64,000 nt of DNA from Ceratodon purpureus. Lineage: Eukaryota; Streptophyta; Bryopsida; Pseudoditrichales; Ditrichaceae. Within the stretch, counting starts at the first letter, position 1; each line of letters begins with the position of its first letter. Location of the stretch: contig CM026430.1 of the NCBI GenBank assembly GCA_014871385.1, positions 3,141,040 to 3,205,039 of the forward strand, in the 5' to 3' direction. Positions 1-64,000 of this stretch are shown one piece after another. A model generated the notes under the pieces. That model was not told the origin of the DNA and did not search any database. It was given only the letters and a program-made list of their open reading frames with translations. The translations under genes were made by a program, and so were the position numbers.

Positions 1-410
1 TGCTCAAAACCTTGGAATTTTCATTACTGAAATTACACTTTAACTATGCTTTTGTTAATTCGTCATTACCAAATCCCTTGTTTGTGATTATTTAAACCCC
101 GGCCGCCTTGACATTTGTGCTAAAAAATAATCTCTGACTCAAAAGCTGACCCTCCGGCCATAATGAACTACAAAGATGCTGCTTTGGAGGGGAGGGAAGG
201 CGGGCCGCGGGGTCCCTCAACTATCCAGGGAAGTTGGCTTTAGAGGGGTGTGACGCCCTGAATTTATGCGTTGGCGGGGTCCATTTGTGGCCGGGTGGGG
301 AGCTTGAACGCCAAGGACCCCTCGGATTTGAGGTTGGCGGGGCAAAAAGAGCTTGCGGTGCAGATGCTCTTAGTACAATCCCGCAAGTGTATTGAGAACC
401 CAAACCTGGT
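1..410. repeat. dispersed repeat, copy 1 (cut by the window edge)
   Basis: This stretch is closely similar to 3614-4260, sharing the blocks around 'AACTATGCTTTT', 'CAAATCCCTTGTTTG' and 'TGACCCTCCGGCC'. Its right end (about 355-380) reads towards 'GCAGATGCTCTTA', whose reverse complement reappears at 2538-2560. 'GAGCATCTGCA'-type ends are common in plant hAT-like MITEs, so these may be terminal repeats of such elements. No coding potential was seen. Confidence 0.55.
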
Positions 411-2530
411 ATATAGTTATGTATACAAGTGATTGTACGCCGTTGTTGTACTGTGCATTGGTTGATGAAATGTTGGCCTTGTGGGTCCCTTAAATTGTTA
501 GATCAACAACTCCATAAGGTATACAGTTTGAAGTTTGCACTTGGAAACTTTTGGTCACTATTTTCCTACAAAATTAACTTGTGTAAACCAAGGGCGCTTG
601 ATAAAATTTAAATGTGTTGTAATATGTGACTTGCACAATACTCATGGAATTTATTTCAAAAAAAGAAAATGTTTATCATGACAATTAGAAATCATCCAAA
701 TCTTACAGATTATATAATTATACTTGACCCATGTGAAATAATTTAGAAGCAATTTGATTATGGAAATTTATGGAAATTTATATTTTCAAAATCAGACACC
801 GTAGGTTAGTAGTAGCTTGGACATTGTTTTGCCTAATAATTAATTAAAGTGCAAAGAGTGGTTAGTCAATTCAAAAAATAATATCTCAAACTTGGGCGGT
901 TTTAACTTAGACTTTGCAATGTACTCTTCAAAACTATCACATTCCACTACCGGCACTATAATTTAATTTAAATTTTTTGGGCAAAAGAGGGAAAAATTTC
1001 CATAAAATTTGGACAGTTTTGTGAATAATTATTTTCTGCCTAAGCTGCTAGTAACCTATGGTATGGATATCAATAGAATATGTTCACTGTTGAGAGTTGT
1101 TGTCACCCTTTTCAAAGGAATTAAGAACATCACATTCATGCTCTGCAGCCTGCAGGGAAACATTCCGGGACCAAATGTCTTTTAGTCTTACATATTGGGG
1201 AAGTTATACATGTTGTTGCAAACAGGTGTGGACAGCTTATTGAATTCAGCCTGTGCTGCCAACTTCCTTGCCAAGGACCCTCCCCAAACAATTTAGAATG
1301 ATAATCCAATCATTGGCATTTACTAGCCATAGCTGTGCAAGGACAACATTCCAACTTTCAAACTGCAAGACCCATTCCTTACCGCACATCCGCGTTCCAT
1401 TTCTTTTACTTCGACTGGCATTTGTTCTGTCGTACATGAATGTACTGTGGTGTACCCACATAGTCTTATGCAAATAGTGTATTCTACAGTAATTGCAAAA
1501 GTCATGCTTTATAATACATGATCCTATGAGAAATCTATTTTTAATTTTTTTTTGGGCAGATCTCAAATTCTACAATATTTTCAAGGCATAGTTTGTCAAC
1601 CCACACTAAATGCATGGATCCAAGAGTACCTCATGAAGGTTGGCATACACCTGTGTTCGGAATACAAAACCTGTGTACGCACACATAATGCATGTATTTG
1701 GACATAATTCCATGTACATGTTATGTGTACTGGGATATGAATAGAAAAGAAGAATTCTGGTCCTTTTACAAGGGGCCAAAAGTGGTTTAAGTGTCCAATT
1801 GTTATAAGCACCTTGTATGAGTGTTCACATGACAAAGATCGAGAAAATATGGAGGTAAACACATTGTGACTAGGGAGGTAAACACTAGGGAGGTAAACAC
1901 ATTGTGACCACAATGCAATATATCTTAATTTTGTTTAAATATGTATGAATTAAAAAAAATTGTTGCCATGCGATGAACTTAGATTTGGTGGTTGAAGTCA
2001 TTGTGTTTCTTATTGTTTGCTCAGGTCAAAACCCATTGGACTTGATTGAACGATTCTATGGAAGTTGGAACAGATTGGGTGTTTGCCAGAAATTGCAAGG
2101 TAGGAAATGTAGTAAGGTGGGGGATCCTATCAGCGCCAGAATTAGCGATTGTGTATATTTGGAGGGGATGCATAGTAATGAAATTATTTTTCAATGATAG
2201 TAAAATGTATAAAAATCTTAGTCCAAATGGTTTCATATTTTTCTGATAAAATGTCAATTAGTTATGAATTTTGGAAGTGTCCTGCCTTATAAAGCCAATG
2301 AGTGCCACTAGGTACCCCCTATAAGCGCCGACCAAAAGTAAGGGGTCTTGACCAATAGCAAGCCTTAAATAGGAGCTAGGAATGATTGAGTGTGATGATA
2401 ATAAGGTGGAAGTGGGGCGGACATGGGGCCAATTCTACAATGGCGCTTATACGTAAATGGTGCTCATGGGGTCCCCCACCTTAGTTGTATCAATTAACAC
2501 GGGCCATCACCTTCGAGAGCCATATCATCA
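411..2530. other. intergenic, no gene seen
   Basis: AT-rich sequence with only short chance ORFs overlapping on both strands (for example 1246-1913). A short tandem 'GGGAGGTAAACAC' occurs near 1850-1905. I see no conserved domain, RNA gene or clear transposon end. Confidence 0.5.
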
Positions 2531-2534
2531 AGGG

Positions 2535-2640
2535 ATGTAAGAGCATCTGCACCGCAATCCCTCCAAACAGCCCCTTGATCTAGATAATGGAGGGACTATT
2601 GGAGGGATTTATGGAGGGGAAGGAATTGAATGCCCCACCC
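2535..2640. repeat. MITE-like end, inverted relative to 330-390
   Basis: The block 'AAGAGCATCTGCACCGCA' is the reverse complement of the end of the repeat at 355-385 and is followed by 'CCCTCCAAA' and 'GGAGGG' motifs. It may be the left end of a hAT-type MITE. I could not find a matching right end. Confidence 0.35.
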
Positions 2641-3613
2641 TAAAATTCTAAAATCCAGTTTGTTGCACATTGCCTAAGTCTATTCCTTTGGTGCAAATCA
2701 CAAGGCATTGATTAAATTTGAACCATTCTTATAGTTTTCTTCCCGGACTATCTTTGGTTAAAATTTCAAGCTTAACTTATTTTTTTAGGGTACCCCTTTG
2801 TGGAACCGAGAGGCTTTGAACTTCAAAGCATGGTCACTGGAGTACAGAGAATATGATGTATTTGTTCTAGGAATCATTCACCTACATACAAATTTTTTGT
2901 ATTTCTAAAATATTTAGAAAATTTTCATAATGGGTATTTACAAGTACGAAAAAATAATCTGTAAGTACGTATAATAAATCTAGCCATAAGTACGTAGCCA
3001 AAATATGAAAATACAAGAATATTCTTGTATTCCGGTAACCTTGCTTCAAAGTATATTTAAAGAGAACTGTATTACAACTTAAATTTTGAATTCCAAATTT
3101 TAATTGTGAGATTTTTTAATTTTTATTTTGAAAGTCAAATCTTCACTTATCTTTATTTTTAAATAGTTTGTGTCCACATGAACCTAAAATAATTCTAAAT
3201 ATATCGTGTGTTATACTTTTAAAAACATCTTTTCTATTTTTAATCGCTTGAGTATAGTATATAAAGACATAAGACTTGTTGAAATTATATTATCTCATTT
3301 GTCTTCTCTTATATTTCCGAGTTGGTCACTTATGATATATTTTCTCCCCATTGTGAATATATTTTACATATACTTATATATATTTCATGAAGATATTTTT
3401 TATAAATTAATTTTTGAATCTTCAATTTTCATTTTTGGATCTTTACTTTTCATTTTTTGGTTTTAAAAAGCATAGGTAGAATTTGGTCTATGTACCTCAT
3501 ATCTATGTATGATCTTTGACTTTCCATTTATGATTTTCAATCTTCCATTTATGATATTCGATCTTCCATTTATAATTTTCAAATATTCAAATATTTTGAG
3601 GTACTTCAAATAT

Positions 3614-4260
3614 TTTACTTAAAACTTTGGAATTTTTATTACAGAAATTACAGTTTAACTATGCTTTTAGTAATTCTTCATGACCTTCACCTAGCAGTAT
3701 CAAGCCACTCCATCCCCCACATCCACTCAAACGAGTCCATCAGGGCTCGAACCCGGACCGGATTAATGAGACAAACGCTCACATCCAACCAACAATGAGC
3801 TCGTGGCTTGATGTCCGTAACATCACCACAAACTTCTCTATACACCTATTCTCACTAGTTTCTTGTTTCTGGTTACTTGTGACTAAAGTGTCTACTCTCG
3901 AAAGGGGGGAGTAGATCTTTACTTCCATACCTTTGTCCTGTGGGCTTTGGATTGGGGGTAGGTCGAACAGACACTTAATTCACGTCGGTCTCCTCCGGAG
4001 ACCGAAGTTTCTCTCTCTCTTCTTCATGACCAAATCCCTTGTTTGCGATTATTTAAACCCTAACCGCCATGAAATTTGTGATAAAAAATAATCTTCGACT
4101 CAAAAGCTGACCCTCCGGCCATAATGAACTACAAAGATGCTGCTTTGGAGGGGTGTAGCGCCCTGGATTTATGCGTTGGCAAGGTCCATTTATGGCCGGG
4201 TAGAGAGCTTGAACGTCAACTACCCCCGGGATTTGAGGTTGGTGGGGCTAAGGTTGACAC
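3614..4260. repeat. dispersed repeat, copy 2 (interrupted)
   Basis: Second copy of the repeat at 1-410. It is collinear on both sides of an inserted segment at 3686-4031. Comparison with copy 1, which has an uninterrupted sequence at about 58-72, shows the exact insertion point. Sequence after 4260 no longer matches copy 1. Confidence 0.6.
3686..4031. mobile_element. SINE-like retroposon with 12-bp target duplication
   Basis: A 334-bp segment (3686-4019) is flanked by the direct repeat TTCTTCATGACC at 3674-3685 and 4020-4031, and it interrupts a repeat that is continuous elsewhere (1-410). It contains, read on the minus strand near 3740-3755, a tRNA-like B box (GGTTCGAGCCC), and it ends in a CT-rich stretch on the plus strand. 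A 12-bp duplication plus a pol III-like box suggests a SINE, but the B box is not close to the 5' end, so the class and orientation remain uncertain. Insertion itself is well supported. Confidence 0.6.
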
Positions 4261-5070
4261 ATCTATAACCGACAAGTTCACAGATTTTAGTACATGTATT
4301 GGTGGTGTAATATTGGAGGGTGATTTCTCTTCCAAAGAAAAATAGAAATGGTGGGGTTTGAATATTTCTTGAATTTTTTTCTTCCCAATATGTGAATTTA
4401 TTATGAATTTTGAAACTGAGTTTTGTACTGAAACTAGTAACCAACATGTAGGTCTGTAGAAAACCATTACAAAGAACACATACTCACGACCACAAACTTT
4501 TGAAAAACTGTCAACATAGTGTATTTAAAACTGGTAACTTCATTCCCAAAGATAGATTAGCTATAGATTGGAAGCAGACCTGTTGCTACTGTTTTCTTGT
4601 GGAATAAGTCTTTGGGCTACCACTCTCTACCAACCCCATGTCCGTATGTTACCCACATTGAAGACATACATTCATTGATCTAAAAACCATACTCCAAAAT
4701 TTGATTTTGGCATGAAACTATCTCGCAACGGTCAATCTGAATCTGGGGAGGTCGTCTCGCGATGGCTACTCCTTGAGCATGTACATAATTGTAAAGGTTC
4801 AATCAGTGTGCTTGGACATCTATCTATTGTTGCACACATCAATTTGAAGGTTGCTCGTGTGCCGAGTATATCGTAGATGATACATGGGAGACAAATCTGC
4901 GAACGGTGGGAGGAGTTGCAACTAGGGGCGGTGTTCCCAAATTCTCATGTTGCATGGTCCATGGGCCGTGAAACCTGTCACTGCCTTCATACAGTGGCTC
5001 CGCCAATTCCCAGCGAAGAATCCTTGTTGGGCTTTGTCGCCCATGTGTCTTCTCTGTCGCCCTCGCGAGC
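4261..5070. other. intergenic, tail of pogo-like relic at right
   Basis: No gene recognised. Sequence from about 4870 is GC-richer and continues into the decayed 3' end of the transposase pseudogene that ends near 5071. It is open in several frames but shows no domain. Confidence 0.4.
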
Positions 5071-5381
5071 TCATGACTTGCTCTCTGTGCTCTCCGCCTC
5101 TTTGCGAGCTCGTGTCTCTGCTGCAGCAACCGCACGTTCTGATCGCAGGCATTGTGCATGCTCCCGTTCAGCCGCTTTGATGGCCCTTGCTTGAGCAGCC
5201 TCTGCCGCTCGAGATTTCCTCATCGCATGCGCTTCTCCTTGTTGGGCCAACTTCTAGGCTCGTGCGTCCACAGCCTCGGCATCGCAGGCTTCTTTTGCCT
5301 TACGCTCTTCCTCCCGCTCAATGGCCTTCCTTTTTTTCTTCTCCTCTTTTTCCAACCAAGCTTCTTCTCTTTGTCTTGCCA

Positions 5382-6843
5382 TTAGGTGAAATCCGGGGTC
5401 TGCAAAGGGCCTTGTAAGACAACACGGATTAGATGAGCTTCCTGCCCAAAAACCCCTCTGCTGCTGTCAGCAGGAGGAGGAAACGCTGCCCGTAGCAGCC
5501 TTTTGGAGACGGAAGGGAGCTGCGTGGCAGGGTTTTGCCTCGTTGGCGCCGAGGTGTCGACGGTGTTTTTTGAGCGCCAAGGAGTGGAATTTATTGCTCT
5601 GCGAATAATAAACTCCCTTGATCCTTTGCCTCAATCCATGGTTTCTTTGATTTGTTGCCACAACGGTTTAGGTGTGATGGCGCCACAGGCTCTACGCCGT
5701 TCAACACCAAGAAAACGAAGCGCCCTATTCCGCTTCAAGCAATTCGTTTATGCCACTCTGGCACAAAGAATTGTATGTGATTTGCTCCAAAGATTTTGAG
5801 TGACGATGGTGTCCCAGATCGTTGGAGCAAAATTGAGATTCCGATTAATTTCTTGGCAGCGTCCGCTGGCAGCGACGGCGGCGAAGGGTCGTTCTTAGTC
5901 GGCGACATTGGCTTCATCGAAGAGATGCAAATTGATGTACTTGAAGGGAAGGTGAGTTGCCACGATAAACCTTCGTGGAGTGTTTAGGGGCTAATGGGTT
6001 TTAGAGCAATTTGAATTTCGGTTTCATTAGGCCTTGCTGCCACAATGGTATAGAGCAAAGTAGGTTTCGTGGTCGGCAGCGCTTGTAGATGCCATGGTCT
6101 ATCGAATTAGGTTAGAAGTATTTGTAATTGTGAATTTAGTCGTCCAACAATAATTATCACGGTTTAGAGAGTTTGCTAATACTTTCTTTGGGCGTAGGAG
6201 GTGTCCCAAAATCATAACAAGTGAAATGCTGAAATTTTCGACTGTGAATTCAAAAACTTACAGATGTTGTTGTCGCTGACATCAACCGCGAGAACTACAT
6301 GCTATCAACACACCCTCGGCCATCACGAATGGCTAATTCCAACTTCCACGGCGTCGCAAGCAAGGTACGAGCTACCCTAAACCTCATCCCGAAACCCCAA
6401 TTCCCAACTCAGGTACTCTCTCCAACCTATGTAGATGCAAGCCCGCTGGCAGCGTTTGGGAGACCACTACAGCTAAACCCTAAATCTCTATTGCACAATG
6501 TGTGACCACCCGCAACCCAAATCGAAAAACCTGATGAAGCCTTCGGAGGCCTCCAGCGCTCCATTCTGGTTGCAACGCAACCGCGACAACTCTCTCACAA
6601 GAACGCATGAGGTTCGGAATGACCGTTGGCAGCATTTTGACATCAACACCTTCTGCACGTTGCATCTAAAAGGTGGAGCAACAACTCGATTCCGGTAGGT
6701 AGCCAAACTGAGTCAGTTTTGCAGGAATTCATAAAGCCCACCACCGCAGACACCCTTCTCCCTACTCGGATTCCGTGCGTGGGCCAAATTTTTAGGCACG
6801 TAGAAAAGCCAAAGGCCCTTTGCAGACCCCGGATTTCCCCTAA
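5382..6843. mobile_element. non-autonomous TIR element (1.46 kb) inserted in the pogo relic
   Basis: The ends form a terminal inverted repeat of about 33 bp with one or two mismatches: left starts TTAGGTGAAATCCGGGG, right ends CCCCGGATTTCCCCTAA. Both ends also share an inner 'GGTCTGCAAAGGGCC' arm. It splits the C-terminal coding line of the transposase. Internally it has gene-like stretches with possible splice signals (an open segment ending at a GGTGAGT near 5950 and another after an ACAG near 6262), which could be captured host exons. No transposase is visible inside. Its TIR and subterminal sequences match the element at 8037-8450. Confidence 0.7.
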
Positions 6844-8036
6844 TGTGATTCTGCCCTTGCCTCCTTTAATTGTGCTATTGCATTCATGTATTGATCAGAG
6901 GTTAGCATTATTGACTTGGTGAAGTCAAAAATTGGATCCTTAGATCGGCGACTAACCTTTACCGCAACGGTGGGTAGGGTAAGGAACTAGGTGATGGACC
7001 CTACCGCATTGGCCTCCGCTTCCAAGCCCACAACCTCCGATACAATGTATGGCAAAGAGGGATATGCATTAACAAAAAAATGCTCGACGTTAGAGTCTGG
7101 GACAAGTGCAAATTCAGCTTCAATCTCTACTCTATCTACGGCAGATTTGATGCTCTCATCTTCTCCATTCTCTCCTTCCTCTGATCCCCCATAGTCACTA
7201 GTATCCCCTTTGAGTCCCTCGTATGTCCATCATGATGACCATCTATTTCACCATCGTCTCCATGCCCCTCGCTGTGCCTCAACTGGTTACTGCCTGCTTC
7301 CTGTCCACTGTCTCTGTGAGGGTCTCTGAAAGCCTATGTTGGAAGAAAATGCTTATTTAAGGCACTGAAATTTAAAGGAAAAATGCCTGTAGCATTAAAA
7401 TCCTTCTTCATATTGCTAGGAGATAATGCTTTCTTGAGAGCAAGTGAAACCCATTGAGCCAACGTATCTTTCGCAGCTGCTTCATTGAGGTGTCTACTAC
7501 TCCAGAAGTCCCTGTACTCTCGAAAATGTTGTTTGAATGGTCTGAAAATTGCCACATCCAATGGCTGAAGCGCATGTGACATATGTGTAGGAAATGTTAA
7601 CCAGTCCAAGCCGGCTGCACTTGCTTCTCTTACCACGTCCAAGGTAACATGACTGTTATGTTCATCAAGGATCAGCAAGTGGCAATTTTTGGGAGAGATA
7701 CTGCCACGGCCCCTCACACTTGCAATAAAATGTGACATCTACGCTAAAAAGAGGTACAAAGTCATCCACGCTCTCTACTGCATTGCCATTGTAGCTCGTG
7801 GCTCACACTTCTCTATATAGTTCTCACAAAAACGCTTGCCACGGAATATGTAGAAAGATGGGATAGAGTATCCAGCGGCATTGATGCAGACGAGAACGGA
7901 TAACCATTCTCTTTGGTTTGGTACAATGCTGTGAACTCAACGCACCCCACTTCTAGCAATGACCACAACTCCACTATTTCTCTCCACTTCTGCCCCAGAT
8001 TTGTCACAATTAGATATCCTCTCAAGTGAGTACTCA

Positions 8037-8450
8037 TTAGGGGAAAAATGGGGTCTCCAATGGGCCTTGTAAGACAGCCCGAAGGTAGGTGAACTGCTGC
8101 CCACTGACACCTCTCTGCGAAATCTCATTGGTGGATATCCTGCCCACTGACAACAAAATTCGCCCGGCTGGCAACAAAATTCGCTCCGCTGACAACAGAA
8201 TCCGCTACTGTCCAATGGGGTGACAGCAGTGGGCACACGCTCGTTGACAGTGTCATTACTGCTCGTATTGTCCAATGGGGTGACAGTAGTGGGCAACGCC
8301 TTCGCTGCAAGCGATTGGCTGGACCCCCCAAACGCCAATTTGGCGACCTGTTGGCACCATTGGTGCCAGCAGGTAAAGTGCACGGGCATGGCCAAATTTT
8401 GAGGCACGGATTTCGACCAAAGGCCCGTTGGAGACCCCATTTTCCCCTAA
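8037..8450. mobile_element. TIR MITE (414 bp) inserted in the pogo relic
   Basis: The inverted ends TTAGGGGAAAAATGGGG and CCCCATTTTCCCCTAA continue inward as GTCTCCAATGGGCC and its near-complement. The element lies exactly between the HTH part (text ending ENLQHLHNLHT) and the catalytic part (EYSLERISNCD) of the transposase reading. The interior repeats the phrase 'TGTCCAATGGGGTGACAG' and is noncoding. It belongs to the same family as the larger element at 5382-6843. The target duplication is not clear (TA or TTA). Confidence 0.75.
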
Positions 8451-9501
8451 TGTGTGTAAATTGTGCAAATGTTGTAGGTTCTCGTGGAAACTTCTCACAT
8501 TCTCTTCGCAGAGTCCTCTTGCACATGCTTATTTAAGTGCCCGTAAAACTTGCAAAGTCAATTCGGGGTGCCTCTTCCTCCACCAGCGCATTTATGCGTT
8601 GCCAGGGATTCCATTACAGAATGGTGTCCACCTCTCCTTCGTAATCTCATAGACCTTCATGCAAAGAGCTATTGGTGTGAGACCAAATCCTTTGTCGCAC
8701 ATGACTAGCAAGTATTTCACGAGCTTCTCTTCTTCAGATGGGCTCAATACACTTGGAAGGCCTTTTCCCGAGTAGTCTGAATGCCATAGCACCACTCCCG
8801 GAAGGTGGAGTAAGGTATGTTGTGCAAATCCGCAGTCTTCTTCATGTTGCTAATTCCATTGTCAACATCTGCTAAAGCGGCTCTGAGATCCTCATCGATC
8901 CACACTCCCGTCCTGCGTTGTTCCCGGCTTTTATCATGCCGTGGAATGTGCCCTGCAGATTACATCAGAGTGGCATTATCAAATATGTTCTTAATGTCCA
9001 AGTTGAGCATAGAAAACGAGGGCTGAGATGTAGAGGACTTACCGGAAATCCCTTCGGGGCAGCATCTTGCGAGGCGTGAACCTTGCTCTACGACTACAAC
9101 CTACTACGACGCATGTGACCCCAACGCATGTACTGATCGGCTACAACTAGATTTGTGTAAAGTCGCACATAGCGGCTGCTTCATTGCTGATTGCTGGACT
9201 GGTTGCTCCTCCCGAAGCGAAGTTGCCCGCCTATATTGGTCGGCGGAGTGAAGCCTCCAACGGCTCCTCTACCATTTGCTGGAGCTGGTATCCCGCCGCG
9301 TTGAGAAGGCAATCGGCCTTGCAAGCGATGTTGCTTGAAAGCCTCCAAGTTGGTGTAATCCACAACTTGAGTCTCAAGTAGGGAATCCTCATCGACACTG
9401 TAATCCTTAGAGTCTGACTATTGAGAAGAGTCGTCGTAGTTCAATTCCTCTCCAAAATTATCGTTGTCATCGTGGAGTGGGAAAATGTCGTGTACTTCCA
9501 T

Positions 9502-10990
9502 ATCCTGATGATGACGGCGGCTAGGGCGGCTGAGCATGTCTACTTCCATACTGGACTCTACAAGCGCAGATAGTGTTGGTTACTGACGATGTAGCCTCCT
9601 CACCTCCAGAAAAGGCGCACACAACAAGTAACGTCAACACATACTGCATGTTCCTAGTGTAGAGATGAGAGAAGGCCGGTGCATAAGCTTGCCTCACTGT
9701 GCAGTCGGTCAAAGACACACAATGAGTTCATCTAATCGCTGCATTGGGCGACTTCGGTGACCTCAGATGTAATACATGATATACAAATCCGCATGATCAC
9801 TATATGTTCTGATCTTACATGATATACAAATCTACATGACTAAATCAATTGCATTGAGTTCGTTCGGAAGGCTATACCGTGTGAGATTGAAAACACTCAC
9901 AATGCAATACGTTCTCAATAAAAAATGAACACTGTCCTCAGATTCAACCGCATTGGTGTTATATGGTGAAGTTATTCATGGCTGGACTAGAAGCCCATGT
10001 TTTGGAAGGGACTAGAAGCCGGCTTTGTGGAACAAAGTGATTAGTAGCGCAAGTCATGGGATATCAATTTGGCTGCCACCAAATCCAACATTTCTAAGCT
10101 TGGAAACCACTTCGTTGCCACTCTGGTCGCAGCCACCACACCTACCCCTCCGAAATTATGAGTGAACCTAATTCTCAACCAAGCCGCCACCTTTTTTAGG
10201 AAAGGCTGAAAACAACAGGCCGTTAAGCCTGGACACCAATTCCAAATCACCAAAATTCATGTGAGATCTTCCATTATGGTAACAGGTCGTGGCTCTACCA
10301 GATACCATGTCAGTCTATAGTGCGGTTGGATGGACCGTGTCGGGTATGGGTGTGTCGACCTTAGTTGTGACATTATTCAAGTTGAATATTGTTGGTTTGG
10401 ATGGGAATACATATATTAGTACCTCATTTAATACTCCATACTTCTCACAAAAAAAGTGGGGTAGATCTACATTCTTATCAAATGTCCAACAAACGTTGGG
10501 CTTAGATGTAGCCCAAAGTAGAGGGGGATATGCACTTAAAACATGGCCACAATGGTCTTTAATGGGACCTCCACCAATATATTTTTCACCGCCCCTTTCT
10601 ATACAAAGTTTACTGCAATGGCGTCATGGAGCTATCCTCATGATTACTGCAAAAAATAAAATTTCTTCCTTGCACTTTGCCTCAGTTTGTGCCTCGCTGC
10701 AAGTCTTGACTTTTTCTCTTTACCTCCAAAATCCTATATAATTTGACGGCGTGAATGTCATTTTATTACAATCTCTATTTTTTTGAGGAACTCATCCTTG
10801 CAAAAATGGACTTCATGACAAGACTGCCTCCGCCAGGCCTTTGGCGGGTTCCGAGACAACCATCTCCATTGATTCCATTGAAAAACGAGATGTGAAGATG
10901 CTCTAAGAATTGTGTGTAAAGGTTGTATACGTGACAACTTTTCATGCCAATGTCGGTTTGAGCCATCGTTTGTATCATGGTGGTGATGCT
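9502..10990. other. intergenic, unassigned; possible MITE ends near 10.9 kb
   Basis: No conserved domain. A 150-codon plus-strand frame at 10289-10741 resembles nothing I know and has no convincing context, so it is not called as a gene. Short 'AGAGCAT' motifs on the minus strand near 10895 and 10990 resemble ends of plant hAT-type MITEs, without a matching partner. Confidence 0.4.
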
Positions 10991-10994
10991 CTAA

Positions 10995-11150
10995 ATGCTT
11001 AGCTATGTGGGAGGCTTCTTACCACCATGTCTTGGAGGTCTTTTCACTACCATGTCCCGGAGGCCTTCTCACTACCATGTCCCGGAGGCCATCTTACTAC
11101 CATGTCCCCTTCTCACTACCATGTCCCAGAGGGCTTCACACCACAATGTA
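10995..11150. repeat. minisatellite, about 25-35 bp unit
   Basis: Five diverged tandem copies of 'CTACCATGTCCCGGAGGC' with short CT-rich linkers lie between about 11020 and 11140. The short open frame across it is a product of the repeat. Confidence 0.75.
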
Positions 11151-12381
11151 AGGCTTGGGATCCCAATTGACTCTGGGCTTTGTTTTTTTCAACTGAAAGA
11201 ACTGAAACAGAACCCTTTCAAACGGAGAAAAGAAATGCCTGTTTGAAGGTGTTGCTGTTGCTTACTTCAGAATGAAAGCAAGCACTACCAATAGCTAACC
11301 CTAATGTAGAAGTTTGCACTAAATATTTCCTAGCACCATGAAATATAGTTTAATAATGCAACCAATCTAACTCCGCCACTTGCTTTCCCGCTGACCAAAA
11401 TAAAATCCCATCCTATTAATTTACAAAAAAAATCAACCGAAATAAGGAAATCATCATGGAAGGAAGGAACTCCATTGAACTGTAAATATATCAGAAACCA
11501 AGTTGTAATGCAACCAACCAAAGGGAATTACATTTCCTTCACTCAAACCAAGCCTAAGAAAATGGAAATTCCAATTCCAATGCACCCAATTCCAAATTCT
11601 TTCTCCTAAAAACATTTCATGCCACCCACTTCCGCCTGCTATTGAGCTAATGGGCTCTCCTCAAAAACATCCCTCAGAGTTTTAAAGGCTATATTGAAAC
11701 TAAACGCCAAAGGCAGCCAAACTAATTTCTCCTAATTTTATTGGTTTCCCACTTGGCAGCATGGTGAAGTCCTTGAACAACGTGGATATTGAGGTTTTTT
11801 TGCTATTTATGAAATTGAATGATATTTTATAGATGGCATGTTGTGGCATGATGTCAAAGGCCAAGAGGGTGACCCATAACCCATGCATGAAAGGGCTAGT
11901 AATTTGGGGGCGCCCACCAAAATACTTGAATCCCATGGTTTTCCATCAGGGGTTGTCTCTGGAATTTGGGCTAATTTTTAAAAATATTTTTGGAGTTTCT
12001 TAAGACATGTTTTTTCTTTATATTTAGAGTTTTTGCACCGGGTAGAGTCTGAGCTGTGGAAAGTAGTGACTCTTTGCAATTGAATTATGTTTCATTTGTT
12101 TCAAAATTTAAAAAAAAAAAAATAGTAGTTGAATTTGGGGGATCAAATTAACATAGACCTGCAATGGAACCCTTTGCAACATGCAGCTCTAAAGTGATGG
12201 GCAAACCTTATTGTATGGTGTTAGAGTTTCCTCACAAGGAGGCCAAATCAATGTGCCAACGATTAAACCATGGCAATTTTCACCGCGCCAGCAGTACTTG
12301 CTTCTCCGCGAGCAAGCACCAATGCCAAACACCTTGGAAACTACACCAAATTTTATGTCTCCAAAGCCATTCTGCAACGAG

Positions 12382-12384
<3 letters not shown>
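11151..12384. other. intergenic, no gene seen
   Basis: AT-rich, with local mirrored stretches of 'TTCCAATTCCAA' around 11560-11600 and a poly-A run near 12110. No domain, RNA gene or paired repeat end was recognised. Confidence 0.45.

Positions 12385-12412
<28 letters not shown>
12385..12412 (+). repeat. uninterrupted run of 28 G
   Basis: A homopolymer of 28 G, preceded by GGGA. Such a run can form G-quadruplexes and is error-prone in replication and sequencing, so its exact length should be treated as uncertain. Confidence 0.9.
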
Positions 12413-12414
<2 letters not shown>

Positions 12415-14225
12415 AGCTCTTGGTGCCTACTTTCGTAGGTTGACCTTATCATGTTTGGTGTTGGATTTTTTAGAGGCCATGCGACATTAGATAAGGAGAA
12501 GGGGGGGAAGGAGGAGGGAAGGGGGGAGAAGGCTAAAGAGTTGCGAGGAAGGAGAGGTGTGCAAAGAGCAGCCGATAAAGGCTCAAGGAAGGACGAGACA
12601 GATGCATTGGCTTCGATTGTCGTTTGTGGGAGATTCACCAGTAGGATGCCATTATGGTGTTGGCATGAGCGAGTGACTGTAGTACCAAAAATGGCACTAG
12701 ACAAGTGTTGTTGGCACTTTAAAACATTCACCACCAGTAGAGAAGCTCTTTTAAGGTACAAATATCTAAAGCAATGACTTAAGCTATCTACATTATTTTC
12801 TAAACGGGGAGATAATTTTTTGAGTAGGGAAAAAGTTCTTAAAGAGAATGTTAATTTTTTCTCCGCAATTTGTTTGCAGCCTTTGCTAGTTTTTATCTCT
12901 AAATTGCGAAGGAAAAATTAAGTTGAAAGACCACTTAGTTCTTATACCCCTAATTATGAATTCAATATAAAAACCACCAATATCTATCTATATTTAAATT
13001 TATATCTATACAAGGGAAAACAATTCATGATATTTTAATGGGCTTTAAGAATAATTCCCTCATGTTTCTTCTTGAGATATGGATATTTATTTTTGAAAGT
13101 AGTATTTGTAATAATTATTTTTCCTCAATCTTTCTATGGACAAAGTTGGATTTCAAACCACCGGTTTTCATATGCCCTCCAATTTTTTAACCTCTTATTG
13201 TAGAATTCTCAGTTGAGAATTTTTAGACGTGGACGGGTACAAAGTTTGCAAAAAAAAAAAAAAAAAACCAAATTTCAGCGAAGTAGTGGGCTAAAAAGCG
13301 CCTTGGTGCTCCTCGTTACATAGCTCAATGTATTTTATGGTTTCCTGATATGCCATGGCGGCTTGGGCCGTGTCCTCCAAGCCAATCCAAAAATCCCGTC
13401 ATGGGGGTGCCTCTTGAGAAGCCCCCCCTGCAGATGAGGGACCTTGACCTACTATGTGAGTCATGATACTGTATCTCTTGGAGAAAGCAAAGGTTGGGTC
13501 ATTCCATTGCAAGTTATTTTATTTCACCCGATGTGGCAATCACACATCGAGCACAGCCCAGAATTCGCGTAAAAAGGACATACACATAGTTTCAAATACA
13601 GCAACAGAAATACACATCCTCTCTTACATAACTGCTCCCAAGAAGCTGGCATAAAACAAGGCAAACGACCCCATGAAGCTTGGAGCTTGGATACATATTT
13701 ATGGGTCCATTGACGCCACCTGGCAGTCCACCTCAGCTTAATTTAGTACACCTCATGCTAATCATCAGCAGACAGCCACCATCGTGCGCTTAAGGCTCGT
13801 AACTCGAGGTGCCACGTCAGCATGGGAGCTTCAAAAATCTAGGACACATGTAGATCATAGTTGCAAATTCTATACAAAAATAACTCCAAATTGGGTCATG
13901 AAAAACTGGCCTAATTTGCTGATGTGGGAGGAAAAAACAGTTGGTATAAAAAGAATCTTAACCTCTAGTCTCTATCCAAATGAGCCGTTAACGAACTGCC
14001 AAGTTCCCAATTCTGAGGATTATTGACTATAGTTAAGTTATCAAGGTTAACTGAATTGGGGGCTGGTGTAATATTAGATGAATTAAATTAATTTGATCTT
14101 TCTGTTTTTTGGGAGTCATTTGGGTATCTCTTGGGGGTTGCCCCTTGTTGTGTGATGTCATAACCAATTCTCCATAATTCTCTCAGATGATGCTTTTGTG
14201 CCCATTTGCCTGGATTAATTGACTC
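12413..14225. other. intergenic, no gene seen
   Basis: Contains a purine-rich stretch (12495-12560) and an A-run near 13250. Frames here are short and without recognisable motifs. Confidence 0.45.
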
Positions 14226-14365
14226 TTGTGTTTCCTGAAATTTAATTGTAATGGTGATCTGGAAACTATATTACCAGGCTGGAAGTTGATCAAGTTAAAA
14301 TCTGAATATTACAATAGGGAACTTGATAAATATTTCCATGTAAATAACCGAACTGGTGAAGGTAC
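14226..14365 (+). other. possible exon fragment with WW-like signature
   Basis: A short plus-strand reading contains LPGWKLIKLKSEYYN followed by KYFHVNNRTGEG, resembling a WW domain (Trp, paired aromatic Tyr/Phe, N-x-x-T-G). It stops being protein-like exactly where a Stowaway-type MITE begins, so it may be the edge of a disrupted gene. The second WW tryptophan is not seen. Weak call: chance similarity is possible. Confidence 0.25.
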
Positions 14366-14367
14366 TA

Positions 14368-14703
14368 CTCCCTCTGTTTCCAAAAGAAACCATGGTTTCC
14401 ACAAAGTCTTTGTTTCACAAAGAAACAATGGTTTCATTATTACCAAGAAGTCCACCGTCAAGAATTCAAATGAGGAAAACTGCCACGAATCTGAAATCAA
14501 CAAGGTGGCACCAGTTGAGGGAATTTCAGAGGGCTCTTTATCTTAAGTTAATGGCAGCTTGGCAGCTGCTGCAATGAAACTAGGAGGAAACGTGACTTTT
14601 CCACTACACAGCCAATTAGCAGTACTGCTGATGCGTCACTGTGTCACTGTGCTTAATCTCGGCCTGAAATGGAAAACACCATTTCTTTTGGAAACAGAGG
14701 GAG
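14368..14703. mobile_element. Stowaway-type MITE (336 bp)
   Basis: The terminal inverted repeat CTCCCTCTGTTTCCAAAAGA is present in exact inverted form at the other end (TCTTTTGGAAACAGAGGGAG), flanked by TA on both sides (14366-14367 and 14704-14705). 'CTCCCT...' ends with a TA target duplication are diagnostic of Tc1/mariner-derived Stowaway MITEs. No coding capacity. Confidence 0.92.
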
Positions 14704-14705
14704 TA

Positions 14706-16266
14706 TGATATAGTGGTAATTGGTTTCTGAAGTGGAAATGGAAATTTACAATGAATTTGAGCGTTTGAAAATAGGTAGCATTAATAACCCCTAGAGTCCA
14801 AAGGCCTCAAAATTGCCAAAATCCCTCAAAACTGACCTCTTTCAATACGAGGTGTAAGTTTTCAAGTTTTGATGTATTTTGGGGGATGTATATGTGGAAT
14901 CTAATACTTTACTTGTATGTATAGATGTACCTCAAACCTTAGAGATTCAAACTCCTTACTATTTGTGAGATCATTGTGATTCATATTGTTCAAAGTTGGA
15001 AATTTTTATTTCAATTGTTGCAAAATGGGTTTGAAATGTTTAAGAAACCAAAAAAACCAATTTCAAAAGTAAATTTCAGTTGAGGTTCTTCAAATTCTTG
15101 TTCCTAGCTAGGTTGGGAATATGTCCATGCACTTTTTACCCTCATACAACTTATAAAACCTAAAGAAATGCTTTATTCTTCACATAGAGGTATTATGCTG
15201 AAATTCAAATACAAAGGCTGGTCTTTGATAGTAAACAAGGCATATAAAGAGATATTGGACTAAGAATTGAAGCGGGGAGATCATGTTTGAAAAGTTTACA
15301 TACATGTACACAAAAAACAAAACTTGAAAAAAAACAAATCTCAATTTTTGGTGAATTTTTGAAGCTTTGTGAATTAATTAATACTGCAATTTTGGACAGA
15401 TTTCAACGTGCCCTAATAGTGTTTTCAAACTCTGACTGCAAATATCTCTTAAAGTATAAGGAAATTTGAAGCATGAATGGTCTTGTTGGAAAGGTATGGA
15501 AAAACTCCACAATCTACAAAAAATCAACTTCATATGATGTATATTTAGTAATTGAGAGCCTCACCAGAGTCAAATCGATCTTGGTAAGGCTCATTTCAAC
15601 TTTAGGGATTAAGTAATCTATGAATTTCAGTAAAGTCATTGTAAAGGCACGTGAAATTTGACTTAGACCATTGCAATCCATCAAGCCAACGATCACGCCA
15701 ACATCAAAGTTGGCAAGGGGAGCCTCGGCAAAGTAGCCATCAGATCTCGCCAATGCTAAGATCGGTACGAGTCACTCCAAATGTATTGTTTTGGACTGCA
15801 ACTTGCAGTGAACCATTTTTTGACGGTAAATTTGACATTTACAGGACTAACATCAAATTTTAGATTGTCAAAGAATGGATAGAGGAGAAAAGTAGAAAGG
15901 AGAAAATGGGACGAACGAGGGGAGGGCATATGGGAGAAGGTAGAAGAAAGGCGGCTTGTCATAGAGAGCCATCCCCCTTCTGCCATGTGTCACGTTGGAA
16001 GGAAGCCCCCTAGGCCCGTTGACGAGAATAGTGGGAACAATTCTAGTAGGGAGGCTGGCCTTCGCCAAAGCCACCCATTCCCCATTGGCGTTGGAGGAGG
16101 TGGATGGCGGTACCTTAGATACCAAACTTCCTTTCATTTGTTCATTTTGAAGAGAAGATTAGATTATTTATTGGATTTGGAAGAATTTTGTATTTTTTTA
16201 GTTTAAAATGAAGCTAGTTTTTTAGGCCTTTAAGAATGGAGAAGAACCTTGCATGATGCACCATGA
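14706..16266. other. intergenic, no gene seen
   Basis: AT-rich, with a GC-richer island at 15890-16120 that is open on the minus strand but carries no recognisable domain. Confidence 0.4.
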
Positions 16267-16524
16267 AACTTAGTTGCCTTTTCTCTCTTTAAGTTGATTG
16301 TATGTGTTTGAAGTTAATTTTGATTGTTTAAAAGAAAGAAAGAGGGAAAAATAATATGGTATCTTTGTCTTGTTTTGTATACAACTTCAATGTATATAAT
16401 GAAAATAGTAATTGAAGAATGGGTGGAAGTTGAACGTAAATAAGAAGAATTTCTTGTAAAAGATGTTGTTTCATATCTTACAAACACATACAATCAACTT
16501 AAAGAGAGAAAAGGCAACTAAGTT
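16267..16524. repeat. perfect 44-bp foldback with 170-bp loop
   Basis: Bases 16267-16310 and 16481-16524 are exact reverse complements (44 of 44), including TTGCCTTTTCTCTCTTTAAG. A transcript would form a long hairpin. It could be a MITE remnant or a small-RNA precursor. I see no terminal target duplication. Confidence 0.85.
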
Positions 16525-18289
16525 GATAGTATGTTTCCATGAGATTTCATAGAAGTTGACCAAATTTCACAAATTGGAATATTTAAGCGTCTAAAGTATA
16601 TTGAAAAGGTTTTCTTTTAATCCTCCAAATGTAATGAACAAAATTTGACTTTTTATTATGCCAATTTTGCATTATCCCAATTTTGCATTATCCAAGGTCT
16701 AAATTCAGCATCACTACACCACCTTCACCTACATTATATGCTTTTGCATGCTTTCACTTCAAATAGATTTTAAAGGTAGAAGAAGGATGTTTTATTATCA
16801 AAAATATCTTGCACAGAATAAAAGTTCAAACATTGTCAATATACATTCTATTTTTTTGGTGAATTCAATTCTCTATAAAACTTCAATTCAAACAGTGAAA
16901 ACAAAGTTTGTTTTTTTGCTAGTTCTTTAGCAAATTCAAAAAAAAATATAATTTTAAATGAGAGATAATTTTTTTCTTATACCTTGTACAACGCAACAAG
17001 TAACCTTTGACTCATTTTGTAATAAATTGTTTTCACTATAGAAAGGTCTCTTTTTGTATAATTCCAGAGATCATATTAACCATTTGTTTTGAACATTTTA
17101 AAGGTTGTGGAGGGGTGTAATAATGTTTTGAAAATTTACATGGCGTGGATGGAAAAACTACTTTGCATAATATAACTTCTTTTCTTCTCAAAGAATCAAT
17201 GTGAAAAAAGAATTTATACTTGTGCAAAGCTATTACCTTCCCGCATCTTCATAGAATATTCAAAAATTCACGATGTAACTTTACATAGTGGTAGGCCGCC
17301 TAAAAATCCAAAAGCCCATAACGATGGGCCTTTAGGGATTAACATTTATCAAGCTTGGAATGTTCCATATTCCCTCAAAAGCATAGCTCAAAGATTCAAA
17401 ACAGGTTCATTGGCAGGCCGGTTTTCATGGCATAGAGACCATGCAAATTACAACTGAGCAATCTGATCATGACTCATGTAGTCGAACAATTTGGCCAATT
17501 ATGTCTCCAGCTAGCATTCCATCAAGTTCTCAATTGCATTTCAACCTTTGTGACATGACATCATGAAATTTTATCTATTCACTGGATTGCCAATTATGTT
17601 GTGGCCACAATTGCTGTTGTTTCTTACCAATAGTTCCCATGGATTGAAAGCCAGGAAATGTTATAAAATTTTGAGCTCCTACACAATTGGCCAACAAAAT
17701 CTATTTGCGATAAAATCACATCAAGTTGTATGTAAAAAGAGAAGCTGAAAAGGAGAATGAAGCCAGGGGGGGCACTTCACATGCCTATGATTGGGTCAGA
17801 GCCGTTTTCTTTTGAGAGGCGACAATGATGTTCCTACGCCCCTCTTACACCTCTCTGTAACCACTTCAAGCAAATTCCAGTGATTGTTGACACCCATCAT
17901 TCCACTCCTGCAGCTGCATACCTTTGCCTTTCTAGCATTGCCGTTCAAAATGAAATTCCTTGTTTCCTCTGCATCCCGGACTAGCTAGCAAGCGCTTTTG
18001 AATCTCACATTGCGCAATCCTGCAAAGTGACAATACCTTTGAATGCGATAAGTCATTACAGGATTACTACTCGTACAATGCCTAAACTTGGTGTCAGTTT
18101 CCCGGGCCGATTGTATAAGTCCCTCGCTGATATAATAGGCCAGAAAAATCATAATCAGGTAGTTGGGCTCCATCCAAGGACCAGGAATAGAGTGAGTTCA
18201 GATTTGTTCTTATTTTAATGAACTTGATGTGGATTTTGTGAAGTAAACAAGTGCCTGGAGGCATAGTAGGCTAGTTGTACTTAGACAAT
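16525..18289. other. intergenic, no gene seen
   Basis: Very AT-rich to 17.3 kb and then more balanced. No domain, RNA gene or repeat end recognised. Confidence 0.4.
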
Positions 18290-18625
18290 TTTTATTTTAT
18301 TTTTTATTTTTTTGAAGCAAGGAATTCCATTGCAGAGAAAAATAGATTACAAGCCCACAGGGAGGTTAGAACACGAACTACCACATGATAAACGGAGATT
18401 CAATAGGTCTAGGTTGCCAGGACACAGACATCCCAGTTCTAATACAAAACAGACTATTGCACGTCCAAGCTGCATCAAAAGAGTCCAGGATGCTCTGAAC
18501 TTTCTGTGGAGTTTTGGCCTTCTGGAGACGGAGTACTTAGACAATTTTGATAAGAGGACTGCTGAAAGCCTCGATGTTTTGCTCAGGCCATCCAGTGACA
18601 AGAGTATTCATAAACAGTGTTGAAA
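18290..18625 (-). mobile_element. possible 3' end of a LINE-like retroposon
   Basis: On the minus strand the segment ends in an A-rich tail (T-rich at 18288-18315 on plus) preceded by a terminal phrase containing 'GCAATGGAATTCCTTGCTTC'. A tail with adjoining open frame resembles a 5'-truncated LINE, but I see no reverse transcriptase motif or target duplication. Tentative. Confidence 0.25.
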
Positions 18626-18629
18626 CAAA

Positions 18630-20240
18630 ACGGCATAGTCCAGTCGAAAGATTTCAGTGTTGATATCGTTTTTTCCCCTGAAAATGCTTGAATAAGTTTC
18701 CAAAGAAATGCACAGATTGTATTGATCTTGCATGTGGCACCTCACCAGCAGAATTTTGTAGCGTAGCTCTGTGGATGGTTAATGGCAGAAAGTTGGGGGT
18801 GAAGCTGCGAGACAATGATGAGGATGATGATTGCCATCTGCACTGATGCCACAACATTCATTTGTGTCATAAAAAGACCACTCTTACATGATGCGAGTTA
18901 TCTTATAACGTGAGATGGATTTCAAGGCCCCAGCAAGTGAATTTTGAGACAATGCTCTTGTGATCTTGAAAATCCATCGAAATAGATTTATACTCTCATT
19001 TGGGTGAACTACCGCATTCTTATTATTATGATATAATTCAATTAAGACATCCACGTGTGATCGGTCAGATTGCAGAAGCTAGTTTTGTAGAGCAAATGAT
19101 TGAGAACTCGAAGACTCATAACATGTGCTGCAAAGGGTTGGAGCTACTCTGTACCAGCTTATCCAGTACCACTGCAAACAACTTTGTTGTCTTGCGGAAT
19201 CATAATAACTGATCATAAAAATATCAGTCACCACAGGTCGACTTTCAGTGAGGAGTTACTTGTGAGAGAGAAGTCTATGAATTTCAGACAGCCTACTGTG
19301 AACATTGGCTGTTGATAAAACATAAACTATTTTTGAGGCATTGTTGGCAAAATCTCCACTGTGATATTCAGGTGCTAGAAAACACAATAATATTCTGACA
19401 GCATTATGCGGACTTGCTCTGTACAAAATAGATTTGACTCATGGTTTTGATTTTCCACTGATAGAGAGTCAGAGACTCATGTATGTCAACCATTCAATCA
19501 AAGGTTGCATCCAAAATGCACTACTGACACCCAATGATGACAGAAACAGAAGATAATATATAAATAGATTCACAAAACAAGTGTAGTAGTCAGATGAGCG
19601 ACTACAGAAAGTCAGATGAAACTATCCCACACAGAACTTGGAGAAGATTCAATTGACCTCTTCAAATAAACATATCAGTAGGATCAGAATGTATCACCAT
19701 GTACCATTAGTGTGTGTCACCATAAAAACACTGTTTAGGTGCATTCTACAAAACAAACGCAGAAAGGGACAGATGAGGAAAAGGTGCATCAGGCAAACAG
19801 GGAAATCAATGAAAGACTCAGGACAGCAAAGGGAGGGACATAAAAGGCCCTACCAAATTCATCAGAATAAGGATCTATGGAAGTGTCGTCAAGTAATATC
19901 ATATAACTGTTCGGATTATGCACTCAGTGCATCATACAGTATTAAAATTAATTCTAGGTTCTATCATGCAACCAACATGTGCGCTCAGGTGGTGAACATG
20001 ATCACGAACAACAAGAGCCTTGTCTTTGGATTTTCAAAATCTGAGGCATAGGTATACACACCTTCTCTTATTGCATTCTCCTTTGCTGCCCTCATCTTTC
20101 TAAAATTTTCTACCTAAATACTACCCCACCCAAGAGGGAAAGTTACACGCTGAAAGTTACACCTCTCCTTTAACAGGTCCAGCCTTTAGGAACATGAATG
20201 TTGCATCCACTTTCCCATTTTCGCACAAAAGCATTTTGTC
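18630..20240. other. intergenic upstream of the CPS 3' end
   Basis: Short unconserved frames only (the longest is 137 codons, plus strand, 19638-20051). The part nearest 20240 is presumably the 3' UTR of the carbamoyl-phosphate synthetase gene. Confidence 0.4.
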
Positions 20241-23200
20241 TCAAGCCTTCGTCCTATTCTTCTTCATCATTTCAACAAAGTCAAAAAATACTGCACACAG
20301 ATAATCGAATAATGTCAGGACATGAGTGAAGTTGCAAAGAATATTGGCATCCAACCTGTACTCCAATGCTCGAAAGTTCCGCAAGAGCTAAGACGATATC
20401 AAGTTCATATTGTACACCATCACGTCAAAAAAGGGAAACAAAAAAGCAAAATTGTCACTCAACGTCCACGAGTCCTTCACTAGTTTGTGTTACTCCGATC
20501 AACCATGTGAAGACCTGATCTAGAACTAGCAGATTTTTCCTTCTAACAGATGTTACATACGATGATAAAATGACACATAGCCGTGATCATCACCGAAACA
20601 AAAATAAGTAGTAGAGGATCCGAGCTTAAATGATTGAGAGTGTGATGTACCTTGATCGGAATCATGAGGACCAGGAGAGGCCTCGGGATGATACTGGATG
20701 CTCATGGCCTTCATGGCAGGGAATGTGAGACCAGCACATGTACCGTCGTTTAAGTTAACGTGGGTAACTTCTACACCTTCTGGCAGCGTGGCGGGATCAA
20801 CTGCATAATTGTGGTTCTGCACGAATCAAGTGATATAAGTAAGAATGCAGTAAATTTAAATTAAAAAAATGTTTCCTAGTCACTCGAATCCAAGAAAGAA
20901 TCATCAATAATTTCCTTACAGTCAGTCACTACATACTGCAAGGCTAAAAGCTAAAGTTGGACTGAGGGTATGCACCTGAGCGCTGATTTCCACACGGCCA
21001 GTGGGCAAGTGGCGCACTGGATGGTTTCCACCATGATGACCAAATTTCATTTTGAATGTCGTACCACCAAGTGCCTGTCCTAGTAGCTGATGACCCATGC
21101 AAATTCCGAAGACTGGGATTTTGCCAACCAAATCTTGCACACTTTTAACAGCATAGGGAACTGCGGAAGGGTCACCGGGTCCATTGCTGAAAAGGACACC
21201 ATCTGGATTGAGCTTTAAGACTTCTGAAGATGGATGTGTAGATGGAACAACAGTAATCTTGCATCCATAGGAGGTCAGTCTCCTTAGGATATTCTGCTTT
21301 ATGCCAAAATCATAAGCCACCACCTGAAACACATCACATGAATCAATATCCAAAAAAGAAATAATCACACCTACAGGTTCGATTTGGAAGTCTTTAAAAC
21401 AGACGTTCTAAAGAATGCAGCCAAGTGCGTCAACTCAGAGACCATAAAACCCGAGAAATATAAGTTGCTTCATTGTAACAAAACACATCATTTGATGAGT
21501 TGACCAACTCGATTATCAGGCATGATCCTTTCCAAGACTTACGTGGAACTTCTCAGCGTCACCGTTGGGAATAGTCGTACTAAATTCCCACTCGCCACCA
21601 GTTTTATCTTTCCATTCATAAGGCTCTTTGCAACTCGAGTCAGTGATCAAATCCTTTCCTGCTCCATCCCACACATGCTGTAAATATAGCCACAGGGCTG
21701 GAGAACACATGGTATCCCAAGGATGCAGCAGGAACCATCGACAGCAAAAGAAAAATACTCTAATATGGATAACATTTGACTAACCTCCCTATCGTTACTA
21801 CATTCTTCATTACATAAAATGGGACCATGGTAACTCAAAATTCCTACGCAAATGAGAAACTTGCATGCGGTGTCCACGAGACACATAGGTGCGTCAAAAC
21901 GGACAACCACTTACAAGTTGACACCCATGTACTTGGACAGTCCAAGCTTCCTTTTTTTCAAATTCATTGACACGTCCACACTACATGCAATGAAGAGTGT
22001 AGCCGACTCAGTATCCAGCCTATTTATGCGTGTTCGGCTAGTCAAGAACTTCATATATTTTTAAGTTTCACAACTAGAACCCAAAAACAAGGAACAACCA
22101 CCGATCATCCAGAACTTCTCTCGACAACAATATGGCCAAGACTGGATGACCACACGTTCTACCAAAGCAGTAATTGCTTCACGTCCATATTAAATCGGTA
22201 ATTCCTCGTACATGTCAGAACACACAAAGTTTAACCATTGGAAGAGACTGCCTTAACTATGACTACTAGAAAGGTTGACGAAATATAATAAACCATAATT
22301 TCCACAGTTTGGTCCCTTACCTACGATCTTCCAGTTTTTAGACATCTCAATTAGCTCGTCATCAGTCTTGGATTTGTCTGTAGTCAAAACTCCAATTAAG
22401 CTACCATCTTCTCGCAAGCGCCTAGTGATAGCTCGAGTGTCAATATCAGCTGCGATCAGAACCATAGACAACTTAGAATGTATAAATTTACATTGTGGAC
22501 ATATACAAAAACATGAAATTGCACACAGAGAAAAAATTCCATATTAAGATAAAACACATTAGAGAAAAATTAGATTGAACAACTGGAAGAAGCTTCATGC
22601 ACTTGCGTGCAACTAGAGATCATCAACACAAATTTGACACTTGATACAGGAATGCAGACCATTTAGACTTCAGGAAACTTACAAATGCCCATAACATTCC
22701 TCTTCGCCAAATACTCAGGAAGAGTTTCTGAAGATCGCCAGTTTGATACCCTGAAATCATAGCAGCTTCATTAGAAACCTAATAAGTTGAATGATCCACA
22801 ACACAGACGAAAACAACATTCTAAAGACAACCTCAACTGAACAGAACTGAAATCTACGCATTTTAACATAGAAATATCAGAAGATATGAAAAGCCACCAT
22901 GTTTGACTAGATCTAATGCATGATTGCTCTAGGCTTGCTAAGAGGTGCGTTATGATCGCACAAATGTGTACAACTGTCCCGTGTCAGGCAGAGAGTAGTC
23001 TACTTTGCGGTTTAATTTTTTGTGCGCTAAGATGGTTGTAAGATGCGTCATGGCGACACAATGCCTTGGATGCTTAAGCGTGCTGTACGACAGTTTCAAA
23101 TTGCACGGTAGAAGGACGAAATAGGAGAATATACGCACATGTTGCTAAGGCTGCGTATGATCAAAGCGCCCGTAAAACACTGACCAGACTCTTCGTCATC

Positions 23201-24329
23201 TGTAATAACACAAGTTCAGACTTTACAAAGCAGTTTCCTTTGTGCAGAGAGCTAATCCTATAACATAACATTACAAAGTTCAAACTTGCAAATTGAAAAA
23301 CGCTTAAGATTACTAAATAGAACAGCCTTGACAAGCTCACAAACGATCAAAAAGCCGATGCAATGGTCGAGCCACTCAAACGACCAAAACAGAAACATCA
23401 AAATCCTAACTCAAATGAAAAAAGTTTCAGAACTGGTACCAAGATTGATCCCTGTGTTTCCAATATGGGGTTGAGTCATAAGCACGAATTGGCCAGCATA
23501 GCTTGGATCCGTCAGAATTTCTTGGTACCTATCAATTGATTTTAGAAACACAAGTACAAAACTCATAAGAATTTGAGTACTAACAGGCATCGCTTTCAAA
23601 ACAAAACTCAAAGAATTCCCGCTTTAGACTAGACATTCATCACTACAAGCCAGCTCACTTACAAACAGAGCACAAAACCGCACAATTCAATTCCGAGCTC
23701 CACTATATAATCGAGATTCACGTTCGTCCAACTCAAATTCCCTTGTAACTAAAGAACAGCTCCCCAGAAAGACATCACAACCGCAGCAAAGCAAACCAGA
23801 AACCATACCCTGTCAACGAAGTGTTGAAAACCACTTCACCCACTTGGGTGCCAGTGGCGCCGAACGACTTCCCCCGCCACACTGACCCATCCTCCAGCAC
23901 CAACCGGCAATCCGACGTCTTCCACGGCCGCGCAGCTGCCAAAAAACCCGCACCAAACTCGCACATCAACCTCCCAACCCTTAAACCCTCAAATCCTTAA
24001 ACCCTAAACCCTGAAATTCCACCCCCAAAAAAAAAACCTCAATCCCAAAAACCCTTAAACCCCCACAACCAAAAAAAAAACTCCGAATCCATACCAGTCA
24101 CGGCCGACCCGTCCACGACAGCCGCACCACCGCAGCTCACTTGCACGGAACTCGCTCTCTCGGCCCTGACACTCACAACCGCGACGGGAGCCGCCTGCAG
24201 ACGCCCGCAGATCGACGAACCGGCAAAGTGGAGCGACGAAACACTCTCTCCTCTCTGCGCAGCGACACCCTGGACCAGAGCGGGCGGTGCCAGTCCCACT
24301 CCCACCTGCATGCCCATCGCCATCGCCAT
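20241..24329 (-). CDS. carA: carbamoyl-phosphate synthase small subunit (glutaminase), plastid-targeted
   Basis: Ten exons on the minus strand join in frame through GT-AG introns: 24329-24095, 23935-23809, 23528-23440, 23199-23139, 22750-22683, 22449-22321, 21661-21543, 21323-20976, 20816-20651 and 20290-20241, giving 463 residues. The protein hydrolyses glutamine and passes ammonia to the large subunit, making carbamoyl phosphate for arginine and pyrimidine synthesis. Residues 1 to about 75 are Ala/Val/Ser-rich with few acids, like a chloroplast transit peptide. The CPSase small-chain domain follows ([39 protein letters not shown]). The C-terminal class I glutamine amidotransferase has SNGPGDP, the nucleophile Cys in [11 protein letters not shown] (near residue 351) and the catalytic His and Glu in YHPEA (near 435). 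The last exon was found by requiring a frame ending FVEMMKKN. All key residues are present, so the gene looks functional. The exon 7 acceptor (GGATGGAG) lacks a strong pyrimidine tract and is the least certain junction. Confidence 0.95.
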
Positions 24330-27290
24330 TGCAGTCGCCAGTTAACGAACTCTCTGTTGGTGTAACCCCTGGTAGCGCCAAGGCACTGCGGTTTGAAGGA
24401 GAGTTTGGAGTAGAGTCGAGGAGAGTAGAGTGGAGTAGAGTGGCTGCAGGGGCGGGTGGAGTGGCGATGGAGGGAGGGCGTGGGGGATGGGATGCGAGGA
24501 GCAGGGGGAGCGACGAGGAGCCGACCCTAAGCGACGCAGTGGAGACGCTACGGAGGTACAAGACTCTAGACGACAAGCGTGAAGATTCGGGGTCCGGGGG
24601 TTTTGGTCCTTGCCACTTGGAGCTGCCTCCTCTCGTGCTTCCTTCTACCAGGGTTGGTGATACAACTCTCTATGATGTAGCAAAATTTCCTATATTTTAG
24701 CATAATTCTACTCATTGAAGAGAGTTTCGAGGTGAGTTGGCATACCAACTCTTCTGATTGTGCAAATTTTTCTCACCTCTTCCCATAACGCAATTGCTAA
24801 CACCAACCCGACACCCTCAATAATAGTAGGATCTTGTAGTTACTTTATATACAAATGTATATATCAATTTTGAGAGCAATTCAACGTATAGATTGAAAGG
24901 TTGTCAGATTCAAAGTCATCATCAAAATAACTATTAATTCATATTTCAAAGATATTTTTTGAATTTTTATTTTGATTTTTGTTTTTTTTGAAGGAAATGG
25001 TGACATTCTTCTATGGCTAGTAGACGGAGAAAAAAACACACCGCTGCACAACCAAGCAAGCACCGAGCTTACTTTCAATCAAATTGAAGAGCTATTTTTG
25101 GATTTTCTAAATAAAAGAGGAGATTTACATAATCTGAACTAAGAACACTCCTTGGCAAAGGAATAAATCGACCTACTTGAGGCTGGATGATTTCAAATAG
25201 ATTTGTAATGACTTATAGAAATGAATATTAATTGGCAGCGTAGGTGCTAATGATTTGCAGCAGCCTTTCCATTGGGTAATCTACTTGTCAATGTATGCAT
25301 ATGGAAGAATACCAAGAAAATTTTAATTTATTATATACAAAGACTTGGCCTATAGTTTCAAATATATTTTGTTTAAAAATACATATATTATCAAAATAAA
25401 AATCATAATTTATATCTATATGATCTGTTATATATTTAAATGTATATTTTTTTTTGTATCTACATATTGACCTTCAAATTGTCGCAAATGTTCAATTAAA
25501 TCATGGTGGAGACAATAAAAAGTACAATAATTTTTAATCTTCATTGTACATTTGTACATTTTATTAAAAGTCAAACTTTATGGAATGTGAGGAAGGTTTT
25601 CAAAATCCATAATTCCTTCTAGATCTTCATTATTTTATTCATCACATTATATTATTACATTATATTATTACATTATGTATAATTGCACATGCCATTATAA
25701 CATTATTAAATGATTTTCATTGCTCATGATTTGTTAAGGTTTTGTGAAATATCCCACCTTGCTTGCAAAACACCAAAGGCTCTTAGCCTCTTTTAACATC
25801 TTGTTTGTAGTTTTTTATTTGCAAGCACAAATATTTTTTCTCTTAAAATTCATGAATTATTTGAACAAAACATGTCTATTTATAATAAATATCATTTACC
25901 AAGAAATTACAGTGATGGTATAAATTACCATTCAATGTGAAATTAAAATCATTTAAATTGTCTCAAAGTAAATTAGTAATAAGTGGTAATCAACCAAGTA
26001 CAATGATATCATTATTGCATAAGATTAAGCCAAGATATACATACCAAATTCAATTGTTTTTTTAGCAATGATGCATACAATCAATAAGAAAACTTACAAA
26101 TATATTTAGAAAACTTTGCTTCCTTAATTTTTATCTTTTATAGGTAGTACTTTGGATATATTGCCTTTAAAACTTGGACTTACAACAAATAGAAACTAAT
26201 ACTACAAAACATTCCAAATACAACAAGGGTGTGTTTACACCAAGCTTCCAACACTCATTTGTGGCATCAACGGTTGGTTTATATGTTAGTGTCCGTAGAA
26301 GTGTTGTGCACTTTTGATAACTTTTTGTACCTTCAACCTCCTAAGCATCTCTTTTTGAAACAATATAATTGTCATATTTTAGAAATTTATATATTATGTG
26401 TGAAAATAAAGACTACAACATTTAATATGGCAATAGAAAACATGTGATTATCATCAAAATAATTGTTGTAGTGGTGGTAAGCAAATTGCTATCTTTATTT
26501 ATTAATAGTATGTGCAAGAACATGCCTAACTGCCCCATGCTGGCTTAGAACCTCTATTCCATCGATGAATTCAATTTTTCCTTTAATCAAATGATGAGTG
26601 AACTATTTCTTTGCCTCATCATCCATGAAATAATATTTTTTTAAGAATAAATCCCATTTTCATCTTGTCTCTACATATTCCATTGCTTGGCCATGTTCAA
26701 AGGCTAGACTTTAAATAAGTCATCTAGTGAAAAAAATACAATTAAAAAGAGTATAAAAAATTCAACATTTATTCCATAATTGAGTTAGGTTGTCTATGAA
26801 CAAATGCAGACCCTCCACCTAGGAGCAAATCAATGTAAGTACAAAAGTAAATATTCTCACATTAAACTCCTCATTTTCACATTTCATTAACCTTATGAGG
26901 CACTCCAGTATGTCACGCTCATCCTCCTCTTCTGCAAAATGCTTTCTACGAGCGGCATGGTACAATAATTATAGCTTCATTGCATGATTTGCATCTGCTT
27001 GTCCAAGTAATTCTGGCATCTCCAGACGAGCATCCTCATCTAAGGTAGAAACACCTATAACCGACAACTTAAAGCAGTTTAGCATATCAAAGCTTGGGTT
27101 ATCGACAAGGAGATATTTTTGGTTCATAGGAAAATAAGGTTCATGAAGAATGAGCATTTTTCCATGAATTATCTCCCAATATTGAAATTTGTACAATTTT
27201 TCAAAGTGAAAAGTACTTCCGAACCAATAGCCGATATATACAAATGAGGTACATCTGTTCTTTCATAATCTAGGAATTAGAAGATATCGG
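24330..27290. other. 5' region of carA, then AT-rich gene desert
   Basis: 24330-24620 is GC-rich and probably the promoter and 5' UTR of the CPS gene, with repeated GAGTAGAG at 24408-24442 (plus strand). From 24.7 to 27.3 kb the sequence is extremely AT-rich, including short tandem 'ATTATTACATTAT' at 25655-25680. No gene, RNA or repeat end could be supported. Confidence 0.5.
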
Positions 27291-27299
27291 CTATTGGTC

Positions 27300-28230
27300 A
27301 TCTGTCAACTATGGGTGTCTCAACCTTACCTCCAGAAGCTTAAGTGCACTGACAGAACGAGCTGTATCAATCACCAGACTTCCTTTGTGGAGAGGAGCAT
27401 CCATAAACATCTTTTACAGTGCTTGATCACTTGCAGATCCTCCGACACATCATCCACGGCCAAAAACGATATCTTTTTTCCAAGAGCAAAACCTTCTTGT
27501 AGCCTGCGTTTACACTCCACATGCATCAAAAACAGGCCACGAGGTTAGCAATGGCAACAAGAGTCACACTGCCAGGTCGAATATCCAAGAAAATACCTAG
27601 ACATTCAAATTCAATATATGAACAATGTATGTGAGGTAGAGCAGGTTTAATACCGTGTTGTTACATTGAAAACGTTTTTGGCGAGGAAACAGGCTTTGGA
27701 CAATCTCAAAGACATATTTGAAATTCTGAGAGTTTGCGAGTTGCCTTACATGGAAGCAAAATTAAGCAGAATTTCTGGAATCGTTTTCTGAACAAACAAG
27801 GGAGCTCGTCATTCTAGAAACTCCCATCGACTTGAGAAATCGATTTCAGGCAAGGAGTTTGAGAGTGCTCACTTGTGCTTCATCAAAACAAAAGGACCTC
27901 ATCTGGTGAACATGTACTTGCCAAGTTTATTAGTACCTTCTGCAATAACTATGTCCCAGATATCCGTGATAAGTCTTCTCAGCTTAAAATCTTGCTTGCA
28001 AAGTCCACAAATCACAGCCTCCCGTCGAAGATATCCTATGCCTCATTGCTTCCTGACTTGCAAATCGTCGACATCCCGAAACCAGCGACTCCCTGCTTAC
28101 TAACCCTAAAGAGCATTCTATCTCTCACAGGGCTTGACAACTTATTTGAGCATCTGCCGAGTCATATATTATTGATGGCGCGGGAAAATACCTCAAATGG
28201 AGATTGCTATGTTAGATTGTAATCTCGTAC
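27300..28230 (-). pseudogene. NB-ARC (NLR) relic, copy 1
   Basis: On the minus strand near 28130-28020 a P-loop-like phrase (VSKQGVAGFGMSTICKSG) is followed by FDGRL and FASKIL, with stops between. Further on, around 27620, the phrase IEFECLGIFLDIRPGSV is reminiscent of the NB-ARC 'FLDIA' block. It is collinear and about three-quarters identical by eye with 42040-42900, in the same orientation. The expected GKT of the P-loop is missing and several stops and shifts are present, so it is a dead nucleotide-binding immune-receptor fragment. The family call rests on short motifs only. Confidence 0.5.
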
Positions 28231-29087
28231 AACACTGCAACATCCTTTGCGCGAACACGCACATGAACATCAACAACCTATAGACCGTAAATGCTGAATT
28301 TAGGTCAAGGCGACGGATCGGCAAAAGTAAATTGCTTTCAGCTGCCATTCGACTGATGCCTCTCCAGACTCTCAACATGATGTTGGTTGACATCGCCAAA
28401 TTTTCGAGAGAAATGTAAATGGACGTAGAGAATCCTGAGCATCCTTTGCAGCTTACGACCTCATGAGGATGTGAAGTCGACAGTCCGTCGTTTCGAATTT
28501 CAGAATTCCATCACAGTCTCCCGGCCATACATTCTAGGTCAGTTTCAGCAGGATGGTAATGGTGAGATTGGCTCTGCGGGAAGTCCTCTGTTTGATGAGC
28601 CAGTGGAAGTACTTCAATCATGTGTGAGGAGTTTTGAGAACCGCATGAGTTTGATGCGGCACTGGCGAAGTGGTGATCCACTTTGCGGACAGCGAGATCA
28701 CGGCACAAATTAGTAGTGGACCAGCAAGAAGGTGACAGAAACACATCCTGAGAGTGGGTACTAAGGGTTCAGTGCTCATGTGATCCCGATGGCTTGATGG
28801 CAAGCTCAATTATGTAGAATGGAGAGTGAGTAAGAGTGTCCCACTTGACATCCGACTGCAGTGCCGAGTGTGGTTCAGGTACGATGGGGTCACAATGACC
28901 TCGATGCACATCGACTGTCATTAATAATTGGGAAAGCTTCGACGTTTATGCCACCAAGTGAAGGCACTCATCAAGTGTGGGTGAGACGTCCATTAGTGGG
29001 CAGTGGGTACTTCATTAAACCCATACCGTCTGTCGCGGAGGGAGGCGGTGGGGAGGGATAAGAGGCGTGGGGGGCGAGGAGAGAAGC

Positions 29088-29281
29088 ATACCTTTCTCGG
29101 CCTTTTGGCTAAGATCAAGTGTAGTATCTGTTCTTATCAGTTTAATATCTGATACAAGGGACATCGTCCCTCATGATATTAATCTAATTTTTCTCGGGTG
29201 CGGGTCTATCCGGCAGCTTGCTGCCCGGACCTGCGCGCGTCGCCTTGGTATTGCACTACCTCCTAGGCTGGCGCAGCCCTC
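29088..29281 (+). ncRNA. U2 spliceosomal snRNA, copy 1
   Basis: The 5' end ATACCTTTCTCGGCCTTTTG, the branch-site recognition region GTGTAGTATCTG and the following stem-loop match plant U2 closely. Stem IIb reads GGGACATCGTCCC, an Sm-like AATTTTTCT follows, and the loop with TATTGCACTACC is the U2B''-binding hairpin IV. U2 pairs with the intron branch point in the spliceosome. The 3' boundary is estimated from the usual length of about 196 nt. Upstream I see only a weak TATA (GGATAAGA near 29056) and no convincing plant upstream element at the usual distance, so expression is uncertain. Confidence 0.93.
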
Positions 29282-30344
29282 CCCCTCCCCTCCCGGAGGG
29301 ACCCAAAACAAACTCTAAACTGGATCTAACTTGAATTGCAATTTCGCAAAACCGCGCAGAGTCGACGGTCGCAGCAGATTGATCGAGCTCTGCGACCATG
29401 GACTCACCAGATGTCTGTTTACTCATGTTCACAGGGAAAGTAACCAAGGGTTTTGCTCGCACTGATGCACTTGCAGGTTGTACAGACAGGAAATTTGCAG
29501 TTTCGACGGAAACTTGGTTGGCCGACGATGATTCGGACCGGATTCTTGATAAGAGTTTGGCTTTAATCTGAGTTGGTGATTATGGTAGTGACTTCTGACA
29601 TGGTGTTGCACTGGCCTTGCTTTGGATTATGTATTCCTTCTTTCTGCGTTTCACAAATCTCATAGACAGTGAAGACCAAGGATGAAGCCTCCTCCGTGAA
29701 CTGTCCTTTGCGATACAGTTCAGAAAACCTCAGCATAATCTCCCGCCTCCTTCACGCATCATCTTCATCAATTCCATCATCTGATGTCCAAGGGTTGGGG
29801 TTTCCCTTCCAATGTTCCAAATTTGACATCTACTGTCAAATTCCACTTGGAATTGCTTAAATTTTAGTATTTTTCTTGGGAATGATAATATAAATAACCA
29901 AGTTTTTTCAAACAAAACTTATTAAGAAGTCATCTACGTACTAGTTTAAATTTACCAATTATACACGACATTGTAAAAAAAAGTTTGACTTCTTGAAATA
30001 AGCAATAGGCGTCTTTCCAAATTAAATAGATCAAAAAGGTAATTTTCCAAATTAAACTTATTAAAAATCATCGTCGTAGCAGCTTAATGTTATTGGCTTT
30101 CAATGCTTTGATGTATATTTTGTGTGCAAGGGTTCTAGTTGAAACACTAGCTGAAATGTAGTCGTGATTTTTCTTCAAATACAAAGAATAAGACAATTCA
30201 TACTCTTCTTAAATGATAACTCAAGTTGTTTTTTATTATATCTTTGAAACATATTTATGTATGCTAATTGTTAATTGACTAATAAGTCTACACTCAATTA
30301 TTATCATTGAAATCATGTAAAGCAGGTTGCCCGTAGGTTTTAAG

Positions 30345-30690
30345 ATTAACATGTGCATGGACACGGACTTCAGATGATTATGAAGCTTCTCACCTAGAAG
30401 ACGATTTGATGTTCCATCATAAACTAGACGTACCAGCTAGAGATATAATATATGATTGGTTCAAAAGCATTTATTCAAGTGAGGGATTGATGATTTGATA
30501 TCTCAAGTGGTAGATTCCGATTTTTTGGATCGACGAAATCAAAGATGGACAAATTCATTATGGTATCTAAAAGGAAAAATTGTTGGAATAATTGGAGCAG
30601 GTCATTTGCGAGGAATACAAGATTTGTGGAACAAAAAGACAATAGAGATGAAGAGATTACATGCACGGACATAAATGTTAATTCCTACTC
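30345..30690 (+). pseudogene. TraB-domain fragment (left arm)
   Basis: The plus strand encodes the C-terminal part of the TraB-like protein found in the spacer: TSDDYEASHLEDDLMFH, then DSDFLDRRNQRW and GKIVGIIGAGHLRGI, the characteristic TraB GxGHLxGI block. A one-base deletion near 30480 relative to the spacer copy shifts the frame. The copy has CGA where the spacer copy has a stop. It is a 5'-truncated relic, identical to the right-arm copy. Confidence 0.55.
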
Positions 30691-31844
30691 ATGTCGTTTT
30701 TACAGTTTAGTCATGAGGAGCAATCTGTCGGTACTTTCTTCTTATGCTTTTGACTTTTGTCATGTTAACCTACTGCTGCTACTAATAAATCAATGTTTAT
30801 ACTTTGATTTGAGAGGTGTTCATTTGTAGTCTAGACGTTATAGATCATAGACAACTTGTTCATCTTTGTATAGAATTTAATTTTGATCTTTGATGGGACG
30901 TTACGAGGCCTATTATAGATGATATTCTATTTCATATATCTCTTAGATTCTAATCTAATAATAAGATCCTGTTGCGTTATGACCCTCTGCATGAAGGACT
31001 CCAATTGATATGAAGTTCTACAAGTTTCTATATTGGATAACATGGATAGAAGTGGTATGGTTTACATTTGTATGCTTTTGTGGATTGATTGGAATTTTGC
31101 ATTGTACAACAAAGTTGTTTTAATTTTGATGAAGGAACTTTGACTTTCCAAAACAAGTCAGGTTAACGTGTAGAATTCTACAAGGTGTATAATTGTCGTG
31201 TTCATATACACAACATCCAATAAACTACAATTCATCTAATATTCCACCCACCTTCTACCATGCTTATCCCCTAAGAGCCCAATCAACCATTTTATGGTCG
31301 ATTCCGATTTTTGAGGAGTTGTGACAGACTTAAATTTTATTTTATTTTGAAAAATTTTGTTTTTCTCCAAAATTTTGGTGATTTGGAACCACATCTGATT
31401 TATAGAACCTCGTTTGGATTCATAGAATGTTCACAATAAGCCTTCAAACACAAATAGGGCAAGGTTTTTTTAGTGTTAGAAAACTTACTATTTTGGGAAA
31501 CTAGTGGTATTCCTATTAGGTAATTTGTGGGCTTTCTCTATATTATCATAAAATATGTGATTTTAGTCAACTACTAAAATTTCCAATTTCCAACTAAGAT
31601 ATCAATTTCCAACTACTAATAATAGAAAGTGTATTTTCTATTGATTTTCAAAGTGATAGTCTCTTTGATTTACTGTAAAACGAATTGGTTCTGTGTTACG
31701 AAATTTAACCGCATTGATCTAATCTAAGCATAAAAATCTTCATATTGTCTTTTGAGCAAAATTTCACAAGTGTCATGAAATGCATATTTTATAACACATC
31801 TAAGTTTTTCTCCGAACCCCTTGGGCCTTTAGAGGTTATCAACG

Positions 31845-32010
31845 AGTACAATGGTACATATGTTTGAGATTTTCAACCATGCTCATCAACAAACACAATG
31901 GTACATATGTTGAGAGATTCAACCATGCTCATTACCAAACACAATGATAGTATTTGAAGATGTTCACCAATTGCTCATCAATAAATACAATGGTACATAT
32001 GTTAAGAAAG
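31845..32010. repeat. tandem repeat in left arm
   Basis: Four diverged copies of about 55 bp share 'CAATGGTACATATGTT' and 'ATGCTCATCAACAAA'. An identical reverse-complement set lies at about 37220-37385 in the other arm. Confidence 0.75.
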
Positions 32011-32266
32011 TTGGTAAAGTACATTGAACCCCTATATATCCTTAAAAGCCACAATGACTTTTTGCTCTATTGGGCAACTTAGATGAAAGGTCAGATCTTA
32101 CTTTTTGGGCTAATTACTTCAAAGAGTATTTTGTAAGGTTTGGAAAGTAGAAATCATATTTTTTGATTTTTTAAGGGCAAAGCTTTATTTTCAAGCCCAA
32201 CTAGAGCAAAAAGCCTTTTGTTTTCAATAAGTTTGTGATTTTTAATTTTTTTTTTAATTTTTTTTT

Positions 32267-32304
<38 letters not shown>

Positions 32305-33020
32305 TAATGTGTTTATAACCAAATCCCTACTTGAATTTTCAAGTGACGCAAGCTAAAACTTTTACAATAACAATGAGTGACGCAAGCTAAAACTTTTACA
32401 ATAACAATGAGTGACGGTTACCACATTCTGGCTGCTTTGCCTTCACCAACTTCTCACGATTTTCCAGCACCTCCAAAAATTCTTCATCGATTCCCAGGAA
32501 AGATGAGCGGTTTGCTTAACAAATGCTGCTGTAGAGCAGAATTGAAGACTAGCCTCAACTCTTCCGTTTACTACAGCAACTGCTAAACATCCCGGATGAG
32601 AAATGAGTGGGATGTTCACTCATTAGTACCACTCCTAATCCATGCTTAGCTATGTGACATGCTTAGCAATATGATAAGGTCCAAGTTTATTTCTACAAAT
32701 TGCAACCTCCACAGACTTGTTCGTTCAGAGCAATCCCCTTCACAGTCACTTCTACTTTTTGCTTTTACTTTTCACTTTTATTTTATTGCATTCTTATAAA
32801 TAGTAGAAATCATATCATAAATTGATTGTTATACATTATTAGCAACTTTCTCATAATAAATGAAAATTTGGTAGACGTTGTGACCACAATAATGATCAGT
32901 CAAATTGGATCCTATTTCATTGAAATCCAACTTTCACATAGGAGAAAAAGTGGCAAACTTTTTAGTATCAACCATGGTGACATTCTTGGCAATACTCTTT
33001 TGTAAATTCCTCATACACTA

Positions 33021-35099
33021 TTTTGGCCTTTGTTCTATCGGTGACTGCTCACTTTTACCATATTATAATGTTGACAAGACATTTGATATATATTGATTTT
33101 CTTGATGATCTTCAGGTTGTTTTTGCTTCTCGATTTGATAAGTAACATTAGCATCAATCTTATGGCTAGTGGATTGATAGTGGATGGATTGATTGGTGTA
33201 GGTGTTGAAGTCCTTCTATCAACAAGTACAGTATTTGTTTGGCACCTTCAAATCCTAGAACATATCTTTAATTTTCTTTTGGCTCTTTATGTTTATAAAA
33301 TTCCATTTCAACATTTAAATCAGGCACTTGAACACTTTTGTGGATGTTTGACTTGGATTTGCAAAAAAGAACATAACTATAGTATCCACTACAACAGGTC
33401 TAGATGATTGACTTGCATTCATTCCATCTTGAATCGCACTTGTTTTTCGAGTAATAATTAGAATATATGTCTTATAATTTAATAGGATCCATTGTGTTAC
33501 ATTTTAAGTATTGGTTGAAAGGGTAATTTTTCCTTATTAAAATAGTTGTATATAATTGTGACCCTTGTATTGATATGTATGAAAATCAACAAGGAGTTTT
33601 TTTGTAAGCGAGTAATTGAAAGTTTTTTTTTTTAAATTTGTTCATTTTTTTTTATATATATTCAAATCACTTGTCATTTTATTTATGAGGTTAATATGCG
33701 TTTGATTAATAGTTTGAGTCAGTCAGTGTGACTCAGAATTATAGTTTCATACTTTGCATGAGTTGTGATTAGTTTACGTTAACCCCTAAAGGTGCCTCCA
33801 TACTCTTCTACTATTGGTGTACAAAGGGAGCAGGTGAGGTTTTTGATTTTTAATTTATGTTTGAACTATGATCTAAGCCTGGAGTTTTTTTGGTGACCAC
33901 CTATGTCCTAGAATTTTCTCACCATTTTTGTGCCATCAATGCGCATGCATATTCATTTCGTATACTCCTTCAAATGCACAAAAACATGCTTTATCCATGG
34001 CACAAAATCCACAAAATTGTTTGTTATTTATTAAAAAAAAACATGTTAATCTTCTACATATGTAGGCGTAGAACTGAGGTGTTTGTAAATTTCTCATTAC
34101 AATCATTTTTCTGTGAGTAAATTGCATGCAATAAATTTTAGCGGATCGGTTTTGTCCATCAGCACCTTTAGGGGTTAATATGAAATTAATAATTTATCCA
34201 TTTATTCTAATTACATATATCAAAATATATCTAAATAAATTATATATATTCTATATTCTATATTTTTATTTTTATTTTAATAAATTTATATAATTTATAT
34301 ATATACATATAGAATTTATTTATTTATTTTCCTCACTTTTGTTAAATTTCCTTATTTTTAATTGTATCTCCACTTTTGCAATCTCTGTAGTCAATTTTAT
34401 TTATGTACTTGATATCTTTTCAAGTTATAGGATTTTTACTTTGAAGTTGATTTTCAACTCTTGTACAAATTGTTTCTTTAATAACTAAGGCACATTCAAT
34501 CTTAAAATCAATGTCTTGATAATAAATTGGAATTAAATTGTAATGTTCGATGATTAATATATATGTTGAATACAAATACACCAGCCTTGTTATTATTCTT
34601 GAGTTTCATACAATGTTGAAAAACTCCAAATTCACTTCCTTTCGGATGTCCCTCAATGAACCAACATATAAAGAAGCAATCAAAATTCAATTTATCAATA
34701 TGTGGCTTTATAAATGAATTTTTGGACATGTGTAATTGATGCACTTGTATTGGATATGAATTTAATCCAATTGATATACAATTTATAGCTTAAAATTGAT
34801 TTGTAAAAAATTCTTTAACAAGATGTCCAAATAAATCTAACGCCTTCCGTATCTTTGTTGCAACGTCGGCATGTCTTTGTTTCAGTATATTCCTTAATTT
34901 AGTTTTAGTTGTATGCCATGCCATAAATACAATTTAGAGTGGTATTAACTAATCAGTGTTATATATTGTTGTTAAACTTTACATATACTAACAGGCATGG
35001 ATAGCAACGAATTATGCCATTTCATGTTATGGATACTATGAGGTGCACAGGCATTCTACCTATAAGAGAAGTATTATTTTAGATTAATTTTTTTGTACT
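33021..35099. other. inverted-repeat spacer, AT-rich part
   Basis: Unique sequence between the arms. Very AT-rich (especially 34180-34330), with only chance frames. No gene or RNA recognised. Confidence 0.5.
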
Positions 35100-35342
35100 T
35101 TGAACTTCAATATCAAGCCTCCTATCCGTCCTCCTTTGCCTACTATAGTGGAGGCGTTGCCCTCTCTTTGTCTCACCACTGAGGCCAGTTGTGGCATCTG
35201 TCTTAAGGATTTTTTTACAGGGAAAGACGTTTTACAGTTACCTTGTCCTCATTTTTCTCATGGCTGTTGTATTCGTCACTCGTTTACTCTAAGAGATACA
35301 TGTTCAACATGCCCAGTTGAACAAAGATATGTTCTTTGTTGA
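35100..35342 (+). pseudogene. RING-H2 domain fragment
   Basis: An 80-codon frame contains a C3H2C3 zinc-binding pattern: CGIC, then CPHFSHGCC, then CSTC. RING-H2 proteins are E3 ubiquitin ligases. The usual Trp after the second histidine block is absent, and the frame ends at once after the last cysteine pair, so it is probably a truncated or dead copy. It faces the TraB pseudogene tail to tail. Confidence 0.55.
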
Positions 35343-35379
35343 ACAATATTACTCTCTATAGTTCTTTGAGACGAAAGTA

Positions 35380-36063
35380 TGGTTGCACATGCAGTAATCT
35401 CCTCATCTCTATCGTCTTTTTGTTCCACAAATCTTGTATTCCTCGCAAATGACCTGCTCCAATTATTCCAACAATTTTTCCTTTTAGATACCATAATGAA
35501 TTTGTCCATCTTTGATTTCGTCAATCCAAAAAATCGGAATCTACCACTTGAGATATCAAATCATCAATCCACTCAGTAGAATAAATGCTTTTGAACCAAT
35601 CATATATTACATCTCTAGCTGATACGACTAGTTTCTGATGGAACATCAAATTGTCGTCTAGGGAAGAAACTTCATAATCATCTGAAGTCCAATCGTCTTC
35701 TAGTACAATTCTAGCTCCCACTGCTTCTCCTTCTTCAATTGCTACATTCATCTCTTTTCCATATAATCCAAATATATTAAAAATGATCAACATTTTTACG
35801 TGAATGTTCTCAAAAAGTAAGCTATGTAGTGCATCATAAATATCATCATAATATGAGATAAAAGTTGATAACAAACTCTCGGTTTCCCAGTGGTACGTAT
35901 CATAGTATTGATCTCTTTGCATTTCAACCATCACATAGTTTGGACTCATTGCTCTAATTACTTTTTTTACAACATTCTTGCATATTTGTGAAATATCATG
36001 GTGCCCATTAGATATATATCTGCCCCGCTTGTTTGAATTCTCAAATGTAAGATTAGAAAACAT
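35380..36063 (-). pseudogene. TraB-domain protein, nearly full-length relic
   Basis: Read 36063 to 35380. The N-terminal part has GHHDISQICKNVVKKVIRAM with NYVMVEMQRDQ, matching the TraB start (GTxHxS, then V..V..VkP..vvvEL). The middle has LYGKEMNVAIEEGEAVGAR (family: G.EF..A..EA...GA.vvLgDR). The end has GKIVGIIGAGHLRGI. TraB-family proteins in eukaryotes are membrane-associated, roles poorly known. The expected D-R after VLEDD is altered and a TGA stop interrupts the reading between DSDFLD and RNQRW, where the arm copies have CGA. This is the most complete of three copies in the region. Confidence 0.6.
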
Positions 36064-36926
36064 CCAAAGTAACTTGAATTATACTATACTATTGTTGGTT
36101 TTTATTCATCCATAAAGATTCTTTTTCATTTTCCTCTGGTTCTGCAATTCCTTCACAATATACGCTTTATGTTTTGGTGGTTGATAACCTTCATAATATT
36201 GGATTACATGTAGTGTATGAGGAATTTACAAAAGAGTATTGCCAAGAATGTCACCATGGTTGATACTAAAAAGTTTGCCACTTTTTCTCCTATGTGAAAG
36301 TTGGATTTCAATGAAATAGGATCCAATTTGACTGATCATTATTGTGGTCACAACGTCTACCAAATTTTCATTTATTATGAGAAAGTTGCTAATAATGTAT
36401 AACAATCAATTTATGATATGATTTCTACTATTTATAAGAATGCAATAAAATAAAAGTGAAAAGTAAAAGCAAAAAGTAGAAGTGACTGTGAAGGGGATTG
36501 CTCTGAACGAACAAGTCTGTGGAGGTTGCAATTTGTAGAAATAAACTTGGACCTTATCATATTGCTAAGCATGTCACATAGCTAAGCATGGATTAGGAGT
36601 GGTACTAATGAGTGAACATCCCACTCATTTCTCATCCGGGATGTTTAGCAGTTGCTGTAGTAAACGGAAGAGTTGAGGCTAGTCTTCAATTCTGCTCTAC
36701 AGCAGCATTTGTTAAGCAAACCGCTCATCTTTCCTGGGAATCGATGAAGAATTTTTGGAGGTGCTGGAAAATCGTGAGAAGTTGGTGAAGGCAAAGCAGC
36801 CAGAATGTGGTAACCGTCACTCATTGTTATTGTAAAAGTTTTAGCTTGCGTCACTCATTGTTATTGTAAAAGTTTTAGCTTGCGTCACTTGAAAATTCAA
36901 GTAGGGATTTGGTTATAAACACATTA

Positions 36927-36963
<37 letters not shown>

Positions 36964-37219
36964 AAAAAAAAATTAAAAAAAAAATTAAAAATCACAAACT
37001 TATTGAAAACAAAAGGCTTTTTGCTCTAGTTGGGCTTGAAAATAAAGCTTTGCCCTTAAAAAATCAAAAAATATGATTTCTACTTTCCAAACCTTACAAA
37101 ATACTCTTTGAAGTAATTAGCCCAAAAAGTAAGATCTGACCTTTCATCTAAGTTGCCCAATAGAGCAAAAAGTCATTGTGGCTTTTAAGGATATATAGGG
37201 GTTCAATGTACTTTACCAA

Positions 37220-37385
37220 CTTTCTTAACATATGTACCATTGTATTTATTGATGAGCAATTGGTGAACATCTTCAAATACTATCATTGTGTTTGGTAATG
37301 AGCATGGTTGAATCTCTCAACATATGTACCATTGTGTTTGTTGATGAGCATGGTTGAAAATCTCAAACATATGTACCATTGTACT
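37220..37385. repeat. tandem repeat in right arm
   Basis: Mirror of the four-copy repeat at 31845-32010. Confidence 0.75.
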
Positions 37386-38539
37386 CGTTGATAACCTCTA
37401 AAGGCCCAAGGGGTTCGGAGAAAAACTTAGATGTGTTATAAAATATGCATTTCATGACACTTGTGAAATTTTGCTCAAAAGACAATATGAAGATTTTTAT
37501 GCTTAGATTAGATCAATGCGGTTAAATTTCGTAACACAGAACCAATTCGTTTTACAGTAAATCAAAGAGACTATCACTTTGAAAATCAATAGAAAATACA
37601 CTTTCTATTATTAGTAGTTGGAAATTGATATCTTAGTTGGAAATTGGAAATTTTAGTAGTTGACTAAAATCACATATTTTATGATAATATAGAGAAAGCC
37701 CACAAATTACCTAATAGGAATACCACTAGTTTCCCAAAATAGTAAGTTTTCTAACACTAAAAAAACCTTGCCCTATTTGTGTTTGAAGGCTTATTGTGAA
37801 CATTCTATGAATCCAAACGAGGTTCTATAAATCAGATGTGGTTCCAAATCACCAAAATTTTGGAGAAAAACAAAATTTTTCAAAATAAAATAAAATTTAA
37901 GTCTGTCACAACTCCTCAAAAATCGGAATCGACCATAAAATGGTTGATTGGGCTCTTAGGGGATAAGCATGGTAGAAGGTGGGTGGAATATTAGATGAAT
38001 TGTAGTTTATTGGATGTTGTGTATATGAACACGACAATTATACACCTTGTAGAATTCTACACGTTAACCTGACTTGTTTTGGAAAGTCAAAGTTCCTTCA
38101 TCAAAATTAAAACAACTTTGTTGTACAATGCAAAATTCCAATCAATCCACAAAAGCATACAAATGTAAACCATACCACTTCTATCCATGTTATCCAATAT
38201 AGAAACTTGTAGAACTTCATATCAATTGGAGTCCTTCATGCAGAGGGTCATAACGCAACAGGATCTTATTATTAGATTAGAATCTAAGAGATATATGAAA
38301 TAGAATATCATCTATAATAGGCCTCGTAACGTCCCATCAAAGATCAAAATTAAATTCTATACAAAGATGAACAAGTTGTCTATGATCTATAACGTCTAGA
38401 CTACAAATGAACACCTCTCAAATCAAAGTATAAACATTGATTTATTAGTAGCAGCAGTAGGTTAACATGACAAAAGTCAAAAGCATAAGAAGAAAGTACC
38501 GACAGATTGCTCCTCATGACTAAACTGTAAAAACGACAT

Positions 38540-38885
38540 GAGTAGGAATTAACATTTATGTCCGTGCATGTAATCTCTTCATCTCTATTGTCTTTTTGTT
38601 CCACAAATCTTGTATTCCTCGCAAATGACCTGCTCCAATTATTCCAACAATTTTTCCTTTTAGATACCATAATGAATTTGTCCATCTTTGATTTCGTCGA
38701 TCCAAAAAATCGGAATCTACCACTTGAGATATCAAATCATCAATCCCTCACTTGAATAAATGCTTTTGAACCAATCATATATTATATCTCTAGCTGGTAC
38801 GTCTAGTTTATGATGGAACATCAAATCGTCTTCTAGGTGAGAAGCTTCATAATCATCTGAAGTCCGTGTCCATGCACATGTTAAT
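38540..38885 (-). pseudogene. TraB-domain fragment (right arm)
   Basis: Exact mirror of 30345-30690 with the same frameshift. It has the same orientation as the longer copy at 36063-35380, so the spacer copy and this one are direct repeats. Confidence 0.55.
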
Positions 38886-39948
38886 CTTAAAACCTACGGG
38901 CAACCTGCTTTACATGATTTCAATGATAATAATTGAGTGTAGACTTATTAGTCAATTAACAATTAGCATACATAAATATGTTTCAAAGATATAATAAAAA
39001 ACAACTTGAGTTATCATTTAAGAAGAGTATGAATTGTCTTATTCTTTGTATTTGAAGAAAAATCACGACTACATTTCAGCTAGTGTTTCAACTAGAACCC
39101 TTGCACACAAAATATACATCAAAGCATTGAAAGCCAATAACATTAAGCTGCTACGACGATGATTTTTAATAAGTTTAATTTGGAAAATTACCTTTTTGAT
39201 CTATTTAATTTGGAAAGACGCCTATTGCTTATTTCAAGAAGTCAAACTTTTTTTTACAATGTCGTGTATAATTGGTAAATTTAAACTAGTACGTAGATGA
39301 CTTCTTAATAAGTTTTGTTTGAAAAAACTTGGTTATTTATATTATCATTCCCAAGAAAAATACTAAAATTTAAGCAATTCCAAGTGGAATTTGACAGTAG
39401 ATGTCAAATTTGGAACATTGGAAGGGAAACCCCAACCCTTGGACATCAGATGATGGAATTGATGAAGATGATGCGTGAAGGAGGCGGGAGATTATGCTGA
39501 GGTTTTCTGAACTGTATCGCAAAGGACAGTTCACGGAGGAGGCTTCATCCTTGGTCTTCACTGTCTATGAGATTTGTGAAACGCAGAAAGAAGGAATACA
39601 TAATCCAAAGCAAGGCCAGTGCAACACCATGTCAGAAGTCACTACCATAATCACCAACTCAGATTAAAGCCAAACTCTTATCAAGAATCCGGTCCGAATC
39701 ATCGTCGGCCAACCAAGTTTCCGTCGAAACTGCAAATTTCCTGTCTGTACAACCTGCAAGTGCATCAGTGCGAGCAAAACCCTTGGTTACTTTCCCTGTG
39801 AACATGAGTAAACAGACATCTGGTGAGTCCATGGTCGCAGAGCTCGATCAATCTGCTGCGACCGTCGACTCTGCGCGGTTTTGCGAAATTGCAATTCAAG
39901 TTAGATCCAGTTTAGAGTTTGTTTTGGGTCCCTCCGGGAGGGGAGGGG

Positions 39949-40142
39949 GAGGGCTGCGCCAGCCTAGGAGGTAGTGCAATACCAAGGCGACGCGCGCAGG
40001 TCCGGGCAGCAAGCTGCCGGATAGACCCGCACCCGAGAAAAATTAGATTAATATCATGAGGGACGATGTCCCTTGTATCAGATATTAAACTGATAAGAAC
40101 AGATACTACACTTGATCTTAGCCAAAAGGCCGAGAAAGGTAT
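39949..40142 (-). ncRNA. U2 spliceosomal snRNA, copy 2
   Basis: Exact mirror of the U2 gene at 29088-29281, including the flanking weak TATA. The two U2 genes point towards the spacer. If both are expressed they would make identical RNA. Confidence 0.93.
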
Positions 40143-40727
40143 GCTTCTCTCCTCGCCCCCCACGCCTCTTATCCCTCCCCACCGCCTCCCTCCGCGACAG
40201 ACGGTATGGGTTTAATGAAGTACCCACTGCCCACTAATGGACGTCTCACCCACACTTGATGAGTGCCTTCACTTGGTGGCATAAACGTCGAAGCTTTCCC
40301 AATTATTAATGACAGTCGATGTGCATCGAGGTCATTGTGACCCCATCGTACCTGAACCACACTCGGCACTGCAGTCGGATGTCAAGTGGGACACTCTTAC
40401 TCACTCTCCATTCTACATAATTGAGCTTGCCATCAAGCCATCGGGATCACATGAGCACTGAACCCTTAGTACCCACTCTCAGGATGTGTTTCTGTCACCT
40501 TCTTGCTGGTCCACTACTAATTTGTGCCGTGATCTCGCTGTCCGCAAAGTGGATCACCACTTCGCCAGTGCCGCATCAAACTCATGCGGTTCTCAAAACT
40601 CCTCACACATGATTGAAGTACTTCCACTGGCTCATCAAACAGAGGACTTCCCGCAGAGCCAATCTCACCATTACCATCCTGCTGAAACTGACCTAGAATG
40701 TATGGCCGGGAGACTGTGATGGAATTC

Positions 40728-42039
40728 CACATTTGAAAGTATACACCAGTAGTGGAATACACATGATCCTCAGGCCGTCATAAGCTGCAATCACCTGCAA
40801 GATTCACCGTCTACACCAATATTTTCACCGCCCGAATCAATGTCGGTTGTGAGGCCGCTAGTTCGAGTTGGACGCTTACGGTGGTGATACATCTGCTAGC
40901 TTGTGGGCTTCGTGAGTTTCACACACTGCTAGGTTGCTCGTGTACTGCTTCGTTTAGGTTTACCTCTCGGTGCACTGAATGAGTCAGATTGTTACGGTTC
41001 ACTTTGTTGCTGTTGTGTGGGGATGGAAGAATGACGGGCTAGGTGGAAGTGTTATGGTTTCCTCTCTTGGAGTTTCAGAGCACTCGTGTAGCAACAATGA
41101 ACTCCTAGAGGTGCTAGAAGGCTACCGGTTTACCGACCGCAACCTAATCTGGTGAGCAGGGGGTTGTTGTGTTCATCGCTCCATTCGTGCTATGATAAAT
41201 TCCGATTGAGTTATCACGCAAACTTCGCACATAGGCACAGGCCACGATGTTTACTTGTATCCATAAATTGTGCACATGGGAAGCGCTTTCGGGAGATAGA
41301 ATGGGGAGTTTCACAGATCCTTTTGCTTGAGGTGTCGAGAACTAGCACTGGAGGAAATAGATTTGGAAGGAGATTTCGAATCACATGGGATGGGAGGAGC
41401 TTCGAGTATCCTTGCTGGTGGCTCGACCCAACGCAACAAGCAGGCAAGATGTGTTCAATCTTACACAACGAGCTAATGGGTTTTTGAAACCGCAGCCTGA
41501 GTGCATCTAATGTGTCCGTCTTAGAGACTCATAGCTAATTTGTTTAGGTGTAACCTACCAATCTTGGTGCCTTGGTACAGGCGATTACAGAGTCGACCAG
41601 TCTGTCCGCTGCTGTTGAAAGTGGCAATGCAGCAAGGCAAGATAACAAGGGAAGACATTCTCTAACTGGTAAGCACTAATTTCCGAGCATGATTTTCAAC
41701 CTACACTCCGCAGTTGATAGTCTGTTGAAAGGTGCAGTTACATCGGACTTTGAGGCCGTGGGCTTTGATGAATTTGTCAAGAAGCTTTCTCATAGGCCAT
41801 CATTGATGTGTGTCATTTTCTCGATGTCCATTTAACCCATGTTATATATGTTGTTGGAGATATAGAACTTGGTAGGGATGTCATCAACGGTGTTTCCGGT
41901 CAGTATTCAGGCAAGGTGCGGCTCCTTCCTTCTTGATACACATAGCATAGAGCGTCCATTTCGTTCCCTCTCTGTGCAAATGTGGTCTTTAGATATTGTT
42001 TTTCACAAGCGGGACGGTACAAGAATAGCTTCATTGCAT
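40728..42039. other. right flank of the inverted repeat
   Basis: No intact gene. Read on the minus strand, 40840-40780 contains 'GAATCTTGCAGG...TTGCAGCTTATGA', similar to plus-strand 28420-28470 and 43165-43200. So this short motif occurs three times at the edges of the rearranged region. A 111-codon plus-strand frame at 41152-41487 has no recognised domain. Confidence 0.45.
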
Positions 42040-42900
42040 CTGCTTGTCCAAGTTCTCGCATCTCTATACGAGCATCCCCATGTATCCCCAGAAGCTAAAG
42101 TGCACTCAGAGAACGAGCTATATGAATCACCGGATTTCCTTTGTGGAAAGGAGCATCCATAAACATCTTTGCCAGTGCTTATCACTTGCGGATCCTCCGA
42201 CACATTATCAAAAACATCCGAACACGATCTCTTCCTTGCAATAGCAAGACCTTCTTGTAGCCTGCATAAACACTTCACATGCATCAAAAACAAAAAAGTT
42301 GGCCAGATGGTTTGCAGTCGTAACAGGAATCACACTTCCAGGTCGAATATCCAAGAAAATAGCTAGACATTCAAACTCAATATATGAATAATGTATGAAG
42401 AAGAGTACTTTTAGTGCTGAGTTGTAACATTGAAAACTTTCTTGGCGTGGAAAGGCTTTGGACAATCTCAAAGACATGTGTGGAATTCTGAGAGTTTTCG
42501 AATTGCATTAAGTATAAGCATATTTTAGCAGATTTTCTAGAATAGATTTCTGAAAGACCAAGGAAGCTCGTCATTCGACACCTCCCTTCAACCTAGCAAA
42601 TCCATTTCAGGCAAGCAGTATGAGAGTGCTTACTAGTGCTTTCTGATGTTGTACTTGTCAAGTTTGTGAGTACTTTCTGCAATAACTTTGTCCGACCTTT
42701 CAGTAACTAGACTTCTCAGCTTAAGAATCTTGCTTGCAAATACCACATAACACAGCCTCCCGTCAGAGCTTTCCAATGACTCATTGCCCACTGATTTGCA
42801 AATCGTCCTCCTCCCGAAACCAGCGACGCCACATATACTAACCATAAAGAGCTTCATATCTCTCTTAGGGCTTGACAACCTATTTCATCACCTTCCAAAT
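42040..42900 (-). pseudogene. NB-ARC (NLR) relic, copy 2
   Basis: On the minus strand at 42860-42640: FMVSICGVAGFGRRTICKSV (P-loop position, GKT changed to GRRT), then DGRLCYVVFASKILKL and SDKVIAESTHKL. Around 42380: IEFECLAIFLDIRPGSV. It is collinear with 27300-28230 in the same direction. The pattern fits an NB-ARC ATPase of a plant immune receptor, with the Walker A lysine displaced and frames broken. Better preserved than copy 1. Confidence 0.55.
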
Positions 42901-43189
42901 CATCTAATCCTTTACCCGCCGGAAAACACATGAAAGTAAGACTGGTAAAATTTTTAATCTCATACAGAAATGCAGCATAATGAGCAAGTATATGCATTTG
43001 AATATCAACAAGCTTTAGACCGTCGTACAGAATTTAAGTTAAAGCGTCGGCTGCGACAGCAGTGGACTGATTTCACCTGCCATTTCACCTAATTATGCCT
43101 CTCTACACATGTGCTTGGTTGCTTTGCATCGCCAAATTTGCGGGAGAAATATTATTGTTGGACATGGAGAATCTTGCAGGTATTTGCAG

Positions 43190-43216
43190 CTTTATGATCG
43201 GGGAAAGGTCGTATGT

Positions 43217-43262
<46 letters not shown>

Positions 43263-43470
43263 AGAAACCGGTGAGCAGTAAATTGGAAATTTTAGGACTA
43301 GTTCAGGGTTTAGTGTCGCCTTAGACTGCGCATTTTAAGCTCATATTTTGAAATATTTTTCAAGAGATGTCACCCTAGGTTTGGGTGTTGTGAACACATC
43401 CGCATAAAAAAAGATGTCACATGTGCAGACATACTCTCTTTCTAGTACAAAAATTAGGGCTGACGTCATC
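43190..43470. repeat. dispersed about 280-bp repeat with (GCGGAGA)n, copy 1
   Basis: Starts at GGGGAAAGGTCGTATGTGAG, carries about six tandem 7-bp units GCGGAGA (43217-43262), and ends at ATTAGGGCTGACGTCATCAT. The same beginning, 7-bp units and ending occur at 54358-54630 with a diverged middle. No terminal inverted repeat was seen. Confidence 0.6.
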
Positions 43471-43803
43471 ATGACCTCATGATTTAGAGGTTGTATACCA
43501 TCCCCTCCATATCTAAACCCTTCCATACCTTTGAACCTGCTTGCACATTATCATCCACCAAAATCAACACAAAAAGTAACTTCCAATTATGCTTGAAACC
43601 TGATAACAAAATGCAATGGACATACCACATACTAAGCAATTAGCTAAGAAACTTGCGGATCCAGAACAATGAAGCCGCATGCTTTTCATCTTGTTCAATT
43701 GTGCCTCTCCATTAATCGATGATGAAACATGTACATGATATTGGCCGACCGGCGCTAGCACAATTAGGACAAATCTGGTCTTTAATTACAAGCTACACCA
43801 AAG

Positions 43804-44073
43804 CTAGGACAAGCTAAATCTAGAAGAACCCCGGATACGGGTTAGCTCTGCGGATGGCGGCTCCCAGGTGTACTTGCAGATGTCGACAAGTCGAGAAAAC
43901 GCAACGCCTGCCTCATAGTTCCAAATTGCAGTGAGGTCCTTGGAGTACACGATGTTCTCCCTCAGAATCCGAGAGTACTCCTCCACCTCAGCCTCAATCT
44001 CCAGAATAACTCCGATGAAACGCACGTCCCCAAAGAAGCTCTTCATCTCCACCTCCGACTGCGGCCGCTCCAT
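43804..44073 (-). CDS. small protein of unknown function, 89 aa
   Basis: The Met at 44073 (MERPQSEVEMKSFFGDVRF) is chosen because it lies about 100 bases downstream of a TATA box (CTTTATAAG at 44201-44209, minus strand). An in-frame upstream Met at 44223 would lie before the TATA. The protein is slightly acidic in its first two thirds (EIEAEVEEYSRILRENI) and predicted helical. It has no domain I recognise. It is divergent from the 149-aa gene at 45114, and the two share a palindrome-rich promoter region. It could extend through introns that I do not detect. Confidence 0.5.
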   Translation of the reverse strand: MERPQSEVEMKSFFGDVRFIGVILEIEAEVEEYSRILRENIVYSKDLTAIWNYEAGVAFSRLVDICKYTWEPPSAELTRIRGSSRFSLS

Positions 44074-44194
44074 CCTGAAGTTTGAAAAAACTGAAAGAGA
44101 ATCAAAGAGGGAGAGGAATGAGAGGAGGGGAGAGCACAGAAAGGAGAGAGTATGAGAAGGGAGGGAGGAGAGATTGTGAGGAATGGGGAGGAGG

Positions 44195-44700
44195 GGCGCC
44201 CTTATAAAGGGCGCCCCTCTCACCCAGGGTTAGGTCAGAGAAGGGGGCGCCGCAAGGGGCGCCCCCCTCACCCAGGGTTAGGTCAGGGTGAGTGGGCCCC
44301 TTCATCAAGGGCGAGGCCCATGACGCCCATTGAAGAGGGCTCTCGGTGCCGAGAGCCCTATGGCCGCTAGGGGCGCCCGTGACCGAGAGCCCCTTCATAG
44401 GGGGTCTCGGTACCGAGGGCCCCTTGCGGCCATAGGGCTCTCGGCACCGAGAGCCCTATGGCCGGGAGGGACCCTCGGTACCGAGAGCCCCTTCATAGGG
44501 GCTCTTGGTATCGGGTGCCCCTACCGACCATAGGGCTCTCGGCACCGAGAGCCCTATGATCGCAGGGGGCCCTCGGTACCGAGAGCCCCCATGGTGATAG
44601 GGCTCTCGGTACCGAGAGTCCCCACTAGGGACCCTCGGTATCGAGAGCCCCATCACCATGGGGGCTCTCGGTACCGAGAGCCCTTAGGGCGAGGCCGCCT
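44195..44700. repeat. array of CTCTCGGTACCGAGAG palindromes in a divergent promoter
   Basis: About ten copies of a 16-bp palindrome, CTCTCGG-TACCGAGAG or with GCACC/GTGCC in the centre, lie between 44335 and 44690. They are usually extended to GGGCTCTCGG...CCGAGAGCCC and separated by 25-45 bp with secondary palindromes (CCATAGGG, CATGGGG). At 44212-44285 there are two copies of a GGGCGCCCC/CCCAGGGTTAGGTCAG unit. The array lies between two divergent TATA boxes. The same core recurs at 50150-51450. Confidence 0.9.
44201..44209 (-). promoter_or_regulatory. TATA box for the 89-aa gene
   Basis: CTTTATAAG on the minus strand, followed downstream by a CT-rich leader of about 130 bases and then the ATG at 44073, a typical plant core-promoter arrangement. 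Confidence 0.6.
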
Positions 44701-44937
44701 TAGGGTGGCCACCGCCCTAAAGCGGTGGCCGCTGCCTAAGGAAGGCGGCGGCCTCCTCTCCTCCCTTGAGGGTTGGAAGGGTGGCGCCCATCCAACCCTA
44801 GGAGGGGGCTCCCTTCCTTGTGATTGGGAAGGAGCGACCTTCCCAACCCTAAGGAGGGGGGGCTCCTCCCAGGGTTGGGAGGGAGCCGCCTCCCAGCCCT
44901 AGAAAGAGGAGGCGGCCGAGAGGGCTCGGTGGGGCCC

Positions 44938-44945
44938 ATATAAGG
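44938..44945 (+). promoter_or_regulatory. TATA box for the 149-aa gene
   Basis: CATATAAG, followed by a strongly CT-rich untranslated leader (44960-45110) and the ATG at 45114. Confidence 0.65.
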
Positions 44946-45113
44946 GGTCCCACTCCACCTCACAACTCACACTTCTCTCCTCACTTCTCTCTCTCACTCT
45001 CTCTCTCACTCTCTCCTCTCCATTCGGACTCTTCTCTCCTCTCCCTCTCTTCTTCTCTCTTCTCCTTCAATCTTCTCTTCCTTCCTCCTATCCTCTCCCT
45101 CCTTTTTCTCAAG

Positions 45114-45563
45114 ATGGTTCGCAAGGTGGTGAAGGTGGCTTCCAAGGGGCTGTGCTCGAAGACTATTGGCAAGAAGAGGGGAAGGGGAGAATCCTGTTCT
45201 GGAGGATCTATGGTGGAGGTGCCGAAGGTGGAGGTTCCTAAGGTGGAGATGCCCAAGGTGGAGGTGCCGAAGGAGGAGGTGTCGGAGGAGGAGGGAAATT
45301 TTGATGGAGCTCAATGGGTGCCTTATGGTCGTAGGGGAGATACACTCATTCTCACCATCGTTGAATATGAAGGGGAGACTGTCCATATGCAGATGGATGA
45401 TGCTGAAGACTATGATTCCGATTCTCATCTCCATTGGTTGGGCTTCGAAGATCAGGAGGCGGCACAGGCTTATAGGCGGAAGTTGGAGGAAGATGCAACG
45501 GATGTGGTGGAGATCATAGCCCCGGAAAACAAAGCAGATGTAGTTGAGGATGGTGTAGCCTAG
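45114..45563 (+). CDS. acidic protein with VEVPK pentapeptide repeats, 149 aa
   Basis: Single open frame with a basic N-terminus (MVRKVVKVASKGLCSKTIGK, then GKKRGRG, possibly a nuclear signal). It continues with four or five imperfect pentapeptides VEVPK/VEMPK (residues about 34-58) and a folded-looking acidic part (DTLILTIVEYEGETVHMQMD, HLHWLGFEDQEAAQAYRRKL). Function is not recognised. Supporting a real gene: a TATA box 170 bases upstream, a clean CT-rich leader and consistent codon use. Divergent partner of the 89-aa gene. Confidence 0.6.
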   Translation: MVRKVVKVASKGLCSKTIGKKRGRGESCSGGSMVEVPKVEVPKVEMPKVEVPKEEVSEEEGNFDGAQWVPYGRRGDTLILTIVEYEGETVHMQMDDAEDYDSDSHLHWLGFEDQEAAQAYRRKLEEDATDVVEIIAPENKADVVEDGVA

Positions 45564-45892
45564 ACATTTGTAGGTGGTAGCCTAGAAATTGGCTAGGAAT
45601 GTGTGCAAATTATTGGGGTACCGTGTTGCTTAGTGGAGTGGCGCCTCTTTGGCAGGTTCAACGCCCTTGTGTAGAGGTTTTTGTAAACCGTGTACCATTT
45701 TGTAAGTACTATAAATGCGAGTTATAACGACAGCCTTAAAGTTGTTATGTCTTTAATCTTAAATTTTTTGATCATTTTAATCTTTAATTTATTGATTTTA
45801 ATCTCCTTTTCTTTCCCTTTAGTATGCTATTTGATTAATGTTTTTACTTTTATTTTTTTATTCTTATTTATGCTTTGGTTCTGTAAATTAAA

Positions 45893-46120
45893 CGAGTCCC
45901 GAGACCCGAGTCCCGAGACCTGAGTCCCAAGTCCCAAGTCCCGAGTCTTGAGTCCCGAGTCCCAAGTCCCGAGTCTCAACACCCGAGTCCCGAGACCCGA
46001 GTCCCAAGTCCCAGGTCCCGAATCTTGAGTCGCGAGTCCCAACACCCGAGTCCCCACTCCCGACTCTCGACTCCCGACTCCCCAGCCGCGAGCCCCGACT
46101 CCTGCCGCGACGCGGGACAA
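45893..46120. repeat. heptamer satellite (GAGTCCC)n
   Basis: More than twenty tandem 7-bp units GAGTCCC with variants GAGACCC and AAGTCCC. Long minus-strand frames here are a product of the repeat. Confidence 0.9.
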
Positions 46121-46319
46121 AGAGTCCCGCCGCGAGCAGGGACAGGGAGTCCCGCCGCGACGGGGGACAAGGAGTCCCCTTGGGCTCCCGAGGAACCCTT
46201 CCCCCACATAGTACTCTCTGTGGGAATCGGCAGGCCCCCCCCTCCGGAGTCTAAGAGAGTTTCGAGACACACTTTCTTTTTGGAAGACCACCCATCCTCC
46301 CTCTATACCCCCCCCCCTC

Positions 46320-46895
46320 CTATCCCAACGCAACTCCCTCTCCCTCTCCCTCTCCCTCACTCCCTGTCCCTCCCCCTCTCCCTCACTCCCTGTCCCTCCC
46401 CCTCTCCCTCACTCCCTGTCCCTCTCCCGCGCCGTCACTCCCTCTCCCTCACTCCCTGTCCCTGTCCCTCTCCCTCTCCCTCTCCCGCGCCGTCACTCCC
46501 TCTCCCTCACTCCCTGTCCCTCCCCCTCTCCCTCACTCCCTGTCCCTCTCCCGCGCCGTCACTCCCTCTCCCTCACTCCCTGTCCCTGTCCCTGTCCCTC
46601 TCCCTCTCCCGCGCCGTCACTCCCTCTCCCTCTCCCGCGCCGTCACTCCTCTCCCTCTCCCTCTCCCTCTCCCTCTCCCTCACTCCCTGTCCCTCCCCCT
46701 CTCCCTCACTCCCTGTCCCTCTCCCGCGCCGTCACTCCCTCTCCCTCACTCCCTGTCCCTCTCCCTCTCCCTCTCCCTCTCCCTCACTCCCTGTCCCTCT
46801 CCCTCTCCCTCTCCATCTCCCTCTCCCTCTCCCTCTCCCTCACTCCCTGTCCCTCCCCCTCTCCCTCACTCCCTGTCCCTCTCCCTTTTTCCTTT
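46320..46895. repeat. CT-rich composite satellite (CTCCCTn / CCGCGCCGTCA)
   Basis: About 570 bp of almost pure pyrimidine on the plus strand, made of CTCCCT, CACTCCCTGTCCCT and recurrent CCCGCGCCGTCACT blocks. The 316-codon frame crossing it (46025-46975) is low complexity and not called as a gene. Confidence 0.9.
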
Positions 46896-47347
46896 TTTTA
46901 AAAATCTTAACTCTTGGGTGTCCTTTTGATTCAAGACCTTTCACTGTTTTTGTTCTTGTTTTTTTTTTGATTTAATGTTTTATCTGTAATTTCTCTTTTG
47001 AGAAGGGGTTCTACTTCTCATTTTATTTTAATTTTTAAATTGTTTCCCCTCCACTGTTTGGCGTCTCCCGGTGTAAGAGAACTTTCGTGGTAGGAAGGGA
47101 GGGAAATTCAGAAATTGGAATTCCAAAATTGGAAGAATGGAATCCAATGGAGATGGGTTAATGCGATACCTATGCAACAAGGAATGGTACAACATAGGAC
47201 AGTAACCAACATAATCATGACTAATTGGTTCACTAATCATGATTCACATAACCCTCCTTTCCTCTTTTAATTTTAATTTTTTAATTTTTACAACAATACC
47301 AAAATTTTAAACTAAGTAAATATTGGTGTCAATAAAATAGTTTGGTC
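46896..47347. other. 3' flank of gene A
   Basis: AT-richer sequence with no recognised gene. It should include the 3' UTR of gene A, whose stop codon is at 47350-47348. Confidence 0.5.
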
Positions 47348-50300
47348 TTAATATCGACGGTATGTATCGAAATAGTCTGAGTCTTCGTCACCTAGATCCA
47401 ATGTATTATCAACAGCAGCCTCCAGATGTAGGTACTCCTTAACTGCTTGGTCATATCTCCGCTTCGTCTTTCGTTTCTTTGGGGAAGGTAATGCAGCCTG
47501 GTGTCTTGCTGCCTGCTCAGCGTAAACAGGCATGCGGAAGAACGTAGCTACCGGCGACAAGGGAACTCGGGCGACTCTGCATACGAAGGCAGTATCTGAG
47601 AAAAGACGATTCTAAGCCTGACTGTTAGATTCAAAAAATGTTCAAAATTTCTGTCTAATACGAGACCTGACGACTACACTCACTGCCTGCCCTTCGGTCG
47701 GATTTCCGGAGGATGGTAAGCCACATCTTCTTCTGCAAGCAGTATCGGAGGATCCTCGTCATCGTCGTCGTCGTCGTCGTCATCGTCTTCTTGGTCACTG
47801 TGATGTTCCCCGACTGGTGCACGGGGAACCAAGTCAGATCTCATCGGAGCAAGAAGTTCCTTGAATATGTCCTCGTCCTCCTCAATAGCGACAATGTGAC
47901 GGCCACGATTGCGACAGACTTGTATGGAGTCGCCTACAAAAGTCGACAAAGTAGGGAGTTAGTATTAAGGCAAACTACAATCTGGAAGTACGGGAAAGAC
48001 AATATCATAAGATTGAAAGGCCGTACATGTTCCTGCCGTGAGGTCAACCACAATGCCTCCAGGAGATGTGCAAGACAAGACAAGGCAGCCCCAGAAATAC
48101 TCATCAAGTTCCTTAGGACCACGCCAAGGCCGATCGCCGTTCATCTTCACAGTCTTGGCGTTAGCCGAGTTCATAAGGACGTTTCCCTTAACAACGTCAA
48201 TATCTCCACTGTGAGTTGGCTTCAGAGTGAAGGCAGAGTTCCGAGTGCCGGTGGGGAGAGATGCTGGCCTGGGATCCGGAGTGCATCTGACATAAAGACC
48301 CACCCTAAAAAGGTTAGTGGTCTCAACCCTAGATGGAACCCGAAGCGGCAGTATGTTGAAGCCGGTCCACTCCTTAAACATCTTGAACCCAAGGCTTGGG
48401 CAAAAGGACTTGATAGTCTTTCTTGTGGAGTTATCGTCAGTGTAAACAAAGACAAGGGCGCCATCATCGTGCAAGAAAGTATGGGCAAACACGAACGTGT
48501 TCTTGAACCAGTCCCTGTGAAGGACATTCCACTTAGGGACATCCGAGGCCGTTCTTGATATGCCTGGTACCGGGGAGTTGTCCGGAACCTGGGCTACTAC
48601 AAGGTCCACCATGCCGTCCTTCGTCTGATTCCTCCCATAAACCCGGCAGGATTTATCATAATTGCACTGGCTTGCGAACTTGTACACCGCATCGAACATC
48701 GACTTATTGATCATACCATTCATGATCAAATCGAAAGTATCGTACTCCACCTCCTTCGGTTCGTCAACCAGTCGAAACTCAGGCTGAGACAGAGTAAAAT
48801 CTGTCCCAGAGGAGTTCCCTGATGGCGAAGGTCCATCCAGTCTACGTCGGGACTTGGGAGATTTAGGGGACCGTTGTCCTTTTCGGTTATCACCGGGTGA
48901 CCCTGCAAGTGAACCAGTGCCACCGTCTTGTGAGGCAGTGGTCCTCTGCGCTACGCGTCTTCCTAGCTGCGCCTGCGCTTTCTTTCTCCTCTGACCAACT
49001 TTCGGGTCCTCCGGTGCAGCCTCTTCTACGTCAGGTACTTCCTCCGGAGTGGCGTTGATGACACCTAGTCGTCTCTTCAGATCTTCCTCCTCGGCGGGGC
49101 AGAAAGTCTTCGCACACTCGATGTACCAACCGCATTCCTTCAGATGCGCTGACGGATAAGTGATCTTCTGATACTCCGTGAAAATGAATGAGTCATGGCC
49201 AGGCTCAGTTTGGGTATCCATCCAATCTGGTTCTTCCGAGATTGCCTTCTTTGGCATCAACTCCCTCCTGTAGTACCTATAAAACAGAGGGAATTGGGTC
49301 AGATTTCTTCATCTGCGCAAAGACCAAACTAAACAAGAGCATACCAAGGTTTTGATACTCACCTATAGATAAACCGGCTGACGATGAGATTGCCCTTAGG
49401 CACCTGGTTCCAAGTGTCGTTCCGCTGGAATGCATGTTTCCCGCCAAAGACAGTTGGAAAAGCTTTTTGCCACACCTTCTTCTTCCAGTAGTTCAGGTAC
49501 ACTTGCCAGGACTTCACTTCCTTAGTCCAGTCTGGAAGCGGATATTCAAGCAGGATAGGCTCAATCTTCTCCGTGATCTCGTCCTCCAATAGCGCATAGA
49601 AGCATGCTTTGTGCAGCCAAGCATGAAGTTGAGACTCACTGCACGAAGACCTCGGAAAACTGTTTGCAGCCCTGGTATTATCAGAGCCGTTCCACATCTT
49701 CAGCCAACGCACTTTATACATCCCCTTGACGTTGGTGGTCGCAATCAGCTGCAGTTTGTCTAGCCCCATCTCGCACTTCTGATTAGGGCGATGGTTGTAA
49801 TGGTTCCGAATCTGAAAGGACGTAAACCCAAACAACGTAAGAAACAAAGTCATGCCATAACAAACGCTCATCAGGCCATTCCACCATTGCAGCTACACCA
49901 CATCCTGGAGGCGTTAAATAACGTCATTGACCAGAACAATCGATCCTTCCAGGAAATCTGCAAATTCAAATGGCTTATCAATGCCGAACATGACGAGCCA
50001 CCTGTCTTTGCAGCTCCCCTAGAGGGTCAAAATAACTTGGACAGTAACGTTCTACTGGTCATCATCTGAAATTTAAACACATCCTACCTAAACTTCTAAT
50101 TCGTAAAGCAACAATCAAGATGCAATATAACACCCAAAATTGACTAAGTGTCTAGAAACCCGACCGCGCCTTTGAGGCCCGAAAGGGGCTCTCGGTACCG
50201 AGAGACCCTTCCCAGCCTCGAAGGCGCGGTCGGGATTTGGTACCTAGCGACATATTCTGCCCCATTGGCCCAGAAACCCGACCGCGCCTTCGAAGCCCGT

Positions 50301-53300
50301 AAGGGCTTCTCGGCACCGAGAGCCCCTTCCGGGCCTCAGTGGAGCGGTCGGGTTTCTGGCCCAAAGGGGCAGAATCTTGCCCCATTTTACTGTAAAAGGG
50401 GACGAAATGGCCCATCAGGCATAAAGAACCCTATAATTGGGTTCTTTATCTGCCTGGTGGGCTCTTTCAGCCCCCCTTTGGGCTTAGAGGGGCCCGTTAA
50501 GGCCCCTTCAAGCCGAAAACCCGACCGCGCCCTTGAGGCCGGGAAGGGCTTCTCGGCACCGAGAGACCCCCCCGGGCCTCAAAGGCGCGGTCGGGTTTTC
50601 GACCCGAAGGGGCCTTAACGGGCCCCTCTCAGCCCAAGAGGGGCCTGTAAAGGCCCCTTGGAGCCGGAAACCCGACCACGCCCATGAGGCCGGGAGGGGT
50701 CTCTCGGCACCGAGAGACCCCTCCGGGCCTCATGGGCGCAGTCGGGTTTCCGGCCCGAAGGGGCCTTATTGGGCCCCTTTCAGCCCAAGAAGGGCCCGGT
50801 AAGGCCCCTTGGGGCCGGAAACCCGACCGCGCCCATGAGGCCGGGAGGGGTCTCTCGGCACCGAGAAGCCCCTCCGGGCCTCATGGGCGGGGTCGGGTTT
50901 CCGGCTCCAAGGGGCCTTATTGGGCCCCTCTCTGCCCAAGAGGGGCCCAATAAGGCCCCTTGGAGCCGGAAACCCGACCGCGCCGGTGAGGCCGGGAGGG
51001 GCTTCTCGGCACCGAGAGACCCCTCCGGGACTCATGGGCGCGGTCGGGATACCGGGCCCAAGGGGCCTTTACAGGCCCCTCTCAACCAAAGAGGGACCCG
51101 ATAAGGCCCCTTGGGGCCGGTTCCCCGACCGCGCCCATGAGGCCGGGAGGGGTCTCTTGGCACCGAGAAGTCCCTCCGGGCCTCATGGGCGCGGTCGGGG
51201 AACCGGCCCCAAGGGCCCTTATTGGGCCCCTCTCAGCCCAAGAGGGGCCCAATAAGGCCCCTTCGGGTCAGTTCCCCGACCGCGCCGGTGAGGCCGGGAG
51301 GGGCTTCTCGGCACCGAGAGACCCCTCCGGGCCTCATGGGCGCGGTCGGGATACCAGCCCCAAGGGGCCTTTACAGGCCCCTCTCAACCCAAGAGGGGCC
51401 CGATAAGGCCCCTTCGGGCCGGTTCCCCGACCGCGCCCATGATGCTGGGATGGGCTTCCCGTTGCCAAACCAGACCTAAAGAAGGGCCTCAACCGGGCAT
51501 CAATTTGGAAAAACAAACTCTCTAAGTAAAAAAAGTCTAGAATCTACATACCTCTGCGATAAAGCCCTTCCCGTTCTTAGGATTTGCGACGGCTTGGAGC
51601 TTGCTAAAAAGCTTGTTGAGGGCTTCTTTTTTCTTCAGAATCTGATTGAATATAACCTCACGTAAACGCTCCCCTGTTTGCTTGTTCAGCGGCGTCGTCT
51701 GCTTGTAGTGATTGCATGCTTCCTCGCCTGCACCTGCTATCTCTTCCTGCCGCATTAAACCAAGAAAGTTAGTTTATTTAATTATTTCGACACAATCTAT
51801 AAAACAGGCAGGAGTATAAACATTTAAGGGATTTACCGAGAAGAGGTGGTTCACCATTGTCTCTGAAGACAATGGATACCAAGTATTGGTCGACTTTGTC
51901 TTCTCCTTCAGGTACTCTTCCTTGCTGAGGATATTCTCAAAATACGTTATGGGTAGCAGCCCATACTTGTGCACCATCTCGATCTGGTGCAAGACATTTG
52001 TCCTAACATGCGCCTGCTCATTTGACCTGTCACGTCGTATGATATTAGATATCACGAACTTAATCTAATGAAATCGACGACCAAGCATTGAGTAAAAACC
52101 AAGCATTAAAGATCAAGCATTAAAGATCTAGCCTCGGAATGGTACTTACTTGTTAACTGAATGCATGGCCCTGAGAATACTTGGGTAAAGATTCTTATGG
52201 ATCTCAAGGACCAAGCAATCAGGCATTCCATGAAGGCGATGCCAGTCCATGTTTCCCATCTTCGCTTCATCGATGTAGCGCTTCCAGGCCGTGTAGCGGT
52301 GATTGCCATCGTAAATGAAAAACATCTTTCCGCGAAGTGGCTTCAAATCGGGGTCAGAATTCAATTCTGAGTCGAATTCATTATCCAAATGATCCCATTC
52401 CGAACTCCATTCCCGTCTGATTTCATCTGTAACCAGCTTCTCCCTCCCTTTCGTATCGGTCAGAGCCACATAGAACACTACTGACCCTACTCTGTACCCG
52501 GTCCGGAACTCGCTCTGCAACCGTAAGACCTCAGACTCCAACACTGGCCTGACTTCGGGCATACTAACCATGCGGCATAAAGGAATTCTCAACCTCGAGA
52601 ACTTCTCTATCGGCAGTTTCCGACTCCCGTTGACTGCAACAAAGGTATCGTTCTCGAACTCCTTGATCATCCGAGCCTCTACCTCCGCTGGTGTCACACC
52701 CTCGTCCTTTCCTAGAGGGTTTTCCGGCAATTCCTCCCCCTTCTTTACCCGCGGCCATGTCAGCTTAGCCGGCGGCGTCTCTGCATCCTCCCCCTCTTCC
52801 TCTTCTTCATCCATCAAGGGATCTTTCTCTTCCGCCTCCACCTCGGCTGTCTTCGCCCTCTTCGGTGAAGGTGTACTCTCCAATGTATGCTCCGCACCAT
52901 TGTTCTGGCCCTCGGCCATCGCCGTCTCCTTGTTGACATTGCCTGCCAGTTCCTCCCGTCCAGACTGCTCTGTCGCCTGCAGGTCCATGCTCTCGTCCTG
53001 CCCCTCCCCTCCTTGCCTGTGCCCAGCAGCCACGACCGGCGTCTCTTCTACAGCCGCCTTCTGAGTCTCCTCCACAGCCGTCTCCTGCGTCTCCTCCACA
53101 GCCGTCTCCTGCGCCTCCTCCTCTCCTTCTTCCTGCAACAATGTGTCGCAACCTAAGTAGTCAGCTGAGTTGAACCCTTTCTAAAACCCTAGATACATAC
53201 AGTGGAACTGGACGCTCTGACGATGCCCTAATACCCTTTCCCGCCCTTACTTCAAGGAGTACTATCTTACCTGCTCTCGCTGGACAGCGGACTCCGCAAT

Positions 53301-54088
53301 TCTAACCTTCTTAGACTTCTTGTGCTTTTCTGGACGCTCCTCCCTACTTGGCCGCTTCTTACTTTTCCTCTCACTTTCCGATGACCTCTCATCTCCAGCC
53401 CTCTTCTTTGTACCCTTCTTCTCACTTGCCGGTGACTTCTCAGTCCCGGACGACCTCTCCTCCCCATGGCCCTTCTTAGACCTACCCTTCTTCAACTTCC
53501 CTCCATACTTAGGGTTAAACATGGCGACAAAATATGTAGACCGACCCGCACCCTACAAACCCTAACGACGTCACCCTAAACCGAACCCTGACTGCACTAC
53601 ACTCACACACACAGAAACCGCAACGCAGTATAAGCCAGGCACAGCAAGGCTGCGAGCTAAGAACACCACGAGGGGGCACAGAGAGACTGAACATGGAGCT
53701 TCTCCCCCTTCTTATACCTGGCCTCAAGAGCAAGGGCGCACAAACTAATGATGTCTACAATTAACACACGTACCTCTAAGCACTCAGGTATGGTGAGGGG
53801 AATTGATTGCTGGAGCGGCGTCACACACTGCGATGGCGATGTCTCACACAACCCGCCCCCCTTTGCTACTCGAGGTACTGCTATGACGGGAAGTTTTGCG
53901 AAGTCCTTACTCAATGCCTTCATGGTCCCGCCAAACCCCTCAACACGTCGCCTTCGTTCCTCAGCCTGTCTCATCCTCGAAGCTGTCAGCTGCCTCGAGT
54001 TTGAAAACAGCTTGTCTCTCCCCTTCCTCTTTCTCTTTCTCTCTCTCACAGGAGTGGCGACCACTTCAGTTGAATCATCGACATGCAT
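47348..54088 (-). CDS. gene A: ParB-like domain fused to degenerate N6/N4-type DNA methyltransferase
   Basis: Nine exons joined by GT-AG introns keep one frame for 1380 residues: 54088-53774, 53552-53271, 53132-52150, 52026-51837, 51746-51552, 49811-49363, 49276-48027, 47933-47684 and 47576-47348. The start (MHVDDSTEVV) is chosen because a TATA box lies about 65 bases upstream. Met at 54118 is possible but too near the likely start site. Residues 1-360 are charged and disordered (KRKRKGR, VEETQ repeats). A ParB-like fold spans about 365-525 (IPLCRMVSMPEVRP and FFIYDGNHRYTAW). A conserved middle region follows (ANPKNG, LDKLQ, KVRWLKMW, WQKAFPTVFGG). The C-terminal third is a beta-class amino-methyltransferase: the motif IV place reads DLVVAQVPDN (near 1030) instead of DPPY, then WRGPKEL and SAM-binding motif I VVDLTAGTC across an exon junction (near 1220). 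The acidic tail ends in DSDYFDTYRRY. Catalysis is probably lost. It is a tandem paralogue of gene B. I know no named family with this architecture. Confidence 0.8.
50150..51450. repeat. 151-bp tandem array of double palindromes in intron 5 of gene A
   Basis: Eight to nine units. From 50671 the phrase CCCGACCGCGCC recurs at 50822, 50973, 51124, 51274 and 51425, a period of 150-151 bp. Each unit is a long near-perfect palindrome of about 90 bp centred on TCTCTCGGCACCGAGAGA, running out to CCCGACCGCGCCCATGAGG and its complement. A second palindrome around GGGCCC...GGGCCC, with AAGGGGCC arms, follows. The first units (50150-50350) are shorter and diverged. The array fills most of the 1740-bp intron between exons 51746-51552 and 49811-49363. 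Confidence 0.92.
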
Positions 54089-54147
54089 CTGTGACACTAT
54101 CCTGCTCTCTCGCCACACTAAACATCCCGGAGAATGCCAGTCATTGC

Positions 54148-54158
54148 TTTAATATATC
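54148..54158 (-). promoter_or_regulatory. TATA box for gene A
   Basis: GATATATTAAA on the minus strand, about 65 bases before the chosen ATG at 54088. This favours that start over the Met at 54118. Confidence 0.55.
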
Positions 54159-54357
54159 TCTCGTCAGGATGAGTACTGTTATTTTTGACGCTTCTAACTG
54201 TTTTGGCGCCCTTCCATATAAAGATTTCCTTAACTCAAAATTCCTAGAATTGGCGGCTCAGATCCCTCCCCTTTTTCCCATGTCAGGGATCTACTTCGAC
54301 ACGGTGTACCAGCCCTAATTATATTCAGTGGCAATCAAGCGACGGCTGGTCCTTATT

Positions 54358-54630
54358 AGGGGAAAGTTCGTATGTGAGCGAAGAGCGTAGAGCGGAGAGC
54401 GGAGAGCACAGAATGGAGAGCACAGAATTGACAATTATCAAAATTTTCAAAAGCAAAGTAGACCCTATAACCGTGGAAAATTACTAAATTAAGGCTTGAT
54501 TTTGACACTTTTTTTAGGAAAAGAGTATATTACCGTGGAGATCAGGGTTAACTCTGGTAAGAATTTATTACGTTTGTTCTCTACGATACAAATTAGGGCT
54601 GATGTCATGATGACGTCATGCATACATTTT
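54358..54630. repeat. dispersed about 280-bp repeat, copy 2
   Basis: Counterpart of 43190-43470 in the same orientation: GGGGAAAGTTCGTATGTGAG, then GCGGAGA units and a GAGAGCACAGAAT duplication, ending ATTAGGGCTGATGTCATGAT. It lies between the 3' end of gene B and the promoter of gene A. Confidence 0.6.
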
Positions 54631-54825
54631 GTTAGATTTGTCATGGGTTTAGGGAAGATACAATGACCATGCGTTAAGTTTTAGATCAAACAAATAATTC
54701 TTTCATAAGATTATGTAAATGCACTAGGAAAAAAAACAAACTTTAAAGAACATAAAGGAGGCAAGGTTTGATAAAATCAAATCAAATCCAATGAAAACAA
54801 CAATAGACCGAAGCCTCCTTCAAAA

Positions 54826-57800
54826 TCACAACATGCTACAGTCGCTACTTTCACTCTCAGAACTAGATGACTCTGAATCTCCTTCTACCGCCTCGTCATC
54901 GACGAATAGAAGGGCCCTAGGATCAAAAGTAGTTGGCCGACTAGGAACATAAGTGAGGGCTCCAGATTGAAACGCCTGTGCTAAGTCCTCTGCGTAGTCC
55001 GGAAGTATGAAAGGCTGAATCGGGCTGGAATGAAGACGCCACGATGGAGTGGACAGTGATGTTGGCCCACGTGGCGGTGTTTCCGAAACTACTCTGCAAT
55101 AGAAAACCGATTGTGGTTAGAATGAGTACGTGGAGGTGCAAAGAGAAGCAGTGCTAGGATATTTTGAACAAAGAATAGAAGACTTACACCACTTATCAGG
55201 TCTTGGTCTCTTTGGAGGAGCTTCGTCTGCTACTGCCGGCCTTGGATGTTTAGGAGGGCCCATGGCGGATGGTTTGAGAAGGGCGTTGAATATGGCATCG
55301 TCCTCCTCAAAAGCGAGAATGTGACGACCAACAGCCTGGGCGGCCTTGATGGAGGCCCCTGAAACTCGGAGAGAAACAAAGAAATGAGGTACTCTGGAAA
55401 AAATGAGAGGAAAAATGAAGCAAGGATATGTAAGAAGAGTTACCTGTCCCTGCATTCCAATCAAGGACTATGTCGCCTGGCTTGGACAGCTCCTCAATGA
55501 TGTTCTGCTTCATCTCAGGGGATTTCTCCCTTGGGCCTCTCCACGGCACCTCCCCATTCATGAGCTGAGAGTCGGCATCGGTGAAGTTGAAAATGGCATC
55601 ACTCTCGGTAATATTGAGTAGCCCATGTATCAGGTCTTCCTTCTTCGTCTGGAAGGAGAAAGTACTGCCACTACGAACGTAGACGCGAATCCAGAACCGC
55701 ATAGTCTGCAGTCAAGCAGAACTAGTGAGTAAAATTAAGCGGAAGGGTTATCAGTAACTAAAGAGAAGGGTATGTTTAGGAAAAGTACCAAGTTCTCGGG
55801 CTTCGTAGGAGAAGTGAGGCCGAGGACATTGACGCCCCACCAGTCCTTGAAGAGCACGTAGTCACCACCAGCAGCTTCTTCGTCGATATCCTTAGCCAGC
55901 TTCTGATCAGTGTTGTAGATGAGGCAGAGGGCACCATCTTTCTGCAAGAAATCATCTGCAAAACGGAAGATGTCGAACACATAATCCTTGTAGCGAGAGT
56001 TCCAAGGCGGAATACTCGTGGGGGGAACGGAAACGGATGGGACGGGAAGATTCTCAGGGATGTCGGCAATGATCAAGTCGACTCCCAGATGGTTCTCTTG
56101 TTTGCACCGGTCCATAACTTCGTTTTCGCGGCCTGCTCCAAACTTGAGGAAACAAGAAAGGAGAGTTAGTAACTACATAGCGAGTGGAGGTGGCAGAATC
56201 CATTAAATGTCAAAATATAGGAACAAACCTTGCGAATGAAGTCTTGAGTCTTGATCCAATCCGGGTCGCCACCTTTTCTCTCCAGTCTCCTATTTCGCCG
56301 TAACATGGAATCCACAGATGAGTTGAAGACGGAAACATGTGTGGAAGTCGAAGCTCCAGCGGAAGAAGTTGCTTGAGGATATAGTTTGGCTTTCCTCTGC
56401 TGAAGGAGACCTCTGGTGATCTGCGAAGCACTGATCGAGGAAGGAGCCGGCGAAGAAGCTGGAGAAGGGTTTGTAACGACAATACCCGGAGAGGGCTCTG
56501 GTGCCTTCTCAGCTGGGGCGGAAGACTCCGCACCAGTTTGTTGCGATGCCTCTGACTTAGAACGCAGAGATTTTAATCGCCTTCCTCTTCCTCTCTTTGG
56601 TGGTGGAGCAGAAGACTGATCCTGCTCTCCTTCACGACCTTCTGCATCATCCGCGGAGTCGTCCACCACAACCTCACCCCCGTCGTGTAGAGTCTTGACA
56701 TCCGCCTCTAAGTCAATCGTGAAACCACGAGAGCAATCAAGATACCAGCAGCCCTCAAGCAAGTGAGGAGATTTGTACCTTTTCAGCTGTTGGGGAGAGT
56801 ACATACACTGGTCCGAGGTTGTCGACGTCCAAGCAGGGAAGTAGTTAGGGAGCTGCTGGACCGTGATGGCCCCCTTCAAAACAAGCTCTCGCTTGAAGTA
56901 CCTAAGTAAACCAATATGTAGAAGGTTAGTATCAAAGTGAAGAGACCTAATTCTCGAATTTGAATCTAATTTAAAGGTATGTAACGTACCGGTAAGTAAC
57001 CCGCTTGACAACCTGAGCGGTTCCAGGAAAAGTAGCAAAAATGGACTTCTTGTCGAAGGGCTTATCAGCCGACTTTCCAATGAACGTAGGGAAGGCCTTG
57101 TCCCACAACAGAATACGTGCACTCTCCACATAATCGCCCGGCTCTTGGACATCTGGAAATGTCTTCCAATTAATAACGATGTTCTCCGCCTTGCATATGT
57201 CCTCAAATCCGTTGATGACGGCTTCCTCCAACTGTATTTCAGAATTCAATTAATTTTCAATGAGAGAAATTCGCGGAAGAGATGAAAGGATCAGGTCATT
57301 GAGAAGGTTTTTAAGAAACTATACCCCAGCCCAGAATGAAGCCTTGTTCAACCAAGGGTCGAAGTCGGTATCCTTGAATTCAGGTGGTAGAAATCTGTAG
57401 GACATTCGAGAACTCAGAGATGAGTTCCACCACCTCAACCAACGAGCCTTGTATTTGGCCTCAACGGCCGCTGGAACAATCTTCTGAAGCTTATCGAGGG
57501 TCATCTCGGGTTTATTGTTCTCACTAAAATGCCGATTAATCTGCAACAAGTAGAGGAGTTTTAAAAAATATGATCAGAAATCTGATGTAGTCAAACGAAA
57601 TACTGAAGTGAACCAGGGTCAGGGTCTCACTTCATTGAGGAAGTCGTCACCGTTCTTGGGATTTGCAATTGCCAAGTACTTAGTGAAGTCCTTCCTCTTA
57701 ATGGATTCGACCATGTTGTTTATTGCTGCAGTCATGGCATCCCAAACACCAGTCGCGGTTTGGTCTTCAATTGCTGTTTTTGTCTTGTAGACTCGGGCAG

Positions 57801-60800
57801 CTTCGTCAGAAGCAGCCGTGATTTCTCTCTGGAAAACAGATTTAAGAAATGGTAAGTTTACAAACAAATACAAATCCTTTGTCGATATGGAAGTGTGATG
57901 AGGGGAGAAAGAAGTGCTTACACGATAAAGAAACGCGATGAAGACTTTGGTTGGCAATGTAAACCAGGATGGATTGGACGGTTTGTGGTTCAAACATAAA
58001 TGATACTCCGCTGGTGTGAGGAGATCCTTGAACTCCTCCAATTTCATCACACCGAATGAGCGAATTCGGAAAAGTTTTGCCGGAATATTACTCTTCACAT
58101 GATCATTTTCTGTAGACCTGTACGAATAGACGATGGTTAGTACAATGCATAAAGATCGAGTTTAACCTGCGTGCAAGAGGAATGGACAAAATAAGGGGTT
58201 TAAATCCTCACCAGTTTATGTCGTGCATGGCATGTAGAAGATTTCCCACATGACCGCGGGGGTCAAGAACAATGCAATGCACAGAAATGTGCCATGCTGG
58301 ATCTTCGCTGTGATGTTTGTTGATATGTCTGTACCATGCCGCAAGGCGATGGTTACCTTCCCAGACATAGAACATCTTCCCAGAAAACTGCTTCAAATCC
58401 GAGTCGGCCAAGAGCTCATCTTCGAAAGCATCATTCGCTTTTTGCCAACAAGGGCTCCACTCAGCCTTGGTCTCCTCTGTGACGTCGGATGTCTTCTCTT
58501 CATGGTCGTAGATGGAAATGTACATGACTCGGTCTCCATCTCTATATCCTTTGACAAACTCGCGCTCCAAATGCTGAACTCCCATTTCTCCTACAGGTCT
58601 CACTCTTGCCATAGAGATCATTCTGCAAAGGGGAACTAGGATACGCGACTTCGTCTTTGGAAGTATTCGGAGCTTATTGATGACGCCTATGGAGTCTTCC
58701 TTGTGTTGTACCCGATGTCCCAATTCACTGTCCACTACATTCGTCAAATCAGGAGGACACGATGGCGCTGGCAACATATCCTGTGTCTGAGTTACCTGCA
58801 AGAAGTCATGCATTTTCAAATTTGATCCGAAGACAAGGATGAGAATAAGTAAAACAATTACGAAGATGAATAAACCAATAGCTTTCAGAACTGATACATC
58901 TCATTTGCAAAACCAACTCTAAACCCAAACAATAGGAAGTAGTACATAGGCCACTATGTACGTGGAGCACGGCTATAATACTCCCTAGCCTGTCTACAAT
59001 TCCAATGACGGCGCCTCCTCCAAAAACGCCTGGTCTGTTGGACAGGGCATGGTAGTATCGCCGGGAGGGCGAAGACAACATGGGCGGGCCTCCTCACTCT
59101 AATAGGCGAGGAAGGAGAAGGTGGAGACATCGGCGGGGTACCAAGCCGTGGAGAAGTAGGCATGTAGCCTGAGGATGTAGGCTCATAGACAGGAGACGTA
59201 GGCATGTACTGAGCGGAGTGGACCTCGAGAGGTCCACTACCTACAACTACAGGGCTTCCTAAATCACACCTACATAAATGGGGCTGATCAAATGAATCCG
59301 AGAGGTCGGAAACATTGATCACTGAGATAGGGGAACTGATGGACAAGGGTGCATCTGAGAATACCTGCAAGCATAGAGACAAAGACAATGTCAATTTAGC
59401 ATTTCAGTTTTCAAAACTACTTAAGAAAGATTTAATAAAAATGCAATGTTGACTACAAAAGCAAAAATGATTAAATTACCTCAGTTTCTGCAGGAGTTGG
59501 ACCATCACCTTCAGCCGCAGTGAGTTGATCTGTGAACTCCTATATTACAAACAGCAAACCACTTATAAGCTTAAAAAAAAAATAAGTAGCAATCCAAAAA
59601 AAAGAATTCGTCATGAGTTGCGAAACTTCTATATTCCCCATCCCAAACCCCCACATTTTATACAAAATTATCACCCCCCGCCCCCTTGCATTAATGGCCT
59701 TGGCAGTCGCATCCCACTCCAATATGCCCTCGCGGCCTCCCCCCACCTCCCCAAAACCCGACATCATGTACATAATGTACATCCACTTCCCCCATCCCCT
59801 CATCGCAATGGTAGGCGCATCCCACTTTAAAGTGCCCTCGCGGCCTTCCCCCATCTCCCCAAACCCCCACATTCTGTACAGAATGTACATAGAACTCCCC
59901 CCTCCCCTTATGGCCATGGCAGTCGCATCCCACTCCCATGTGCCCTCGCGGCCTCCCTCCACCTCCCCCATATTTGTATTCCCCACATTCTGTACAGAAT
60001 GTGGGTCTTACTCCCACTTGCCTTCGCAGCCATGGCAGTCGCATCCCACTCCAATGTGCCCTCGCGGCCCCCCCCCCCACCTCCCCAAAACCCCACATTC
60101 TGTACCGAATGTACATCCCCCGCCCCCTTGCATTAATGGCCATGGCAGTCGCATCCCACACCAATGTGCCCTCGCGGCCTCCCTCCACCTCCCCGATATT
60201 TGTATTCCCCACATTCTGTATAGAATGTGGGTCTGCCCGCCCCCTTGCACTCTTGGCCATGGCAGTCGCATCCCATTTGAATCTGGCGTCGCGGCCTCCC
60301 TCCACCTCCCTCCTTCGCGTATTACCCACATTCTGTACAGAATGTGGGTCTGCCCGCCCCCTTGCACTCTTGGCCATGGCAGTCGCATCCCATTTGAATG
60401 TGGCGTCGCGGCCTCCCTCCATCTCCTTCATATTTGTATTGCCCACATTCTGTACAGAATGTGGGTCTTTACTCCCACTTGCCTCCGTGGCCATGGCAGT
60501 CGCATCCCACTCCAATGTGCCCTCGCGGCCTCCCTCCACCTCTTCCATCTGCGTCTTCCCCACATTCTGTACAGAATGTGGGTCTTTACTCCCACTTGCC
60601 TCCGTGGCCATGGCAGTCGCATCCCACTCCAATGTGCCCTCGCGGCCTCCCTCCACCTCTTCCATCTGCGTCTTCCCCACATTCTGTACAGAATGTGGGT
60701 CTACACTCCCCCTTGCCACCGTGGCCATGGCAGTCGCATCCCACTCCAATGTGCCCTCGCGGCCTCCCTCCACCTCCCCAAACGCCCACATTTTATACAA

Positions 60801-62352
60801 AATTATCACCCCCCGCCCCCTTGCATTAATGGCCATGGCAGTCGCATCCCACTCCAATGTGCCCTCGCGGCCTCCCTCCACCTCCCCAAACGCCCACATT
60901 CTGTACAGAATGTACAACCCCCGCCCCCTTTCCTTCGCGGCCATGGCAGTCGCATCCCACTCCAATGTGCCCTCGCGGCCTCCCTCCACCTCCCCAAAAC
61001 CCCAACTAGTGTACACTCCCTCTAGTTCCGAAACCCCACCCACAACAAATGCGAGCATCTCAACAATCACTGCCCAACTCGCAACCACTGCATTCGCAGA
61101 CTGAGCTGCAGGGACACTTGCAATTCGAATCTCTCCTTTCACGACCCTCTGCAGAGCAATATGCGAATCCGAAACCTCAACCATAGCAATATTCATGAAC
61201 CCAACTTCGGAAATCCGAACCCTTACCTCCTCTGTGGCTCCATCACGATCTGTCTCTCCGCCTGCACTGCTCATCTCCACAACCCCACGGTCTTCTCCAC
61301 CTGCCGCCATTCTTCCAACAGAATGCTCAAACTCCGATGCCGCAAGTTGGAGTTGAGATGTGCCCCCACTTCTCTTCCTCCCTCGAGTTCCTCGACCTCT
61401 CCCTCTCCCTGGACCACCTACCCTTCTCCCTCGATCCGCGACCTCTATCTCCTGACACTCGTTGTCATCAAGGGGCCCCGCCATTGTACATTGCAATTGG
61501 TCTTTGTTCAAACTCCTCTGGGATGGACTCCCGGGGTCCCCTCGTCGCGCTAGCCTTGCAGCGTTTTCTTCCCCACCTTCGCCCGCCTCCATAATTTCTC
61601 GCCTTGCTCTACGAGCCACTCTTATCAAAGTATCAGGATCTGACTCCTCGCCCGCATCCACTTCTGGCGTCTTTTCCTGTACGACGTCTTATCAATCCTA
61701 AACCAATTGAGAATCTGTACAAAAATTTAAGGCAATGTCCATAATTTCTACCTCGCATCTTTTTTTCTTAACATTATCTATGCTTGATGCAACATCGTAA
61801 TTCTTATCAGTAAAAAAATAAAACGCGAGGACATTGCAAAGAACTGAATATTACTCTACAAAATACATAATTAACATTCAGATAATTCAATGTAGCAATT
61901 ACGAAACTTACCACATCCGTGTTAGAATGTTCGCCCGAATGTGAATCTGTGCCTCTTATCGAACACTCCTTAAAACCGAAAGAAGGTTGTGGTGTCTCTA
62001 AAGGTGGACTGGAACTGAGCCCGAGTTCTTCCGTCATCTCTATCTGTTTTTCTCCGCTATTAATTATATCATGCTCCCGATGCTCAACTAAGTTGTCCCC
62101 TAAAACCTCTTCTTCTACCGCTATGATCGACTCCAGAATGAGTTTACGAATGCTACAGAATTTAATTGCCAAAGGCAGCCCAGCTCCTCGAACCTTCAGA
62201 GGTGCACCCGAAATGTTGCCTCTAGAATTCGCCTTTCTACGTGTCTCTCTCCTCTTCCTCGCTCTCCTATTCGTAAAATCCGTACCATATGCTTTTCTTC
62301 TAGGTTTACGGGTGACATAACTAGAGGGAGATGATCCTCCCCTCTCCTTCAT
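54826..62352 (-). CDS. gene B: second ParB-like/degenerate methyltransferase paralogue
   Basis: Exons on the minus strand: 62352-61912, 61676 to an undecided donor, 59539-59480, 59364-59098, 58795-58212, 58117-57922, 57828-57631, 57540-57325, 57231-56990, 56901-56229, 56142-55789, 55705-55444, 55358-55188 and 55091-54826. From 59539 to the stop the frame stays open for 1163 codons. The N-terminus is basic (SSYVTRKPRRKAY) and Arg/Gly-rich (RGRGRGTRGRK). Exon 59364-59098 carries three heptads like the pol II CTD. The ParB-like part is in 58795-58212 (ILVPLCRMISMARVRP and FYVWEGNHRLAAW). The middle matches gene A (ANPKNG, LDKLQ, KARWLRWW, WDKAFPTF). The methyltransferase part has DLIIADIPEN in place of DPPY (about 56055-56085) and intact motif I VLDWNAGTGASI across 55444/55358. 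The tail is SSSSESESSD. Several splice sites match gene A, so the pair arose by duplication. Whether the 117-bp repeats are exon or intron is open. The last acceptor had to be GCAGAG to avoid a stop. Confidence 0.75.
59640..61010. repeat. 117-bp tandem array with an 18-bp palindrome, inside gene B
   Basis: About twelve units. The phrase CACATTCTGTACAGAATGTG is an exact palindrome (extended by one more C/G on each side in many units) and recurs every 107-117 bp, alternating with GTCGCATCCCACTCCAATGT and CCCTCGCGGCCTCCCTCCAC. A few units carry TTTTATACAAAATTAT instead. Because 117 is a multiple of three, long frames stay open on both strands. The array lies between the exon starting at 61676 and the exon at 59539. 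Confidence 0.92.
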
Positions 62353-62416
62353 GTGTCTACCTAACAAGAATCGTCCCTTCTCATCACAAAATAGCTCTCC
62401 TTCTAACTGCCCTTCA

Positions 62417-62428
62417 TCTTATATATCC
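62417..62428 (-). promoter_or_regulatory. TATA box for gene B
   Basis: GGATATATAAGA on the minus strand, about 65 bases upstream of the Met at 62352 and 50 upstream of the one at 62367. Spacing is similar to that of gene A, favouring the start at 62352. Confidence 0.6.
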
Positions 62429-62599
62429 CAAACCTTCAACCCCTCGGTCTCAGTCGTGAATATTTTCCCTATGCCTAGACTATAAATAAATGCATTTTGA
62501 ATTAAAGTTCATCTGATAAATCTAAATTGGAAGAAGGAAAACATGTCCGCAAAATAATAATAGATTTTATTGTGCAATGGTATACTTGTATTAAATATA

Positions 62600-63440
62600 G
62601 AAGGCTCTGACGGCTCACTCTAATCTCACCTACCCACATATCAAATGGAATCGGGTTCACGATTCAAACATTATATGCTTAGTTCTATAAAATCCTACCT
62701 TGTATACTTGGGCCTGCAAAAAGCAGCATTCAAATTAGTTAGCGCCGTCTCTCTTAAATCAAAAATCAAATATGGACATTCCAACCTGAATATAATGATC
62801 AATAGCGATGCATCAATCCAATCACTTTGCTCTCATGATATCGCTTCGCTACTTCACTCACTCTTCTCACTACTTACCTCACTTACCTGCGAAATTTGGG
62901 TGGTCTGTCTGTCCAGCAATCTATTATGAAAATTGAGGAACCTTAACACTGAATAAAATATAGAATTTGAATAAATCATATGCTTGCATTAGTCCTATAT
63001 ATATATAACTAATGCATGAATATGATTAATTCAAATTCTATATATTTATTGTTTTAAATGCAGAAGGAAAAGACGGCTCTTTTTAATCCAATCAAACCCC
63101 ATAAAAAATAGAATCTGCTCCACGGTTTAAACACTTAAAGCAATATTCTGAAAATCTTACCACATATTTATGGGCCTGCAAAAAGTAACATTCTAATCAG
63201 TTAGCGCCGTCTCTCTTTAATCATACATTCGTTACGTAGCAGAATGAATCATTACCTAGTCGTCCACATGGACATTCCAATTTGAATAAAATGATCAACA
63301 GCGATGCATCATTCCTCTCACTTTGCTCTCGCGATACAGCTTGGCTAGTACACTCACTCTTCTCCCTTCTTCCTCTAGTATCTCTGAGTTGCCTGCAAAT
63401 ATGGGGATGGTCTGTTTGTACGCCCAAGGCATGGGCATCC
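62600..63440. repeat. duplicated 5' region of the rightmost gene
   Basis: 62600-62915 and 63090-63440 are diverged direct copies, sharing GGGCCTGCAAAAAG, TAGCGCCGTCTCTC, AGCGATGCATCA and CACTCACTCTTCTC. The second copy carries the ATG at 63401. At the matching place in the first copy (about 62895) the ATG is replaced by TTG. Confidence 0.7.
62959..63043. repeat. imperfect hairpin between the two promoter copies
   Basis: The arms ATAGAATTTGAATAAATCAT and ATGATTAATTCAAATTCTAT flank a core with TGCATTAGT / ACTAATGCA and a TA-alternating loop. It could be a small MITE or a cruciform-forming spacer. Confidence 0.6.
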
Positions 63441-64000
63441 CTCTTAGGATTCGCGTAGATGACGATGGTCTAGCTACGGTGTCCTCTCTTCGCCTCAGTC
63501 TCAGATTCCATTTTCGAGAGGATTCCATCAGTATAGAGGAGGAGATCTTTGATGACGTTACTGCCGAGGTTACCCACACCCTCGGGCAACCTTCAATGAG
63601 AGATGAGAACAACATTTTGCAGTGGAGACTCCTCCCTGGATCCTATAGAGTCTATGGACTTACTGATTCTCTTATGGCTGCATCCACTGAGATCCTCACC
63701 CCCCGTCGCTCTTCTACTTGCACAATTCAGACTCCCTTACCTCGTGATGTCAAAGTCAAAGTCGAGCCTGGTACCGAGACTTCAGATGTAGAGAAACCTC
63801 CTCCGACCGTCATATCTCTCTCTTCTGATGACGAAGTCAGTCCCGTGAAGTTGGTGCCTAAGGTCCATGCAGATGCTCCTCCTTCCAATGTGTCTCCTCC
63901 ATTGTCCCACGTCACAGTTAGCATTGTTCCGCTCCTTCAAGAGATTGCTAAGACGCGTGGGTCCAAAAACATTTTGAAGAAGATAGACTATTCCACTATT
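63401..64000 (+). CDS. partial protein with SUMO-interaction-like motif, runs off the window
   Basis: From the Met at 63401 (MGMVCLYAQGMGIPLRIRVD) the frame stays open for all 200 codons to the window end. Residues about 20-95 look like a folded beta-rich domain (LRLSLRFHFREDSISIEEE, LLPGSYRVYGLTDS). Then comes a disordered Pro/Ser-rich part with VKVKVEPGTE (a VKVE sumoylation-type site) and TVISLSSDDE, which fits a SUMO-interacting motif (hydrophobic core followed by Ser and acids). No family recognised. It is divergent from gene B with about 1 kb between them. The upstream sequence is tandemly duplicated. An upstream exon cannot be excluded. Confidence 0.6.
   Translation, partial: MGMVCLYAQGMGIPLRIRVDDDGLATVSSLRLSLRFHFREDSISIEEEIFDDVTAEVTHTLGQPSMRDENNILQWRLLPGSYRVYGLTDSLMAASTEILTPRRSSTCTIQTPLPRDVKVKVEPGTETSDVEKPPPTVISLSSDDEVSPVKLVPKVHADAPPSNVSPPLSHVTVSIVPLLQEIAKTRGSKNILKKIDYSTI

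Follow-up and report, generated by a model that had tools for sequence, protein, structure and literature searches.

Nested Mutator-like transposons of a moss carry accessory genes that may encode a palindrome-binding DNA reader

We found that two neighboring genes in the window (the whole 64,000-nt stretch of DNA analyzed here), genes A and B, each belong as the accessory (second) gene to a Mutator-like DNA transposon; the two transposons are related and recently mobile, and one is nested in the other. We give about even chances to the full reading, in which the protein encoded by these accessory genes is most likely a DNA reader that binds palindromes and protects its element from silencing.

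Transposon A (16.1 kb) and transposon B (14,417 bp, 14.4 kb) have terminal inverted repeats (TIRs) of about 54 bp and hold gene A and gene B, respectively. The ends of transposon B read GAGGGTAGCTTGTACGTGAGCG.. and ..CGCTCACATACGAACTTTCCCC; the left part of transposon A lies beyond the window end. The parts in the window, with the target site duplications (TSDs), are as follows.

43200..54358, minus strand: right part of transposon A, from blastn against the C9 copy; the whole element, 73843..43200, is interrupted by transposon B
54359..64000, minus strand: in-window part of transposon B; the whole element, 68775..54359, is inserted in transposon A
43200..43253, minus strand: right TIR of transposon A, length from the C9 copy
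54359..54412, minus strand: right TIR of transposon B
43190..43199, minus strand: right TSD copy of transposon A, GATCATAAAG, present on both sides of the element
54349..54358, minus strand: right TSD copy of transposon B, TAATAAGGAC; the left copy is outside the window

By blastn, positions 5056–16099 of the C9 copy correspond to 54358 to 43200 of the window and positions 1–5068 to 73843 to 68773, and this copy carries the uninterrupted site, i.e., transposon A without the B insertion. Gene B thus adjoins gene A because transposon B inserted into transposon A. Both ends were available for five insertions; perfect 10-bp TSDs flanked three of them (window A, window B, and copy c2b), and no TSD was found at the other two (c9 and c4). 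Copy c11, with its inverted right end, was not counted.

The genome searched (362 Mb, including one 110-Mb contig), probably that of the fire moss Ceratodon purpureus, holds hundreds of copies of the element family, in which four clades were seen (A, B, F3, and F4, the last known by its methylase exon alone). Nine further copies matched the C9 copy at 98.2–99.6% over ~8 kb, starting at a common end sequence; homology began at the identical base in 8 of 10 copies and three bases earlier in the other two, where the flanks match. With two or fewer mismatches, the right terminus occurred 428 + 444 times in the genome versus 1 + 0 for the control. The Mutator-like element (MULE) features checked were a TSD of 8–11 bp, TIRs, and a DDE transposase bearing CxxH and a zinc finger (e.g., SWIM); the elements have 10-bp TSDs and TIRs, and transposons A and B each appear to encode a divergent Mutator-like transposase of DDE/SWIM type. 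Its DDE, CxxH, and SWIM-type motifs were read by eye in A and B (SWIM E 0.056, below the cut-off), and a Pfam scan of the transposase gave no MULE match. The two parts of the transposon B transposase shared ~67% and ~74% identity with the transposase of transposon A copies; of 10 A copies, three had stops in the transposase frame. Maize MuDR likewise combines a transposase gene (mudrA) and a second gene (mudrB) in one Mutator element; unlike in MuDR, the two genes are divergent in the moss.

63401..64000, plus strand: start of the transposase of transposon B; open frames run on to 65524 and then over 65562-67076, outside the window

Genes A and B are multi-exon paralogs, ~35% identical, whose splice models have GT/AG borders and keep frame, supporting the preliminary description of spliced genes in a plant genome.

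47348..53522, minus strand: gene A, 8 exons, 1265 aa from its ATG
53522-53271, 53132-52150, 52026-51837, 51746-51552, minus strand: gene A exons 1–4, splice model
49811-49363, 49276-48027, 47933-47684, 47576-47348, minus strand: gene A exons 5–8, splice model
54826..59539, minus strand: gene B, 12 exons, at least 1162 aa plus stop, 5' end open
59539-59480, 59364-59098, 58795-58212, 58117-57922, 57828-57631, 57540-57325, minus strand: gene B exons 1–6, splice model
57231-56990, 56901-56229, 56142-55789, 55705-55444, 55358-55188, 55091-54826, minus strand: gene B exons 7–12, splice model

The likeness between them, already pointed out in that description, is not due to chance, because BLASTP aligned them with E values of 5.7e-90 (A246–757) and 2e-38 (A913–1136) at 35% identity. 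The length proposed for gene B, at least 1163 codons, was recovered, whereas no model as long as the 1380 codons proposed for gene A was found. Six introns match in position, as had been claimed (after A residues 411, 475, 540, 689, 1106, and 1189), and the first five agree in phase, but the sixth and last differs in these models; gene B has extra introns beyond these. All eight exons were found in 8 of 10 other gene A copies, with no stops in the exons found, and the ParB-like exon of gene B was stop-free in 131 of the 150 genome copies scored (the window's own included; hand count).

The non-coding DNA of the elements contains a palindrome, TTCKGTACMGAA in B and F3 elements and CTCGGTACCGAG in A elements, and this motif clusters at the elements. 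The genome contained 1252 sites, versus 138 for the reversed control and 76 for the control pattern TTGKCTAGMCAA. Among the 50 first-listed sites, 44 were within 20 kb of listed family matches, which cover 4.5% of that stretch, compared with 0 of 6 control palindrome sites. The pattern TCKGTACMGA occurred 8 times in the A element, 8 times in the B element, and 4 and 12 times in two F3 stretches, and was absent from 40 kb of the window and 29 kb of flanks. On the C1 contig, no more than 12 of 27 A-type sites were within 20 kb of a listed match, 12 more formed two clusters starting ~1.2 kb from an A-type right terminus, and the remaining three were singles. The motif is otherwise rare in the genome and stands in rows within the elements.

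59642..61004, no strand: 117-bp tandem repeats of transposon B, containing TCKGTACMGA sites
59873, 59989, 60099, 60332, 60449, 60566, 60683, 60900, no strand: starts of TCKGTACMGA sites in these repeats, pattern search
44336..44683, no strand: palindromic repeats of transposon A, with TCKGTACMGA starts at 44407, 44475, 44573, 44606, 44668
50192..50201, no strand: TCGGTACCGA site in gene A intron 4, pattern search
50486..51458, no strand: tandem repeats of 151 bp in intron 4 of gene A, containing the near-palindrome CTCGGCACCGAG

We propose that the accessory protein would be a sequence-specific DNA reader, built on methylase-like and ParB-like parts, that presumably binds the palindromic non-coding repeats of its own element, TTCKGTACMGAA or CTCGGTACCGAG according to clade. 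Such binding may keep the element from silencing, or otherwise control its expression and transposition, as VANC does for Arabidopsis VANDAL. VANC is linked to DUF1985, for which Pfam gave no match in the moss protein; the moss protein, despite having no sequence relation to VANC, would most likely work similarly. To our knowledge, few systems of sequence-specific transposon escape from silencing are known, mainly VANC. Like VANDAL/VANC of the Mutator superfamily, the moss system is an element with an accessory gene (PMC10398659, PMC5735166). VANC motifs are repeated in tandem within introns and elsewhere in non-coding DNA and vary from family to family (PMC5735166), and the moss motifs are likewise short, tandemly repeated in introns and non-coding DNA, and different between related families. 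Unlike VANC, the moss protein is ParB/methylase-like and its motif is palindromic, and anti-silencing is an outcome that we infer here.

The moss element occurs in hundreds of copies and has a sharply defined candidate target, and its protein, assembled from ParB-like parts and parts of bacterial DNA modification, does not match the VANC family in sequence; the palindrome and accessory protein may be a new route for mobile DNA out of silencing. More tentatively, a prokaryotic ParB-methylase might have become, in moss elements, a reader lacking catalysis that loads on the parS-like palindromic repeats of its own element, spreads from there, and shields the element, evolving independently of VANC, with the target motif (TTCKGTACMGAA versus CTCGGTACCGAG) and the protein changing together between clades. 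If the protein binds the motif, it would offer a second, independent system in which to test the evasion of silencing by mobile DNA and a clear example of a methylase put to new use as a reader, and the compact palindrome might serve as an address for directing chromatin states.

Maize MURB is a transposition helper, and the moss protein could similarly bind the internal palindromes to organize the long element or recruit transposase, silencing not being involved. The divergent transposase accompanies the accessory gene in all three clades examined (A, B, and F3), which would suit a helper; however, the sites detected are situated in introns and in non-coding DNA that is central or 3', with none in TIRs, resembling VANC targets, and nothing was found linking the protein directly to transposition, so we consider a helper unlikely, if worth keeping in mind. 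Similarly, the transposase or a host factor could bind the motif instead, the ParB/methylase-like protein doing something unrelated. The link between motif and gene is one of co-occurrence, and GTAC is a core also bound by plant SBP-box factors, but the SBP core is CGTAC whereas the sites here read CTGTACAG or CGGTACCG, and both presumed ancestries of the protein (ParB with parS, and type II methylases) read palindromes; this alternative seems to us a minority possibility.

The accessory protein has a C-terminal methylase-like domain, in which motif IV precedes motif I as first described.

48027..48648, minus strand: methylase-like domain of gene A, exon 6, motif IV QVPD, motif I DLTAGT; runs on into exon 7
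55444..56142, minus strand: methylase-like domain of gene B, exons 56142-55789 (motif IV DIPE) and 55705-55444 (motif I DWNAGTG); runs on into 55358-55188

Sequence comparison supports a permuted domain of bacterial/phage kind, statistically so for gene B, which matched the N6_N4_Mtase (beta-class amino-methyltransferase) family (PF01555, 7.7e-7 in Pfam; phrog_6952, 3.6e-9 in PHROG) and the phage SfV DNA methyltransferase (42.9% over 63 aa, E 7e-6); gene A alone matched the family weakly (0.019). The permutation is that of beta-class methylases such as phage SfV orf48 and CcrM, although the stretch in which CcrM ADPPYNLQ aligns with B ADIPENLP scored −1.3 bits, indicating alignment and not significance. 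The catalytic motif IV [DNS]PP[FYW] was absent from the sequences checked of clades A, B, F3, and F4: it reads QVPD in A, D[IV]PE in the B clade (9 of 9 sequences, each retaining D[IV]PEN), DVPE in F4, and DTPF in F3 (one locus each). Because DPPY reads DIPE/DVPE, QVPD, or DTPF, the methylase appears to have lost its catalytic signature in most clades seen, and catalysis there is doubtful; some clades, such as F3 with DTPF, may still be enzymes.

A working DNA adenine or N4-cytosine methylase marking its own element DNA would agree with the permuted domain, with the AGTG of B-clade motif I, and with the fact that B, F3, and F4 retain the D and second P of DPPY, and it would have eukaryotic precedents in bdelloid N4CMT and the Marchantia 4mC methyltransferase (PMC8885841). 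Nevertheless, three of the four clades have E or D in place of the aromatic residue (F3 keeps it), clade A also lacks the motif IV Asp (QVPD) and one motif I Gly (TAGTC), and F3 and F4 read ASTG in motif I, making general catalysis improbable in our view. Those precedents are likewise bacterial-origin amino-methylases in eukaryotes (PMC8885841), but they are resident genes with 4mC activity shown or reported, whereas the moss genes are high-copy, mobile, and probably inactive as methylases. The idea that the moss proteins are an old acquisition turned resident tandem gene pair agrees with splicing and shared intron positions but can hardly be upheld for genes of high-copy, dispersed, nested transposons with TIRs, 10-bp TSDs, and a paired transposase, and the C9 copy, in which the site lacks B, contradicts it.

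The bacterial and phage precedent invoked for a ParB-methylase fusion exists in proteins such as Bacillus cereus Bce_0392 (PMC5512222), which have a ParB-like segment and a permuted N6_N4_Mtase domain in one protein. Unlike these, the moss protein has a middle region several hundred residues long and an eroded DPPY, and its gene contains introns and is carried by a eukaryotic transposon. Searches for relatives gave pattern matches in IMG/VR viral contigs (with the whole protein or the ParB-like segment) and in GTDB genomes (with the whole protein or the methylase part), but tblastn confirmed none of them; among the matches listed for gene B in phages and plasmids (20 of 139 and 20 of 2257 records), all were at the methylase end. 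A literature search, with most subscription papers outside its scope, did not turn up any account of the element or its protein.

The ParB-like N-terminal domain that had been proposed stood as a motif but not as a fold.

52296..52307, minus strand: GNHR motif, ParB-like segment of gene A, splice model and hhalign
58346..58357, minus strand: GNHR motif, ParB-like segment of gene B, splice model

GNHR, a GxHR-type motif, was present in 15 of 15 family sequences, and some of the phage ParB-like proteins compared read DGHHR, DGQHR, or GNHR. The fold match reached 43.7% in hhalign (P 2.4e-4; 0 of 200 shuffles in each of two nulls), compared with the HHpred probability above 90% suggested as a check, and 0.17% with DGNHRY masked. 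Because this support vanishes once the motif is masked, the match is confined to DGNHR, and the support is at the level of motif, not fold. A PDB profile search with the segment returned no ParB and one unrelated weak match, Pfam, NCBIfam, and PHROG scans gave nothing significant after correction by eye, and P1 ParB as a search seed retrieved nearly identical copies only. Seven weak Pfam families included DUF1015 (0.074), presumably of the ParB superfamily, and DndB (0.011); the best of the seven, Glyco_hydro_4C (0.0015), was taken as noise, as was a Laminin_I match in the Pfam scans. DndB belongs to the ParB superfamily (PMC10853773).

The ParB-like exon of F3 is under purifying selection, with a median dN/dS of 0.044 (26 of 66 pairs). 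For the B-clade methylase exons, median dN/dS was 0.57 and 0.34, the highest pair reaching 1.25, and stops were present in two of the copies compared.

Genes A and B are the genes of two related transposons, that of B nested in that of A. Their positions are as follows, values above 64000 lying past the end of the window:

73843-43200, transposon A, flanked by GATCATAAAG and interrupted by transposon B
68775-54359, transposon B, flanked by TAATAAGGAC and inserted in transposon A
53522-47348, minus strand, gene A, spliced, 8 exons, 1265 aa
59539-54826, minus strand, gene B, spliced, 12 exons, 1162 aa, modelled with an incomplete 5' end

We searched a genome of 362 Mb, assembled into 151 contigs of which one spans 110.5 Mb; the Ceratodon purpureus genome is described as 360 Mb, with U and V of >100 Mb each (PMC8000587). 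A 124-aa piece of A had at least 154 exon matches in its own genome (150 scored out of 2628 first-look candidates). Ten copies of A were compared, each taken with 10 kb on either side, and nine of them were 98.2-99.6% identical to the reference copy on contig C9 across ~8 kb. The copies start at GAGGGAAGCTTGTATGTGAGCGG, exactly at that base in 8 of 10 and three bases earlier in 2, and the opposite end, CGCTCACATACGACCTTTCCCC, was observed in copies c9, c2b, c4, and c11 (inverted in c11) and in the window. The C9 copy measures 16.1 kb, has terminal inverted repeats of ~54 bp, and holds the uninterrupted site, i.e., A sequence without the B insertion. Both ends were available for five insertions; three of these show a perfect 10-bp target-site duplication, and c9 and c4 lack it. 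The right terminus (two or fewer mismatches) occurred 428 + 444 times in the genome, compared with 1 + 0 for a control pattern. Transposon A also contains a basic open frame upstream of gene A that ends near a splice donor (53657-54148, minus) and, close to its right end, an acidic open frame (44853-45563, plus).

Each element has a second, divergently oriented gene. By eye, the A and B versions of its protein show the motifs D, D, CxxH, and E plus a SWIM-like CxC..CxH; for F3, a further clade of the same family, D and CxxH were recognized in this way and the remaining parts were aligned. Since the SWIM model scored weakly on this transposase (E 0.056) and no Pfam MULE model matched it, the label "Mutator-like" rests on the motifs read by eye, the terminal inverted repeats, and the 10-bp duplication. 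The A transposase was ~67% and 74% identical to two parts of that of B, and the F3 transposase 43% and 50%, with an N-terminal piece at 31%. The frame of the A transposase contained stops in 3 of the 10 copies.

The A and B proteins share 35% identity in two aligned blocks (BLASTP, E 5.7e-90 and 2e-38), and clade F3 (loci L037-L049) has the identical order of parts; a fourth clade, F4, is represented by one methylase exon (L060). An N-terminal exon of gene B (59098-59364, minus) reads YMPTSPVYEPTSSGYMPTSP, similar by eye to RNA polymerase II C-terminal repeats. Against 13 ParB-like proteins from phages plus 3 fragments from the PDB, a profile-profile alignment matched ParB at a probability of 43.7% (P 2.4e-4); in either of two nulls, none of 200 shuffles attained its score, the reversed profile reached 0.33%, and the match disappeared once DGNHRY was masked. 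GNHR was present in all 15 aligned family sequences. "ParB-like" is a fair name for this segment, whose ParB fold is putative. ParB-methylase proteins are already known from bacteria (PMC5512222). In a Klebsiella phage record (L112), a DNA methyltransferase gene immediately follows a ParB-like gene.

The gene B protein matched PF01555 (7.7e-7), phrog_6952 (3.6e-9), and the phage SfV DNA methyltransferase (42.9% across 63 aa, E 7e-6), and the gene A protein alone reached only 0.019 against PF01555. It is possible that the protein is an active methylase. The aromatic residue of motif IV matters for methylase catalysis, and motif IV reads D[IV]PE in 9 of 9 B-clade sequences (B and eight loci), DVPE in F4 (one locus), QVPD in A, and DTPF in F3 (one locus). 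In three of the four clades this residue is lost, which argues against catalysis in them. A DndH domain has been termed inactive through erosion of the same methylase motifs (PMC10853773).

Eight of the 10 A copies had all eight A exons (in c1 and c4, one exon each was short of the last residue), the later exons of c13 and c3 were missing from the fetched stretch, and no exon found contained a stop. By hand count, the B ParB-like exon was stop-free in 131 of 150 scored copies, including that of the window. Median dN/dS was 0.044 for the F3 ParB-like exons (12 sequences giving 66 pairs, of which 26 were usable, 39 saturated, and one too similar; partial L049 excluded), 0.57 for one B-clade methylase exon (28 pairs, eight sequences; L054 excluded as unmatched by the search pattern), and 0.34 for another (nine sequences, 36 pairs, with a maximum of 1.25 for a single pair). 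These ratios indicate that the B-clade methylase exons are under weaker constraint than the F3 ParB-like exons. L052 and L056 carry a stop within the B-clade methylase exons. Stop-bearing copies of the B ParB-like exon clustered on the 110-Mb contig C6, probably a sex chromosome (17 of 59 vs 2 of 91 elsewhere; Fisher P 2e-6; hand count of the 150 listed).

The palindrome TCKGTACMGA occurred 8 times in transposon B and 8 times in the C9 copy of transposon A, and two F3 stretches had 4 and 12 sites (shuffle means, 0.01-0.04); the whole window held 14 sites vs 0.19 expected, and positions 1-40000 and 29 kb of flanking sequence had none. The pattern was picked after palindromes had been seen in the repeats, so that the A and B counts are no independent test, whereas the genome counts are. 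The B sites recur through a tandem array of 117-bp units and are hence non-independent; those of F3 are found in two arrays, of 42 bp and 199 bp, and singly. Genome-wide, TTCKGTACMGAA had 1252 sites vs 138 for the reversed pattern, and the control palindrome TTGKCTAGMCAA had 76. Among the first 50 TTCKGTACMGAA sites listed (all on contig C1), 44 were within 20 kb of a listed ParB-/methylase-like match and six were singles; these 20-kb neighborhoods, from positions entered by hand, make up 4.5% of that C1 stretch. The binomial P of 5e-53 is too strong, because sites in one cluster are non-independent, and we prefer the safer measure that 6 of 6 clusters (two or more sites) were within 6 kb of a listed match. 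CTCKGTACMGAG had 440 genome sites vs 84 for its control; of 27 on C1, 12 were within 20 kb of a listed match, 12 further sites formed two clusters whose start is ~1.2 kb away from a right terminus of A type, and 3 were singles. One C2 cluster of four (5363377-5365275) had neither a terminus nor a match nearby among the matches listed.

VANC, the anti-silencing protein of Arabidopsis VANDAL elements, is described as binding short motifs of its own family, which sit in tandem repeats within introns and other non-coding parts, and erasing silencing marks, with related VANCs recognizing differing motifs (PMC5735166; PMC10398659). The moss elements resemble VANDAL in layout, but the moss protein, unlike VANC, had no match to the VANC family. 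From this layout, we infer that the ParB/methylase-like protein most likely reads the palindrome and counters silencing: it would recognize the palindrome of the moss elements and, once bound, would oppose silencing of the element. Possibly the protein is a transposition helper instead, or a different binder occupies the palindrome. We found no account of such an element in the openly accessible literature, and the words "methyltransferase," "ParB," and "moss" are absent from the main text of a Mutator element survey (PMC6446971).

Elsewhere in the window, a frame at 7334-7738 (minus) is similar by eye to a pogo-type DDE transposase, and an exon at 20922-21407 (minus) to the plant carbamoyl-phosphate synthase small subunit. 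Two tandem-repeat sets of 46-bp and 34-bp units (31848-32416 and 36815-37382), in mirror order and opposite orientation, look like the ends of a ~5.5-kb inverted-repeat element.
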